A stretch of 64,000 nt of DNA from Apostichopus japonicus (lineage: Eukaryota > Echinodermata > Holothuroidea > Aspidochirotida > Stichopodidae). The stretch is taken from contig NC_092571.1 in the NCBI RefSeq assembly GCF_037975245.1, forward strand, positions 26,178,564-26,242,563, written 5' to 3'. Both the position numbers and the translations under genes were made by a program. The notes under the pieces were generated by a model that saw nothing but the letters and a program-made list of their open reading frames with translations, was not told where the DNA came from and searched no databases. Positions 1-64,000 of this stretch are shown here, in pieces. Each line of letters opens with the position of its first letter. Positions within the stretch are counted from its first letter, which is position 1.

Positions 1-504
1 GTATCACGATTTTCAAGAAATTACATATTGGATGCTGTAATAAATGCATTATATTCTCTACTGACAATGTTTTCATGTTCAAATACGTAGGTGTAAGATA
101 AGGTATAAAACCTCCCTCAATAATTTTTATTTGCTTCTGTTTCTTTCATTAACTTGTTAATAAATTAATTATTTAATTATAATTAGCATTACTACCAACA
201 TCGCACTGCCGCCGCTGCTTATGCTAGCTTGTGCACGTCTATTGGATCAAACCATATAAATATCCAATTTAGCTATTAAACAGTTTCTTATACTAGTAGG
301 CTACTATCTATTATGCAGGCCCAGGGTTCGCATTAGCCGCGCGATTCGCGCAATTTGATCGCATTTGGAATAAACAATTAGTAAAAAGCCACTTGCGATT
401 ACTATTTTTTAGTTATCCCGTCTATAATCCATAAACATCGCGTAAAATTCCTTGTCAGCCTTTCCTTCTTTGAAATAAACGAATGAATAAATAATAACTA
501 CTTC

Positions 505-1000
505 CACATGGTAGCCTAACACCACACTAAGTCAATGAGAAATCTAGCTAAGCCTAACCATCTGTTTATTTGCTGGAGTTGTGACGCAGTTATAAGACAT
601 CCATGGAATACTTTCGTTATTGCTGTTACGTTCGACCACATGGTTGCCTAACACCACACTAAGTCAATGGGGGTAGTCTAGCCTAGCCATCTGTTTATTA
701 CCTGAAATTGTGACGCAGTTATAAAATGCTTTTGTTATTGCTGTTATCTTGGAACACATGGTAGCCTAACAACACACTAAGTCAATGGGAAATCAGCCTA
801 ACCATCGGTTTGCAATTTTTTTTTTTAAACAATCACACTTTGCGTATGATTCGGGTAATAAATTAGGAACCGGGTAGTATCGCGTCGAGCGGGCCCCTTC
901 GTTATTGCTGTTATCTTCGACCAAATTGTAGCCTAACACCACACTAAGTCAATGGGAAATCTGCCTAACCGTCGGTTTGCCAATTTTTTTTTTTTTTTTT
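505..1000. repeat. Four diverged direct repeats (about 120-160 bp)
   Basis: Each unit starts with cacatggtagcctaacacca or a variant (near 507, 638, 757, 920) and continues with a shared cctaaccatcggttt segment. Flanks such as ggttcgcattagccgcg (327) and gataacccgtgcaaacac (1070) suggest a decayed DNA transposon around them, but no clear target duplication is visible. Confidence 0.6.
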
Positions 1001-1088
1001 TAAATCACACTTTGCTTAGGATTCAGGTTATAAATTAGGAACCGGGTAGCATCGTGTCGGGCGGGTACCCGGATAACCCGTGCAAACA

Positions 1089-1090
<2 letters not shown>

Positions 1091-1141
<51 letters not shown>
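1091..1141. repeat. (TA)n microsatellite
   Basis: About 25 uninterrupted TA units. Confidence 0.95.
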
Positions 1142-1143
<2 letters not shown>

Positions 1144-1224
1144 AAGTCATTGGTTTTGTACAATTTAATGCAATAAATTACATAGAAAAAAAACCAAAAA
1201 TTGAAGTTATTAAGCTGAAGTTAC

Positions 1225-1361
1225 CTTGAAGAACTCTCTATTTGGCTCCATGCAGTTCTGTGTCCAACTAGTGTAACAATTGCCGATTAAAAATCCAATG
1301 GATAATGCAATAATTGCAACGATGATCACCAAAAGCCACATGTACCACTGTATGCAAGTAC
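1225..1361 (-). CDS. Gene A exon: transmembrane segment
   Basis: Phase 1 in after GTCACACAG, phase 0 out at AAG|gtaact. Encodes residues 153-198 with a helix of about 23 hydrophobic residues (WLLVIIVAIIALSIGFLIG) and a short cytoplasmic start. Confidence 0.85.
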
Positions 1362-4300
1362 CTGTGTGACAAGATGATTACCAAGAAATTTGTTGTTAAA
1401 AGCCTACAGTTCTGTAGGCATCGAACAATAACTTAGTAGCACGTTTTGCTTCATGTTACATACTGTGAAGAATTGGAATTTGCAGACCAAACAATTATCT
1501 TGGAACATAACTTTGGGGCTTGGTCCCATTGATCACACTCAGGAGGAGACCCACAGCGGGCCTCTGGATCACACACCAATATGGCTTTGCGACACTGCTT
1601 GCGGCACCAGTTTGCACATCTCAGAATTCTGTGCACATTCCCAAATGTTTCTCTCATTTTGCTGTGCCCTCAATGTCCATATGTCTGGCCACACCACTGA
1701 GCTAGATAACACATCTGTCTTTCTGATGGAAACATTTTAATGTGTTGTACAGTAATTTACTATATTTTTGTTCCCAAACTTTGCATACTGTGAGTATGTA
1801 GTTGCACTGATCGACATTATACAGTAGTTGCCATGTTTGAAGGTCAAAGTGCAATCACTTTCTAAAATGCAATTTTCAATCTACACAGCTAAAATTGATA
1901 CGGTGAAAGAATTGTAGGAAACCTCAAATTTGTATTTTGTGGCACTTTCGTGAACTATTTCAATCATTTAACGGAATTCCATAGACAACTTTTCATGTAT
2001 ATATATGCAGTGGCGTAGGAAGGTACTTTTGAGTGGGGGGGCTGAAGACTGATGGCCGGCCCGGGGAGGGGTCTAAGGGGAGGGGGTGTCCCCCTCCCCT
2101 TTGGAATTTTTTTAAATTTCCAGGTGGCCTCAGATGCAATTTGGTGCAATATAGCACACTTCAACACCCACTCCATTTTGTAAAGAATTTTGCACTTTCA
2201 CCTGGCCTTAGATGCAATTTGGTGCTTCAAATGAGATTTTTTTCTCATTTGGAAATGAAAATGGGGTTTTCTGACTTGCGGAACGGGGGGGGGGGGGGGC
2301 GGAACGATACTTCCGCCCCCCATATTTTTCACTGGGGGGCTGATGCCCCCCTGGTTCCTACGCCCTTGTATATATGTACCCAAAGTGAGGGACGTTTTCC
2401 TTTGCTTTGAGCATTTTGACATTTACAAGACTTACAAAGCTATCTCAGTCTGCAGGAATGTGATCAAGCCATCAATGAAGAAGTCACACAGTGATAAGGG
2501 ACATAATTTAATGTAGTGCAACATCATTGAGATCACCAAAATTTAAATTGTCCTCTAGAAGAACACTCTTAACATCACACAGTTAACCTTTACCACCATA
2601 AGTGTCACAGCATATCATGATATCAAAGATGAAACGTGAAACACACAAAAATAACCAACCACAAGAGAAAAGAGAGAGAAAAGAGAAAAAACCACACTGA
2701 ATTGGTCCACATCCTAACCTCAACTTTATGGTTCCATGGTATAGCACACAAATGGGTTTAAGTCAAGGCAGGTAACAAGGTCAGACATCTAATGAATCTG
2801 AGGGCAGCCATGTAATGAATCTGAGGGTACCATGTAATGAATCTGAGGGTACCATGTAATGAATCTGAGGGTACCATCTAATGAACCTGAGGGTACCATG
2901 TAATGAATCTGAGGGTACCATCTAATGAACCTGAGGGTACCATGTAATGAAACTGAGGGTACCATGTAATGAATCTGAGGGTACCATCTAATGAATCTGA
3001 GGGTGCCATGTAATGAATCTGAGGGTACCATCTAATGAATCTGAGGGTGCCATTTATGAATCTGAGTGTGCCATGTAATGAATCTGAGGGTTCCATCTAA
3101 TGAGTCTGAGGGTACCATCTAATGAATCTGAGGGTACCATCTTATGAATCTAAAGGTACCATCTAATGAATCTGAGGGTACAATTTAATGAATCTGAGGG
3201 TGCCATGTAATGAATCTGAGGGCACCATGTAATGAATCTGAGGGTACCATCTAATGAATCTGAGGGTACCATCTAATGAATCTGAGGGTACAATGTAATG
3301 AATCTGAGGGTGCCATGTAATGAATCTGAGGGCACCATGTAATGAATCTGAGGGTGCCATGTAATGAATCTAAGGGTACCATCCCCTAATGAATCTGAGG
3401 GTACCATCTGATGAATCTGAGGGTACCATGTAATGAATATGAGGGTACCATGTAATGAATCTGAGGGTACCATCTAATGAATCTGAGGGTTCCATCTAAT
3501 TAGTCTGAGGGTACCATCTAATGAATCTGAGGGTACCATCCCCTAATGAATCTGAGGGTACCATCCCCTAATGAATCTGAGGGTACCATCTAATGAATCT
3601 GAGGGTACCATCTAATGAATCTGAGGGTACAATGTAATGAATCTGAGTGCGCCATGTAATGAATCTGAGGGCACCATGTAATGAATCTGAGGGTGCCATG
3701 TAATGAATCTAAGGGTGCCATCCCCTAATGAATCTGAGGTTACCATCTAATGAATCTGAGGGTACCATGTAATGAATATGAGGGTACCATCCCCTTATGA
3801 ATCTGAGGGTACCATCTAATGAGTCTGAGGTTACCATCTAATGAATATGAGGGTACCATCCCCTACTGAATCTGAGGGTACCATCTAATGAATCTGAAGG
3901 TACCATCTAATGATACTTTGACACTACATTACTACACTTTAACATCCAACCTATGCAGTTCATTCACTGCAAAATAGTTACTTAATTTCATGTCACTTCA
4001 CTAAGTGTGCAGCAACTCCAGTCCAGCTATTATGGCAGTTAACAGGTATGCTGTATTTGTCCCCAAATATGCTAGATATTCAAATATGGTCACCTTTGGT
4101 CAAAATTCTTAACCTGTTTTAATAACAAGCTTCAAGGAAATTTTCCTCACTGTTTCATTCAGTCATTTGTGTTCTTAAAGATGTCTGAGAACAATTTGGA
4201 GAGTAAAGACCTCCAGGAAAGTAATTTTTGAAAATTTCTAGCGATTATAACGTGCTATAATTTGGGGCCTATACTGACTACCGTTAAGGATTGGTAGTTA

Positions 4301-6730
4301 TATAATTGTTAACTGAGGAGAGAGGTGATGGGGTTAGACGATGGTAAGATATGAGGAAAGGGTTATTGGGGGGGTGAGGAAGAATTGGTGAGAACTAATT
4401 GGAAAACAAAGACCAGGGGATACGTTTTTCCACTGCAAACTTTCACGTTTTTCTAGTTTTACATTAAACGTGCTCAAACAGACTAAGGACCATGCAGCAG
4501 CACTGAAAATATTGCAGAGCTGGGATGAGTGTAATGTGGTGTGGAACGTGCCCTATATAAATAATGCCATGTGCAAATCGCAAAGTTATTAGTGACAACC
4601 CATACAGAATAGAGTTATGTGTTAGAAATGTGAAACCATGAAACAGTACCATAAAAGTCAGTGAGAGTGGTTGTGATGTGTCAGATGGCTTTCCTATGCA
4701 ATTGAATATTTACCCACAAGGCAGTCAGTTTTCCTGTGCAATGGGTTTCTTCGGCTAATAATTTAAAGAGAGGCAATGAGGGGAATGCATCATTTACATG
4801 TGTACTTTGCAGGCTCTCTTATGAGGTGAAAGCTGCAGATCAACATTGAAGTGAGAAGAAGCATCAAATGGGTACCTAGATATTTAATCTCAATGCCCAA
4901 AGGCACTGTTGGACGTATCATATGTACAGTAATATGGAAAGGAACTGTACATGGGAAATATCATATATTATGTGGGGTGGAGCATGGCAGCCAATTAACA
5001 AACATGACCTTTTTCTCTGCATCACTAAGAGGCTGTCAAACTGATGGATGACTGATTTCTTCTTATAGATCTAATACCTGCAGTACAACTGAACCTAAAA
5101 TATATGGACATGTTTGAATCTGCAGCCACCTAAGCACTTATGGGGTAACAAATGGGTACACAAATAGCACCACAACCAACAAAGAAAAGTTTGACACATA
5201 CCCCAGGACAGAAATTAGAGTACTGACCTTCCAACTTACACTTGGTATAAAATAACACCAATGAACAGCAAATGGATGAGAAATGTAGTCAAATTCATTG
5301 AAAACTTTTACAACTTGATCAACATGGGTTGTCCCATCAGACAGATTGTCTGTCTACTAACTGAATCACTTCTTGACAAACCCACTAGCATGAAATGGAA
5401 ATCATAAATAATAATGATAATCATGATACAAGCAAATTACCTCTGAATTTTCGCTTCACATACAGTATCTCCATGAATTGATGATTGATGGGAACTTTTT
5501 GTCAGAGAATACAACAGAATACATTTATTTACATGTGTATATGGGCCTTTACACAGTAAACCAACACGAAAATCAACACATGCAGTTTTCAGTATTGAAA
5601 TTGGTATTTTCTTTGTTCTATTAGGATGAGTGTTAGTTATTTGAAGCAGAGAGATAGCATAGAAAGTTTCAACATCCTACTTGAATTTTGAAATTTTGGT
5701 CCATTGGAATCCTATGGGAAAAATAACGGGCGAACATTGACATACACCAGAAATATATAACGGTTGTAACACATTGACATACATCACATGGCAGGCAATT
5801 TTTCATAAAGTTTAAAACATATATAGTCTTGGACATTTTCCTATTATGGCATATACAGTCATACCTGCCACACAACCAAATGAGAGCAATAGGTGATGCA
5901 TATCAGGCTTAGTAGCGCATGAAATAGGTAACGGTCGAACAGTATGTCAAAAATGTTCAACCGTTATAAATGTACCACAAAAAATTGCGAAACTCAAAAA
6001 GTATACAGTGCATGTAGTTCCTTTTGTGTAAACAGATTCCTACCATGAAATAGTTTATAAAAACCATGTAAACTTCATTTGATGATGCACATGGGGGTAT
6101 AGTGGTATGTTTGAAAAAGATTGACATACACATGAGTTACATTTTTGTATGTCAAACTTCTTAAAATTTGCCACCTGTGCCCCATGTGCACCAAAAAATG
6201 TTTTCAGTGTTTATATAAACCACTACTGGCTAAGATTCTGAGTGCAGTAACGTGGATCATATACATTTCAAATCTTTTGAGTTATGCCATTTTTTAACAT
6301 AAACTTATAACGGTCGAACATTTTTTACATGTTCCCCCGTTATCTATTTCATGCTGTACTGAGCGTGATATATACATCATATATTACTCTAATTTGGTTG
6401 TGAGTTAGACATGACTGTATGACATCATAGGGAAAGGTCAAAGACTAAGTATGTTTCAAACTTTATGAAAAATTGCCATCTATGTGATGTATGTCAATGT
6501 TTTGCAACCGTTGTATTTTCTTGCAATGTTCAACCGTTATTTTGCTATAGGATTCTAATGGGCCATTTTTTCAAAATTCAAGTCGGAAGTTGAAACTTTT
6601 TACTCTAGCTCTTTGCTTCAAATGAGTAATATTGAACATTACAGAACATTGGAAATATCAATTTCGTGGTGGAAAACCTCTATGTTATCATTTCGTGTTG
6701 GTTTACTTTGTATTTGCCCACATATATATA

Positions 6731-6768
<38 letters not shown>

Positions 6769-9700
6769 ATAGTGAATATCAACAATCATCAATATATCTA
6801 TAGTGAATATTATCGACGATAATCAACATATATATCATGAATATCATCAATAATCAATATATCTAGAGGTGTGAGTAACAAATATAACTTACACTCAGTC
6901 AAAGGTTCAAGCACAAAATGAAAGGAAACAATTCATAGTTAAACATTTCACCTGGAGGTCCACTGGAGTTTTTGGATGTGGGATTTGGCAGGTCATCTGG
7001 TGTCGGAGAGGTAGACCCTTCTGTGTAGGGTTTATGCTTCTTGGATTCAGAAGGAGTAGGAGAATCAATTATCAGCTGTGGATCTGGGGATGAAGAAGTT
7101 GGAGAGTGAGGGGTGCAAAACTTTTGCAACCAATCTTAAAAATTGCCAACCAATCTTAAAAATTGGTTGTTAGCAAATCTTACTCCAAAATGTCTTCCTA
7201 ATCTCCTCCGCCCCACCCCCCCCACCCCACCCCACCCCAACATGTAAAGTCAGATTGAATGACCCAAGAGTCACACCCTTTGTTGTCTTAGTGGGTTATC
7301 CTGAATCTGCCTTGGTTATAGTAGATCAATAGAAAGTACCACTAACAGAGATTGCCATTATTATGCACTGTAAGACAAACTTATCTCATGTCAAACACCT
7401 CTTGTTTCCATTCCATTAAAAAAAAAAAAGTTATGGACAAAATAAGCATCATTAAGAAAAATCAAATGGGTGGAATATTTTAGTGGTGTCCTGTAAGCTG
7501 GCATGTAGGGGTCCAGCTGTAAAAGTTATGTTTCTTTCTAAGTGTTCGCAAAGGAATCTGTAAAAGTAAGTGGGCCTGACGTTTCGATCCTAGCAGGACC
7601 TTCTTCAGAGGCTGAATGAAACTTTCTCTTACACAGGCTTTTTAGTGGATAAAGCAGTTTGCCAACAGTTTTGTTTTATTTGTTCTTAAAAAGAGAAAGC
7701 ATGGATCAAAGGCCCCTATCAAATTTATAAGCTAAACATAATGGTTGAGTGTGCAACTACTTGATCAAACTGGTATTTTGGACAATTCTGACAATTTAAT
7801 CTGATTTATCTGAAAGAATGCATCACCTCACCTGTGGCAGGTGGGGAGTCAGTACAGATTCTGTCATTTGTCGCGTCTCCAGGATATGAAATCTGACAAG
7901 AATAAAATTATCAAGAGAAGATATTAATGAATGATAATACAGCAATAATTCTTAAATACCCCTGAGCTACCCCTTCAAGCCCCCTAGCTACACCATCAAA
8001 TATATGTTTTTACAGGATTAATACTGTAGGTCAACAGAAAGTTAGAATTCCTTTTGAGCACTACATTTCTAACCTGTACTTTGAATTTCCAAATCACTGT
8101 CTTCAATTGTAAGAAGGATTTTATATCATTTCAGTTTGTTTGTAACTATTACACTTTATTGTCATACCTATGACCATAGGCGTAGGAGGCGGGGGGGGGG
8201 CTGGGGTGGCTGCAGCCCCCCAACCAAAACTTTTGGTGAAAATTTGGGCAATATGATGAGAATTTTTCGGGCACCTACTGTACTGAAAGAAAAATAATTT
8301 GCAATGTGATTTTCAATGGTTAAACTGATATTATAATGATCATTATTATTGTAACGACTTCCCCAATCATCATAACCAATATGGAAGTGTAATAACATGG
8401 CAAATGATTGTATGTTATTGGTATGTGATGTAATAACTGATGCATGCCTATATGATATGCACATTAACATGTTGTACGCGCGCTGATTGCGCAAAAAATT
8501 TTGGTTATACTTTTCGGGTAGGTGGTTACAGCCCCACCAAATCAAATTGGGCTCCTATGCCTATGACTCATCTTCCAAGAAGGTGACGGTCAATGGGTCA
8601 CTGACACTACACTTGGCCTGTAGGTACTGTAGGGTGCAGACCACTGATATGGCATAATGTGGCATACTCCAATTGGAGTCTACTGTATATCAATCAGGAA
8701 AAGTGCCAAAATGCAGAAGGAGAACATCTTTGCTGATATATATTAACAATTAGCATCTGTTTTCTTCTTTTGTGGCTTGCATGTTGAAGAGCATGAATGG
8801 AAGTACATGTGGTGCAAAAATTGGGTCGATGGAGGCAATTTTATTCCCCTTTAAGCTTGTCAGAAGCAGCATACAAAAATTGTTTACTAATGAGTGAAGA
8901 GGTTTGTTTATTAGCGATGAAAAGTTCAGGCTCTCCACAGTCATGATATGGAAAACTGAGGGTGCCTTGAAAGGCCAACTTGTCAGCTATCCAGTGATGG
9001 GTAGCATTTAGCTAACTACAGTGAAAACTGCTATCTAGACAGACCACATTACTCTTGTGCTCGAGTGTGTCAGTCAATGGGGCTTTTAAATCGGTATATG
9101 CTACTACAAACATGGAGTGCACAGAACTAGGTATATACACATATAGTAGTCTATGGGTTTTGGAAAAAGGTTGTTTTGATATCTTAGAGAGACTCAGATG
9201 TTTATCATGTACCTGTAATGGTTAGAACTAAATCTCCTCTACAGTAAAAAAAAACTGAATCAAGATGAAATGGTGACTGTTAAGGACAGTCTGCAGTGAC
9301 AAAGGTTGCAGCTGTGGCCATACAAGCCCAATTTGATTGGGGGGGGAGGGGGTGTAACAATTTTTGCGAAAAATGTAACCAATATGGAAGGACGTACTGG
9401 CAAGATCCCCAGCACCTTTGTTCAAATTCAAATTCGTGAAGGAATGCCAAAAGTGATACTACAAATATATTACTGCAAATATCATTGCATACATTGTCTT
9501 GGACAGACAAAGAAAGCACAGAGTGCGAACTGTGTCAAAACTCCACAACATCATTATCGGATTAGTCGGGCAAGGTTAGAATGTAGTCTAATATACCTTA
9601 GAAGGCTCTCACCAACCACACAAAATTATTGGTGCTTTTTTTTGGTTTTTTGTACAGTGCCCGATACAATATCAGCATATCTCCAGAATTTTCACAGAAA

Positions 9701-12558
9701 TAGATTGTAGCAGACTGCCACCACAACATGTCCCCTCCTATGCCTATGGAAGCAGCACTGTATGCTGTATCTACTCACCACATCACCCTCATCACAGACT
9801 GTGAATCTAATACACATTGGACATGTGTTGAACCACTTCATGTATGAGCCTTCTGGACAATTTAAGCATTCTCTAAGTAAAAGCAAGAAAGGAAATCAAA
9901 TGTTATATGACTGAAAATCAATGGTTAAAGGCTAACAAATTTTTCTTTCTTTGGGCTAATACTAAAGTATTTTATAACACTAAAAATACTGTGGTTTCCG
10001 CTTATCGAAAGACACAGCAATTTTGAGAAATTTGTGGTCAAAGTTAGCAGATTCTCACCAGAAATACTGTACGATGCGTAAAAGCTCATGAACTTACAGA
10101 CCTGTCACCGTGTGACGTCAATATGCGAAGTGTACCGCAACACGAAACACTAACAATGGACGTTCCACGTATTACTCATTAGAAAGTAAACCTTTATTTA
10201 ACTTCAATTTTCCAATAAACATGCAGCTACAGGAGAAGGAATCTGAATGGTTGTTAAAATTGTTCACACATTTGTTTACTCATTTTGGATAGCAATTCTT
10301 CAGTTCAGCAAATTATGAATAAATAACTCAATGTCTGGTCATATTTCCTAAGATTCACTGATATTATCTAGGCCAGTAAACATACTGTATCATGTAAATG
10401 TGTTGTTATAGGGGTTGGTGGGAGAAATGTAAATGAATTGTCCAAGGTTATGGTAGGAGGAATGTGGGAGTTACAGTATGTTTGCACACAAAGAGTCAGC
10501 GTAAATTTGAGAGCTAACCAATTACAGCATTGATATCAAATCTATATAAGGGAGTTCTATATCATCCCCTCCTCCACCCTACCCCCCCCCCCCTCACCTT
10601 GGTCCTATAGTGACACATCAACTGCCTGTTATACATTAAAACAAATATTCAAAGTTCACACATGACAACATGTAAATGTATAAAATGTACAGTTTGACAG
10701 ATTTGGGATCAATATTTGTGTGAAATATAGATCTAACATTTTGACAAACTGTGTCTTCAACCTATCATGAGGAAAGACCTGAGCAGTGCAATACTGTCAC
10801 AGTACTGTGCCATCAACTACAAGTGATGCTCCCGTTAGCAACAATGTACATATATATGTAGAGTAGCCCGAGCTGTAACCGGTCCTGTAAACTGTACATA
10901 CCCGTCTGTATCATTCTTGTAGGTTCCAGGACGGCAGTCACCATTGTTGAACTCTTCCCACTTAACACACTGTAGAAAAGAGATCATTAATTAAATGACA
11001 GAGCACTGTAGATTCATATAATTTGGCATGTACATAGACTAGTTTGAGTGTGATGTGTAGAGTTCTGTAGAGAATTGTCAAAATTACATAAATATTAAAA
11101 TATAATAAAGATTACAGATCGAGTCCAACTCGTATGCCTTATATAGCGAATGCCCCCAAACAATGGGGTGCGACCCAAAAGTGGGCCGCAAATCTTTTTT
11201 TCGGGTTTGCTAGTGGATCTTTTCTGGATGCCAACAATTTACAGAACCTGCAGTTTGTTTTGAGGGGTCCTGTACAAGTGGCTAGAGCTGGGCTGATGCA
11301 TGCTAGCTTCACCACAGGGAACGATATGGTACTCCAATAAATGATATTATGCCTATGTTAGTCTCAGTTTACTATGTACTGCATGCATACACGGATGTGG
11401 GTTCTGTATATTTACAGGACGAGATTATTCACTGGACATATAAACTGTGCAGAACTTTACCTACTGTACAGGAGAACTTTAAAATGTATTTACCGATGTC
11501 AATTCTTCAGTGGAAATTGCACCTTCAACTTCAAATCGGAAGCAAATGAAGGCAGCAATAATTACCTGAAATAGAGGAAGCAGAGTCAGCAAAAGTTACA
11601 GACCTTTCTGTAATGACTACTTTACAATGTATGTGTACATGATGTGACATTAATGAGCCATCTTTACATGGATTCAGAATTAACTGCCAAAAAGATATGA
11701 CTTAATTTTTTTTACAAATAACTGCTGGGAATAATTTAACCAGTACAGCATCGCACAATGATATATAAAACATGGTCAAGTTGCTATGTATAGAAGTGTA
11801 AAGATGCATAGCAGTTTTCTGCAGAGGAACTATAGTACAGTATGCAATAAGAGAAACATTCAAAGCCTTCAAAAATGCTGGACAAACTTTAACTTATTCC
11901 AGGCTCTATAGTACTATAAAGAACAGTACTGAGAAGCTGCATGGTCATGCCCTCCAAATTATTCATGACCACATTAATTGAGGAATTTTCATACCACACT
12001 ATATTAGACCATATTGTCTGAGACTCTGAGTAGTGGGTAACATGCCTTCACTTTGAAGGTGGCTCCAAAATGCTAATTGAAATCAATCTCAAGTAAATAT
12101 CACACACAGGAAGTTGGGTCATTCCATGTCAAATCATGGATGGAGTTAGTGCAGTACTTTACTGTATTAACCTGGCCCCAACTGAAGCCATTGCCCCATT
12201 ATTGGAAATCAACCAAGGGAAGAATGATCATATACAGTATGATAATAGTCCAAGAGGTAGAAATGGGGTACGTATTATAGAGAAAATGGATTTTCATGTT
12301 GCTAGAGCTTCAGACTACCCAGTACAAAACAACAACTTAAATAGTTTGCAGAGCCTATTTTACTAATTATTACCTGGCACAATATTATGAAGTACATACT
12401 CCATGCCTGTCTGTACAGCTTATAAATATGCAGTACAGAAATGTTTTGAAATGAAACTTATAATATAACCTGAGAGCTTTATAAGATCTAGACCAAACAG
12501 TAAGTGTGAATGTAAGTTCTATATTTACCGTGATCATAAATATATTGTTGAACTCCAT
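1225..12558 (-). CDS. TNF-receptor-like membrane protein, gene A (3' part outside window)
   Basis: Joined exons: 12558-12529 (coding part), 11565-11494, 10969-10902, 9872-9779, 7892-7832, 7083-6952, 1361-1225. They give 594 nt, exactly 198 codons, with matching phases throughout. Residues 1-25 are a convincing signal peptide with a hydrophobic core at 6-18. Cysteines 35, 46, 59, 62, 74, 77, 83 and 101 make a compact TNFR-like region, with a sequon at N53. Residues 102-153 are a Pro/Ser/Thr stalk. Residues 158-180 are a membrane helix, followed by NCYTSW and about 12 further residues before a phase-0 donor. The tail must continue left of position 1225, probably beyond the window, because I find no convincing next exon in 1-1224. 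The C-x10-C start and the exon phases match gene B, making it a paralogue. Whether it carries a death domain cannot be told here. Confidence 0.8.
2008..2368. mobile_element. hAT-type MITE with perfect 8-bp target duplication
   Basis: Ends are CAGTGGCGTAGGAA and TTCCTACGCCCTTG, inverted with few mismatches. Flanked on both sides by tatatatg (2000-2007 and 2369-2376). No coding capacity; the interior is GC-rich with G and C homopolymers. Confidence 0.85.
2788..3913. repeat. 22-bp minisatellite, about 51 copies
   Basis: The unit is close to ctaatgaatctgagggtaccat, with variants at the gt/ct and ccat/ccatcccc positions. Since 22 is not a multiple of three, every frame reads the same 22-residue cycle, which explains the long minus-strand open frames; they are not genes. 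Confidence 0.97.
4135..4290. repeat. Dispersed repeat, copy 1 of 2
   Basis: Matches 52838-52990 over about 150 bp, sharing gtctgagaacaatttggaga, gacctcc, ggaaagta and gctataatttgggg. Same orientation in both places. Confidence 0.8.
5536..6744. mobile_element. 1.2-kb imperfect palindrome (foldback-type element)
   Basis: The two halves are inverted copies of about 600 bp meeting near 6140. Landmarks: agtaaaccaacacgaaa at 5560 against tttcgtgttggtttact at 6690, and atacatcacatgg at 5780 against the inverse near 6490. Arms are about 80% alike by eye. It sits in the large gene A intron before the membrane exon. No ORF. Confidence 0.85.
6721..6768. repeat. (TA)n microsatellite at palindrome end
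   Basis: TA-rich run at the right end of the palindrome, followed by atcaatatatc-type imperfect repeats to about 6865. Confidence 0.9.
6952..7083 (-). CDS. Gene A exon: Pro/Ser/Thr stalk
   Basis: Phase 1 to 1. Encodes residues 109-153, rich in Pro, Ser and Thr and without cysteine, including sequon NSS. The acceptor chosen is CATCCCCAG; the frame stays open upstream, so a longer exon is possible. Confidence 0.75.
7574..7612 (-). repeat. Penelope-like motif (ctgaagaag...gaaacgtc), copy 1
   Basis: Read on the minus strand: gcctctgaagaaggtcctgc then taggatcgaaacgtcaggc. The inner hairpin and the GAAACGTC tail resemble terminal sequences of Penelope-like retroelements. A second copy lies at 22751-22789. 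Confidence 0.55.
7832..7892 (-). CDS. Gene A exon: last cysteine of the ectodomain
   Basis: Phase 0 in, phase 1 out, the same as gene B exon 4. Encodes YPGDATNDRIC, the usual close of a TNFR repeat (C101), and the start of the stalk. Confidence 0.85.
8175..8559. mobile_element. hAT-type MITE, CATAGGCGTAGGAG family, copy 1
   Basis: Left end CATAGGCGTAGGAGG, right end GGGCTCCTATG. Flanked by cctatgac on both sides (8167-8174, 8560-8567), although that repeat resembles the terminus itself. Interior shares cgggcacctactg and aattttggttatac with the copies at 14628 and 60858. Confidence 0.8.
9290..9750. repeat. Probable decayed relative of the same MITE family
   Basis: Contains agcccaatttgattgggggg and tgtaacaatttttgcgaaaaa at the left and cctcctatgcctatgg at 9736, resembling ends and subterminal parts of the CATAGGCG family. 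Lies just left of a gene A exon. No target duplication seen. Confidence 0.4.
9779..9872 (-). CDS. Gene A exon: core TNFR-like cysteines
   Basis: Phase 2 in, phase 0 out. Encodes two C-x2-C pairs (59/62, 74/77) and C83 with CPEGSY and CDEGD motifs typical of TNFR repeats. The acceptor is TTACTTAG; a second AG two bases later would break the frame. Confidence 0.88.
10902..10969 (-). CDS. Gene A exon: first cysteine pair
   Basis: Phase 0 in, phase 2 out, as in gene B exon 2. Encodes C35 and C46 with x10 spacing, and GTYKNDTD, similar to the Y-containing TNFR start and carrying sequon N53. Confidence 0.85.
11494..11565 (-). CDS. Gene A exon: signal-peptide core and cleavage region
   Basis: Phase 0 to 0, acceptor CTATTTCAG, donor TCG|gtaaat. 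Encodes VIIAAFICFRFEVEG and then a short polar stretch, residues 11-34. Confidence 0.75.
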
Positions 12559-12614
12559 TGTAATATGATTTAATCCTTCGTATAGTGCTCGATGATAGTC
12601 CAAACAGACTGAAC
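12529..12614 (-). CDS. Gene A first coding exon (5' UTR plus 10 codons)
   Basis: Acceptor TTTTTGCAG at 12615, donor ATCACG|gtaaat. ATG at 12558 begins MEFNNIFMIT; the 56 nt before it are presumed 5' UTR because no ATG precedes in frame. The hydrophobic core of the signal peptide continues into the next exon. Confidence 0.7.
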
Positions 12615-12689
12615 CTGCAAAAAAAGACTGAGTATGCAGTCATAAAGAGCTGAATTTAGTGGATTCGTAGAATATTCCCCCTAATACAT

Positions 12690-12900
12690 GTATGTAAGTA
12701 TTTCCCTTAAGGCGCTAGAATTTTTATTATAAAACGACATGACGAGTACTGTGACTAGGGCGGTCCCCTGGACCCCACGCCTTTATGCTCGCCGTTTTCT
12801 CGCGATTTTCGTGGACGTTTAAACGTTTAAACGAACGAAAAATCGGCCGTTTAAACGTTTACAGTAGGTCTTTAAACGAAAACTCACAGCCCTATTGTAT
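12690..12900. repeat. Probable transposon relic with TTTAAACG palindromes
   Basis: Holds several cgtttaaacg blocks (near 12816 and 12850) and a terminus-like ctcacagccctat. The GC-rich centre differs from the surroundings. No second end identified. Confidence 0.35.
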
Positions 12901-14627
12901 ACTTTCCTATATGATCATGAATGGAGGTTTTTCATGGTAGAATGTAGAGAATACTATTTATAAAGAAAATGATATATTTGTCAACCTGCAGTATTCATAG
13001 GTGAGAATATTACGTGGGCGGTGGGAAGTGACATGGTAACCTTTAATAAATTGATAAATATGCCCACTACTTTTTGCTTTGAAATATTAACCGTAGGCCA
13101 TAACCATAATGTTGATACAATCTGCTAACCACAATAGCTCCAAAAATATTATCCATACTTATAAATACAAATTTTCCTCAACTATGTTGATTGAGTCTGG
13201 ATTATGTGCACAGTCGATTGCTATACAAACGATACACGATAAACGATTTGTGAGATGGGCTGGTGTACAATACACATGACTGAAACAGTTAGGCTTACAA
13301 GTAGGGAAACAGCCTACAGTAGCTAACAATCCTCTATAGTATCTTCCTATGCCTAATGTACTGACATTGTTTACATAATAAATGGATTGTTACTCTTTGT
13401 TCCAGTATACATACTTTGCATACCTGTTATTGTCTATTCATATTTAGTATGTACCCAACGTCCTTGCACCATGTACAGTAGTGACGTAGTATTATACGTA
13501 CATTAGCTGTATATGCTGTTCAGGGCTACATGGTATATGTTCCTGTACTGACAGACTGGTTGTGTATTCAGGTGACAAGTTCACTTTCTATGTCGTATGA
13601 TCACCTTGTATATGGTATTACTGTGTGAAGTATACCTGCCTTCCCTAATCAGTCCCTATACAGGCATTCGATCAGCCATATCTTACTTTGAAATCATGCA
13701 TAATATATACTGTATCAAACATAATATTAATATGTTTTCAAATGTGAACTTCTAGATAAACTACGTATGCACCGGATCCAAATTTTTGGATCCGGCCGTA
13801 ACCGGATTTCGCCAGATAGTACATGAAATCCGGCCGAATAAAATCCGGCTGGAACCGGATTTTTTCATTACACAAAAGAAAATCATTAATAAGAAGTAGA
13901 AGTATGAAACAAGGAGTAAATCTTAGGTGAGGTATAAGCATATTATAAAGAAGGTGAAATTAAGACCCCATTTATGAGATTAAATATGACTTGAAGTGGT
14001 GTAATCTACATTCTTTAATAAAATAACTACAATATAATTGTTGACAAGCTTGATACAGTATGTAAATTTGTTTGCTGGCAAAATACTGCATACTACTCAG
14101 GGGCGTATCCAGGATTTTCTAACCCGGGGGGCGTGAATTACTATCTAAGCAGAGCGCCACCATCGGTTGGCGCGGAGCGTATACAAGAAAATTTCTCGTT
14201 TTGATACCCCCCAGATCACCGGAAATGACACTTCTCGGGCTTGACAATTACCAACTAGATGTACACTTTTACCTGAGAACCAAGTATTACCCAAAAGTTT
14301 TGTTTTCATCCATAACCTTTTGAAGATTGTCACCAGTCACACATCATTTTCGACCTCATCGCATGTCCTGTGGATCATTGATTTTGTATAGGTAATTCTA
14401 CGTCGCGGCCCACAATACCCGAAAGCCCCACTTTTCAAGGTTTTAAGCCCATTATTGTTCAGAATGTTGGTCAGGAAATTTTTGAAAATCCAGACACAGT
14501 TAATTTATTGGTGTACAAATATTAAAACCTCTTATAACTGCTATTATAAAACTTGGTTGAAGGTAATGAAAAATACCAGATATTTCCGATATCAGATTTC
14601 AGATATTTTGAAACCGAACACTACACG

Positions 14628-15101
14628 CAATGGTGTAGGAGGCGGGGGCTACAACCCCCCCCCCAACCAAATTTGTTTTCCCTGAAAATTCGGGCAATAT
14701 GCTGAGAATTTTTCGGGCACCTACTGAAAGAAATATTAATTGCAATGATGTAGCTTAAGGAAATGAATATCTCCTTGGTAGTTAAAATAAAGTTCTAAGC
14801 TTGTCCGACCGCCATTACTAATGTAAAAGAGAGTTTTAACATAATTGGACCTCCATGCTTTTTCTCCATCTACATAAGACATTTCGTTGTTTACATTAGC
14901 ATTCGGTGGTATACTGCGCAACCTGTACGGACCGTACGGTACACGATGGTATGCGATGTAATAACCGATGCTTGCTTATATGATATTGACATAAACATGT
15001 TGAACGAGCGCGAAGTGCTCGAAAAATTTTGGTTCTATTTTGCTGCCGTTACAGCCCCCAAATCTATAGACTTAAAGTCTAATTGGGCTCCTACGCCTTT
15101 G
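14628..15101. mobile_element. hAT-type MITE, CATAGGCGTAGGAG family, copy 2
   Basis: Left end CAATGGTGTAGGAGG, right end CTCCTACGCCTTTG. Flanks actacacg and actataca agree at 6 of 8. Same orientation and interior as 8175-8559. Confidence 0.75.
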
Positions 15102-15276
15102 ACTATACACATCGACAGTTTTGAGGCTGATATGATTTGCTTTACAAATCGTATTGAGTTTTTTGCCAAGGGAGGGGCGAAGTCTGTAGGCAAACTATCT
15201 ACTGTAGGCAGAGAGCGCCGCCATGAGTTTGGGTGAAGCGTACGAGAACATTTTGGCCGAAAATGCATCCCAGATT

Positions 15277-17082
15277 CAGGGCCGGATTTAGACATGTGGA
15301 GGCCCGTGGGCAACCTTCAGTGGTGGAGGCCCCCCCTCCAGTGATTGCCGTCCTGGGGGAGGTGTGTAAGGGGAGGGGTATTGGATTTTTTCCAATAATT
15401 AAGTGTTCTTGGATGCATAATGGTGCAGTATTTTGTGATTTCTGAAGTAAATTTTGTGATTTCTGAAGAATTTTCATTACGGTATGTAGGCCTGTTTGCC
15501 TGCAAAATTTTCAGTACAAGTAAAAAGGTTGCTACAACCTCTCTCACTCTCAGTACGAACGAGCAATCGTGATCAATCATATAAACATGGATATAATACT
15601 TACAGTACGTATATTTACAGACCAGGCAGTTTTCGAGACTTGACCCTTGCAAAATCTTTGATCAATTTGTCAAAGTCAGTCTCTCTGAGAATGTCATATT
15701 CAATACTCATCAAGGTCAGATGACTGAGCCTATCATGACCCATTGCAGTATACGGAGTCTGTTCTTAATAAACTTCAGTTTACTGAACGAACGTTCTCCA
15801 GAACAGTTTGTGACCATGAGCACCAAGTACATCCGTAGCATTATCTCGACATTTGGAAATGTATCCGCAACGTGTTTGTCCATCAACAGTTTATAAAGGA
15901 ACTGTTCTCTCCCCCATCTTATCATCTTCAGGAAAATGAGTAAAGAAGGCTGCAAACTGCACAAGTTCAACACCAAGTGATTGATCTAGATCATCCTTGT
16001 ACTCAGAAACTAAGTTTGCTGCAGCTGCTTCAATTTCATTACAGTCCAGTGTTTCCAGTTTACGCAAGAAACCGAAAAGAGAACAGGTGTTCTCATAGGC
16101 TTCCAACCGTTGCTCTAATGAACTCAGAAACTGATCAATTACTGGAAGAAAATTCTGAACTCGAAATTTTTCAGAGGGTGAGAGTGCAGCTTCTTCTGGA
16201 TCTGTTTGTCCATAATCCAGTGGATTGAGACTCACATTTCGCTGACGATTGCGTGTCTGCACATATTCATCAGTTCCAGACATCTCCTTTCCCTTCTCCT
16301 CGTATACATGAAAGGACTCTCGTTTTTCACGTACAAAGCATTTTAATGACTTCAACATTGCTACTGCTGTGTTCAGATCAAGTTTGGGATCTTGCAACGA
16401 GTGACTTGTGGCATTCACTCTGTCAAGATTGTCATGCCAAAACACAGCATAGACGCCAGTCTCCAGTTTACACAAAGAACTCACACCCCGGGCCTAAACT
16501 TGCTTTTAGCTGGACTGGACTAAAATGATTCATGACGAACATGTTAATGCCAATTGCCAACTGCCCAGACGCGCACGTGCCTGTGTACAGTATGTGTGTG
16601 TAGAGGGGGTGAGAAGACAGTTGTTTCATCATTGCACATGAAAAGAATTAATTAGCAATACCTGTCTGAAACCTAGCGGGAGCCTCGGTGATGACAGGCG
16701 CACTGTCAGGGTGTACTGAAATGTTTCAACCAAAACCATTAACCTAGTTCTAAAGAAAATAGACCTTGAGATTGATGACTTTGGATATTAGGCCAATCAT
16801 GTTTGTCTGCCGACGTGTGATCTGCAATAACGGGAAAACAACCACTTAGCTGTTTCTACCATTCACAAAGAGATACAATTAAAATTGAATATGACTTCAA
16901 GCGTATGCATGGCGTAAGCCGCGCGCAATATGATTTTGATTGATGATATTTGTCAGCCTACATTTAATTTTTTTCTTCAAATTTCCCCTTATATTTTTAT
17001 TTTTCATGAAGTACGTGGAGGCCCCTTGTTGTGGAGGCCTGTGGGCAGCTGCCCACGTTGCCCATTGGTAAATCCAGCCCTG
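15277..17082 (-). mobile_element. hAT element with ZMYM1-like transposase relic
   Basis: Ends CAGGGCCGGATTTA and TAAATCCAGCCCTG are inverted repeats. Flanks cccagatt (15269-15276) and cccagatc (17083-17090) form an 8-bp target duplication with one mismatch. It contains the transposase remnant at 15615-16484 and is inserted in the middle element of the nest. Confidence 0.88.
15615..16484 (-). pseudogene. hAT transposase C-terminal part (ZMYM1-like), frameshifted
   Basis: The first frame (16484-15891) has VFWHDNLDRVNATSHSLQ and LDLNTAVAMLKSLK, matching the central part of ZMYM1-like hAT transposases (the group that includes 52-kDa repressor of PRKR-inhibitor proteins). After a frameshift near 15925 comes the dimerisation motif NCSGERSFSKLKFIKNRLR. 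After a second shift near 15750 come HLTLMSIEYDIL and the end KSRKLPGL with TAA at 15617-15615. The N-terminal zinc finger and first catalytic part are missing. Not a functional gene. Confidence 0.88.
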
Positions 17083-17479
17083 CCCAGATCGCTGGAAATG
17101 ACACTTCCCAGGCCTTTTAAGTTGCATCTAAGCATTTTCTGTTTTGAAAATTACTAGCGATATCATAAAGAAAATTTGCTCGGGGGGGGGGCGGTCGCCC
17201 CTTCCCGAATTGCGTCATGTTTCCCGACGACTCGGTCGAGTTCAAGACCAGCCACAGTTGGCTATGATAGACCATATATAGTATAGATACATTAGTGAGA
17301 GATGAAATATGGAAACGTCTAAAAAGGAGTTGTCAGTGTAAGGGGTAGGGTGAGGCGCACGTCCCCTCCGTAATCCTCGATCTATCACTGGCTACCCTGT
17401 GTATTTAGGGATCAGCGCTGCAATTATGACTGTTCCTCTTTCTCTTCCCAGTGTCTTGGCGTTTATCTTCTACTCCCTC

Positions 17480-17600
17480 CTTTTCTCCTTTTCCTTTTTT
17501 TTTTCTTATTTTTCTTTTCCCTTCCTTCCTCTCCTCCTTTTCTTTTTTCCCCTCTTTTTCCCTTTTTTCTTCTCTTTTTTTCTCTCCTCTTTTTCTTACC
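17480..17600. repeat. Pyrimidine tract
   Basis: Nearly pure C/T over about 120 bases (ttttctttttt-type). It causes a Ser/Phe-rich open frame that is not a gene. Confidence 0.9.
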
Positions 17601-18184
17601 CGGGGGGCGCACCCCCAACGCCCCCCCCTGGATACGCGCCTGCTTCTGTACCTATGAAGATAATTGTCTCTGTATGTGATAACTGTAGAAAGGTTACTTT
17701 TGAAATTGTTTTCATTGTCAGCTCTGGAATTAATCTTTTTTGATGAGAATTAAAGTTCTTCTAAGGTTTAAGAATGAACTTTAAGATGAAGTGGTTTTTG
17801 TGGAATTAAAAAAAATTCAGACGTATTTAACCATATAAGAGATTGTTTCACACATAAAAATTCAGAGAAAACATGAATGCCAACAATAATGGGAAAGTAA
17901 AGATTCAATGGAACAGTATTTTGACTGATAAGTATATAAATGGTCTATTTTAACTGCACAATATTAAACTGATGAAGGCTGCAAGAAATGATTTCACTGC
18001 AAACTGTATAGCTTCATATTATTACAGTAGTTGTATTATTTTGGTTGATCTTTAGAAACAGTGGGTCAGACCATTTTAAAATTAAACATGTTAAACCTAA
18101 TTTTTCCCTACTTTGAATGTTTTCATTCATTTTTGGAAATAGTTTACATTGATTTAAGTTAATACCAACACCTTTTTAAGGAAT

Positions 18185-18270
18185 AATTCAGGCCAGATTT
18201 TGAAAAAGATCCGGCCAGATTTTGAAAAAGATCCGGCCAGATTTTGAAAAAGATCCGGCCGGATTTTGAA
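18185..18270. repeat. 27-bp tandem repeat in the outer transposon
   Basis: About four units of ggccagattttgaaaaagat with tccg/tccggccg joints, inside the right arm of the 13762-18349 element. Confidence 0.85.
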
Positions 18271-19175
18271 AAATATCCGGCCGGAACCGGATAATTGCTC
18301 ACTATCCGGCCGGATAGTCCGGCCAGACCAGATATTCGGTGCATCCCTAAGATAAACATGAAGTGTTTTCTTTCATAGTGTGGACAAAGCCTTGCTCTAG
18401 AATTAATAATGTTCTACAAGTCTATAAAACGACAGTGTGGCTTAGACCTATATAGTAATGTATATTGCTGAAAGTGGTGATACATGGATGGTGTAATTGT
18501 CCGTCCTCCCTCTATTATTATTATTAAAGGGTACATGTTATCTACATAAGAATTAAAATCTCATTCTATCACATCCCTGGTTATATGCCTAGGCCTATGC
18601 CCATAAATGCTGATACTCAGTGAATGTACAGATCAGTAGCCCAGGAGTTTTCAATCCGGGTCTGCATAGGACGGAAAACAATAGGCCTATGTCAGTTCAC
18701 AAGTCTTGTTTAATTAGGTCTCATGTGCAGATCCTCAGTTGCCTCAGTTTGTTAGCACCTTACCATTCTTCTTACAGTAACTAGCTGATAATTAGGTAAA
18801 GCTAAGCTTCAGTAATGTCAGTGCTGTCACTGTCAACAAACTACTGTATGCTCTATCAACACCAAGACTGAGCCTCCACATCAGGGCGGAGGCCCTTCAA
18901 TTGGTCATTTGCCAGAAAACTGCCACAGAAAGTTGCTCGACTTGCATATTTCTCACAATAAAAGAACAGAGTAACGACAAGCTGATTCACTACTACTGTG
19001 TCTTATCGTTTTAGACTGGCATTTTTCCAACAGTTGCGGGGTAGGCCTAGACTAAACAGTTTACTCAGACTTGCTCAAGCTTACTCTTCCACAACATTAT
19101 TGACTGCGTGATATCCTAGAACTAAAATAAAGTGACGGAGCTAAATGGATAAAACGTAACGAACGACGAACTTAC

Positions 19176-19300
19176 CTGATGCGTATTATAGTTAAGCCAA
19201 AACAAAAAGTAAATACTGACAAGATTTCGTCTTCTTATAATCCACTATTGGAAACACTTCTATGCGAGTTTGTATCAACTGTATAGCCTGCGTAGGACTG
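19176..19300 (-). other. Candidate 5' UTR exon of gene A (donor only)
   Basis: A strong minus-strand donor, CATCAG|gtaagt, ends at 19176 and could splice to the acceptor at 12615. The right boundary and the promoter are not determinable, so the end given is nominal. No other support. Confidence 0.3.
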
Positions 19301-19499
19301 TATGTATTAGAGTCTGAGCCCAAAGAAAATATTATTATCTGCGCTGAGTCTAGCTGCGAAGCCGACTCGACTGTGTCACATGGCGCATGCATGATGAACA
19401 CATAATTGAACGTGACAGGGTGGCTGCAAATCACTCTACAAATAAAATGAAGAAAAAAGTTCCACTTAATCAGCAAATTTCATTATAAAAATTATTTTA

Positions 19500-21351
19500 G
19501 TACTAGACTTAATTTTTTAATACCTTTTTGATATCCGAATCTGAATAAATTATTTTTCGTGATACTCCTTTTGAAATACTTACCCTACTAATTTACTATT
19601 TTGGTCTCGCCCATTTCATTCATGTTTGTATCGTACGTCTCTCCTCTCCATTCATCGTACGTGAAAACTTGGAACTTTACCAATTTTCGGTTAACTTGGA
19701 ACGCTACCAAGTTTATGTAGGCTCCTCTGCCCGGTTTACCACAAATTTAGTCGTAGCCCGAGATATTGCACTGTGGCATGTAACTCTGTCATTGACCTTA
19801 GCCTACTCTAGACTTTCTTATGTCATATGCATAATGCTACAATTTGGCTACCACTGCTTAATTATAGTGACGATCGACTAACATACATCCTACCTAATAA
19901 CCACCTACGATCGCTTTTCGGCTTTTTGGCTAAGATCATGCATGTGCAGTATATGTTCCCTTTCGAGGGCCGGGGAATTTTGATACATATCCGACGATAT
20001 GATCACACAGTCACAGTCTCGATACAATGGGACTGGGGTTGAGAGCGGATCAGTCGTTCGTTAGTTTGGTTTTCGTGCCCAGGTTTATTATTTTCCGGGT
20101 GACTTTTCTTATAAAGTACCTAATATCGAGAAGAAAATACGACAGTGGTCTAAAACTATAATCCATAAAAAACAGCAGAGAATCGATGAAGTTGTCTTAC
20201 GTTAGATTTTATTTACATGTACGAAAAACCATCAAGAGATCATCAGTTTTGTCATGTTACCTCCAACATTGTATCGTATACAGTATTCATATGTGTATCG
20301 TTTTGTGTTTAAAGGCATGTACTACCTATGCAAATTATCATACATCGCTCGAACATTGACATTAGAGGGATTGTAGGTTCCTCAAAATAAATATAAGTCT
20401 AGAGATCAGTTTGATGAGAATGTTTAAACCATCTATCATATAATTGAATAAAGTTAAATGTATTAATAAATTATTCGAATATCCATTGCTGGGTTCGGTG
20501 TTGTACATAATTTGTTTGCATACAGTTCCTTTTGAAACACGCACCCTACATATTTTGGACTCGTCCATTCATTCATAACACTGGACTTGAAGTCCTACAT
20601 GTGAACAGGGAGTTGTTCCATAACAACTCCCTAATGTGAAGGTGATCTTCGTCTGTATCGTATTGTAATACTGCGATGATCAAAGGAAGGCGAGGTATAT
20701 TGACTAAGATTGCAATATCAGGGGAACACCATGGGAATATACAGTACTATGTTAATTTTTGTGAGCTTATCATATACGTACTAGCGACCGTTGATTTTGA
20801 TGAAGATCACTATGACTTTACCCGTCGGCTATCCCGGCCCATCGTAGAGATTTATACAGTATGTATATACGGATCTGATCTTCGTCGTATGCAAACGCCT
20901 CAAAACAACAACCTATTCCTGCAAACCAGACGCGATATGGTGGAAGGGTAGGGGAAGGTGGATCATAAAATAATGCCAGCTAGCGATAAATATGTATAAT
21001 ACAGAGCGCCAAAGAACTAACAGATCTCACGAAGAAGAATGGGGTGGGATAGTGGTGGTGGTTGGAACAACGTAATTATAGTTCCAGACCTAAGAGAATA
21101 CCCACTTTCCTTTGTAATTACATAATTAACCAAAATACCAAATATTTGGGAACTTGGCAATTGACACATTTATATGACATAAGAGTCTGAAAGTATCCAG
21201 TGATGCTATTTCAGACACGATCAGTAGCACTATCAAAAAATTCTTGTTAAGGATCAGGTTGGCGGCAAAATTTTGCACTCTTTGCAATTCGCAAAGGGAT
21301 GAATTAGGTTAACCATATAGTAAAGTACAACAGTAGTCCAATTGTGATAAA
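19500..21351. other. Intergenic stretch with no recognised gene
   Basis: AT-rich, upstream of gene A. An open frame at 20676-20951 (+) has no recognisable domain and no splice context. The only structure is the hairpin at 20607-20632. Confidence 0.5.
20607..20632. repeat. Short perfect hairpin (agggagttgtt stem)
   Basis: agggagttgtt, loop ccat, aacaactccct: an 11-bp perfect stem. Related hairpins occur at 21910-21945 and 51307-51348. Confidence 0.8.
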
Positions 21352-21640
21352 CAGGCGCGTAGCCAAGGGGGGCAAAGGGGGCAGCCGCCGCCCCCCCCCC
21401 CCCTTGAGCATATTTTTTAAAAATTTTTTTTATGATTTTAGTAGTATTTTCAAAAGAGAAAATGCTAAGATGCAACTTACAAGGCCTGGGAAGTGCCATT
21501 TCCAGCGATCTGGGAGGCATTTTCAGCCAAAATTTTCTTGTACGCTTCGCGACAAATATGGTGGCGCTACGCTTAGATAGTTTGCAATGCCCGAATCTAC
21601 AGTTTCGCCCTCCCTTGACAAATTCCTGGCTACGCGCCTG
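21352..21640. mobile_element. hAT-type MITE, CAGGCGCGTAGCCA ends
   Basis: CAGGCGCGTAGCCA and TGGCTACGCGCCTG are perfect 14-bp inverted ends. Flanks gtgataaa and gtggtaaa (21344-21351, 21641-21648) agree at 7 of 8. Interior matches the middle transposon of the 13762 nest. No protein. Confidence 0.88.
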
Positions 21641-21909
21641 GTGGTAAATCAAGGAGTATGACCTGTTCAAGAGATTTTCGGCTCAAATTAATTTCTGTGC
21701 AAGGCTCCTATGCGATGCAAAGTAAACATACAGCAGTTTTGCATTTCTCTGTTATGTGCTTAACAAAGACATTTCACTATCCAGATAAACCAAAAGATAT
21801 GTTATAGCAGTAGTTGAAAATGACCATGGGTGTCAATAATGTAAATTCCATCAATGGTGCACTTCCCAAGTTGAGTTAAGGTGCCGAAGTAATTATACTC
21901 AGTGTTAAT

Positions 21910-21945
21910 ACAGGGAGCTGCTTCTCTAGGTAGCAGTTCCCTGCT
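21910..21945. repeat. Short hairpin related to 20607
   Basis: cagggagctgct against agcagttccctg with a 9-base loop; one mismatch in the stem. Confidence 0.75.
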
Positions 21946-22089
21946 TATAGTAAGCCTTATATATAGGCCTACATGAAATACCAAACGAGAAGCAGATCAC
22001 ACGGTGCAATAAATGCACTCCTATATACCCCGATATCCATATAAAAGATATTTATTGTAGTGCGTGTGCGCGCTACAATATTGGCACTA

Positions 22090-24740
22090 CTGGCCAAGTG
22101 AAAGATACTTACCGGTACAAGATTGGACGTTGCAACTTAAATTTTCTTGTAGTCTCTGTACATTTGCAGTTTCAGAGGCTGGCTGCGTAGCCAACTTTTT
22201 TCTGAGCCTGTTACGACGCTCACAATTAGCGCCCTCACTTTGTATGTACCTTCATGACTTTTTTTATATATATATTTTTATTATCATTCCAACAAGAGTC
22301 CAAACAATGTGCAATTCATAATAACAAATATATTATGACCAATAGTCAATATTAATGACAACAACAAATAAATCATTCAACTTCAAATAAAGATTTCCAC
22401 TTATGCCATCTGATATCAAAAGCATTTTGCTTACAACTAGTTTCATGACTAGCTTCATGACTATACTACCTGGGACGTTGTCCGCTCAAAATATAACACC
22501 ATGAACAACCGAAAAGTTTTTCCTAATACTGCAAGCACTCCACGCGCACTACGATACTGCGTATTTGCAGGCAAATGCATTTATAGGTAGTTTCCTATTG
22601 CCTTTTGCTTCTACATTTTACTGTTAAGTTGTCCCGTTTCCTCCCCGAGAATTTCCCAGCCCCCGCACACCCTGGTATGCTGTATATCTATATTTACATA
22701 TGTTGTACTAGATACGTAGACACTAATTAACTTTAACTACTTGTCATTTAGCCTCTGAAGAAGATCCTGCTAGGATCGAAACGTCAGGCGAATACTTTTA
22801 CACACTAATTAACTTTGTATAAACTATACAAGCATATGGCACAAACACAAGCAGCAGGCAGGTACATCCAAGAAACAAAACGAAGGGGGAATGTTTGTGG
22901 CTGATAATTTGTAGCCCCCTCCCTGGGCTACATCCTAATAGTGATCTCCGTGTGCAAGGTTAATGGTCTTAGAAATTAGCTTTCAATATATATATAGGGC
23001 CTACGTCATCGGTTTACCTAGGCTCTAGGCCGAGTCGCCTAGCTACATGAACTGTATGACTTCCGGCATACCGAGTCAGGCTTCATTGGCTTCTAGATAA
23101 AGTATCATGTGTACCGTGTTTACGGCGGTATGACACATGCACTATCAGGCACTCTGCAAATAGCAATTCTTGTTTTTTTTGCCAACTATATAGTCTTCTT
23201 GCTACAAACTACATGATGAAGGTTTCTGGCATCCGACAAACGGTGGTCTATATATGATACAAGAAACAAACCAAAATCAGTATTAGCCTAAAGGCCAACA
23301 AATTTTACCACGATAAAATGGCATTAAAGTATGCAGACGTGGTACCGTACTAAAATGTTCCGACTAACTTAAATCTAATTTAATTACAATCTGATGCACT
23401 TCTTACTCATGACGATATGAACACTCTGGGTATCTGTTTAGTACAAAAACAAGACATTCGGGCCGGAGATACGGGCAGTTTCGGAGGGGGGGGGGGGGGG
23501 AGGGCGCCGCTGTCCCTGCCAATTATTTGATCAAGAATGATTATACATGGCAATGGAATCTTAATAATTAGATTCAAACTTGCGAATTCTGTGGCTTTTA
23601 TTTGTTATGAAAAATAGTATAGACCGACATTATACTGAACAGAAATAACGCAGTGCCAAAGTTCAATTGCATGATTTCGAAATAACTATGATAGACGTTT
23701 TATTATTGCGAAATTGAAGTATAGCCTATTTGAGGTAAAGAATCGACTGGTGACTTCATCATGACCTTACACTATACTACAGTCATGGAGTGTCATGAAC
23801 GTGATCATGCTACGTTTAACGTTCAATTCAGATTATCTTTTGTGTAGGCGACTTTACGCGTTTGTCAAGAATAACGCGTATACTCTACTGCAGACGACAT
23901 TTTGGACCTGTAAGGCTAGCAGATTCCTTTTGCCTTCGGTAAGGAATCGATAAGGGTGAGAAAATACCCTTTCATCGGTAATAACGTGATAGTACAGATT
24001 CTAACTGAAAGCTACGGAAGCTTTAAAATGCCATAAACATATGAACAACTTTGTCCAATCAGTTGACATTTTTCAGTAAATTGTTTAGATAATATTTTAT
24101 CAAAAATCAGAAAAATGTTGGATTGCTCAGTTGCTTTAACTGAGCAATTGAACAATTTTCTGCAAAATGTTTAATTGACAACTTATCATATGTCGTCTAT
24201 TCAACATTTTGCGCTAAATGTTCAATTGTTCACTTCATTCCATCTGAACAATTTTCTGCAAAATGACAACTTATCTTATCTCGTCTATTCAATATATTTT
24301 TAGATTTTATGACAGAAGCTAAGGAAGAGGAAACAATTAAAGACTGCTGGAATTGAACTCACTGCTGTTAATTGCGGATGTTTGGTTAGCAACAATACAA
24401 GTTTTTTTTCTTTTTTCTTCCAGATGTGAGTGGAACTTGGCTCAAGTTGGTTGCTTGCCATGATTGCGGTCAAGTATGATATTGCACCATCTGATGCAAT
24501 CGTCGTTTGGAAGCTGGGTTGGGGGAAATATTCCATAGTGATAAAAATGTTAACATTTTAAAATACTAGGATATGTCAAATTGAAAATTGCTCTGTTGAG
24601 AAATTATGAAAAAAAAATGCAAAGCAAAACGTGCCGACATTTTTGTTGAAAATATTCAAATGGTGGAATTTGTGGTAAGGAATGCACAACGGGATTCATT
24701 CTGTCATTAAGTCTTGAGATAACCACTGCCCTATACTTAC
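22090..24740. other. Intergenic stretch with no recognised gene
   Basis: Apart from the motif at 22751 and a poly-G run near 23487, I see only short degenerate repeats around 24120-24260 (caattgaacaattttctgca, twice). Confidence 0.5.
22751..22789 (+). repeat. Penelope-like motif, copy 2
   Basis: Differs from the copy at 7574-7612 by one base (aagatcc for aaggtcc). Neither is next to a recognisable reverse transcriptase. Confidence 0.55.
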
Positions 24741-24926
24741 ACCTTCCCTGACTGAATAAAGCCAGGATTCCGTATTCCTGGTTGGAGGGCTATCAATCCA
24801 TAATCTAAAGCGATCATCCGATGAACTTAAATTAAGCAGGGCTACATACCGGAAATCATCGATATCCCAGTCGTCCTCTAGACAATCACTGCATTTACGA
24901 TTATTGCTGACACAAAATCTCGACAT
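24741..24926 (-). CDS. Orphan candidate first coding exon, function unknown
   Basis: A 186-nt open segment starts with ATG in good context (AAAGATGTC) and ends at a consensus gtaagt donor, phase 0, giving 62 residues. The peptide begins MSRFCVSNNRKCSDC and is acidic in its middle; I recognise no domain. No matching downstream exon was found between here and gene A. It could be an alternative first exon, part of another gene, or chance. Confidence 0.25.
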
Positions 24927-25104
24927 CTTTCCTTTTGTATAATTCGACTTTGATCATAAAGACTAAATCTTTAAAGATTTTAATGTCTCGAGTCTAAACT
25001 TCAACATATATAGATGTTTCATATACTCATTCATTATGGGCCACTCTAGATCTGAGAGTATTTCGCATCTAAAGTTTAGGGAGGTTGTTACGTCATGAGT
25101 GTGT

Positions 25105-25165
25105 GGAGTGTAAGCTCAGTGGCGCAGGTGCCTTTCAATCATAAGGTCCCGGTTCGAGTCACTCC
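25105..25165 (+). repeat. tRNA-like SINE head, copy 1
   Basis: ggagtg...cactcc ends, A-box-like taagctcagtgg and B-box ggttcgagtc. The putative anticodon loop has 8 bases, so this is a tRNA-derived SINE, not a tRNA gene. Copy 2 is at 63129-63194. Confidence 0.75.
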
Positions 25166-25169
25166 AAGA

Positions 25170-25480
25170 TTAGGTTGAAGGAAGGGTTGAAGGAAGGGGA
25201 AGAGGAAGGGTTGAAGGAAGGGGGAAGAGGAAGGGTTGAAGGAAGGGTTGAAGGAAGGGGAAAGGGTAGAGGAAGGGTTGAAGGAAGGTGTAGAGGAAGA
25301 GGAAGGGTTGAAGGAATGGGAAGGGTTGAAAATGTTGCAGGAAGGGGTTGAGAAAGGGTCAGCGGAAATGAAAGGGTAAAGGAAGGGTTGAAGGAAGGTG
25401 TAGAGGAAGGGCTGAAGGAATGGGAAGGGTTGAAGAGAGGGGAAGGGTTGGAGGAGTCAAGAGGAGAAAGAATATGAGTA
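25170..25480. repeat. Purine-only minisatellite (ggttgaaggaaggg)
   Basis: Variable units of about 15 bp with no fixed phase. The strand is almost pure A/G with interspersed tt, and directly follows the tRNA-like head. Confidence 0.9.
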
Positions 25481-26539
25481 AGGGGAAGACTAGATAGGGA
25501 GATGCAAGTGGAGAGGGACATGTAAGGTAAATGGGAGCAGTAAGGTAAGGGTTGGAATAAGGGTAAGAAGTGCAGTACTGGGGAAGAGATGTGAGAAAGT
25601 GTCTAGTAAGGTCAAGGCAACGTGCCAGATTGACTCCCACTTTCTGCTACATTCTATTCTCCATTAAACAAATTGTAGAAGACATGACACAAAGAAAGCA
25701 CAAAGAACAAAAAAAATAATTTTGGAGCAAAAATTCATCATTCATCAAATTTAATCGCTCTCTCTCTTTATATTCAAACTATTGCATGTTCTTTTACTTT
25801 GGTTTCAATTGTAAATGGAACTTAATTAGCAGACATGGATGACCGACTACTGGTAAAATTCCTGGTGAAAGTTCTCAGTGATGGTCTAAACCATCTTCAT
25901 TTACCCAAAATACCCAAAATGCTTTTAACACCATGATGTGACCTAGCTGGCCTTGGAAGCTGACATATATGGCTTTAAGTTGATGATAAAGCTACCTTTT
26001 ATATGTTACATTCCCATAAGTGCTCAGATGAGACAGGTACAATGTTATTTAATCGCTACACCTGTCCGCCCATTCCAGCTCTAACCGGCAGTCATGTTTT
26101 ATGTCCATCTGGTCCCATGGACAAGAGTGTACTCCCGGCATTTGTCGAAGAATTCTCAAATACCAAGGGAGGTGAAGGCTCGGCCTGTTCAGATTATCAC
26201 TATTGTATAGTAGCGGTGATAGTGAAGGAAGTTTGTGTTCCAATCCACTTAGGAAGGAGTAACATTTCACTATTAAAAGGATCATATCCCACTTACTGAC
26301 ACATTCGAAGATCAGACTGCTATTTCACCACTGCAGTCATTAACCTTGAACAGACCGACCCTGGCTGCTACACCAGGGAATAAAGGGGTTGGACACTCTA
26401 ACCACTTCCCCATGCCTTCACTGTCGTCATCGAAATGCATTATAATATTTCTCAACTTTTGAGATTTGTTTTGAATATAGTTCACAATGTTTCTCACTTA
26501 GAGACTTGTAACATGACTGGTATGAAGACTGCTTACACC

Positions 26540-28975
26540 CAGACGAATTTAAGGCAGGAAAACCCTGGAATTCCCTGGAATATAAGCCAGGAAAAGCCTG
26601 GATTTAACCCAGGGAAATCCAGGGAAATTCCTGGGTTTGAAAATGGTAATTCGGACAGGAAAAGCCCGGTAAAGCCTGGTTTATATAACTCATTTAGAGC
26701 CAGGTAAAGGCCGGACAAGCCTGGATGGTTAACCCAGGTTTACCCCGGAATAGCCAGGTCTCTATTGTGTGAGTGAAGAGCCAGGTAAAGGCCGGACAAG
26801 CCTGGATGGTTAACCCAGGTTTACCCCGGAAAAGCCAGGTCTCTAGTGTGTGAGTGAAGAGCCAGGAAAAACCAGGAAAAGCCTGGTATGCACACCCAGG
26901 ATTACCCAGGAAAAGCCAGGTCCCTGTTTATATCAGTGAGGAGCCAGGAAAAGCCAGGTATACATACCCAGGATTACCCCGGAAAAGCCAGGTGTCCATG
27001 ATTACCCTATATAAATTATCTTGCTGGCTAGTTGGCAGTTACTTTTAGCTTATAGGAGGTTTAAGTGTGTTTGTGGTATAGGAAATTTTCATAACTTAAA
27101 ATCATGAATTATATGTAAGGGTGTTAGCCACTGAAAATAAATGTTTGTTCTTGATCAGAGAACTCTGGGTTTGGTGTGATGACCAAACACAGAACAAGAC
27201 ACATAAAAATGGAACACTCAACTGGATGGATCAAAATAAATTATAATTATGAATAACAAACAATATACAGCTGATCTGGGCCCAGTCAAAGAATTAAATC
27301 AAATGACTTAGAGTCGTGAGGTGCACCCAAATGTTAAAGTAAATACACTTAATTTATAAATCTGTTCTGTTGAGTTGGCGTGCTGGTGACATCAGGTACA
27401 GATCTTCCACGACATCAGTATAGTTGAACAGATTAAATTGTATGATAAATTTCCAATCCCAACAAAATAGTATCCTTTAATTAATAAGCAATAGTGTCCC
27501 AGGGTATCCTTTCAGTAAAATACTGTCAGTTAACCAAATGGTGTCCTGGAATATCCTTTACGGTAAAATAATATCCTCTAAGTAAATAATATCCTTTATA
27601 GTAAATAATGTCCTTTATAGTAAAACGTGTGCCAGACTGTCTGGTGAATATCACTCCTTCCATAAAATAATAAGGACTACAGTAACTTGATTTTGTAAAT
27701 TAAGGTTTAAAACAAACTATCCAGCATTTAAAACTATATTTCTCCTCTTTTACAACTGTCTTGCTCCAATACTCATGGCCAACTGCCTAACTTCCTATAC
27801 CCTCACAAAACTCCTTTGTTCCTATAATATATATGCACAGACCCCTTTTCCTGTGAGAGCTAATTTCCAGGAAGAACAACTTCCACGACATCAGTATAGT
27901 TGAACAGAATAAATTGTATGATAAATGTCCAATCCCAACAAAATAGTATCCTTTAATTAATAAGCAATAGTGTCCCAGGGTATCCTTGCAGTAAAATAAT
28001 GTCAGTTAAACAAATGGTGTCCCAGAATATCCTTTACGGTAAAATAATATCCTCTAAGTAAATAATATCCTTTATAGTAAATAATGTCCTTTATAGTAAA
28101 ATGCGTGCCAGACTGTCAGGTGAATATCACTCCTTCCATAAAATAATAAGGACTACAGTAACTTGATTTTGTAAATTAAGGTTTAAAACAAACTATCCAG
28201 CATTAAAACTATATTTCTCCTCTTTTGCAACTGTCTTGCTCCAATACTCATGGCCAACTGCCTAACTTCCTATACCCTCACAAAACTCTTTTGTCCCTAT
28301 AATATATATACACAGACCCCTTTTCCTGTGAGAGCTACTTTCCAGGAAGAACAAAGATAGTTGCTTAGCAACCCAGAAGAGAGAAATCTTAATCCCCCCC
28401 CCCCCGACCACAAAACAACTTACAAATATACTGTACAAATGTATAGCCCTCTGTACAGTGAGCACTGAACTAATAAACAAGTAGAACTATGGTACAAAAG
28501 AAAACTTTATGTAAGAGCTGACCATCTTACAACTAGCTAATACTGGGTAAAAGGCAAGCTTGGCTTTTCCTGCCTAGCCAGGACAGCATTCCACTCTCGT
28601 TTCCTGCCTATTGTGGACTTGTGAGGCTGGGTGAAGCCAGGAAAAAGGCTGGACTTTCAAAATCCTGGCTTTTCCTGCCTAGCCAGGACAGCATTGCCCT
28701 CGCTTTTCCTGCCTAGTGTGGACTTGTTAGGCTGGGTGAAGCCAGGAAAAGGCTGGACTTTCAAAGTCCTGGCTTTTCCTGCCTAGCCAGGACAGCATTG
28801 CCCTCGCTTTTCCTGCCTAGTGTGGACTTATTAGGCTGGGTGAAGCCAGGAAAAGGCTGGACATTCAAAGTCCTGGCTTTTCCTGGCTACCTGAGGCAGG
28901 AATAAAGCTTGGATATCCAGGGAAAACCAGGGTTTTCTTGACTCTTGCTTAAAAGCCAGGAATTATTTTCGTCTG
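26540..28975. mobile_element. Foldback-like element with minisatellite arms
   Basis: Ends CAGACGAATTTAAGGCAGG and CCAGGAATTATTTTCGTCTG are inverted. The left arm (26555-27000) is about four units of roughly 80 bp built from agccaggaaaagcctgg. The right arm (28550-28930) is three units of about 107 bp with the inverse, ccaggcttttcctggct. The 1.5-kb centre includes a direct duplication. Flanking 8-mers (cttacacc, cataggcg) do not match. Confidence 0.65.
27404..28356. repeat. 476-bp direct tandem duplication
   Basis: Copies 27404-27879 and 27880-28356 both run from cttccacgacatcagtatag to ttccaggaagaacaa. They differ at only a few positions by eye, so the duplication is recent. Inside the foldback-like element. 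Confidence 0.92.
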
Positions 28976-31900
28976 CATAGGCGGCCTATGCAGGATAAGT
29001 ATCTCAATACCGTCCCATACACAGCACTCGGTTTTTGAACCAAATAAAAAAAAAGACCTTTATATACACTTTGAGACTGATTAAGTTTAAGTGTAACACC
29101 TTATTAACCTTGTAACACCTAGTAACACCTTGATGATGCACGACCCGTTAACAGCCTCACCACGTGTGAACTGTCAGCTCTATAAGTTGTTTGAAAATAA
29201 AACATGTAGAAATTTCTTATCTAAATTATTTTTTTCATGGTTTTATACTATATCAAATATTTACTTTGTCAATTGTCATTAATAACTACAATTGGCATTA
29301 ATAACTATACATCTGCAAATCTTCACACACACACACAAATACTACATTTAATATTCTGCCCCCCCCCCAAAAAAATTGAAGATATTTCTCTATTTTAAAG
29401 TTTACATTCTGTTAAAAAATCTTTATTTCTTTGCATATATTAATACCCACATTAAACTCTGTAAGATTAACCTATTGCCAGAGCCCCTGTCTTTTATAAA
29501 ATATCTGAACGGCAAAAATAATAATCTGAAACTTCATTTTAACTTCTCTTTTATTCTTGCAAACACTATCATTTTATAACCCATTCTGAACCACCCCCTC
29601 TATCTGCCCAACCCTCGGGTAGATGCACCTCGTCATTATAGTGATCAACAGTGTCACTCCAAATTAGCACGCTACTGTAGATTGCAGAACCGACTATTAA
29701 ACTTTTCGTTGGTGTTTTTGATCTAGTAATTTAAGGGTGTTCTTGTCTCCTTGTTATAAATCCTTTGAGGTCAATTTACTTCTTCACGTTTGTAAAAAGA
29801 TAGACTATATGATTTGGCTAAATATGCCACCATCAATTGTGGCAATTTATACTGTTGAATATCCAACTATTATTCGGCGGATTCATTGTGTTACAAACTA
29901 ATCAACATACCGTACCAACATCATTGTAACTAGAATCTGCGAAACTGTTCTCCCTCAAAACCTACTTATCACAGGTGTTGCATAATACACCGTCTTTCCT
30001 ACTATTAAACTGACACTCAAGATTAAAAGAACATATTTATAAAGAGTGCTTAGTTAATGAGAACATAAGTAACGTGCCCTCAGATCAAGCTGCCATTAAA
30101 CAAATGAGACAGCTATGAATACAAAATTTTGTAAAAAAATATCAAAATTGCCATAAAAACAAAACAAATTGTGCATCCTTTAAATTTTGTTAAGTAACAA
30201 ACCATGCACCTTGATGACCTTAATGACAGGTGAGAGTTAAATAACCACCATTCTTGTATATACTACATAATAGCACATACTCTTAAAATTCACTGTTGCA
30301 CCTTCTCAAATAGGCATAAAATCAAATTAGTCTACCAATAATGTCTATAAATATTACTTTTAGTATATGTAATGTCACCAGCCTCACTGCGGTGCGGTCA
30401 AGGTTTGACAGTGTAATGATATCATACAAATATCATGGTCAAGCCTCCCTATAGAAAAACAGTCCTCCTCAAATTCACTCAAGCATTAATAATTTGTTAC
30501 TTGTTTGCATAAACTACCCCAAGTAATGCCATTTGGATTCCTCCTTGAGTGTACCTGATCAATTGACCAGCCACCTGTATGATTGTAATGCTCTAATGGC
30601 TAGCACTACTTTCCTGTGTGAAGACAAATTTGGCTTGACCACTGAAATAGTACAGTGTGTTTAATCATGAACTTGCACAGGGGAGCGTTCAGTATGGCTA
30701 GCATTATCAACTCGGGAGATATTCAATCTCCCCTGATTTTGGCCAAAAACAGAGGTCTCATGCGGCATTCGGTATAGGTAGGGAAGATTGTAATATGTAA
30801 GTACACCCTATAGCGTTACTTCAGATTAGGAGAGACACCCTCTGCATAAGGGGGGTTCAATATGGCCAATATAAGCCAAATTAATGAACTTGAAAATCAT
30901 CAATAAATGGTCTTAAATATACCACCAATCCTTCATGTTTCATTGCATTGCTTTGTCATAGGTCACAACACACAGTATAAAGACTGTTTGTGCTCTACTA
31001 TATGTGTGAACATATTAGTTTTATCACCCCAACAACATTGCGAAAACATGCTTGAAAGAGGAGCGCAAATTGTAATACTTGAATTCACAAAACTTTGCTC
31101 CCAAAGCAATGATAAACCATGACCATGAATTTATGTGGAGTCCACGATTTATATCCCAACAGTTCTTTCTCCCAAAATGGAAGTATTTGTAAAGGTATTT
31201 AAATGGAAGAATAAATACAGCAATGATACTTATATTGATGCATCACAATAATATCAAGTACTTGTGGCTGAGGTAGTGACCCTGTGTACTAGTGCTAGCA
31301 GCTCACACACAAATACATATATATATATAATTATATATCAAAACTCTTCTTTTCCTTAATAAAAGCATGTAAGTGCATATACATATATATATATATCATA
31401 TTATTCTAACATCAATGCAAACCAATCAAGGCACGAATAAGCAACCAATTGATACTGTTTCAGTATAAATAAAAGCCCATAGCCATCATCTGTAAGGTAC
31501 AGGAGTCAACATTTGTAGGTTCCTGATATACTTCATTCCACGTAAATGCTTTACTTTCATCAACTTTATATCTTGTGATGAAACTTTCTCACCCTTGATC
31601 TCAATGTAAGATCAAGACTGCTAATCTTGATGGTCACTAACTGTCCTGTGCATGCATAGGGTATCTAGATGGTCAAACCATCAAAAAGAAACTTCTACTA
31701 TAACTTTTTCTGAACTACTACAAAATTCAGACCATATTTGGAAATGTTTATATTTCACATTCATATAAGATGATTATGCTAACATGAGAACATGTCCAGT
31801 CAAATCTTAAGGTAAAATTACTCTGCTTACTTAATGTGCTTATAGTACACTTAGGACTCAAAGAATACACATGGTGAACTTAGAATACCTATCTAGGTCA

Positions 31901-34900
31901 TCAACATTCTGTCTAAAATGTAGCAGCATAGTTGTATATGGATGGCTAATTTGTTGTTTTGTGTGCAGTGATCGTTGCTCCAGGAATGGAATGAATACAT
32001 ACAGCTGGACAAACATTCTTCTTAAGGCAACATGGTTTTAGAAAGTTTTCCAGTGTTTGTAATTTTGTTACATGAAAGCTAGCTACATTTCTCCGATTAT
32101 TAGAATAAAATGGTTACTAAATTGCTATATCACAACTACCTGGTATGGAGCAGAGAAAAAAAAAACTTTGGTCCATTAAAGCCTCATAGCAAGAGGTTTG
32201 TTTACTGTTCCATTGTAAACATTGCAGGTACAAAAAAGGAAAATTTCATGAACAAAAATAATAATGAAACAAAATGAAAATGAGATAAAAGAGAAATATG
32301 ATAAGGATAGAGATTAAACAATAACCACAAGATGTTAGAATGAAGCCATTATAAGAGTTTCACACGTACTGTACATTAGATAGTACTGATAAAAACTGGA
32401 AAGTCCTTCACTCTACAATAGCATTACAGAAATGTTGCTAGAAAGAACACTGGCAAGCTATCGACACTTATTGTCCAAGAGAAATTACAATTCCTACAAA
32501 TTTACCAGGTGAACAGAGTGTCCTGGTTTCTAACTTAAAGACAATAATTTTCACTGTCTCCTTCTTTCATGTGATGATCTCTCAGTAAAATATGATTTCT
32601 AACTCTTTTTTCTAAATCAATTTATCTGAATTAGAGACACATGGAGAAAGCCATTTCCTGTGAAATAATGTAAATTGTACCATTGTGTTCTGCAGCACTA
32701 GCACTAGCCCTAGCACAAGCAATTACGTGTAAACCCTACCGCCCCCTCCCCCCCCCAATAAAAAATAAGGAATCAATTCTGTGTCTATTGTATATATTGC
32801 TAGCTTTTCTTGTTTGATTTTGGATTCAACCTAATTCTCCCTATTATTCCAAAATCACCTGATTTTTGGATTGAAAATAATTAAAACCTCCATATTAAGG
32901 CAGCTTGGCTGGTCTAGGAACAAAAAAAAAACTTCTTTAAGAATTTCAAACATTACAACGTATGAAACCATGAGGTCAGATTATGAAGACCATCAGCTGG
33001 AATACCTAACCCTAAAAGGCATAATTATCCACAAATAGTGCTTTGTACAAGACATAAAAACATTTGCACCATTGGTAAACAGTTAGATGTTACCTAAAAT
33101 GAACACAGTTTATATTAAATACAGCAGGGACATGTTATTCATAATATTTTACAAAAGCAATAACTAAACATTAAAACCGATCAAAATATTCAAAAATTAA
33201 TTTCTTGTCATGATTTCATATCATGAAAAAGTTAAGAAAGTCAATAAAATCTTACAAGACATGATAAAAATAAAAAAATTGGGGAAATAAATGACTTTTG
33301 TTCAAACTATAGTAATAGTTTAGTTTTTACAATTTGATCATAAAAATGGGGCAGGATACTTATTTGTAAATTTGAAAAAATGGGGCAGTGATACTTATTT
33401 GAAAATGAAACGTTTCTTCTGTGGCATTTTTATTCTCAAATGAGTAAATTAACACAAAACATCACTGACCCACTATGATTTACAGGTATTTAAGACTGGA
33501 CTGACCTCAGCACCAGGCACCCTAAAATAACTGTACGATACTCAGTGTGAGGCCAGGACACCATGGGGAGATTCCTCATCCCAGTCTGTAGACTACTGTG
33601 CTCCAATCTATACCACCATTATGTGTACAAATACTTCATAAGTAATACTGTATAAGGCATTGTGACCCTGCTAGAATTGCTCGTGCACCCCTCTCCCCCC
33701 TTTAACTGTTGGTCCCCCCTCCAATTCAGAATTCCTGGCTCCAGGCCACAGGTTCCCACATATGTACAGTACCTTCAGCAGACAGTAGATATTATAATTT
33801 TAAAGTGACCCACGTGATAAAGCCAGCTTTAAGTCTGTAGTAAGCATTTATAGCTCAATGAAAAGGTTTCCCAGAGTGTTGTTCAGAATGAAACAAGAAT
33901 CGCATGGTTGAGGTAGTACTGATTTGTACATCGTGCACAGGCTGGCATGAAAGCACATGTTTGGACAGCTCCTACCTTTCTACTCTCTTCACTACTTCAG
34001 CGATTTCCCATCTACTTAATACTTTTTCTTCCACTTTAAATTAATTCTTGTTCCTATTCCACATCATCCTCGACAGTACAAAACAGGTTAATTTAAAATA
34101 CATAGCGACACTGCTGAAGAATTTTGTTCATTTTAAATATGAATAAAAGTGCATAAGATTACCATGTGTCCATTCTTTTGTTCCTTTCTTTTATTCTATT
34201 TTTTTGTTCTAGATACACGTTCCTAGATTTGTTTCATCAAATTTTGATAAAATCTGCCAATTATTAGTGACTTTGATTCATTACTCAACAGTTTAACTCC
34301 CAGACCAAGAAACTTGGATATTTTGAAACAGCATTTACTCTTTTACTAACATTCTTGAAATGACACTGTACTAGTCAAGCAAATGAACTATTTCCCATTG
34401 CTATTTTTTTTTAAAGGGAACTGGATATCCCAAGAGTATAATTTTTTTGGTAACATTAACAGCAAAGAAGATGTGTTAACATTAGATGCACAGTAAACTT
34501 CCATCAGCTGTTTGTCTATGTACAGTGTGATTAAACAAGTAAAATGGAAAAAAGTTTATGCTGATTGCATCTCAAGGTGGCAAGACTCACAAAACATAAA
34601 ATGCAAATTCCAATTAAGGGGCTCTCTTAACCTGTAAACAGCTATGGTTATTTACAAACTATTAGAACAACAAATATCAGGCTAAACTTTATTAGTGGGG
34701 TAGGGGTGGGGGAAGGCCAGATGTTCTTTTTTCTTCAGATGTGACAAATACATCAGATAATTATCAACTTAAATAGAAAGTAAGGAAAACAGTAAGGAAA
34801 ATAATCAGCTGTTGATGTTAAAACCCTGTGCAAACTGTGTAGGGACTTGAACATCTTTCTGGTTGCCTCTGCAAACTCTTCTCTGTCAATGTACAAATCA

Positions 34901-34914
34901 GCTACTTTCCTTGG
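28976..34914. other. Gene B 3' UTR and 3' flank, no further gene seen
   Basis: About 5.9 kb of AT-rich sequence. I see only CA, TA and C-tracts (29319, 31316-31400, 32742). No ORF with coding character on either strand. How far the gene B 3' UTR reaches is unknown. Confidence 0.5.
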
Positions 34915-34934
34915 CTACAAAGCAGTTTCTTCAT
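34915..34934 (-). CDS. Gene B exon 14: terminal coding exon
   Basis: Phase 1 in after TTTTACAG. Encodes DEETAL and then TAG. The rest of the exon is 3' UTR; an AATAAA on the minus strand (34693-34688) is one possible end. Confidence 0.7.
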
Positions 34935-37900
34935 CTGTAAAAGAAAAACATAATCACTTACTTGTTAAAAATCACCTGCTAGTTAATATAGATGTCCACC
35001 ATCATGAGATCAGTATGGAATACTGCCACTGTCAACAGCATAGGTCCATCCAGGTATTTAACATGGCTTTGAATTCTTATAGATGTTTGTCCTAAAGTCA
35101 CACAATTAAAGACATTCAGGGACCAGTGTTATCTTTCTTAAGTCATAATAAAATGCACTAAGGTTCCTTAACTGAGTCTTCTGCACCAGAGCTGCTCCTA
35201 AAATTTCATGACATTCATAGATCATATAACATTTTAATCATTTATTTTATTTATATTTTTACTAATTTTTGTTGGTTAAATTTCTGATGATCCTACAGTT
35301 AAGGTAGAGAAAACTCATAAGGTCTGATACTCTCAAACTTTGACATCTAACTTATTTACTGACATAAGTAGTGCAAAATTTTCAAAAATTTATCAAAATA
35401 ACAGCTGACAGTAATTTATACCCCGGGTCGATAGATGTTTCAATGAAGTCATTCCTAAAATTGGCTTTTGAAAACTTCAATACAATATGTTGCAATCTAA
35501 CTTTAAGTCTACCAACAGAATCAGCATCATATATCAAACAGTAATAAGTTACCTTCATTAGGACCATTCAAGGGCTCACGTTCTGAAAATAAAAGATCAA
35601 ATTCATTAAAAAACAACAAATGAAAATTATTCAATAAAAGGCAACATTCATATAGGAAAAAGACAGAACAACATGTTCAGCACAAACACACCTATCCAAA
35701 AACTACAACCGTTTCACAAATCTAAATAATAGCTGACAGTAATTTATACTCCAGGTTGATAGGTGTTTCAATGAAGTCATTCTTAGCATTAGCTTTTCGT
35801 CCCTTTCTTTGACAATATTAACTCACCTTGTGTCTATAAGAGTAAGAGACATAACTGAATCATTTCCAAGATAGATAACTTACCTTCATCTTCTGGGGAT
35901 GCATCTGCTGCATCGTTATCATCTGTGAGATAAGAAAATGCTGTAAGACTAAGACTTCTTACTCAAGAATGATGATTATGTGACAACTCATTGATTGTTC
36001 ATTGTAAACATGAAAACATCAATACAATATGTTGCAATCTAAACATAAGTCTACCAACAGAATCAACATCATATACCAAACAGTACTATAAATTACCTTC
36101 AGTAGGACCTGCATTCAAAAGCGGATGTTCTGAAAATAAAAGATCAAAAACATTTTACAAAAACAAATGAAAATTATTCAATACAAGGCAACATTCATAT
36201 AGGTAAAAGATCAGAACAACAGTTAAGCACAAACACACATATCCAAAAACTGAACTATTGTGCCATATGAGGTAATTCACCAAGTCTAAGTTAGAAAGAA
36301 AATTTTACTCTAATCTTTGCCTTGTGTTCAAGCCTGTAAAATCATACTATTGGTTCAGGTAAACAAACATTCAAATGTATCACTCTACTAGGAGTATTCA
36401 ACAAGATGATTGAAAAAGCAGAAGTAATGAAGATATGAGTTCATGACGTCACTGACAAGTTAGCTAATGTACTGTAATTCAATTCCTTAACATCGGTTTT
36501 TTGTCATTTCCTTTTTATGACAATATAAACTCACCTTCAGCATTGTCTCCATTTTGTGAACTTAGATTGTGCAAAAGAATTTGCTCATGTCCTGAAAAAA
36601 AAAAAAAAATTAATGTAACAATAAATGACACATTTCCCTTTAGAGCTGCTTTCATGTAAGTAAAAGAGTCAGAAATACACTCATAGATGGGAATCGTATC
36701 ACAAAATGTTATTTTGATCAAGCCTTAAATTCCAAATATACGGTACTGACATGCATTTGATCACATGCCTGTGCATTTGATCACATGCCTGTGCATGCAT
36801 GTGATCACATGCCTGTGCATTTGATCACATGCCTGTGCATTTGATCACATGCCTGTGCGTTATTCACTACAATTGAAGTTCTATAATGGTTGATGTTTTT
36901 CCATTTACAGATTTATCTGATGAAGAATTTGCTCTTGTAAATTCCAATTTTGACACAAATTTTAATAGCTGGATGGACCTGGAAAATTGTGACTTAAACT
37001 TGAAGACTTTTCAATATACAGATCATGATTCATTTGATTATGAAAATGACATTGATATAGATTACAATTGTTTCAATACAGTAAATATCAAATGTAGTTA
37101 CTTTACTGAAAATCATTTCAAAAATAAAAATAAGGCAAAGGGTGACCTCTCCATCATACACTTTAACTGCAGAAGTCTAAGTGCAAACTTTGCACACTTA
37201 CAGAGTTATTTAAACTTGGATTTGGATTATATTTTTGATGTTATTACTTTAAGTGAAACCTGGTTCAATACCTCCTCAAATATTGATCTTTACCATATTC
37301 CTGGATATGATATGTGCCATATTGATAGAAGTGATAAGAGAGGTGGTGGAGTTGCACTTTATATTCATAACAGCATCAAGTACAGTAAAGTTGACAAACT
37401 GTGTATTGCAATAAATGATGCCCTTGAGTGTATATCGGTTGAGCTTAAGTTTGAAAATAGAAGAAATATCATAGTTAGTTGTTTGTATAGACAGCAAGGT
37501 TCTTCTATTGATACCCTAACAGATACCATTGAACAATGTTTCAGATATAAAAGGTCTGACGTGTATTTATGTGGTGATCTCAATATTAACCTTCTTAATT
37601 ATCAGAATCAAGGAAGTACAAGGGATTTTTTGGATGCACTTTTTAGTTTGGGATTATTTCCCCTTATTGATAGACCCACTCGTATAACAAGGCACACCGC
37701 ATCACTGATTGATAATATTTTTTCTAATGTGTTACATAGTGATTTGGAGTGTGGCATACTTATTAATGATGTCAGTGATCATCTTGCAGTGTTTAGTATA
37801 AGTAAATCAAATATTAGTAGAAAGAAACTAAATGAATATATTTAAATTAGAAAGAAAGATGATGAATCTATGTCCATTTTTAAGCAAAAATTAAGTGAGG

Positions 37901-40900
37901 AAAATTGGGATTCAGTCTATACAGCCAAAGATGTACATGAATCATATAATTGCTTTGTAAGTAAAATAACTAAGTTACATGATAAGTGTTTTCCATTAAG
38001 AAAGGTGTTAGTTAGAAAGTGTAAAGAGGATAAGCCGTGGATTACTAAAGGGTTAAAGAACGCATGTAAAAAGAAAGAGATGTTGTACATTAGATTCTTA
38101 ATGTCATAAAATATTATTCCTGTGTACCAAACCTGCTTACATCTTTGCAGTTGTAGATCTAGGCATTTGACCAGTTTATAATATTTGTTAAATTATTCCC
38201 TGTACGGGGAGTCAGGTTGGTGCTACTATTTGGTGTGGCAGTTTTTGGGCTCTCCAGCTTATATTTGTAAAATATTATGATTCCTGTGTCCAAGATACTG
38301 TTAAACATCTTTGCACTTGTTCAGCAACTTGACCAGTTTGTATAATAGTTTGGGATTCGATACCCAGTTGAATTATTCCCTGGAGTAAGGCAGATATTGA
38401 AATTAATTTTGTAAATTGGTCTAACAATAATTCCTGCAATTTCCAGGCCATTAATGTTTCACATTGGCTATATATTGACTATCCCTTTCATAACTACATT
38501 TTGGCATACTGTTTCATATGCAAAGGTCACAAACTGTGACATATTAGCTTATTCAACACAGTGTCACTAGGGAATTGAGTAAGAGACATAACCGCCCATA
38601 GTGATTGAAGGTGAGTGAATTTTACTCCTCAGACATTCTTATTCACAGTTATCAATCCATAGATCAAAATTTAGGAAAGTTTCCTCTATTTCAGTTTCCA
38701 AGTAAAAAGTATTCTTATAATCTTGATACAAGAAGCTTTTCAATGTTAAACTAATAACTTAGACAATAATCTCCTTATTTGAAAAAGGAAAAAAGGTAAC
38801 TTACATATTAATGTCAATCAAATTTAATTCGGAAACTTCAGTATTTAATCAGTTCATTTTGTTTTACCTTTCAATCATAATAATATACACTAAGGTTCCT
38901 TAACTGAGTCTTCTGCACCAGAGCTGCTCCTAAAATTTCATGACATCCATAGATCATAACATCAACTTGAACATCTTCAGGCACCAAGATTAAATCCTGT
39001 GATCACATGAGGTCTGTACACACCATCAAATTTATAATATTTTAATTCTTTATCTATTGATTTTTGTTGCTAATTAATGTTTGTAACATTTCTGATGACC
39101 CTACAGTTAAGGTAGAGAAAACTCATAACGTCTGATACTCTCAAACTTTGACATCTAACCTATTTACTGACACAAGTAGTACAAACATTTCACAAATCTA
39201 AATGATAGCTGACAGCAATTTATACTCCAGGTTGATAGGTGTTTCAATGAAGTCATTCTTAAAATTGGCTTTTTTCGTCCCTTCCTTTCTTTGACAATAT
39301 TAACTCACCTTCAGCATTGCCTCTATTGTGTCTATAAGAGTAAGAGACATAACTGAATCATTTCCAAGATAGATAACTTACCTTCATCTTCTGGGGATGC
39401 ATCTGCTGCATTGCTATTATCTGTGAGATAAGAAAATGCTGTAAGACAAAGACTTCTTACTCAAGAAGGGTTCCTATAGCCATGATTCATAGGAATTGTC
39501 CTGTTTTTGAAATGCAAATATGTCGTAAACAGGTTATCTAAATTTTCTGAAGGTCTTGGAGACCTTAATAAATATCACCGTTTTATCGTATGGAATTGAA
39601 TTCTTATAGATGTTTGAACTCAAGTCACACACTTGCAGACATTTAGGGATCAATATTAGCTTCCTTTCAAAATGGTCAAATTGCTATACAAGTCTAATGA
39701 TGTAAGCAGCTTTCACAGAGAACCATAATAGTATTCCATAGAGATACAAAGTTCAGAGATTTCAAAACTGTTACACAAAATTTGAAAACTAATTTATTCC
39801 CTAATAAGATGCTACACAAGACAGATTTGAATGACCAATGTTCTTTGCACTGGCCAACAAACCCATCATCAACTTACTAGGTCGGCTCTGATCTGCTTGA
39901 TGGCAGTCACTGGGAACTACTGTATGGGGGAAAACCAGAAGAAACATCTAAATATTCATCACACAAATTGTTATTATTAGTCATACCACATAACTTGCAA
40001 CACAATTGGACCAACCTGGAGCTAGCCTCATATGAAAATAAGAAATTTGGGAAAGAGTTGTTACTGACATTTCAATTGCCATGATATATAGGATCATTTA
40101 ATTAGTTAATTCCTTCAAGTCTTGGAGGAATACTGGGTTTGAGCAGAATTGCATGAAATGCGTAAATAAAGGAAAACAAGTATTAAATGAAATCTTTAGG
40201 GTCTCACAAAAAGGTGAAACATAGCCAGTTAATGAATGATTCCTAATTGTCTGTCAGTATAAACAATATTAACAGTCATCCAAATAATTTAGACTAAAAT
40301 TACAGTGGCCATTGAGTGCCAGTTGGAAAATGATATATTTTTCAAGAAAAATAGTTTAATGAGCTCATACAAAGAAAACCCAGTACAGAAAAAGCAAAAC
40401 AATGTAAACAATGTGATGATAGTCTGGAAGGTTTGTATCTTTTGCTCCAAGTCATCCAAAGTCTAACTTACCATGACCATTACTTGAACTTTTTTCTTTG
40501 CTTGGAGAACAACAGCAACTGACTGGGAAAGGTTCTGCAAGAATAACATATAAAGCAGAACTCTGTCACTATTAGGATGGAATACTTACTGTTAATTTGA
40601 ACTCCACATGCAGTTCCCCAAGAAACTATAATAAGAATGACTTATTTACTTTTGAAATGTTCATAAATACAGGTATAACAGGTTTAACTGTTCACGTGAT
40701 GGCAGTTTAGAAGCGCAATGGAGCTATTATATTTGCCAAATTGTTTTGCTAAATACACTTTGTCATGGTGATAGCAATTACCATTTTCAATTAACAATCA
40801 GTAACTAATTGTTTTATACTGTTTTGCCTCTACCAATTTTTTGGGAATTTAGCACTTGTTGATGTCTCACAGATGTTTGTGAAGGTTGCAAACTGGGCTA

Positions 40901-43900
40901 CATATTGTACCTAAATGTTAAATGCTCTAATTTCTATTAGCACAGTATTGCCTGTCTGACACAGTACTACAACAGTTGGTAGTGTAGGCTTCATTTTAAA
41001 ACAACAGCATATAGGCATATAGGCTAAAGTGTATTTTGTTTATCACAATACGGTATATGGTTTTCAGATGCCAACATGCAGCTGTACAGTACTGCTCTAC
41101 TTACTTGCAAATATATAAATCCAAACATGCTGTACTTTTTTTGTTATAATTTTATGCCCATCTCCCTTGACCTTTGGATCACCATGGAAATGAAAGGGTT
41201 CTGGTGCTCAATGACTGATCCACATCAAAAGATATTTTGGAGTTTTCATGTGTTTATGCTTGTCAAGTAATATTGTGTCAATGTGATCTTCAGTACCACA
41301 GCAAACCATGGGGCTTTTATGCTCTGGCTGCATCCACAGACCAAATATGCATTTCAACCACCACATGGTTTTAAGTTATTATGTTTAAACGGTTACAATG
41401 TTTCCAGACTTTGACCTTGGCAGAAAACAGCAGGGTTTCAAGTTCAATGGAGCATCCACAAACCAAATAAGAAGCTTACCCCAACATCTATGATCTAGCT
41501 TTTGAGTTACTGTATCGTGTTAAGTAGCCTTAGTGACAACAAACACAGGCATGACACACAATTCTACAAGGAATCAATAAAAACTAAAAAGGTCTACGTA
41601 CAATGATAATCCCAAGCTTGTGCAGCATGAATATAGGTACTATGATAATCCCAAGCTTGTGCAGCATGCATATAGGTAATATGATAATCCCAAGCTTGTG
41701 TGGCATGTATATATGTACTATGATAATCCCAAACCTTGTGTGACATGTATAGGTAATATGATAATCCCAAGCTTGTGTGACATGTATAGGTAATATGATA
41801 ATCCCAAGCTTGTGTGGCATGCATACAGTATATGTTTAGCAATAGATTATTCACAGTGAACATTCAACCTCTGTAAAACTGACTCACTTATACATTGCAT
41901 ATACTGTATGAATCATACTTTATCTGTAAATTTGCTTCCATCAAATGTAAGGTCTTCCTCCATGAGAGCATGGAAAATTGCTATTCAATAAACGTGAAAT
42001 AAGAATGCTCTATTCTGTATATTTAATGAACAGACAAGTTCTGCTCCATACATAGTACAGTGCGAGTCTAAATAGTTGCTCCCTGTTGAAACAGTTAATT
42101 GACTTACCTTCTAAGTTCCAGCAGAAACATGATATTAATAGGCATATGCCCAGAATCATTATGAAAACAAGCAATATGGGGATAATCCATACAGAGATAT
42201 GGCCAAACTTCTCCCAGCCATGATCTATAGAAAAATAAAATACAGGATTTTTAAAGGTTGTAAAAATAAAAAATCTTTAAGGGCTCAAATTAATGGTTTG
42301 TACTTTGGGTGCCTTACTACTGCCCTTCATTCTGAATTTATCATATTAAAACACAACTGCAGCGATTAGTAATATTGTTCTTTCTGATATGTCTTTTTTT
42401 GGTGTCCATTTAAGTACCTCCTATGAGAGACAACAAAATATCTGCAAGTGCTAAAAGCTTTGGGCTCCCATCAGGGCTTCGATATACATTCCAGAAAAAT
42501 TGTATTTCACTCTCTCTCATCAGTTTTCTTTTTTCTTGTCCTTTAAACCAGCTAAGAAAAAAAAAAAGAAATTTCTATAACTGCTGCAGAATCCAAGAGC
42601 TTAATTTGCAAGAAATATTTCAAAAACACTGCAGCAGCCAGGGGCCATGCCTCATGGGCTATCAATAGGGCTTGAAATACATTCCAGAGAAGTATCATTC
42701 CTCTCGCTTTTCTGTATTTATTCCTTTTTCTGCAAATGCCACCTTCCAGGGACTTTACCGCACTCCTGTACTCCAACTTAATATGACTGTGTACCGTTGT
42801 GATGAAACAAATTGTCCCTTTTGTTGGTGTATATTTTATACAACATTGCATGGCTTATCACTGCAGTTCTTTCCAAAATTGATCTACACCCTGTTGAAGG
42901 TACTGGATGGTGACAGAATACGCCCCTGGGAACGCTCAAAATGATCTCGATCGACACACTTATCATGCTTTATATTGATTGTACGTCGGAACAAAATGTG
43001 CCTTTTCCTGCAATTTGCTGTACATTGTATTGCCCTCACCAAAATTCATTGATGCCCTAGGTATTAAATTTTGAAAATTGCCCAATTTGACCAATATGAC
43101 ACGGGCCAATATGTACAAATGCTGAAGATCTCCATTGCCATGGTGACGTGAGTCATCTCCATCATACAAATTGCTATGAGAAAGTGGTTTAATTATTTTC
43201 AACTAAGAAAGAAATCAAGTGGAATATTTTACTGTTTTCCAATTGAAATAATACAAATTACATTGATAGGCTTCTTTGCCAGGTAACGTATTTATATTCA
43301 AGGCCAACATGAATTGCTGCAGGTGCCCCTCCTTATATTGTTTGTGTCCCTTCGACTCAGTATTTTTTGGGTACTGAATAACATCCAATAAAACGGCACA
43401 ACTTGGAAATATTTCACTGGTTTACAGTTTGTGACGCAAGCTAGGCCCTAATTACTGACATTTTTTGTTTCTATAGTTACAACAAGGCATTTATATGCAC
43501 ACCTATATGCAGTTGCAATATATGCATACATTACAGCATCCTGGGTTCACAGGTGTCATCAAACTGCTGTTACCAAGGCAATTTTCACTGTTCATACCAG
43601 CATACATATAGTAACAATTCACACATTTGGCAAATGACATTGAAGGTGGATTTGGATACAGGGAAATCCTAACAGATTCCTTACAATTCAGCCAAGTTGA
43701 TGCAATTGGCATGCTAAACATGCTATCAATACAAACCAAGCAGATATTTGACTATATATAATAATGTGTGTACAAAGTGAAAAACCATAAAATGATTTTA
43801 CATATATGCAGCTGACCCACATTCCCATAGAGTGCATATGAATACATATAACTTGATTGATTGATTGTTTTTGATGATAATAATAATAATGGCCTTTGAA

Positions 43901-46900
43901 TATATCCAAAATAATATTAACTTGATCAGAGCGGCTAACTATCTGATCTGACAGATTCCACAGAGTCATATATTGTACCACATATTTTTACCATGGGTTA
44001 TATATTTGATTAACAGGTGTGAAAGTAATTTTCCTAACATATTATAACGAGACATGAAATTCCTTGATTCGTTAGAAATTGTTTCTTGAGCGAACATTGA
44101 GCATGCATGCATGTCGATAAAAGGAGAGTAACAACAATATCTAGGATTAATTACTCAAATCATCATGCTATTTAACAGTTTCTATGTACGACATGCCAAC
44201 GAGGATATTACACTTTACCTGTCTAGAGAAACAGAAATTACACCGCAACTTGTTCTTCAAGACAACATTAAAGGGCACACCCATAAACGAGAAGCAAACC
44301 ATCACTGTTACATGACACATCTGATGCTTAATAATCTGATGGAAACTTTTTGTTTTGTTCAGAACTATCAGAGTTTAAAAGACCTTGCTGCCATTTTGTA
44401 TGTCTACAACGGCACAATGGCATGGCATCAAGAACTGTCTTGCCACCATGCGCCCCCCTTCCCACCCCTTTAATTAATTTTATTTTTCTTTATTCCACAT
44501 TTTCTTGGACTCCCTCACTGTCCCTGAGTTTAAGGTCTACAATAGAATTTGAAATAAACATTAAAAAGAATTCAGAAGAAGAAACAATTATTGGAATTCA
44601 AGTATATAGTGTTTTCACTGTGTTTTAAAAACAGGTAAAACCAAGCCTTGTTCACATAATTCTCAAATGGAGTTCACGATTGCGGGGTTTGATGCAGGAA
44701 GCCAGTGTCCATACTACAGTCTTTTTAGGTGTTAAGGTTTTCTATTTTCTTTGATGGGAGTACTCTATTCGATTAAGCCCAAAAGGGTTTCTTGGTTTAC
44801 TTTCTTTCACATATTTTACTTATTTGCAGTTATTTTGTCTTGTTCACCTTGTATTACTACAGTCTTTACTGCCTTGGGTAGGTGGGGGGAGGGGGTTCAT
44901 TTCATTTTCACATGTGAACATGGCTCAAGATTTTAGTCTTGTGATTTAACGGAAATCAAAATTGTAAAAGATGTCCTTTACAATAGTTTGGCAACATTGC
45001 TCACAACTATCAGAGCTATCATGTAACAATGATGGTGATTTAAAGGGTGTGAAGACTCGCGCAAAAAGAAACGTCTCATGCCGGTAATCTGACCTAGTTT
45101 CGAATGAGGTGTAACAGAAGTGATAGACACCATTATCGATCTCAGAAAATAGGCACACAGCTTGCTACCTTCGGTAACTAGACACTAGTGTACATGCAGT
45201 CAATGCATACAGCTACGGTCAATACCCACAACACAGTGTAAATAGCAGCGATGGACATCTCAGGTGTTGATAAAAGATAACAAGGTATCACGTTTCATTA
45301 CTGTCTGCATTTTGTAGGGACAAGCAGAAAACTCCACTTGCAAGCAACGGAAAGTTAACTTTTTCAGAGCGCGGTACGTGGTTTGGGGCGAGTCTTCAAT
45401 GCCTTTAATTTGCTTTTCCTTTCCCATGCAGTACATATGATACAAACATACATGAATGATTACCGGTCCGTTAGTGGACTGTCCTAAATTGAGAGAAGCC
45501 ACTGACTGCTGATCGAAAGAAAAATGTGAAGATGATGGAGTACGTATTGGGCTAATAACATTTAATCTTTCTATTAAACTTTTAAAGCTGAAAAATTGAT
45601 TGCAATTCAATGGAGATCCAGAGAATGTTCCAAAACTGCCTTGCTTGCCTCGCTTCATGCTAATAAATCAAGCACCAACATTAATACATGTGTACAAGAG
45701 GAGACTTCAGGTTTTGCTGAAGATATTTATTAACATAAAAGTTGAAAATAAGTCTTAACTAATCATAAAAAGAACTTGGTTTGTTGGAAAAAAAGCCATG
45801 CTAATACTTACCAGTGTGACTCTCTTTATCTGCCGATTCCTCTTTTGGTGGAATGTCTGCTTTGGGAATACTTTTGGTTACTGGCAATGTTGTGCGGATT
45901 TCCTCTCCCTTCTTTGTGCTTGGGTTCTCATCTGTGTGGCAAGCAACTATCTATACTTACTGGACATATGTTATAATGTATAACTTAGTCAGTATAACAG
46001 TGGACTCATGTTCAAAACCCAACTGTTATAATGTACTGCTATAGTACCAAACATATTATGTTGCTGACTGAAGTTTTGCAGGATTAGTGGATAACATTCC
46101 ATCATCTAATTTTAATCTTCTTACATCCTCTGGGTAAACCTTCAAGGATATTTACTTACTTTAGTAAATGTTAGCAACTTTTTTTTAACATATAATTTGC
46201 TAACATTTCAGATTACTACTTAAAACTAATGAGAAAAATCCAATAGAGGAGCTGGTAATATTGTGATACGTACTATACAAATGAGAGAAATTTGCATAAA
46301 TTCCACTCCGAAGCAGGAATTGGTTAAGTCTGAATAACAGTTAGTGTAACCAAAGTCCTAAAGTAATATCAACAGGTATTTCTTCATATTATGTTTACAA
46401 ACTTTTCAATAGCTGGATTATCGCATTTGTTATACCTTAGGGCAATGGACCATAGATCTAATTTCACCACCTGAAGGCACTTCTTGTAAAGGACAAACTT
46501 GCTAATCTCCCACATATCCCTCCCCCCCCCCCCCCTCTCGTCCCTAATTCCCCGCATGAAATACTTTCAAACTGTTATGGAATTTGAATCTAATGGTTGA
46601 AAGTGGACCAGGGAAGGATTAAGTGAAACCTTTAGAAATACAATGTGCTGTCACATACTGTAACCCATTCACCTAATATTACAGGGATAATGAGCCTAAA
46701 TGAGGTTTATAATTTGCTTCACTATCTGTAAACAAGATTACACATGTGATTTCTATGTTAGTTGCCATAGAAACAGTTGCCAGGGTAACGGTTAAGTTTC
46801 CTGAGTAGCTCCTCTCAGGAATCACCATGGTGGGTTACCCCAGAGTGACTGGAAGTCCATGACGAAGAGAGGGGGTCAAAATCTGTTTGAGTGTGTACAC

Positions 46901-49900
46901 AAATGTGTGTGAGGGAAAGTGTGTCATTGTGTGCGTGTATCCAATGTTAATTGTGTCAAAAACTCATAACGGCTGGGCCCGGCGATTGTCTTCAAACTCA
47001 GTGGGAAGGTACCCTAGGGTAAATCCTTGTGTCTCAGATATCCCGGAACCAAAGGTCACAGTTCAGAGGTCACCATTTTGTGAAAATTGTGAATATTTTT
47101 GTGCTTTCATTATTTCCAAAGGAATCCTTTGGCTCTTATAATCCAAGGGAAACATTGAATTGACATGGAACCTTAACAGGTATCATGGAAATATCAAGTA
47201 CTATCAAAATATGTGGTTGCCATGAGAACCGAGGTCAAAGATCATAAGGTTAAAGGTCAAATGTACATTTAGCACAATTGTGTGTCCAAAACTCCTTGGC
47301 CGTGATGAGATATGCAACTCTATAGATTGCACTCTTGTTTTGATAGAACTCACATGTATCGTATGGACTGCCTACAGTTGATTCTGTTATATGGTTCCTA
47401 ATCTCTCTGCATTCTGGTGGTTTGGTTTTAGAGCATGGCGTTATTTCCTGTGTAAAAGATACAGTATGTCATGTATTACAAATTATTACAAAATTTATTC
47501 TTGGTAATTCACTGATATATATATATCGACAAATTGATAACTAGGGAAACTTTGAAACATGGTGATTTCGCCTTATTATTTATTCCTACTAATTAAACCA
47601 CAAAAGGCAAATAAGTAATAAAAATAATCAAAAAAATGTAACAGTGTTTCAACCATTTGTCTGATATAACTAGGCATGTTGCAACTGTTTCCCATGAAGG
47701 TGAATTGGCCTTCCCAAAATCAAGTTTCCTACAAGAGAGACAGGAAAACCCTGCAACTTAGACCCAGGTTCCTACACTAGACAACAACAACTTGTCCTTC
47801 ATTCTCCCAGATATATGTAGTAGCAAACTTAATATGTGACAATTGCCTATACAATATATAAGTACAGTACCTCGTAACCTTCCTCGCATTTCGGGCAGAT
47901 AATACAGGTAGGACACTGATTTGGGTGTGGCTGGTAGGTTCCTGTGCCATTCTGCAAATTTTGGCACTTTTTGCAATATCTGCCACTGTGAAAAAATATG
48001 GATTACTATTCAGTAAGATGTTATTGCACTGATAAATGTAGAAGACCTGCAAATTCATTATAAAAGGGTATCTTTACAAGACATATTTATGGAAACTTTG
48101 GCCCAAATCTAGACTATAAAGCAGGGTTGGCCGGTTTTTACCGCCCGGTAAAAACCAGGTGTTTACGGGGAGGTTTTTCCCACCTATAAGTGGGAAAAAC
48201 TGGGAAAAACCTCAAATTATATAGAATTCCTAAATATTCATGTGGAACTTGTGGAGGAGCATAGAAACTACAAGAAAATGGCATCTTATGGTAGAAGGTT
48301 GGGTTACATCCAAAAAAACAGCCATGATCTATAACTTTGTGAGTTTACCGATTAGACTATTATAAATAATTCAAATAAATAATATATATTGGATGCTCAA
48401 ATCAACCAACTTTATTTTCCTATCGAGATGCATAATTCCATAATCTAGAGAAGGGACAAGTATCAAACTGTTGGTGCCTCCTAGGTCTATGGTTCGTCAT
48501 ATTATACATGTCACATTGTCTTGTTACATATATAATGCAACACCATCACAAAAATATGGAAAGTGAGCAAACATATTCACAGTGTAACTTTTACAACTCG
48601 CTCGCCAAGTAGATCTCTCAAGTAACAATGAAAACTACATAGAGTGTACTCTGTTAAATTCTTGCAAACTACTTATGATATATGAACATGTTTTTGTGTC
48701 TTAAAATATAAATTACATGATACTAAAAAGGAAGTGCCCAGTATCACCTCACCTGTCCACCTCAAAGTGTTTAATCACTCATGCATGAAGTTGTATAATA
48801 ATTGGACCATGTTTGCATCAAGGTTAACAGTTGGGTTGTGTGAATGACTCGATAGGGCCATTGTGCGTTTAATACTTTAAATGGGCCCATGTGCCTTACA
48901 TAGTTTCAAAGCAGTTTCTATTGAGCCCCCTAGATTGAAGTTCACCTCAATAGACTTTTGCCTACTGTATTAATTGAAGAATTTAGGAGGGGTGAGTGTC
49001 CCAGTGTAGACCTAAAATGGTTTGGGCAATAGGCAATGCATACTGCTAAAGAGATCGTGACATAATAACTACATATGTGCAATATGAAAAATGCTCTTTT
49101 TCCCACAAAAAGGTTGTGATAAAATAGCTCAAAATGAAGCTAAGAAACTCCCATATTCAATAACATATGCCTGTCATGAAACAATATCGTGCCTACTGAT
49201 GACCCTGCATATTACGGACAAGTAATAATAGTTTTCGAGACGGAGGCGGTTTTTACCGGTATTTACCAGTTTTTCCCGGTTTTTACCAGGTTTTTACCGC
49301 TTAGTGGGAAAAACAGGTTTTTCCAGGGAAAGTGCCAACCCTGCTATACTGTAAAGGGAGGGGAGAAATGTTTAGAAACTATTAATGTCCAATTGATGAC
49401 TCTTGCATGTAAATTTATGAAGCCATTCTCAATGTGTATGGCATCAATATATTGTTAGCTGGACTTAAATAGATGATAATTAAACATTATTATCCAGGGA
49501 AAACTAAGCTGTAATATTTATTCCACATGATCACTTTTGAAATAGATATACTGTCTTACATATGAAACACAAATATGCACAATAGATTGGTCCAGACATA
49601 ACCACATGTTGTTTATATGCTGGTGGATATGCTGCACATTCAAAAAGAAAAAAAAACATATAATTTTGGCAGATACGGTTGATTTTCATGGACTAAAGCA
49701 AATTAACGCAGTTACAAATTCATGTTCTTCAAATTCTTATCTATTATGATCAGAGTTGGCAATTTTTTAAAATTTTATTAAAAAAAAAATTACAACAACA
49801 ACAACAACTTTTGAAGCAGTTATGAGTCTCTCGTTGACTACCAGGTATGGTATGAGTCTACAGGATGCATTACTGTATGTAATTTGGAGAAAGAAAAAAC

Positions 49901-52900
49901 ACTTCTGTTTAAATATGTAGCCAACCCACTTGATGTTCGAGAGTATACAACAAACTTTATTCTTGTTGAGTACTACTTTCACTATCTTGTTACAAAACAT
50001 AATATACAGTACTATTTACATAATAATCTATAGGATGTCTGCTTGACTGCCTGTTCACTATAAATTGAAATATATTGACCTCACTGTGATACACATGTGC
50101 GCACACGCCACATGGATGTATCTCATACAGTGTACATATAGGTACAGGATATTCCGCAGAAAAGTGAACCTGCATATATATAGGGTCTGGTCCACTCTCA
50201 GCTGAGAAACCGCAATGCAATTCATAAATCTGCTCAGTTTGTGTTCTTATTTAAAGCCTTGAACATGAAGAAAGAACATTAAACTGTAAAGTCTATATCT
50301 GCACAATTAATACACCTTCAAGCTTGCCTTTCAGTGTTTAAGTTTTAGTGGTAACATTGGTAATGCTTTTTTCTCTATGGTAGATCCACACACTAACTTC
50401 TGGGTCTTACAGTATTTAAACATTTCAGACTGACAAACACATTTTAAGCTTTACTATTTTCTTTTGATAACTTTAGTTGGAAACACCCTTGGAACCATTT
50501 ATTTACAAGTAACCTATATGACTAACAGATTTTAACTGATTAATGTTACAAGTTACATTCAACATTATGCTAAAAAAATATCAAACTACAGAAGCAGACT
50601 CTCAGTAGTTTCTTACAGTAGTAAAATCACAAACAAATTGAATAAAATGTTAAAAACATGAAAAAAAAATGTTTTGAATCAGTGATTTTTAATCAAAATC
50701 ACTCTTGCTTTAAATCGCGATTTAAAGCAAGTGATTTAAATCACCGAGATTTTAATCAGCCAACCCTGATTATGATCAAAAACACATTCCATGCAATTAC
50801 CAGATACTGCAGCTCTTCAGTGAATTAAACAGAACATGATTTTATGCTAAACATATCAAAATGTGTGAACTTACATGCCCCTCCCTGCCGCGTTGTACCA
50901 ATAACCCTCTCGACAGCCAACACCATCTTCATTTGTAACGTTAAAGCACGGCTCATTCTGCAAAATGAAACAGGCAATTTGGGTGAATCTATCATTATGG
51001 AGTGGAAATTTTGTATGTTAGAGCTGATGGTCGTAATCGATTAATTGCGAGTAGTCGCAATTACACGTTGGAAGTTTAATAAATCACGCTCAAAACCTAA
51101 GTTGCCATAACTGGACTACAAGCTAGCACTATAAACACAATCTGCTTTTGAAAAATAGCCTAACCTATCAAAAACAACACTAAAGCAGTTTGCCAGCAAC
51201 TATCGCAAACACAGGTTCTTACAATGCTATGTACACTAGAACTGCGCTAGATGTGAAAAATCGGCAAGCACCTGCTTCAGTTAGAGTCATGGGTTTGCCT
51301 TTCAGTAATACCAGGGAATTGTTTCCATAGCAACTTACTCCCTGGTATATATGCTAGTTGTGCAACTGGTGCAACATGTAGTCCTAGCAATTGATGTTTG
51401 ATCATTGCACATAAGAGCAAAGTTATTAATCTTTTACAATTGCCAAAGTATTTGTCATTTCTTCAAACATGATTGCAATCACTTCACTGGCCTGGTTCAC
51501 ATTTATCAGATGTCTGATCGAGTGTGTTGATTGCGGTGCAGTTTAATTTCAATGTGCAAAATATGTACCTGCTATCAGGCTAGGCTTGAGCCTATCCTGG
51601 AACGTTGAACCTATTCTTCTACACAAAACTCTTACATACTTTTCATAACACCGCTACAAGGAGTTACACTTTTTCATTGTTTGCACGTTTGCTTTTATTA
51701 GTGCTAGAAGTTGTAGTAACCTCGTAGATCCATTCAGAAGGTTTTGATAAACTATGAAGGATTTCAAGAAATGTTGTAGCTTTTAAGTTGTTCACAGTTT
51801 TTGTTTGGTAGATGTTTTAACATGATTTGGACACCACACATTAAGACATGAAAGAACAAATAAAGACAGTGCACCATGGAGAAAGATTTGTTTTGACTGT
51901 ATTTCTGCAATGTAAATATGACAGTGATGACGTCATAACTGTAACCGAGTAATCGCGAGAAGAGCAATGCGATTAATTGACTACAAAAGTAAGAGTCAAC
52001 TATCAGCACTAATACATGTGCTTGTTTCTTATCATGCACCAGCGTAGCGTGTTCTCAACCAAGGCATGTCCACTGTTTGAAAAAAGGGGCGACAAATCTA
52101 TTGGTCAGACAACTATGGAAATTAGACTTTGTTTATAAATATGAAAAATTAACAAGGTTTGGTCAGTACTTCTTCTAAGCTGTCCATCCCAGCAGGTGTT
52201 TTAATTTAATTCATTTATTTGTTTTATCGCCAATTGTGTACAAAGGGAAAGGAAGACTCCTAAAAAGTCATAAATGACTTAACAAGGTAGGAGACTCCCT
52301 GGGAGAAAAGAAAAGAAAAATGAACAAATATTTATAATACAGAATATACGTAATGATTAAGTATACAGAAATAATATCCTAGTGACGCTGAGATGGATAC
52401 GTGAAAAGATTAAATATTACTAGATTAAATATTACAGTTTTGCTGCTGAATGAGGCTCAGAGATCTGTCCTCTTAATCCACTGATTATGTTGTGTAATAT
52501 CAGGGTTAAATTTAAGTTTTAAAATGGCTCAAAATGGTTTATCGTAATCTTTACTCATTGGCACCTGGTGATGAGATTAGGTGCTCCCCTTGAAGGCATG
52601 GATGCCTCAGGTTTTCACCGGTTCGGTCTTGGATGAGATATGAGCTATAGTAACGGTTTCATCAAAGATGCATCTACTGTAGCTGACTGATTAGCAAGCC
52701 TATGGTTGACTGTGTTGTGTTACCTATTCTTAGCGAAACGAGAAGTTTGTTAGCATTGATGTTTCTTTTCCACAAGTGTTGGTGATTCTGCTGCATGAGC
52801 CACCGTCAGAATAATAAATCACTGGCAGAATTTACAGGAATTTTCCTCACTGGGACGTTCAGTCATCTTGTGTGTTCCTTACAAATTTGTCTGAGAACAA

Positions 52901-54026
52901 TTTGGAGAGTTAAGACCTCCGGGAAAGTACTTTTTGAAAACTTCTAAGCAATTATAGCATGCTATAATTTGGGCTTATACTGACTATACCTCTAATGTTA
53001 AGCTTATTTCACCTGTATTAAAATTTTGTAATGTTAGACAAGCTACCAAAATTGAAGCATGATTTATTGTTTTACTGTTTAAATTTCCCAAAGGTGATAG
53101 GCTAGGTTTTAATTTACTGTGTGGCGTGTGCAAAAGTTTGAGAAGGGAGCGTCGCACTCAATTGTTATTCCTATAAAGGGAACGTTCACATGGTGAATGA
53201 GGTACCATTGACTGCTACTGAGGTTTGATTAAAACTTATTGGTTAGTAATTTGGCATGAATGTGCCACATGTCAAAGTAAGTTGGAAAGAAAATCTAAAC
53301 ACCGAATGGCTTTTACGTTGAGTTTTGGCAACAATATTATTTTTGAGATGTTGAGTTTATGAGGGACATGTCCGTCTTGAGATCGTTCCACATTGACTGA
53401 CCTTTGAACTCCACAGATAAATCTGATTTCTCTCATTTTGTATTGAAGAAAAATTTTAGCCTACTGGACAGATCATTTGCATGTGACTATCCATACTGTA
53501 GCTCAGTATATTCTTGAGAATACTATTGAAATCCACTTTCATGAGTTTATCACCTGGCTACGTACAGTATGACTATGAGTACACAAATGTCTAGCATGAC
53601 GTATGGCCGACAATTGCACCTGAAGGTATCCTGTTTTACAAGAGTTTCCAACATTGACCTCTACTGTAGCTGTACCCACCTGATTCATAACCTCTAATTA
53701 TTTACTGCTGTACAGTACATTACAACTTATACTCTCCTACCACTGTTATTTTGATTTAAATGCAGAATTCTGGCCCTATTTTGTCAATGTTACATTTTCA
53801 ACAGGTAAAAGAAAATAACTTATGAAGGATGTAAATTATGTGCAAACTCCCAGGACTTATTTGTGAATAACGATCTTACCTCCTCTTCCTTCTCCACGTA
53901 CGGAATGTCGGTACTGGTCTGAGCTGGTCTTGTTGTTATCGGCATAGCATTACTTACTTCGTTGTTGAAAAAAATAATATGTGCCATAATGCAAGTAGTT
54001 AACGGCAACCAACAGGTACTCGTCAT
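34915..54026 (-). CDS. TNF-receptor-like membrane protein, gene B (14 coding exons, 332 aa)
   Basis: Joined exons: 54026-53880, 50957-50875, 47985-47871, 47447-47354, 45931-45812, 42224-42108, 40534-40472, 39919-39878, 39420-39382, 36591-36535, 36129-36097, 35922-35884, 35582-35553, 34934-34915. All junctions are GT-AG, phases match, and the 999-nt sum is in frame to TAG. Residues 1-27 are a weak signal peptide. Cysteines 53, 64, 81, 84, 101, 104, 107, 110, 120 and 128 form one TNFR-like cysteine-rich region, with sequons at N55 and N89. Residues 129-186 are a Pro/Thr/Lys stalk, 198-222 a membrane helix, 223-332 an acidic tail. Cysteines 219, 221 and 232-234 near the membrane could be palmitoylated, and residues 292-297 fit an acidic dileucine sorting signal. 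No death domain is seen, so signalling by adaptor recruitment is inferred; ligand unknown. A non-TNFR cysteine-rich receptor cannot be excluded. A possible poly(A) signal lies at 34693-34688. No 5' UTR exon was identified. Confidence 0.85.
35553..35582 (-). CDS. Gene B exon 13: 30-nt micro-exon
   Basis: Phase 1 to 1. Encodes EREPLNGPNE (317-326). Flanking intron matches that of exon 11, but the dileucine is now PLN, so the sorting signal is not conserved in this copy. Confidence 0.75.
35884..35922 (-). CDS. Gene B exon 12: acidic 39-nt micro-exon, copy 2
   Basis: Phase 1 to 1. Encodes DDNDAADASPEDE (304-316), the duplicate of exon 9, with consensus gtaagt donor and CTCACAG acceptor. Confidence 0.8.
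36097..36129 (-). CDS. Gene B exon 11: 33-nt micro-exon, acidic dileucine
   Basis: Phase 1 to 1. Encodes EHPLLNAGPTE (293-303); with the preceding Glu it fits the [DE]xxxL[LI] endosomal sorting pattern. Paralogous to exon 13. Confidence 0.75.
36535..36591 (-). CDS. Gene B exon 10: tail exon with leucine motif
   Basis: Phase 1 to 1, with an unusually pure polypyrimidine tract before CAG and donor GAAG|gtgagt. Encodes GHEQILLHNL and then a polar acidic end (residues 274-292). Confidence 0.8.
36752..36858 (+). repeat. 20-bp tandem repeat upstream of the LINE ORF
   Basis: About five units of tgcatttgatcacatgcctg (one of 24 bp) end 27 bases before the LINE start codon. They may be promoter monomers in the element's 5' UTR. 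Confidence 0.85.
36886..38109 (+). pseudogene. Non-LTR retrotransposon ORF2 fragment: AP-type endonuclease
   Basis: The frame from 36886 to 37845 encodes an APE-type endonuclease: HFNCRSL around residue 94, LSETW (E124), GGGVALYI (153-160), GDLNIN (230-235), IDNIFSN (275-281) and the catalytic SDH (297-299). One in-frame TAA (37843-37845) interrupts it. The same frame reopens to 38109 through the basic linker KPWITKGLKNACKKK, then ends; no reverse transcriptase follows. The style is that of CR1/Jockey-type LINEs. The fragment lies antisense inside a gene B intron, between exons 9 and 10. The missing 3' half is the reverse of usual 5' truncation and implies deletion or recombination after insertion. 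Confidence 0.85.
38106..38400. repeat. Imperfect direct repeat, about 160-bp period
   Basis: Two diverged copies start near 38106 and 38267, each containing attcctgtgt, catctttgca, gaccagttt and aattattccctg. They directly follow the LINE fragment and may be its decayed flank. Confidence 0.6.
38870..39480. repeat. Duplicated intron/exon block of gene B (copy 1)
   Basis: Contains exon 9 and flanks matching pieces of 35140-35960, including the segment from aaggttccttaactgagtct and the run ending at the ctgtgagataagaaaatgctg flank of exon 9/12. A 23-nt remnant of exon 10 lies at 39309-39331 but would break the frame. Confidence 0.8.
39382..39420 (-). CDS. Gene B exon 9: acidic 39-nt micro-exon, copy 1
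   Basis: Phase 1 to 1. Encodes NNSNAADASPEDE (residues 261-273). Nearly identical in sequence and flanking intron to exon 12 at 35922-35884, 3.5 kb away. Confidence 0.8.
39878..39919 (-). CDS. Gene B exon 8: 42-nt tail micro-exon
   Basis: Phase 1 to 1, acceptor CATACAG, donor CCTA|gtaagt. Encodes VVPSDCHQADQSRP, residues 247-260. Confidence 0.7.
40472..40534 (-). CDS. Gene B exon 7: cysteine-cluster juxtamembrane tail
   Basis: Phase 1 to 1. Encodes residues 226-246, with three adjacent cysteines (232-234) close to the membrane, then a Ser/Lys-rich stretch. Splice sites TTCTTGCAG and gtaagt are strong. Confidence 0.85.
41600..41825. repeat. About 38-bp tandem repeat, six copies
   Basis: Unit atgataatcccaagcttgtg plus gcagcatgaatataggtact, with length variants (36-39 bp). 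It lies in the intron between gene B exons 6 and 7 and creates repetitive open frames. Confidence 0.93.
42108..42224 (-). CDS. Gene B exon 6: transmembrane segment
   Basis: Phase 1 to phase 1, TTCTATAG acceptor and consensus gtaagt donor. Encodes residues 187-226, including a 25-residue hydrophobic run starting VWIIPILLVF and ending with cysteines 219 and 221. Confidence 0.9.
44946..45658 (-). other. Two minus-strand open frames of unknown origin
   Basis: Open frames at 45658-45260 (132 codons) and 45158-44946 (70 codons) lie in the gene B intron between exons 5 and 6, in the direction of the gene. The second has HETFLFARVFTPFKSPSLL and two close cysteines. I recognise no family; a decayed transposon gene or chance are both possible. 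Confidence 0.25.
45812..45931 (-). CDS. Gene B exon 5: extracellular stalk
   Basis: Phase 1 to phase 1, with a consensus gtaagt donor. Encodes a Lys/Glu/Pro/Thr-rich segment without cysteine (residues 147-187), typical of a juxtamembrane stalk and corresponding to the stalk exon of gene A at 7083-6952. Confidence 0.85.
46870..47335. repeat. Probable dispersed repeat in the gene B intron
   Basis: GC-richer stretch with ctcataacggctgggcccgg, ggtaaatccttgtgtctcag and several aaaggtca blocks, unlike its surroundings. No second copy exists in this window. Confidence 0.35.
47354..47447 (-). CDS. Gene B exon 4: end of cysteine-rich region
   Basis: Phase 0 in, phase 1 out (ACAT|gtgagt). Encodes residues 116-147 with C120 and C128 and then a polar start of the stalk. 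Confidence 0.85.
47871..47985 (-). CDS. Gene B exon 3: core TNFR-like cysteines
   Basis: Phase 2 in (TTTTCACAG acceptor), phase 0 out (GAG|gtactg). Encodes residues 77-115 with two C-x2-C pairs (81/84, 101/104) followed by C107 and C110, plus aromatic Y94 at the position usual in TNFR repeats. The strongest family evidence in the gene. Confidence 0.9.
48122..49343. mobile_element. hAT-type non-autonomous element, CAGGGTTGGC ends
   Basis: Ends CAGGGTTGGC and GCCAACCCTG are perfect inverted 10-mers, followed inward by ggtttttaccgg- and cggtaaaaacc-type blocks. Flanks ctataaag (48114-48121) and ctatactg (49344-49351) agree at 6 of 8. No coding sequence. Confidence 0.82.
49751..50768. mobile_element. 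hAT-type non-autonomous element, perfect target duplication
   Basis: Ends CAGAGTTGGC and GCCAACCCTG; attatgat flanks both sides exactly (49743-49750, 50769-50776). Near the right end is a hairpin built on ttgctttaaatcgcgattta and its complement. Confidence 0.85.
50875..50957 (-). CDS. Gene B exon 2: first half of the cysteine-rich region
   Basis: Entered at phase 0 after TTTTGCAG and left at phase 2 (GGCAT|gtaagt). Encodes residues 50-76 with C53 and C64 and the sequon NVT at 55. The C-x10-C spacing equals that of gene A exon 3 of the coding set. Confidence 0.88.
51307..51348. repeat. Short hairpin related to 20607
   Basis: ataccaggga against tccctggtat closes the stem; the inner part has ttgttt/gcaact. 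Lies in intron 1 of gene B. Confidence 0.75.
52838..52990. repeat. Dispersed repeat, copy 2 of 2
   Basis: Partner of 4135-4290; lies in intron 1 of gene B, whereas the other copy lies in gene A. Type unknown. Confidence 0.8.
53880..54026 (-). CDS. Gene B exon 1: signal peptide and N-terminal linker
   Basis: Encodes residues 1-49 and ends phase 0 at GAG|gtaaga. The chosen ATG directly follows a TTGCAG acceptor-like sequence; an in-frame ATG ten codons upstream (54056) would give a longer leader. The segment after the leader is Thr/Pro-rich and ends in acidic residues (EKEEE). Confidence 0.75.
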
Positions 54027-54779
54027 CTGCAACACAACATGATACGTACAGTACACAGAAGGAGCAGAAAATCTATTCAGAAGAGGGAGAGGGGCAGAGG
54101 GAGGGGAGAGGGGGGGGCTAATTCATCTTGTAACAGTATTATCTCCACTTTAAATTGTGAACACATTTGTGTTATGCAATTACTGTAGTTGCATGTACAC
54201 AATTTTAATTTTGACATATTGACAATACTGTATATGGGCAGGCTAAAGAAAGCTTAATAAAGAACAGTATTTAGCATAGGATTAACAGGTTTTATAGATG
54301 GTGGCCTAATGCTTGTTTAAGTTAAACTGAGCAAGAATGAGTGATCATTTTCTAGCGTCTGTTAGAGAATGAACTGTATTAGGGTTATGTGTTAGTGTTA
54401 TACGTGTGTTAAAATAAAAATTATAACATTTCAGACTTAAGTATTAAATACAGTAAGCAAGGTAATTTTTTAGGTATCAATGGATGGCCTTTCAAGTACT
54501 TGTGTTGGATCTATATAATTTGTCTTCCAACTGCATATTCTCTAGAGCCCATAAACAAATGTATACCACTCTCTAGACCCTAGGGTGAATGACACTTCTT
54601 CTAAAACTAAAAGATGTCATTACAACTTGACCTTGAAACCTGGCAATACAGTATCTATATGTATAACACTACCTTTAATAAACACAGTATGGTACTGGTA
54701 TGCCATGTATGGAAATATGCAAAATTACCATACACCACCATACTGTACCTCATCTTACAGGCATGTTTATTTATTTTAA

Positions 54780-56200
54780 TCTTCAATATTAAAAGGTTAA
54801 CTCGGCTATTTGTAAGGCTACTGCCCACAAGGTCCCTGAAATAATAATAAATGATCAAAAAAATTAAAAATAATGAGACTAGAATAAAAGCTAGTATAAA
54901 ACGATGACAATGCAAATGAAACAGAAAATAAATTACAATGGCATAAAACATATAATAGTACAAGAAACAATCAATGAAAAAAAAATAAGAAGCATAAAAC
55001 ATTAAGTCCTGGATATAACGTTTAAAGGTGTTTCAAGAGTTGGCATTTTTATATTTCATAAATAATTTGTTCCACTCCTCAGCAGCAACATAGGAAAATG
55101 TCTTGTTATGATACTGAGTATTGCTGCCTTCTAAGAATATATTATTCCTCATGGTGGATCTTATGGAACGGTAATGTTTATCATTTGTGTATGGGAACGT
55201 ATTGGCAAGGTACTGGGGAGCCAGACCATATACCAATGTCAATCGTCAATTGGTGACCAGTTCAGAGATTAGAAAGGTCTTCTTATCTATCATCGAATGT
55301 TGCATTGAGAATAATTCTTGTGGCAGCTGTCTGTATAGACGACAAAATCTGAGAACATTTCTATCATTACTTATACCCCAAACTAGACTACAACACCGGT
55401 AAAATATATCCAAATGTTATAAAATACAAGTATTCATATCAATCAATGTGTTAAATGCCAATCTACTGTACTGGATACAAGCTTGCGGACAGAATTGCAA
55501 CCACTTCATTTCAAGATAAGCCATTGTCGATTTTTACGCTCAGAATCTTCGCACAACATGCTTCCGATTAAAGTATTTCAACGGCAATATGTATCTTGTT
55601 ATTTTGATTGGATATCAGCCTTTCTTGCACCAATTGCTAACATTAGAATTTATTCTCATTATTTTTGGTATTGAAGGCATCCATGGACTTTCATTTAACA
55701 TAAAATGTTGAGTCACTGGATACATTTGCAGAGCCATGATAAATACTAAGTTGACTCATGTCTTTAATAAACAAAACAAACAGCAAAGGGCCCAGGATTG
55801 ACTCCTGTGGCACCCCATGCAACTGTTACTGGCAACAGATATTTCTGAAAGACCATATACTGATAACTTATACTGATCAAAATATCATGGTTTACAAAGT
55901 CAAATGCTGTTTTCAGGTCTCAAAATACATCGATCCTATGAGATAACTGTTATTGATAGTTTATCCCAGTCGTCAATTTTCTTCAACAAGGCGGTCTCAC
56001 AAGAGTGTCCTTCTCTAAAACCTGACTGGGAAATCTGTATAAGCGCAGACACAGCTAGGCCTAGTATTAAAAGCTTGGGATAATACATCAGGAACATGTA
56101 CAGTAATTCTAAAATCTTAGATACAATATTAGTAATACAGTTAAGATTGAAATGGGTCTATAATTGGTTACTAAAAGATTTGAATAATTTTTATACATGG
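54780..56200 (-). pseudogene. Decayed LINE reverse transcriptase
   Basis: Minus-strand fragments in correct order: GFREGHSCETALLKKIDDW (56022-55966); DLKTAFDFVNHD (55919-55883), which is RT motif A with its first catalytic Asp; then a decayed stretch around 55800 reminiscent of GVPQGSILGP; finally the C-terminal end at 55242-55033 with YGLAPQYLANTFPY and FSYVAAEEWNKLF. Stops and frameshifts separate them. It is a CR1/Rex-like LINE. The part left of 55033 is probably its 3' UTR. Not functional. Confidence 0.8.
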
Positions 56201-56803
56201 CTTTCTTCCACTGAGTAAATAATGAATGACCACCAATTGGCACCTTGAACTTACCTTTGCATTAAATTTGCGTTATGCACACGACCTATCGTCATACAAT
56301 ATTGCACTGCAGTTTCGTTCACCGTGCCAATGGAAAACTCAAGCTAGGCTAGACCTAGCCTACATTACATGGGCTATAGGCATTCATTTTATCCAAAAAA
56401 GAAGTTCAAAATCCATAGAAGTTCAAAATCCATATGAAAAAAAGATCCGTGGTAATATGCCAGACTTATGAGTCACAATTGATATGACTTCTGACAACTC
56501 AGTTGGATATTTGCTACAGTCTACTCAGAAATTTGAATACATATTCTTAGCTCTGATTCTGGACTGTACGTAAGAAGACTAACAGTTGATATACTGTCAG
56601 GGGCGATTTGTGCAGTACCACACCAAAACCAAGACTGTACATGATAACATGTCATACTACTGTCAAAGGTCGTAGAGCGGGACGATTATAGGGGAAATTG
56701 CGACACAGGGGAAATTCCCTATTTCGCAATTTTTTAGATACGATGTGACAATAAATAAGCATCCTGTTGTGAAGTCATGCGATTCATATAATGGACTTTA
56801 TTG

Positions 56804-57353
56804 CAGACTTGTCAACCTTTTTGACCCCAAAATAGGGAGAATAACATTTTTTTCAGGAGAAAAAAATAGGGAGAACCAGGGAAAAAAAGGAGGTTGGTAA
56901 TTTTCAACTGAAATGATATTAATACTCAGGATAAGTAGTCTACTTATGCAATACAGTGAGAGAATCGTCCAATCAGTGTTTCTTGTTGTAGTTTACAGCA
57001 GCTCGCTTCGCTTTCTCCAGGGTTTCTTTAGTAGGCTTCCATTTGAAACAGGGAACAGTGGACTCTGGGTACTAGCTGTGACTTCATGGCTAATATGCTA
57101 GAGTCCCATCAAGCTTGAGACTTGACTGACTGTCTGTCTTGTTCTTGCAAACTACACTAATAGCCTTTCCTGTTCAGCTTTACTGTGGGGAATTACTAAT
57201 AATTACTAAGCATAGGACTAACTGTTGGCTAAAACTTTTAGAAATGTCCCAAGTGATGAAATATTAAAAAACCGGGAGAATAGAATATGAAACCGGGAGA
57301 TTCGGGTAAAAACCGGGAGTCTCCCGGTAAAAGCGGGAGAGTTGACGGGTATG
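56804..57353. mobile_element. Probable hAT-type element with GTCAAC ends
   Basis: Left end CAGACTTGTCAACC and right end GAGTTGACGGGTATG are inverted around GTCAAC, with subterminal aaaatagggaga and aaccgggaga blocks. Flanking 8-mers do not match clearly. Confidence 0.55.
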
Positions 57354-57539
57354 CTATTAGTTAATGTTTAACAAGTAGCGAGTACTTTAAATCAATCACC
57401 AGTATGTAGGAGTATGTGGGAGATAAGTACTGAATGATGAGTACAAGTATGCACACTTGCTAATGAAAGTACTTGTGCAGTATACTCAAAATCCACATAG
57501 ATTTTAGTACTAAAGTACAAAAGGAAACCGCGGTGCTCA

Positions 57540-59160
57540 TATGTATTACTAAATACTCAGATAAAAGAAATGAACACTGTTGATCTGCGACATGGACTCC
57601 CCCTGTATAGAACAAAGGCTCCTTACGTAATTACCATAAGATATGAATTAGGTATATACAGAGATAACACAGTACAACTTTGTATATGCTTGCTTCTTTC
57701 AATGTATTACTTTTCTTCATCATATATACTTAACACTTGCATTGCAAAAGGAACAGTACTCAGACTAACACTAGTAATAAAATAAAATAAGTGGGCAGTG
57801 TCCATCGGGGACTGGTACTGCTTCTGTATAGAAGAAACTCCTCATGTTACCATAAGATATGAGATATGAGATAGCTTCTTTCTTTCAAATGTATTACTTT
57901 TATTCATCGTACATGTGCCCTATTCAAATATAGCAAGCCTCAGTTTTCTTTTTTCATTCATGAGAGAATTACCCATTTTCCAATTTTTGTTGTTGTATCC
58001 CTTCATACAACCTTTTTCTTCTCTAGCTGCACACAAGGCATTGAAATGGACAACTTTCCCACCCAAATCCTTCCAATTTATTTTGTTTAGACTTCAAACA
58101 TTGTAATGCATAGTTGAAGAAATTGCTTGTCCCTCCATCAAAGACACAGAACCCCAACTAAACCCCATCCACGCAAGTTCCCTGCTCATGGCATTACCTA
58201 AAGTATGCTGTTGAACTGTTACTGCAATCTCCTAACAAGCCAGCAGTTATCCCTATTCGTAGAACTGTGCCTATGATAGGATTTACATTCTCGTTTGACA
58301 GACAATGTATCTAAATTCGTTTCTTCTTTATGAAATGTATCTAAGTCTTACAAAGATATTCAATAACTAAAGCCAGCATGAAAGTAGTAAACAAACAGTA
58401 ACAAATACAAGTACAAGCAAGACTCCTTGTTTGTATCAACTGTACCATATTGCTTTTTATTGTATTTGTTTGTTTTTTATTATTATTTTGAATTATTTTT
58501 TGGTACTTACTTTAATACCCTGAATCTTATTAATTTTAACACAGTAGTCATTCAAAACAGAATACAAGTTCAAGTTAAGTACATCATTGTAAAAAACCTT
58601 TGCTTTGGTCCTCGTAACAAGTGCTTTTTGGGTTTCAATCTTTTCTTTATCTCACTTTTTGGGTTTCTTGATACCTTGTGATGCTGTATCAAACAGCACA
58701 CGTACGTTAAGTATGGTACAGGTTGAAAAGTTCACAGGCTGTTTCAACTTTTACAAAATATCATGAAAATAGAGCATCTATAGGCAAATGTCATGTGTAT
58801 GATGTTCAAATATTACTGTCATCTCTATACCACAGCAGTTATCGGTTTTGGTAGGATTGCACCAATGATAGGCTTTACATTTTCTTTGACAGACAATATT
58901 TCCATCTTTAATTAACTGTATCTAAATATTACAAAGATATTTCATAAAAACAGTCAATATAAAATAAGTAAACAAATGATAACAATACAAAACTGCATGG
59001 CAAGACAATTGCTTTTCTTAATGTATTATTATTATTATTTTTTGGGTACTTGCTGCAAAGCCTGTATCAGATTATGTAACAATGTAGTCGCTCAGTATAG
59101 AAAACAAGCTCAGTACACAATGATAAAAGTCCTCACTAAATAAAACCTTTGATTTGGCCC
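57540..59160. repeat. Diverged tandem duplications
   Basis: 57580-57720 resembles 57800-57910 (cctgtatagaa, accataagatatga, ttgcttctttc-type). 58240-58420 resembles 58836-59000 (cagcagttat, gacagacaat, ttacaaagatatt). Non-coding; nature unknown. Confidence 0.65.
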
Positions 59161-59439
59161 TCTAGTCATAACAGTTGCATTTGGTTCCTTGCTGGAAGCA
59201 TAGGAATCTATGCAGTCAGAGTGTTGTGTGTCTGTGTGTGCTTCTGTGACACTTGCTTGGGGGTCTTCAATAACTCAACAACAGAGATAGATGGATATTT
59301 GTCATGGTTGCTGTGTAGATGTTTTATGGTGAGGTGTGCCCCTTTGACTAAGGCATGGACTTGATGCATATTAATGAGGTTATGGCCTCAAACATAAAAA
59401 TCTTAACAATGTAATATCTTCGAACAGTAAGTCGGATTG

Positions 59440-59960
59440 TAGCCAAACTTGGTTTACATTTTGTTAGTTAATAGCTGGTACATTGAAGACCTAAATATGT
59501 TTGGACCATCTGTGCCCAAAAAAAATCTGCAAGCATTTTTGGGCTGGGTGGGCACAATTTTTCTTTCCACTTCAAATGCATTGTAGGCCACATTTTTGGG
59601 CCCAAATTTGCGGGACCATTTGGACCCACATTTTTGGGGGTTCCATTTTTTGGGGGCATATATATTTTTGAGCCAGTTTGAGCGAAATATGTTTGGGATC
59701 ATTTAGGTGCAAAATTTTATTGGGCCCAATTTTTTGAGGAGGGGCCAAAATTTTATACTGCAATAACGTACTCCACAACCTTAAATCAGATTGTATCCAA
59801 GCTTGGAATACAGTTGTTGGTTGATAGTTGGAACATGTGAGCCTCAATATTTTAGGCCCATTTGGGCCCAAAATCTGGTCAGACCTACTTTGGAAACCAA
59901 ATGTTTGTTTGGCTCATTTGGGCCGAAGTCTTTTATTGAGGCAACATAAATCTGGACCCA
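59440..59960. repeat. Degenerate tttgggcccaaa-rich low-complexity stretch
   Basis: Many variants of tttgggcccaaatttt in loose tandem. The resulting Pro/Asn/Lys-rich open frames on the minus strand are by-products. Confidence 0.75.
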
Positions 59961-60857
59961 ATTTTGGATAGTGCTATTGGGCTCTTGTGTTAGCATTTAC
60001 TGTTCTATTGGAAGGACTGATATGGTACCTGACCATGTGTGAAGTTGCTACTAAGCATATTCATAAGAGACACTGTCATATTGTATCAACTGAAGTTGGT
60101 ATGATGATAATGTTGGGTGATGACATATACAACACTTATTTATCTTCAAACAAGGAACCATAGTGCACATTAGCTTCTTGTTCTTTCTCACTTTAAAAAA
60201 AAAAACATGTTAAGTATGGTAACTTCAAAAAGACTGTTTTACAACAATATCATGAAGTAGAACATCATCTAAACTGAATTAGAGCTCACTCAATACTGCA
60301 ATGATGTTGTTGCATAACGGAATATGCGCATCATGGAACTTCCTACTGAACTTTCAAACCTGTGTCTTTGTTTTAGCCAGCAGTTCAATGAGCACATCAA
60401 AAATAAGAAAGTTTAAGATAATTTTGCAATAACATTTCCCTGCATTTTTACTCTAAATATCTACTACTAATTTGCACCAACTACCATACTGATTACCCTA
60501 AAGTAAATTTACCTTTTTGCCATATATTTATCAAATATTCTACACCAGAATTTCTCTAAAATCTAAAGTCCGCACCCTAAAATAAACTCTACCTTAAAAA
60601 ATATCTACAATCTAAATCCATGCAAAATAATTTGTCATATTAATAATTCTAATTTTTACCATTTTCTGTACATAATAAATGTGTTTTTTCCCCCTATCTT
60701 TACTCTTAACCATCTTAAACTAACCCATTAATTTCTAAATTTAAATAACCATGATCCTTGCTTTTACATTTTAATATTCTACCTAAAATACAGCTTAAGG
60801 ACCATTTTAATGTAATTAAAGCTCCAGACTGTTCCTATAGCAGTCAAGCATGACAAG

Positions 60858-61281
60858 CATAGGCGTAGGAGCACAATTGATTTGGTGGGGCTGTAACGAT
60901 TTGCCCGAAAAATATTACCGAAATTTTCCGCGCGTTCAACATCTTAATGTACATATCATATAGGCATGCATCAGTTATTATATCGCATGCCAATAACATA
61001 CAATCATTTGCCGTGTTATTACACTTCCATATTGGTTATCAATTTTGGGGAAGTCCTTTACATTTAGTAATGGCATTAGTAATCGCGAATTAGTCCGGCA
61101 AGCTTAGAACTTTATTTTAATTACCAAGGAGATTTTTTTTTTAAACTATTCATATCCTTTAGCTACATCTTTGCAATTTGCTTTTCTTTCAGCAGGTGCC
61201 CGGAAAATTCTCAGCATATTGCCCAAATTTTCACAAAATATTTGGTTGGGGGCTGCAGCCCCCCAGCCCCCTACGCCTATG
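60858..61281. mobile_element. hAT-type MITE, CATAGGCGTAGGAG family, copy 3 (inverted)
   Basis: Ends CATAGGCGTAGGAG and CCTACGCCTATG, with a perfect 8-bp target duplication atgacaag (60850-60857, 61282-61289). Orientation is opposite to copies 1 and 2. This copy defines the family ends best. Confidence 0.9.
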
Positions 61282-61289
61282 ATGACAAG

Positions 61290-62580
61290 ACCTTGAAATC
61301 AAAGACGGTGATGGATGGTAAACTGTTCTCTTTTCATACAATGCTACAAATTTCTTTTGTCACAGTTTATGCATCTCTTACATAAATGCAGCTGTACTTT
61401 TGCTCTGGATTAAGTACCAGCACATGTACCGGCAAAATGTTGCATAGACTTTATTGAGGTTTGTAGAAAAGATGGTATAAAGGTAGAACACATATGAAAA
61501 CTCTGCCCTTTAAGTGAGACTGCCGTTTATTTTTCGCCACTGCCCACTAATTCTTCATGCACCTTTCCAGGTTATTAGTCTGGAACGTTAGCCTTTGTGT
61601 TACGTAATCAATTCGCCAAGCCCAGCAAGGACATGAGCATGGAAAAGTCATTAACACAGCTCAAATTCTCCCATGAGCACCTATTAAAATGCCCGAGGCA
61701 GGTATAAGCTGTTATGGCAGCATTTTTAACTGACACTGACACAATATCAACTTGACAGATATCATGTTAGGGACTATTGCTGGTTTCTTTTTGTTTTATT
61801 TTTTTGCTTTCATACTTGATTGTTATTTCAGATTTGATATTTTCGATTAAAATATCCAAAATCATCATAAATATTTGTGGTTACATGTTTGCGACTCCAG
61901 TTAATACTCAATCTATCCAAGTTTACAACAATGTGTTATGGAAACCACATGTAAATAATTTGTATTACGGCAGAAAGAGGTTCCAAGGGTGTTAACAGTA
62001 CAAATAAGTGAATGACAGAGAGTACAGTTAACTTAATTAAGGCACCACATAGAAGAAAAAACATAACTTGTCTATAAAGACTGGGTCTGGAGTCGATGAA
62101 CTCGATGGTGTAGTACAGCTGGGCCTTTGCGAAGATCCGAGATAGAGAGTGCTTCATCAAAAGGCGCGGCGCGGAATTAATAAATGATTGAGTTCATCTA
62201 AGGACAGTTCTACTTGTTATAATGGGATCCACTTCAATTCACTGGATACTGATGTCAGATATGTTATGGAAAAGCCTGACAAGTCCATTCCGTAGTTGAA
62301 GTGATGAGAAAGTTAGATGAAAAAGACAGTTACTAAAGACTTGAAGATCCTTCAGTCAAAACTTCAACGGATACACAGAACGTAGTAATGAAGAACCATG
62401 TTATTGGAACCATGTGAGAGGCGATGGTTCCCCAACAAGGGTGTATAAACCTCTGACTGGTGTCAGGACGCGGTACTTCCTTCAAGGACTACGAGGGCGA
62501 TGATGTAGAAATGACGTAATCAGTAGATGTATGATCGTGAATATGTAAGAGGTAAAGCTGGCCCATAACATCATGCAACA
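61290..62580. other. Upstream flank of gene B, no gene recognised
   Basis: AT-rich to 62040, then a more GC-balanced stretch (62080-62560) including ggcgcggcgcgga. Its open frames show no domain. Could hold a promoter or an old transposon; nothing decisive. Confidence 0.35.
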
Positions 62581-62585
62581 GCGCT

Positions 62586-62900
62586 TATAATAATCATAAT
62601 ACTTGCTTTTTATATAGCGCTTTACACCAGCAATAGGTCTCAAAGCGCTTTACAGACGTTATATTACCCCTGGTCAATGATAACCTGTCTCAGAGACAAT
62701 CCCTCCAGATGGCTGCAGTTATATACTGCGCCCAATGACAAGTTACCTCACAGGTACCCATTTAACCCCTGGGTGGAGAGAGGCTAGTGAGATAAAGCAT
62801 CTTGCCCAAGGACACAACGTAATGAACCAGGCATGAATCGAACCAGCAATCCTTGGATCGCGAGTCCGACGCCTTAGCCAATCGGCCACCAGGCTCTCTT
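62586..62900 (-). mobile_element. tRNA-derived SINE, full-length looking
   Basis: On the minus strand: tRNA-Ser-like head (gtggccgattggctaaggcg as A box, ggttcgattc as B box), a body of about 200 bp, and a tail with gtaaagcgctttgaga and gtaaagcgctatataaaaag ending in att repeats. The tail is the kind shared with L2/CR1-type LINEs in many aquatic animals, which supply the reverse transcriptase. Confidence 0.85.
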
Positions 62901-63128
62901 ATGATGGTAGAGCTACTGTAACAGCCTTTACTTTGTGAATATGTATGTATATATGTATGTATATAAGATCCTCCTGCAAGCAGGAACTCACGAAGAAGCC
63001 TCATGGCTTATCAAAGCCGCAAGCTGACCGAAGTCAGTCTCTTACATTCATATTTTAACGTCCATGATTATGAATTGTTGATTATGAATTGTCAACAACT
63101 CTGTAACTGGACGACATACATTAATCTG

Positions 63129-63194
63129 GGAGTGACTCGAACCGGGGACCTTATGATTGAAAGGTACTGGCGTTAACCACTGAGTTAACACTCC
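63129..63194 (-). repeat. tRNA-like SINE head, copy 2
   Basis: Minus-strand partner of 25105-25165: ggagtgttaactcagtggtt, shared core cctttcaatcataaggtccc, B box ggttcgagtc and the same agatta after the cactcc end. Confidence 0.75.
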
Positions 63195-63452
63195 GTATAC
63201 ACTCCGTAACACTCCAATATCGACTGCAGAACAGAAGGGAACGACAGTCACAAATTTGGCTCGGGTTAGCTTGTAGTGAGACTGACGAAGCTTTCAGACA
63301 AGCATCAGATATTCACTTTGATCCCTTTTTCTGGTCAATGGTACCCATATCACTACATCACTATCACTATCACTACGAATGGTTTATTTCAACTTATACA
63401 AGAACATTGTTTGCAAGAGGAGAAGGAAGTTGAAGCTATCCTGTCCATGCCT

Positions 63453-63456
<4 letters not shown>

Positions 63457-63492
<36 letters not shown>
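63457..63492. repeat. Poly-T tract
   Basis: About 36 consecutive T. On the minus strand it would be a poly-A tail, perhaps of a retrocopy, but no matching body is recognisable on its right. Confidence 0.9.
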
Positions 63493-63493
<1 letters not shown>

Positions 63494-64000
63494 GTCGCGT
63501 CTTCACTGTCCTTTGGCTTATCCAGGCAAGGTTGCAGTGTTCTCCAAACCGCATCTGTCCGATTCTGTGAAGAGGAGAGAGAAAGATGAGAATATTATAG
63601 CAACCACTGTGATAAAAAAAGAAAGAAGTTAAGTGACATATCTGCTTATGAACAAATGGTCACATGCTTATGACTGATAATTGGCCTGATATAAAACAGT
63701 ACTAAAATATTCATGAATCTGTGTTCTGATCAGATCTACAGACTCAGAAAGATATACTTCTCTTTCTGAAAAATAAATCACAATATTTAAAGTTTCACTA
63801 GCTAATTTCATACAAAATCATTGTTTTGGCTTGAACGAGACTGTCCATAGTGCACAAACTACTGAAACATGAACGTCGTCATCATTTGCATTCTATTTAA
63901 ATATATATGAAATATTTGGAATGGAAATATTTGGAATGGACATTTTATAAATGGTCTCAAAATATGACAAAGGAAATGTTCCGAGGTTAACATTAGCGTA

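What the first reader, a model, noticed from the sequence alone, without database searches (positions are those of the whole stretch)
34915..54026. Complete TNFR-like receptor gene built of 14 small exons
Fourteen exons with consensus splice sites and matching phases give a 999-nt frame ending in a stop, with leader, ten-cysteine TNFR-like region, stalk, one membrane helix and a death-domain-less tail. Most exons are too short for ORF-based gene finding, so the gene would be easily missed.
Basis: partly seen in the sequence, partly recalled or inferred. Interest (0 to 1): 0.75.

Follow-up and report, generated by a model that had tools for sequence, protein, structure and literature searches.

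The report
TNFR-like receptor gene, micro-exon tail
This stretch of what is most likely sea cucumber DNA holds a real-looking gene, split into 13 or 14 small exons, for a cell-surface receptor resembling the TNF-receptor family but with no death domain found; the family is known, and the odd part is a tail made of tiny duplicated exons.

Summary
It scores 31.4, against at most 15.8 in 40 shuffles. A strict splice-site scan of 21 kb finds 9 internal exons; 8 belong to the chain, and the ninth is a relic copy of the end of exon 10. Exon 8 is no stronger than chance and the frame is open without it (957 nt). Exon 1 is only moderately supported.

TNFR membership is likely but marginal. Pfam TNFR_c6 appears only when exons 3 and 4 are joined (24.6 bits, E=3.3e-5), and no version reaches the curated 29.4 bits. 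No death domain was found. By assembly statistics the genome is probably Apostichopus japonicus.

Most distinctive is the tail: phase-1 micro-exons of 30-63 nt, two pairs being local duplicates that diverge at least as fast as their introns. Exon 6, carrying the membrane helix, is also a phase-1 cassette. New member of a known kind; no transcripts or relatives were available to confirm splicing.

The parts
53880..54026 (-). Exon 1 (147 nt): ATG, weak signal-peptide-like leader, linker; moderately supported; a 3' splice-like 'gttgcag' stands directly before the ATG, so a 5' UTR exon may precede it
50875..50957 (-). Exon 2 (83 nt): Cys 53 and 64, start of cysteine-rich region
   Evidence: strong sites
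47871..47985 (-). Exon 3 (115 nt): Cys 81, 84, 101, 104, 107, 110; first half of the TNFR_c6 match; donor weak (gtactg)
47354..47447 (-). Exon 4 (94 nt): Cys 120 and 128; second half of the TNFR_c6 match
45812..45931 (-). Exon 5 (120 nt, phase 1-1): extracellular stalk
42108..42224 (-). Exon 6 (117 nt, phase 1-1): single transmembrane helix; skipping would leave an in-frame soluble protein
40472..40534 (-). Exon 7 (63 nt, phase 1-1): juxtamembrane tail with CCC
39878..39919 (-). Putative exon 8 (42 nt, phase 1-1): not distinguishable from chance; optional
39382..39420 (-). Exon 9 (39 nt, phase 1-1): cassette type A, duplicate of exon 12; a further in-frame acceptor lies at 39438
39309..39331 (-). 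Relic copy of the 3' end of exon 10, 23 nt, with good splice sites; inclusion would shift frame and stop in exon 10
36535..36591 (-). Exon 10 (57 nt, phase 1-1)
36097..36129 (-). Exon 11 (33 nt, phase 1-1): cassette type B, duplicate of exon 13
35884..35922 (-). Exon 12 (39 nt, phase 1-1): cassette type A
35553..35582 (-). Exon 13 (30 nt, phase 1-1): cassette type B
34915..34934 (-). Exon 14, coding part (20 nt) ending ...DEETAL-stop
34688..34693 (-). AATAAA 221 nt after the stop, followed by a T/G-rich stretch: likely polyadenylation signal

Best explanation
The locus is a functional-looking gene, with no second copy found, for a membrane receptor of the TNF-receptor kind. Shown by sequence: an open multi-exon frame, a ten-cysteine ectodomain holding one recognisable TNFR repeat, one membrane helix, and an acidic tail of about 95-110 residues with no recognisable domain. 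Inferred: a leader takes it to the cell surface; a TNF-type or other trimeric ligand clusters it through the cysteine-rich region; with no death domain, it signals (if it signals) by short tail motifs that recruit TRAF-type adaptors, not by direct death-domain assembly. One PxExxE sequence at the C-terminus fits the TRAF6 consensus, but that is not more than chance. The tail is assembled from symmetric phase-1 micro-exons, two of which arose by local duplication, so exons can be gained, lost or skipped without breaking the frame. Skipping exon 6 would remove only the membrane helix and yield a soluble form.
For: Exon chain far beyond chance. TNFR_c6 match created by the exon 3/4 splice; cysteine-fixed shuffles give at most 8.1 bits in 10 trials. 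Nearest solved-structure sequence is death receptor 5, TNFRSF10B, E=0.005, with aligned cysteines. Strong hydrophobic helix. AATAAA after the stop. No premature stop, and a genome search with exons 2-7 finds only this locus. The same genome holds one TNF-ligand match and ten TRAF MATH-domain matches, some of them pieces of one gene; TRAF3 and TRAF6 transcripts are reported from A. japonicus coelomocytes (PMC4264123, passages). No Death-domain match on the spliced protein; the nearest listed one on the same contig is about 2 Mb away.
Against: No Pfam score passes the curated cut-off (21.1-29.1 against 29.4 bits). A profile from 9 hand-cut TNFR repeats of the same genome gives only 6.9 bits, reached by 8 of 2000 free shuffles and 103 of 2000 cysteine-fixed shuffles, the best of which scored 25.1. 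The ectodomain has a CxxCxxCxxC run, one cysteine more than the usual repeat. The duplicated tail exons show no purifying selection: 8 nonsynonymous to 1 synonymous change, pN 0.146, pS 0.07. The TRAF6-like motif occurs in 34% of shuffled tails. No transcript, relative or structure was available.
Confidence: 0.78

Rival explanations
1. A real membrane-protein gene whose cysteine-rich ectodomain only resembles TNFR repeats: a lineage-specific disulfide-rich domain, not a TNFR-superfamily member.
For: Pfam below cut-off; weak match to same-genome TNFR repeats; extra cysteine; PDB E-value only 0.005.
Against: TNFR_c6 is the only credible Pfam match and covers positions 3-39 of 39; it falls to 8.1 bits in 1 and is absent in 9 of 10 cysteine-fixed shuffles.
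Confidence: 0.15
2. Exons 2-7 are a real receptor gene but the micro-exon tail (8-14) is largely wrong: the transcript ends differently, and the small exons are unused or rarely used. (Partly compatible with the best explanation.)
For: Duplicated tail exons diverge at least as fast as flanking introns: 9 of 69 against 20 of 338 sites, Fisher p=0.067. Eight of nine changes alter the protein. Exon 8 is at chance level.
Against: Exons 9-13 all pass the strict splice-site scan with shared phase 1; 6 strong phase-1 exons against 0.07 expected. The exon 11/13 pair differs by a 3-nt, in-frame indel. The chain ends in a stop with AATAAA 221 nt on.
Confidence: 0.15
3. Chance: a chain of pseudo-exons picked out by eye.
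For: Small exons are individually cheap; the looser threshold gives 0.7-0.8 false exons per phase in 7 kb of shuffled sequence.
Against: The whole chain scores about twice the best of 40 shuffles, and a profile match appears only on splicing.
Confidence: 0.02

Closest known systems
TNF-receptor superfamily without death domain (echinoderm members; S. purpuratus is listed with 13 TNFRs, 3 with a death domain, PMC4979521, passages; an older count of 7 in PMC6394757, passages)
   Same: Membrane-receptor layout, cysteine-rich ectodomain with a TNFR_c6 match, single helix, short tail, no death domain found
   Different: Sub-threshold profile score, CxxCxxCxxC run, tail built of duplicated micro-exons; orthology to a named member could not be tested
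Death receptor 5 (TNFRSF10B), best sequence match among solved structures
   Same: Cysteine spacing and residues around the second repeat
   Different: E=0.005 only; DR5 has a death domain (recalled), none was found here
Human FAS exon 6 cassette (PMC11752881, passages)
   Same: One exon encodes the membrane helix and can be skipped to give a soluble receptor; exon 6 here is likewise a frame-neutral cassette
   Different: Skipping is only predicted here; FAS has a death domain (recalled)
The probable death-domain TNFR at G000:C23:16811000-16814500 (locus L011) in the same genome
   Same: TNFR repeats in the same genome
   Different: Its repeats lie in one open frame, and a Death-domain match lies about 3 kb downstream on the same strand

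Membership tests
TNF-receptor superfamily | At least one extracellular repeat with the TNFR_c6 profile | tested here: inconclusive
   E=4e-4 to 1.3e-6 but 21.1-29.1 bits, under the 29.4 cut-off; best of 10 cysteine-fixed shuffles 8.1 bits
TNF-receptor superfamily | Six cysteines per repeat with C1-C2, C3-C5, C4-C6 disulfides (PMC4979521) | tested here: inconclusive
   C104, C107, C110, C120, C128 have the usual C2-C6 spacing; C1 is displaced (C84 or C81) and C101 is extra; disulfides not testable
TNF-receptor superfamily | Type I membrane topology: leader, ectodomain, one helix, cytoplasmic tail | tested here: inconclusive
   Hydropathy only: one clear helix about 196-223; leader weak; orientation inferred from the family match, not tested
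TNF-receptor superfamily | Close kinship to other TNFRs of the genome | tested here: not met
   tblastn with exons 2-7 finds only itself; profile of 9 repeats from 5 same-genome loci gives 6.9 bits, E=1.4. Not a strictly defining feature, as members have very low sequence similarity (PMC4979521)
Death-receptor subgroup | Cytoplasmic death domain | tested here: not met
   No Death match on the spliced protein at E<=10; nearest listed genomic match on this contig about 2 Mb away, with 150 of 204 candidates scored
TRAF-recruiting TNFRs | TRAF motif in the tail (Px(Q/E)E, Px(Q/E)xxD, PxExxZ; PMC6125299, passages) | tested here: inconclusive
   PNEDEE fits PxExxZ but 34% of shuffled tails have such a motif; no Px(Q/E)E in the all-exon form
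TNF-receptor superfamily | Binds a TNF-superfamily ligand | not testable with these tools
   One TNF-domain match found in the genome, pairing unknown

The most novel reading that the evidence does not exclude
The receptor's cytoplasmic tail is an evolving splice-cassette array: symmetric phase-1 micro-exons, made by local duplication and diverging at least as fast as their introns, are chosen by alternative splicing to write different adaptor-binding codes. An example is a second TRAF-like motif, PTEERE/PTEE, that appears when exon 11 is joined to exon 13 with exon 12 skipped (8 of 64 combinations). Skipping of the membrane exon makes a soluble decoy and a frame-shifting relic exon makes a short-tailed form, all from one gene in an animal without adaptive immunity.
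Probability: 0.12. Interest if true: 0.6.

Novelty: new member of a known kind. Interest (0 to 1): 0.36.

Why it matters
What invertebrate TNFRs without a death domain do, and what ligands invertebrate TNFRs bind, are listed as open questions (PMC4979521, passages). A defined gene model in what is probably a farmed sea cucumber makes one such receptor testable. The micro-exon tail offers a concrete case for asking whether such receptors vary their signalling tail by exon duplication and skipping. The single gene is an expected kind of find, so the gain is modest.

Tried and rejected
Chance chain of pseudo-exons: rejected by shuffles and by the profile match that appears only on splicing. Shuffles keep dinucleotides but not local pyrimidine runs, so they may understate chance sites; the opposite strand, which also had none, is the second control.

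Tail repeat as a dispersed repeat: not supported. A 1.1-kb tail segment matched only itself and its partial copy 3-4 kb away; that search skips very common words.

Paralogous receptor: none found with exons 2-7. Death domain further along: none found near, though only 150 of 204 candidates were scored.

TRAF motif as evidence of function: rejected as not beyond chance. Same-genome repeat profile as a membership test: weak result, kept as evidence against. Rfam scan of the window at gathering scores: no match. Pfam on ten of the 13 ORFs of 100 aa or more: one clear match, the retroelement endonuclease.

Literature: searches on sea cucumber TNFRs listed no title on this gene; two A. japonicus papers searched by term mention TRAFs, and no TNFR hit was returned. 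PMC6394757 includes an A. japonicus TNFR16 in a tree (passages); whether any known entry is this gene is untested. The Holothuria glaberrima genome preprint (PMC13228809) has no match for TNF, TRAF or death domain (term search). This does not show that the gene is unpublished or unannotated.

Full report
Where it is. The window is G000:C11:26178564-26242563 of a 671,581,487-base, 35-contig genome. Its mitochondrial COX1 gives the expected conserved residues under the echinoderm code: AAA reads as Asn, ATA as Ile, TGA as Trp (the expected residues are recalled). The published Apostichopus japonicus assembly has 671.60 Mb, 34 scaffolds and a smallest chromosome of 18.21 Mb (PMC10344927, passages); contig C23 here is 18.20 Mb. 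The totals differ slightly (671.64 Mb published for the scaffolds), so the species is probable, not proven.

The observation. The finding gave start, end, exon number and length, not the junctions. I picked 13 exons on the minus strand by reading the sequence; they gave 957 nt. A 42-nt phase-1 exon at 39919-39878, the better of two candidates, brings the total to 999 nt. Every intron is GT-AG. Exon start phases are 0, 0, 2, 0 for exons 1-4 and 1 for exons 5 to 14. The protein is 332 aa, or 318 without exon 8.

Is it more than chance? Three tests. (1) Counting open, phase-1, multiple-of-3 exons with strong sites in 34950-42100 gives 6 on the minus strand and 0 on the plus strand, against a mean of 0.07 and maximum of 1 in 60 dinucleotide shuffles. 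The six are exons 7 and 9-13; two pairs are duplicates, so about four are independent. Three are also open in phase 0 and none in phase 2. (2) A dynamic-programming chain search over 34700-54300 gives this chain 31.4; the best of 40 shuffles is 15.8 and the best plus-strand chain 4.8. The free optimum on the minus strand is a longer 22-exon chain (41.2) that keeps 12 of the 14 exons (not 1 and 3). Its ten extra exons come from a scoring rule that rewards every well-sited exon, and one carries a stop across a split codon that the script did not check. (3) With strict sites in 34700-56000 there are 9 internal candidate exons; 8 are in the chain (2, 4, 6, 9-13) and the ninth, 39331-39309, is a copy of the end of exon 10. 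Exons 3, 5, 7 and 8 miss these thresholds; exons 1 and 14 are not internal and were not scanned. The thresholds were set after I had seen the chain's own site scores, and the scores are simple consensus counts, not trained on this species. Exon 8 is not distinguishable from chance: its threshold admits it and one exon inside a retroelement fragment, with 0.8 expected. Exon 1 is the only ATG exon with a hydrophobic start found in 13 kb, but 10 of 60 shuffles have one too.

What it encodes. Residues 50-147 hold ten cysteines. Pfam reports TNFR_c6 over residues 91-128 (profile 3-39 of 39): 21.1 bits, E=4e-4 for the whole protein; 29.1 bits, E=1.3e-6 for an 82-residue ectodomain that I cut out; 25.5 bits for a 97-residue cut; cut-off 29.4. 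Exon 3 alone and exon 4 alone give no TNFR match; joined at the proposed junction they give 24.6 bits, E=3.3e-5. That is independent support for this splice. Exon 2 with the start of exon 3 gives no TNFR match. Of ten shuffles that keep the cysteines in place, one gives TNFR_c6 at 8.1 bits and nine give none. Against this, a profile of nine hand-cut repeats from five other TNFR loci of the genome gives only 6.9 bits, matched by 103 of 2000 cysteine-fixed and 8 of 2000 free shuffles, and tblastn with exons 2-7 finds no paralogue. The nearest solved-structure sequences are nine death receptor 5 sequences, E=0.005-0.011. The helix near 196-223 is strong (mean hydropathy up to 3.1). The tail has no credible Pfam domain.

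The tail. Exons 9 and 12 (39 nt each) and exons 11 and 13 (33 and 30 nt) are duplicate pairs with their introns; a search of the genome with the 1.1-kb segment holding exons 11-13 found only this locus. Within the exons 9 of 69 aligned sites differ, and in the flanking introns examined 20 of 338 (Fisher p=0.067). Of the nine exon changes, eight alter the protein and one does not (pN 0.146, pS 0.07). The exon 11/13 pair also differs by a 3-nt, frame-keeping gap. The splice sites of all four exons are intact. So the frame and splice sites are kept while the peptide is free to change, or is pushed to; numbers are too small to choose. The relic of exon 10 would, if used, shift the frame into a stop in exon 10.

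How it most likely works. Shown: the gene model, the layout, one TNF-ligand match and ten TRAF MATH-domain matches (some in pieces) elsewhere in the genome, and a TNFR locus with a Death-domain match about 3 kb away for contrast. TRAF3 and TRAF6 transcripts are reported from A. japonicus coelomocytes (PMC4264123, passages). Inferred: surface receptor, ligand-driven clustering, adaptor recruitment without a death domain. The C-terminal PNEDEE fits the TRAF6 consensus PxExxZ (PMC6125299, passages), but 34% of shuffled tails do as well, so it is a lead only. The ending ETAL also resembles a class I PDZ ligand (recalled, not tested). Exon 6 is a phase-1 cassette holding the helix; skipping it leaves the frame open, as FAS exon 6 skipping makes soluble FAS (PMC11752881, passages).

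Known or new. Echinoderm TNFRs without a death domain are already counted in the literature: 13 TNFRs, 3 with a death domain in the purple sea urchin (PMC4979521, passages); an older count of 7, also with 3 death-domain members, is cited in PMC6394757 (passages). This gene is a new member of that kind if the marginal profile match is right. The duplicated micro-exon tail is the only feature I did not meet in the passages read; I ran no literature search aimed at it.

Noticed in passing
36886-37845 (+), continuing by eye to about 38110: Fragment of a non-LTR retroelement with an uninterrupted Exo_endo_phos ORF (Pfam 46.5 bits; class recalled), in the intron between exons 9 and 10, opposite strand to the gene.
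   Followed up: partly
49751-50768: Element with CAGAGTTGGC / GCCAACCCTG ends and an exact 8-bp flanking repeat ATTATGAT, hAT-like in appearance (class recalled), in the intron between exons 2 and 3.
   Followed up: partly
48122-49343: Second element with CAGGGTTGGC / GCCAACCCTG ends and an imperfect 8-bp flanking repeat (CTATAAAG / CTATACTG), in the same intron.
   Followed up: partly
2786-3913: Large 22-nt tandem repeat, about 50 copies, 88% matches.
   Followed up: no
26696-26993 and 28561-28889: Tandem arrays with periods 81, 34 and 104 nt that share GGAAAAGCC-like motifs, in both orientations.
   Followed up: no
27550-27624 and 28026-28100: Two 19-nt-period arrays 476 nt apart with the same consensus, copy number and score.
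   Followed up: no
41603-41825: 39-nt tandem repeat, 5.8 copies, in the intron between exons 6 and 7.
   Followed up: no
G000:C12, about 19.4-34.2 Mb: A large share of the 150 listed Death-domain matches lies on this part of one contig: probably a local expansion of death-fold genes.
   Followed up: no
G000:C29:14745-31219: COX1-like pieces on a second contig besides the mitochondrial contig C35: unplaced mitochondrial or nuclear mitochondrial copies.
   Followed up: no
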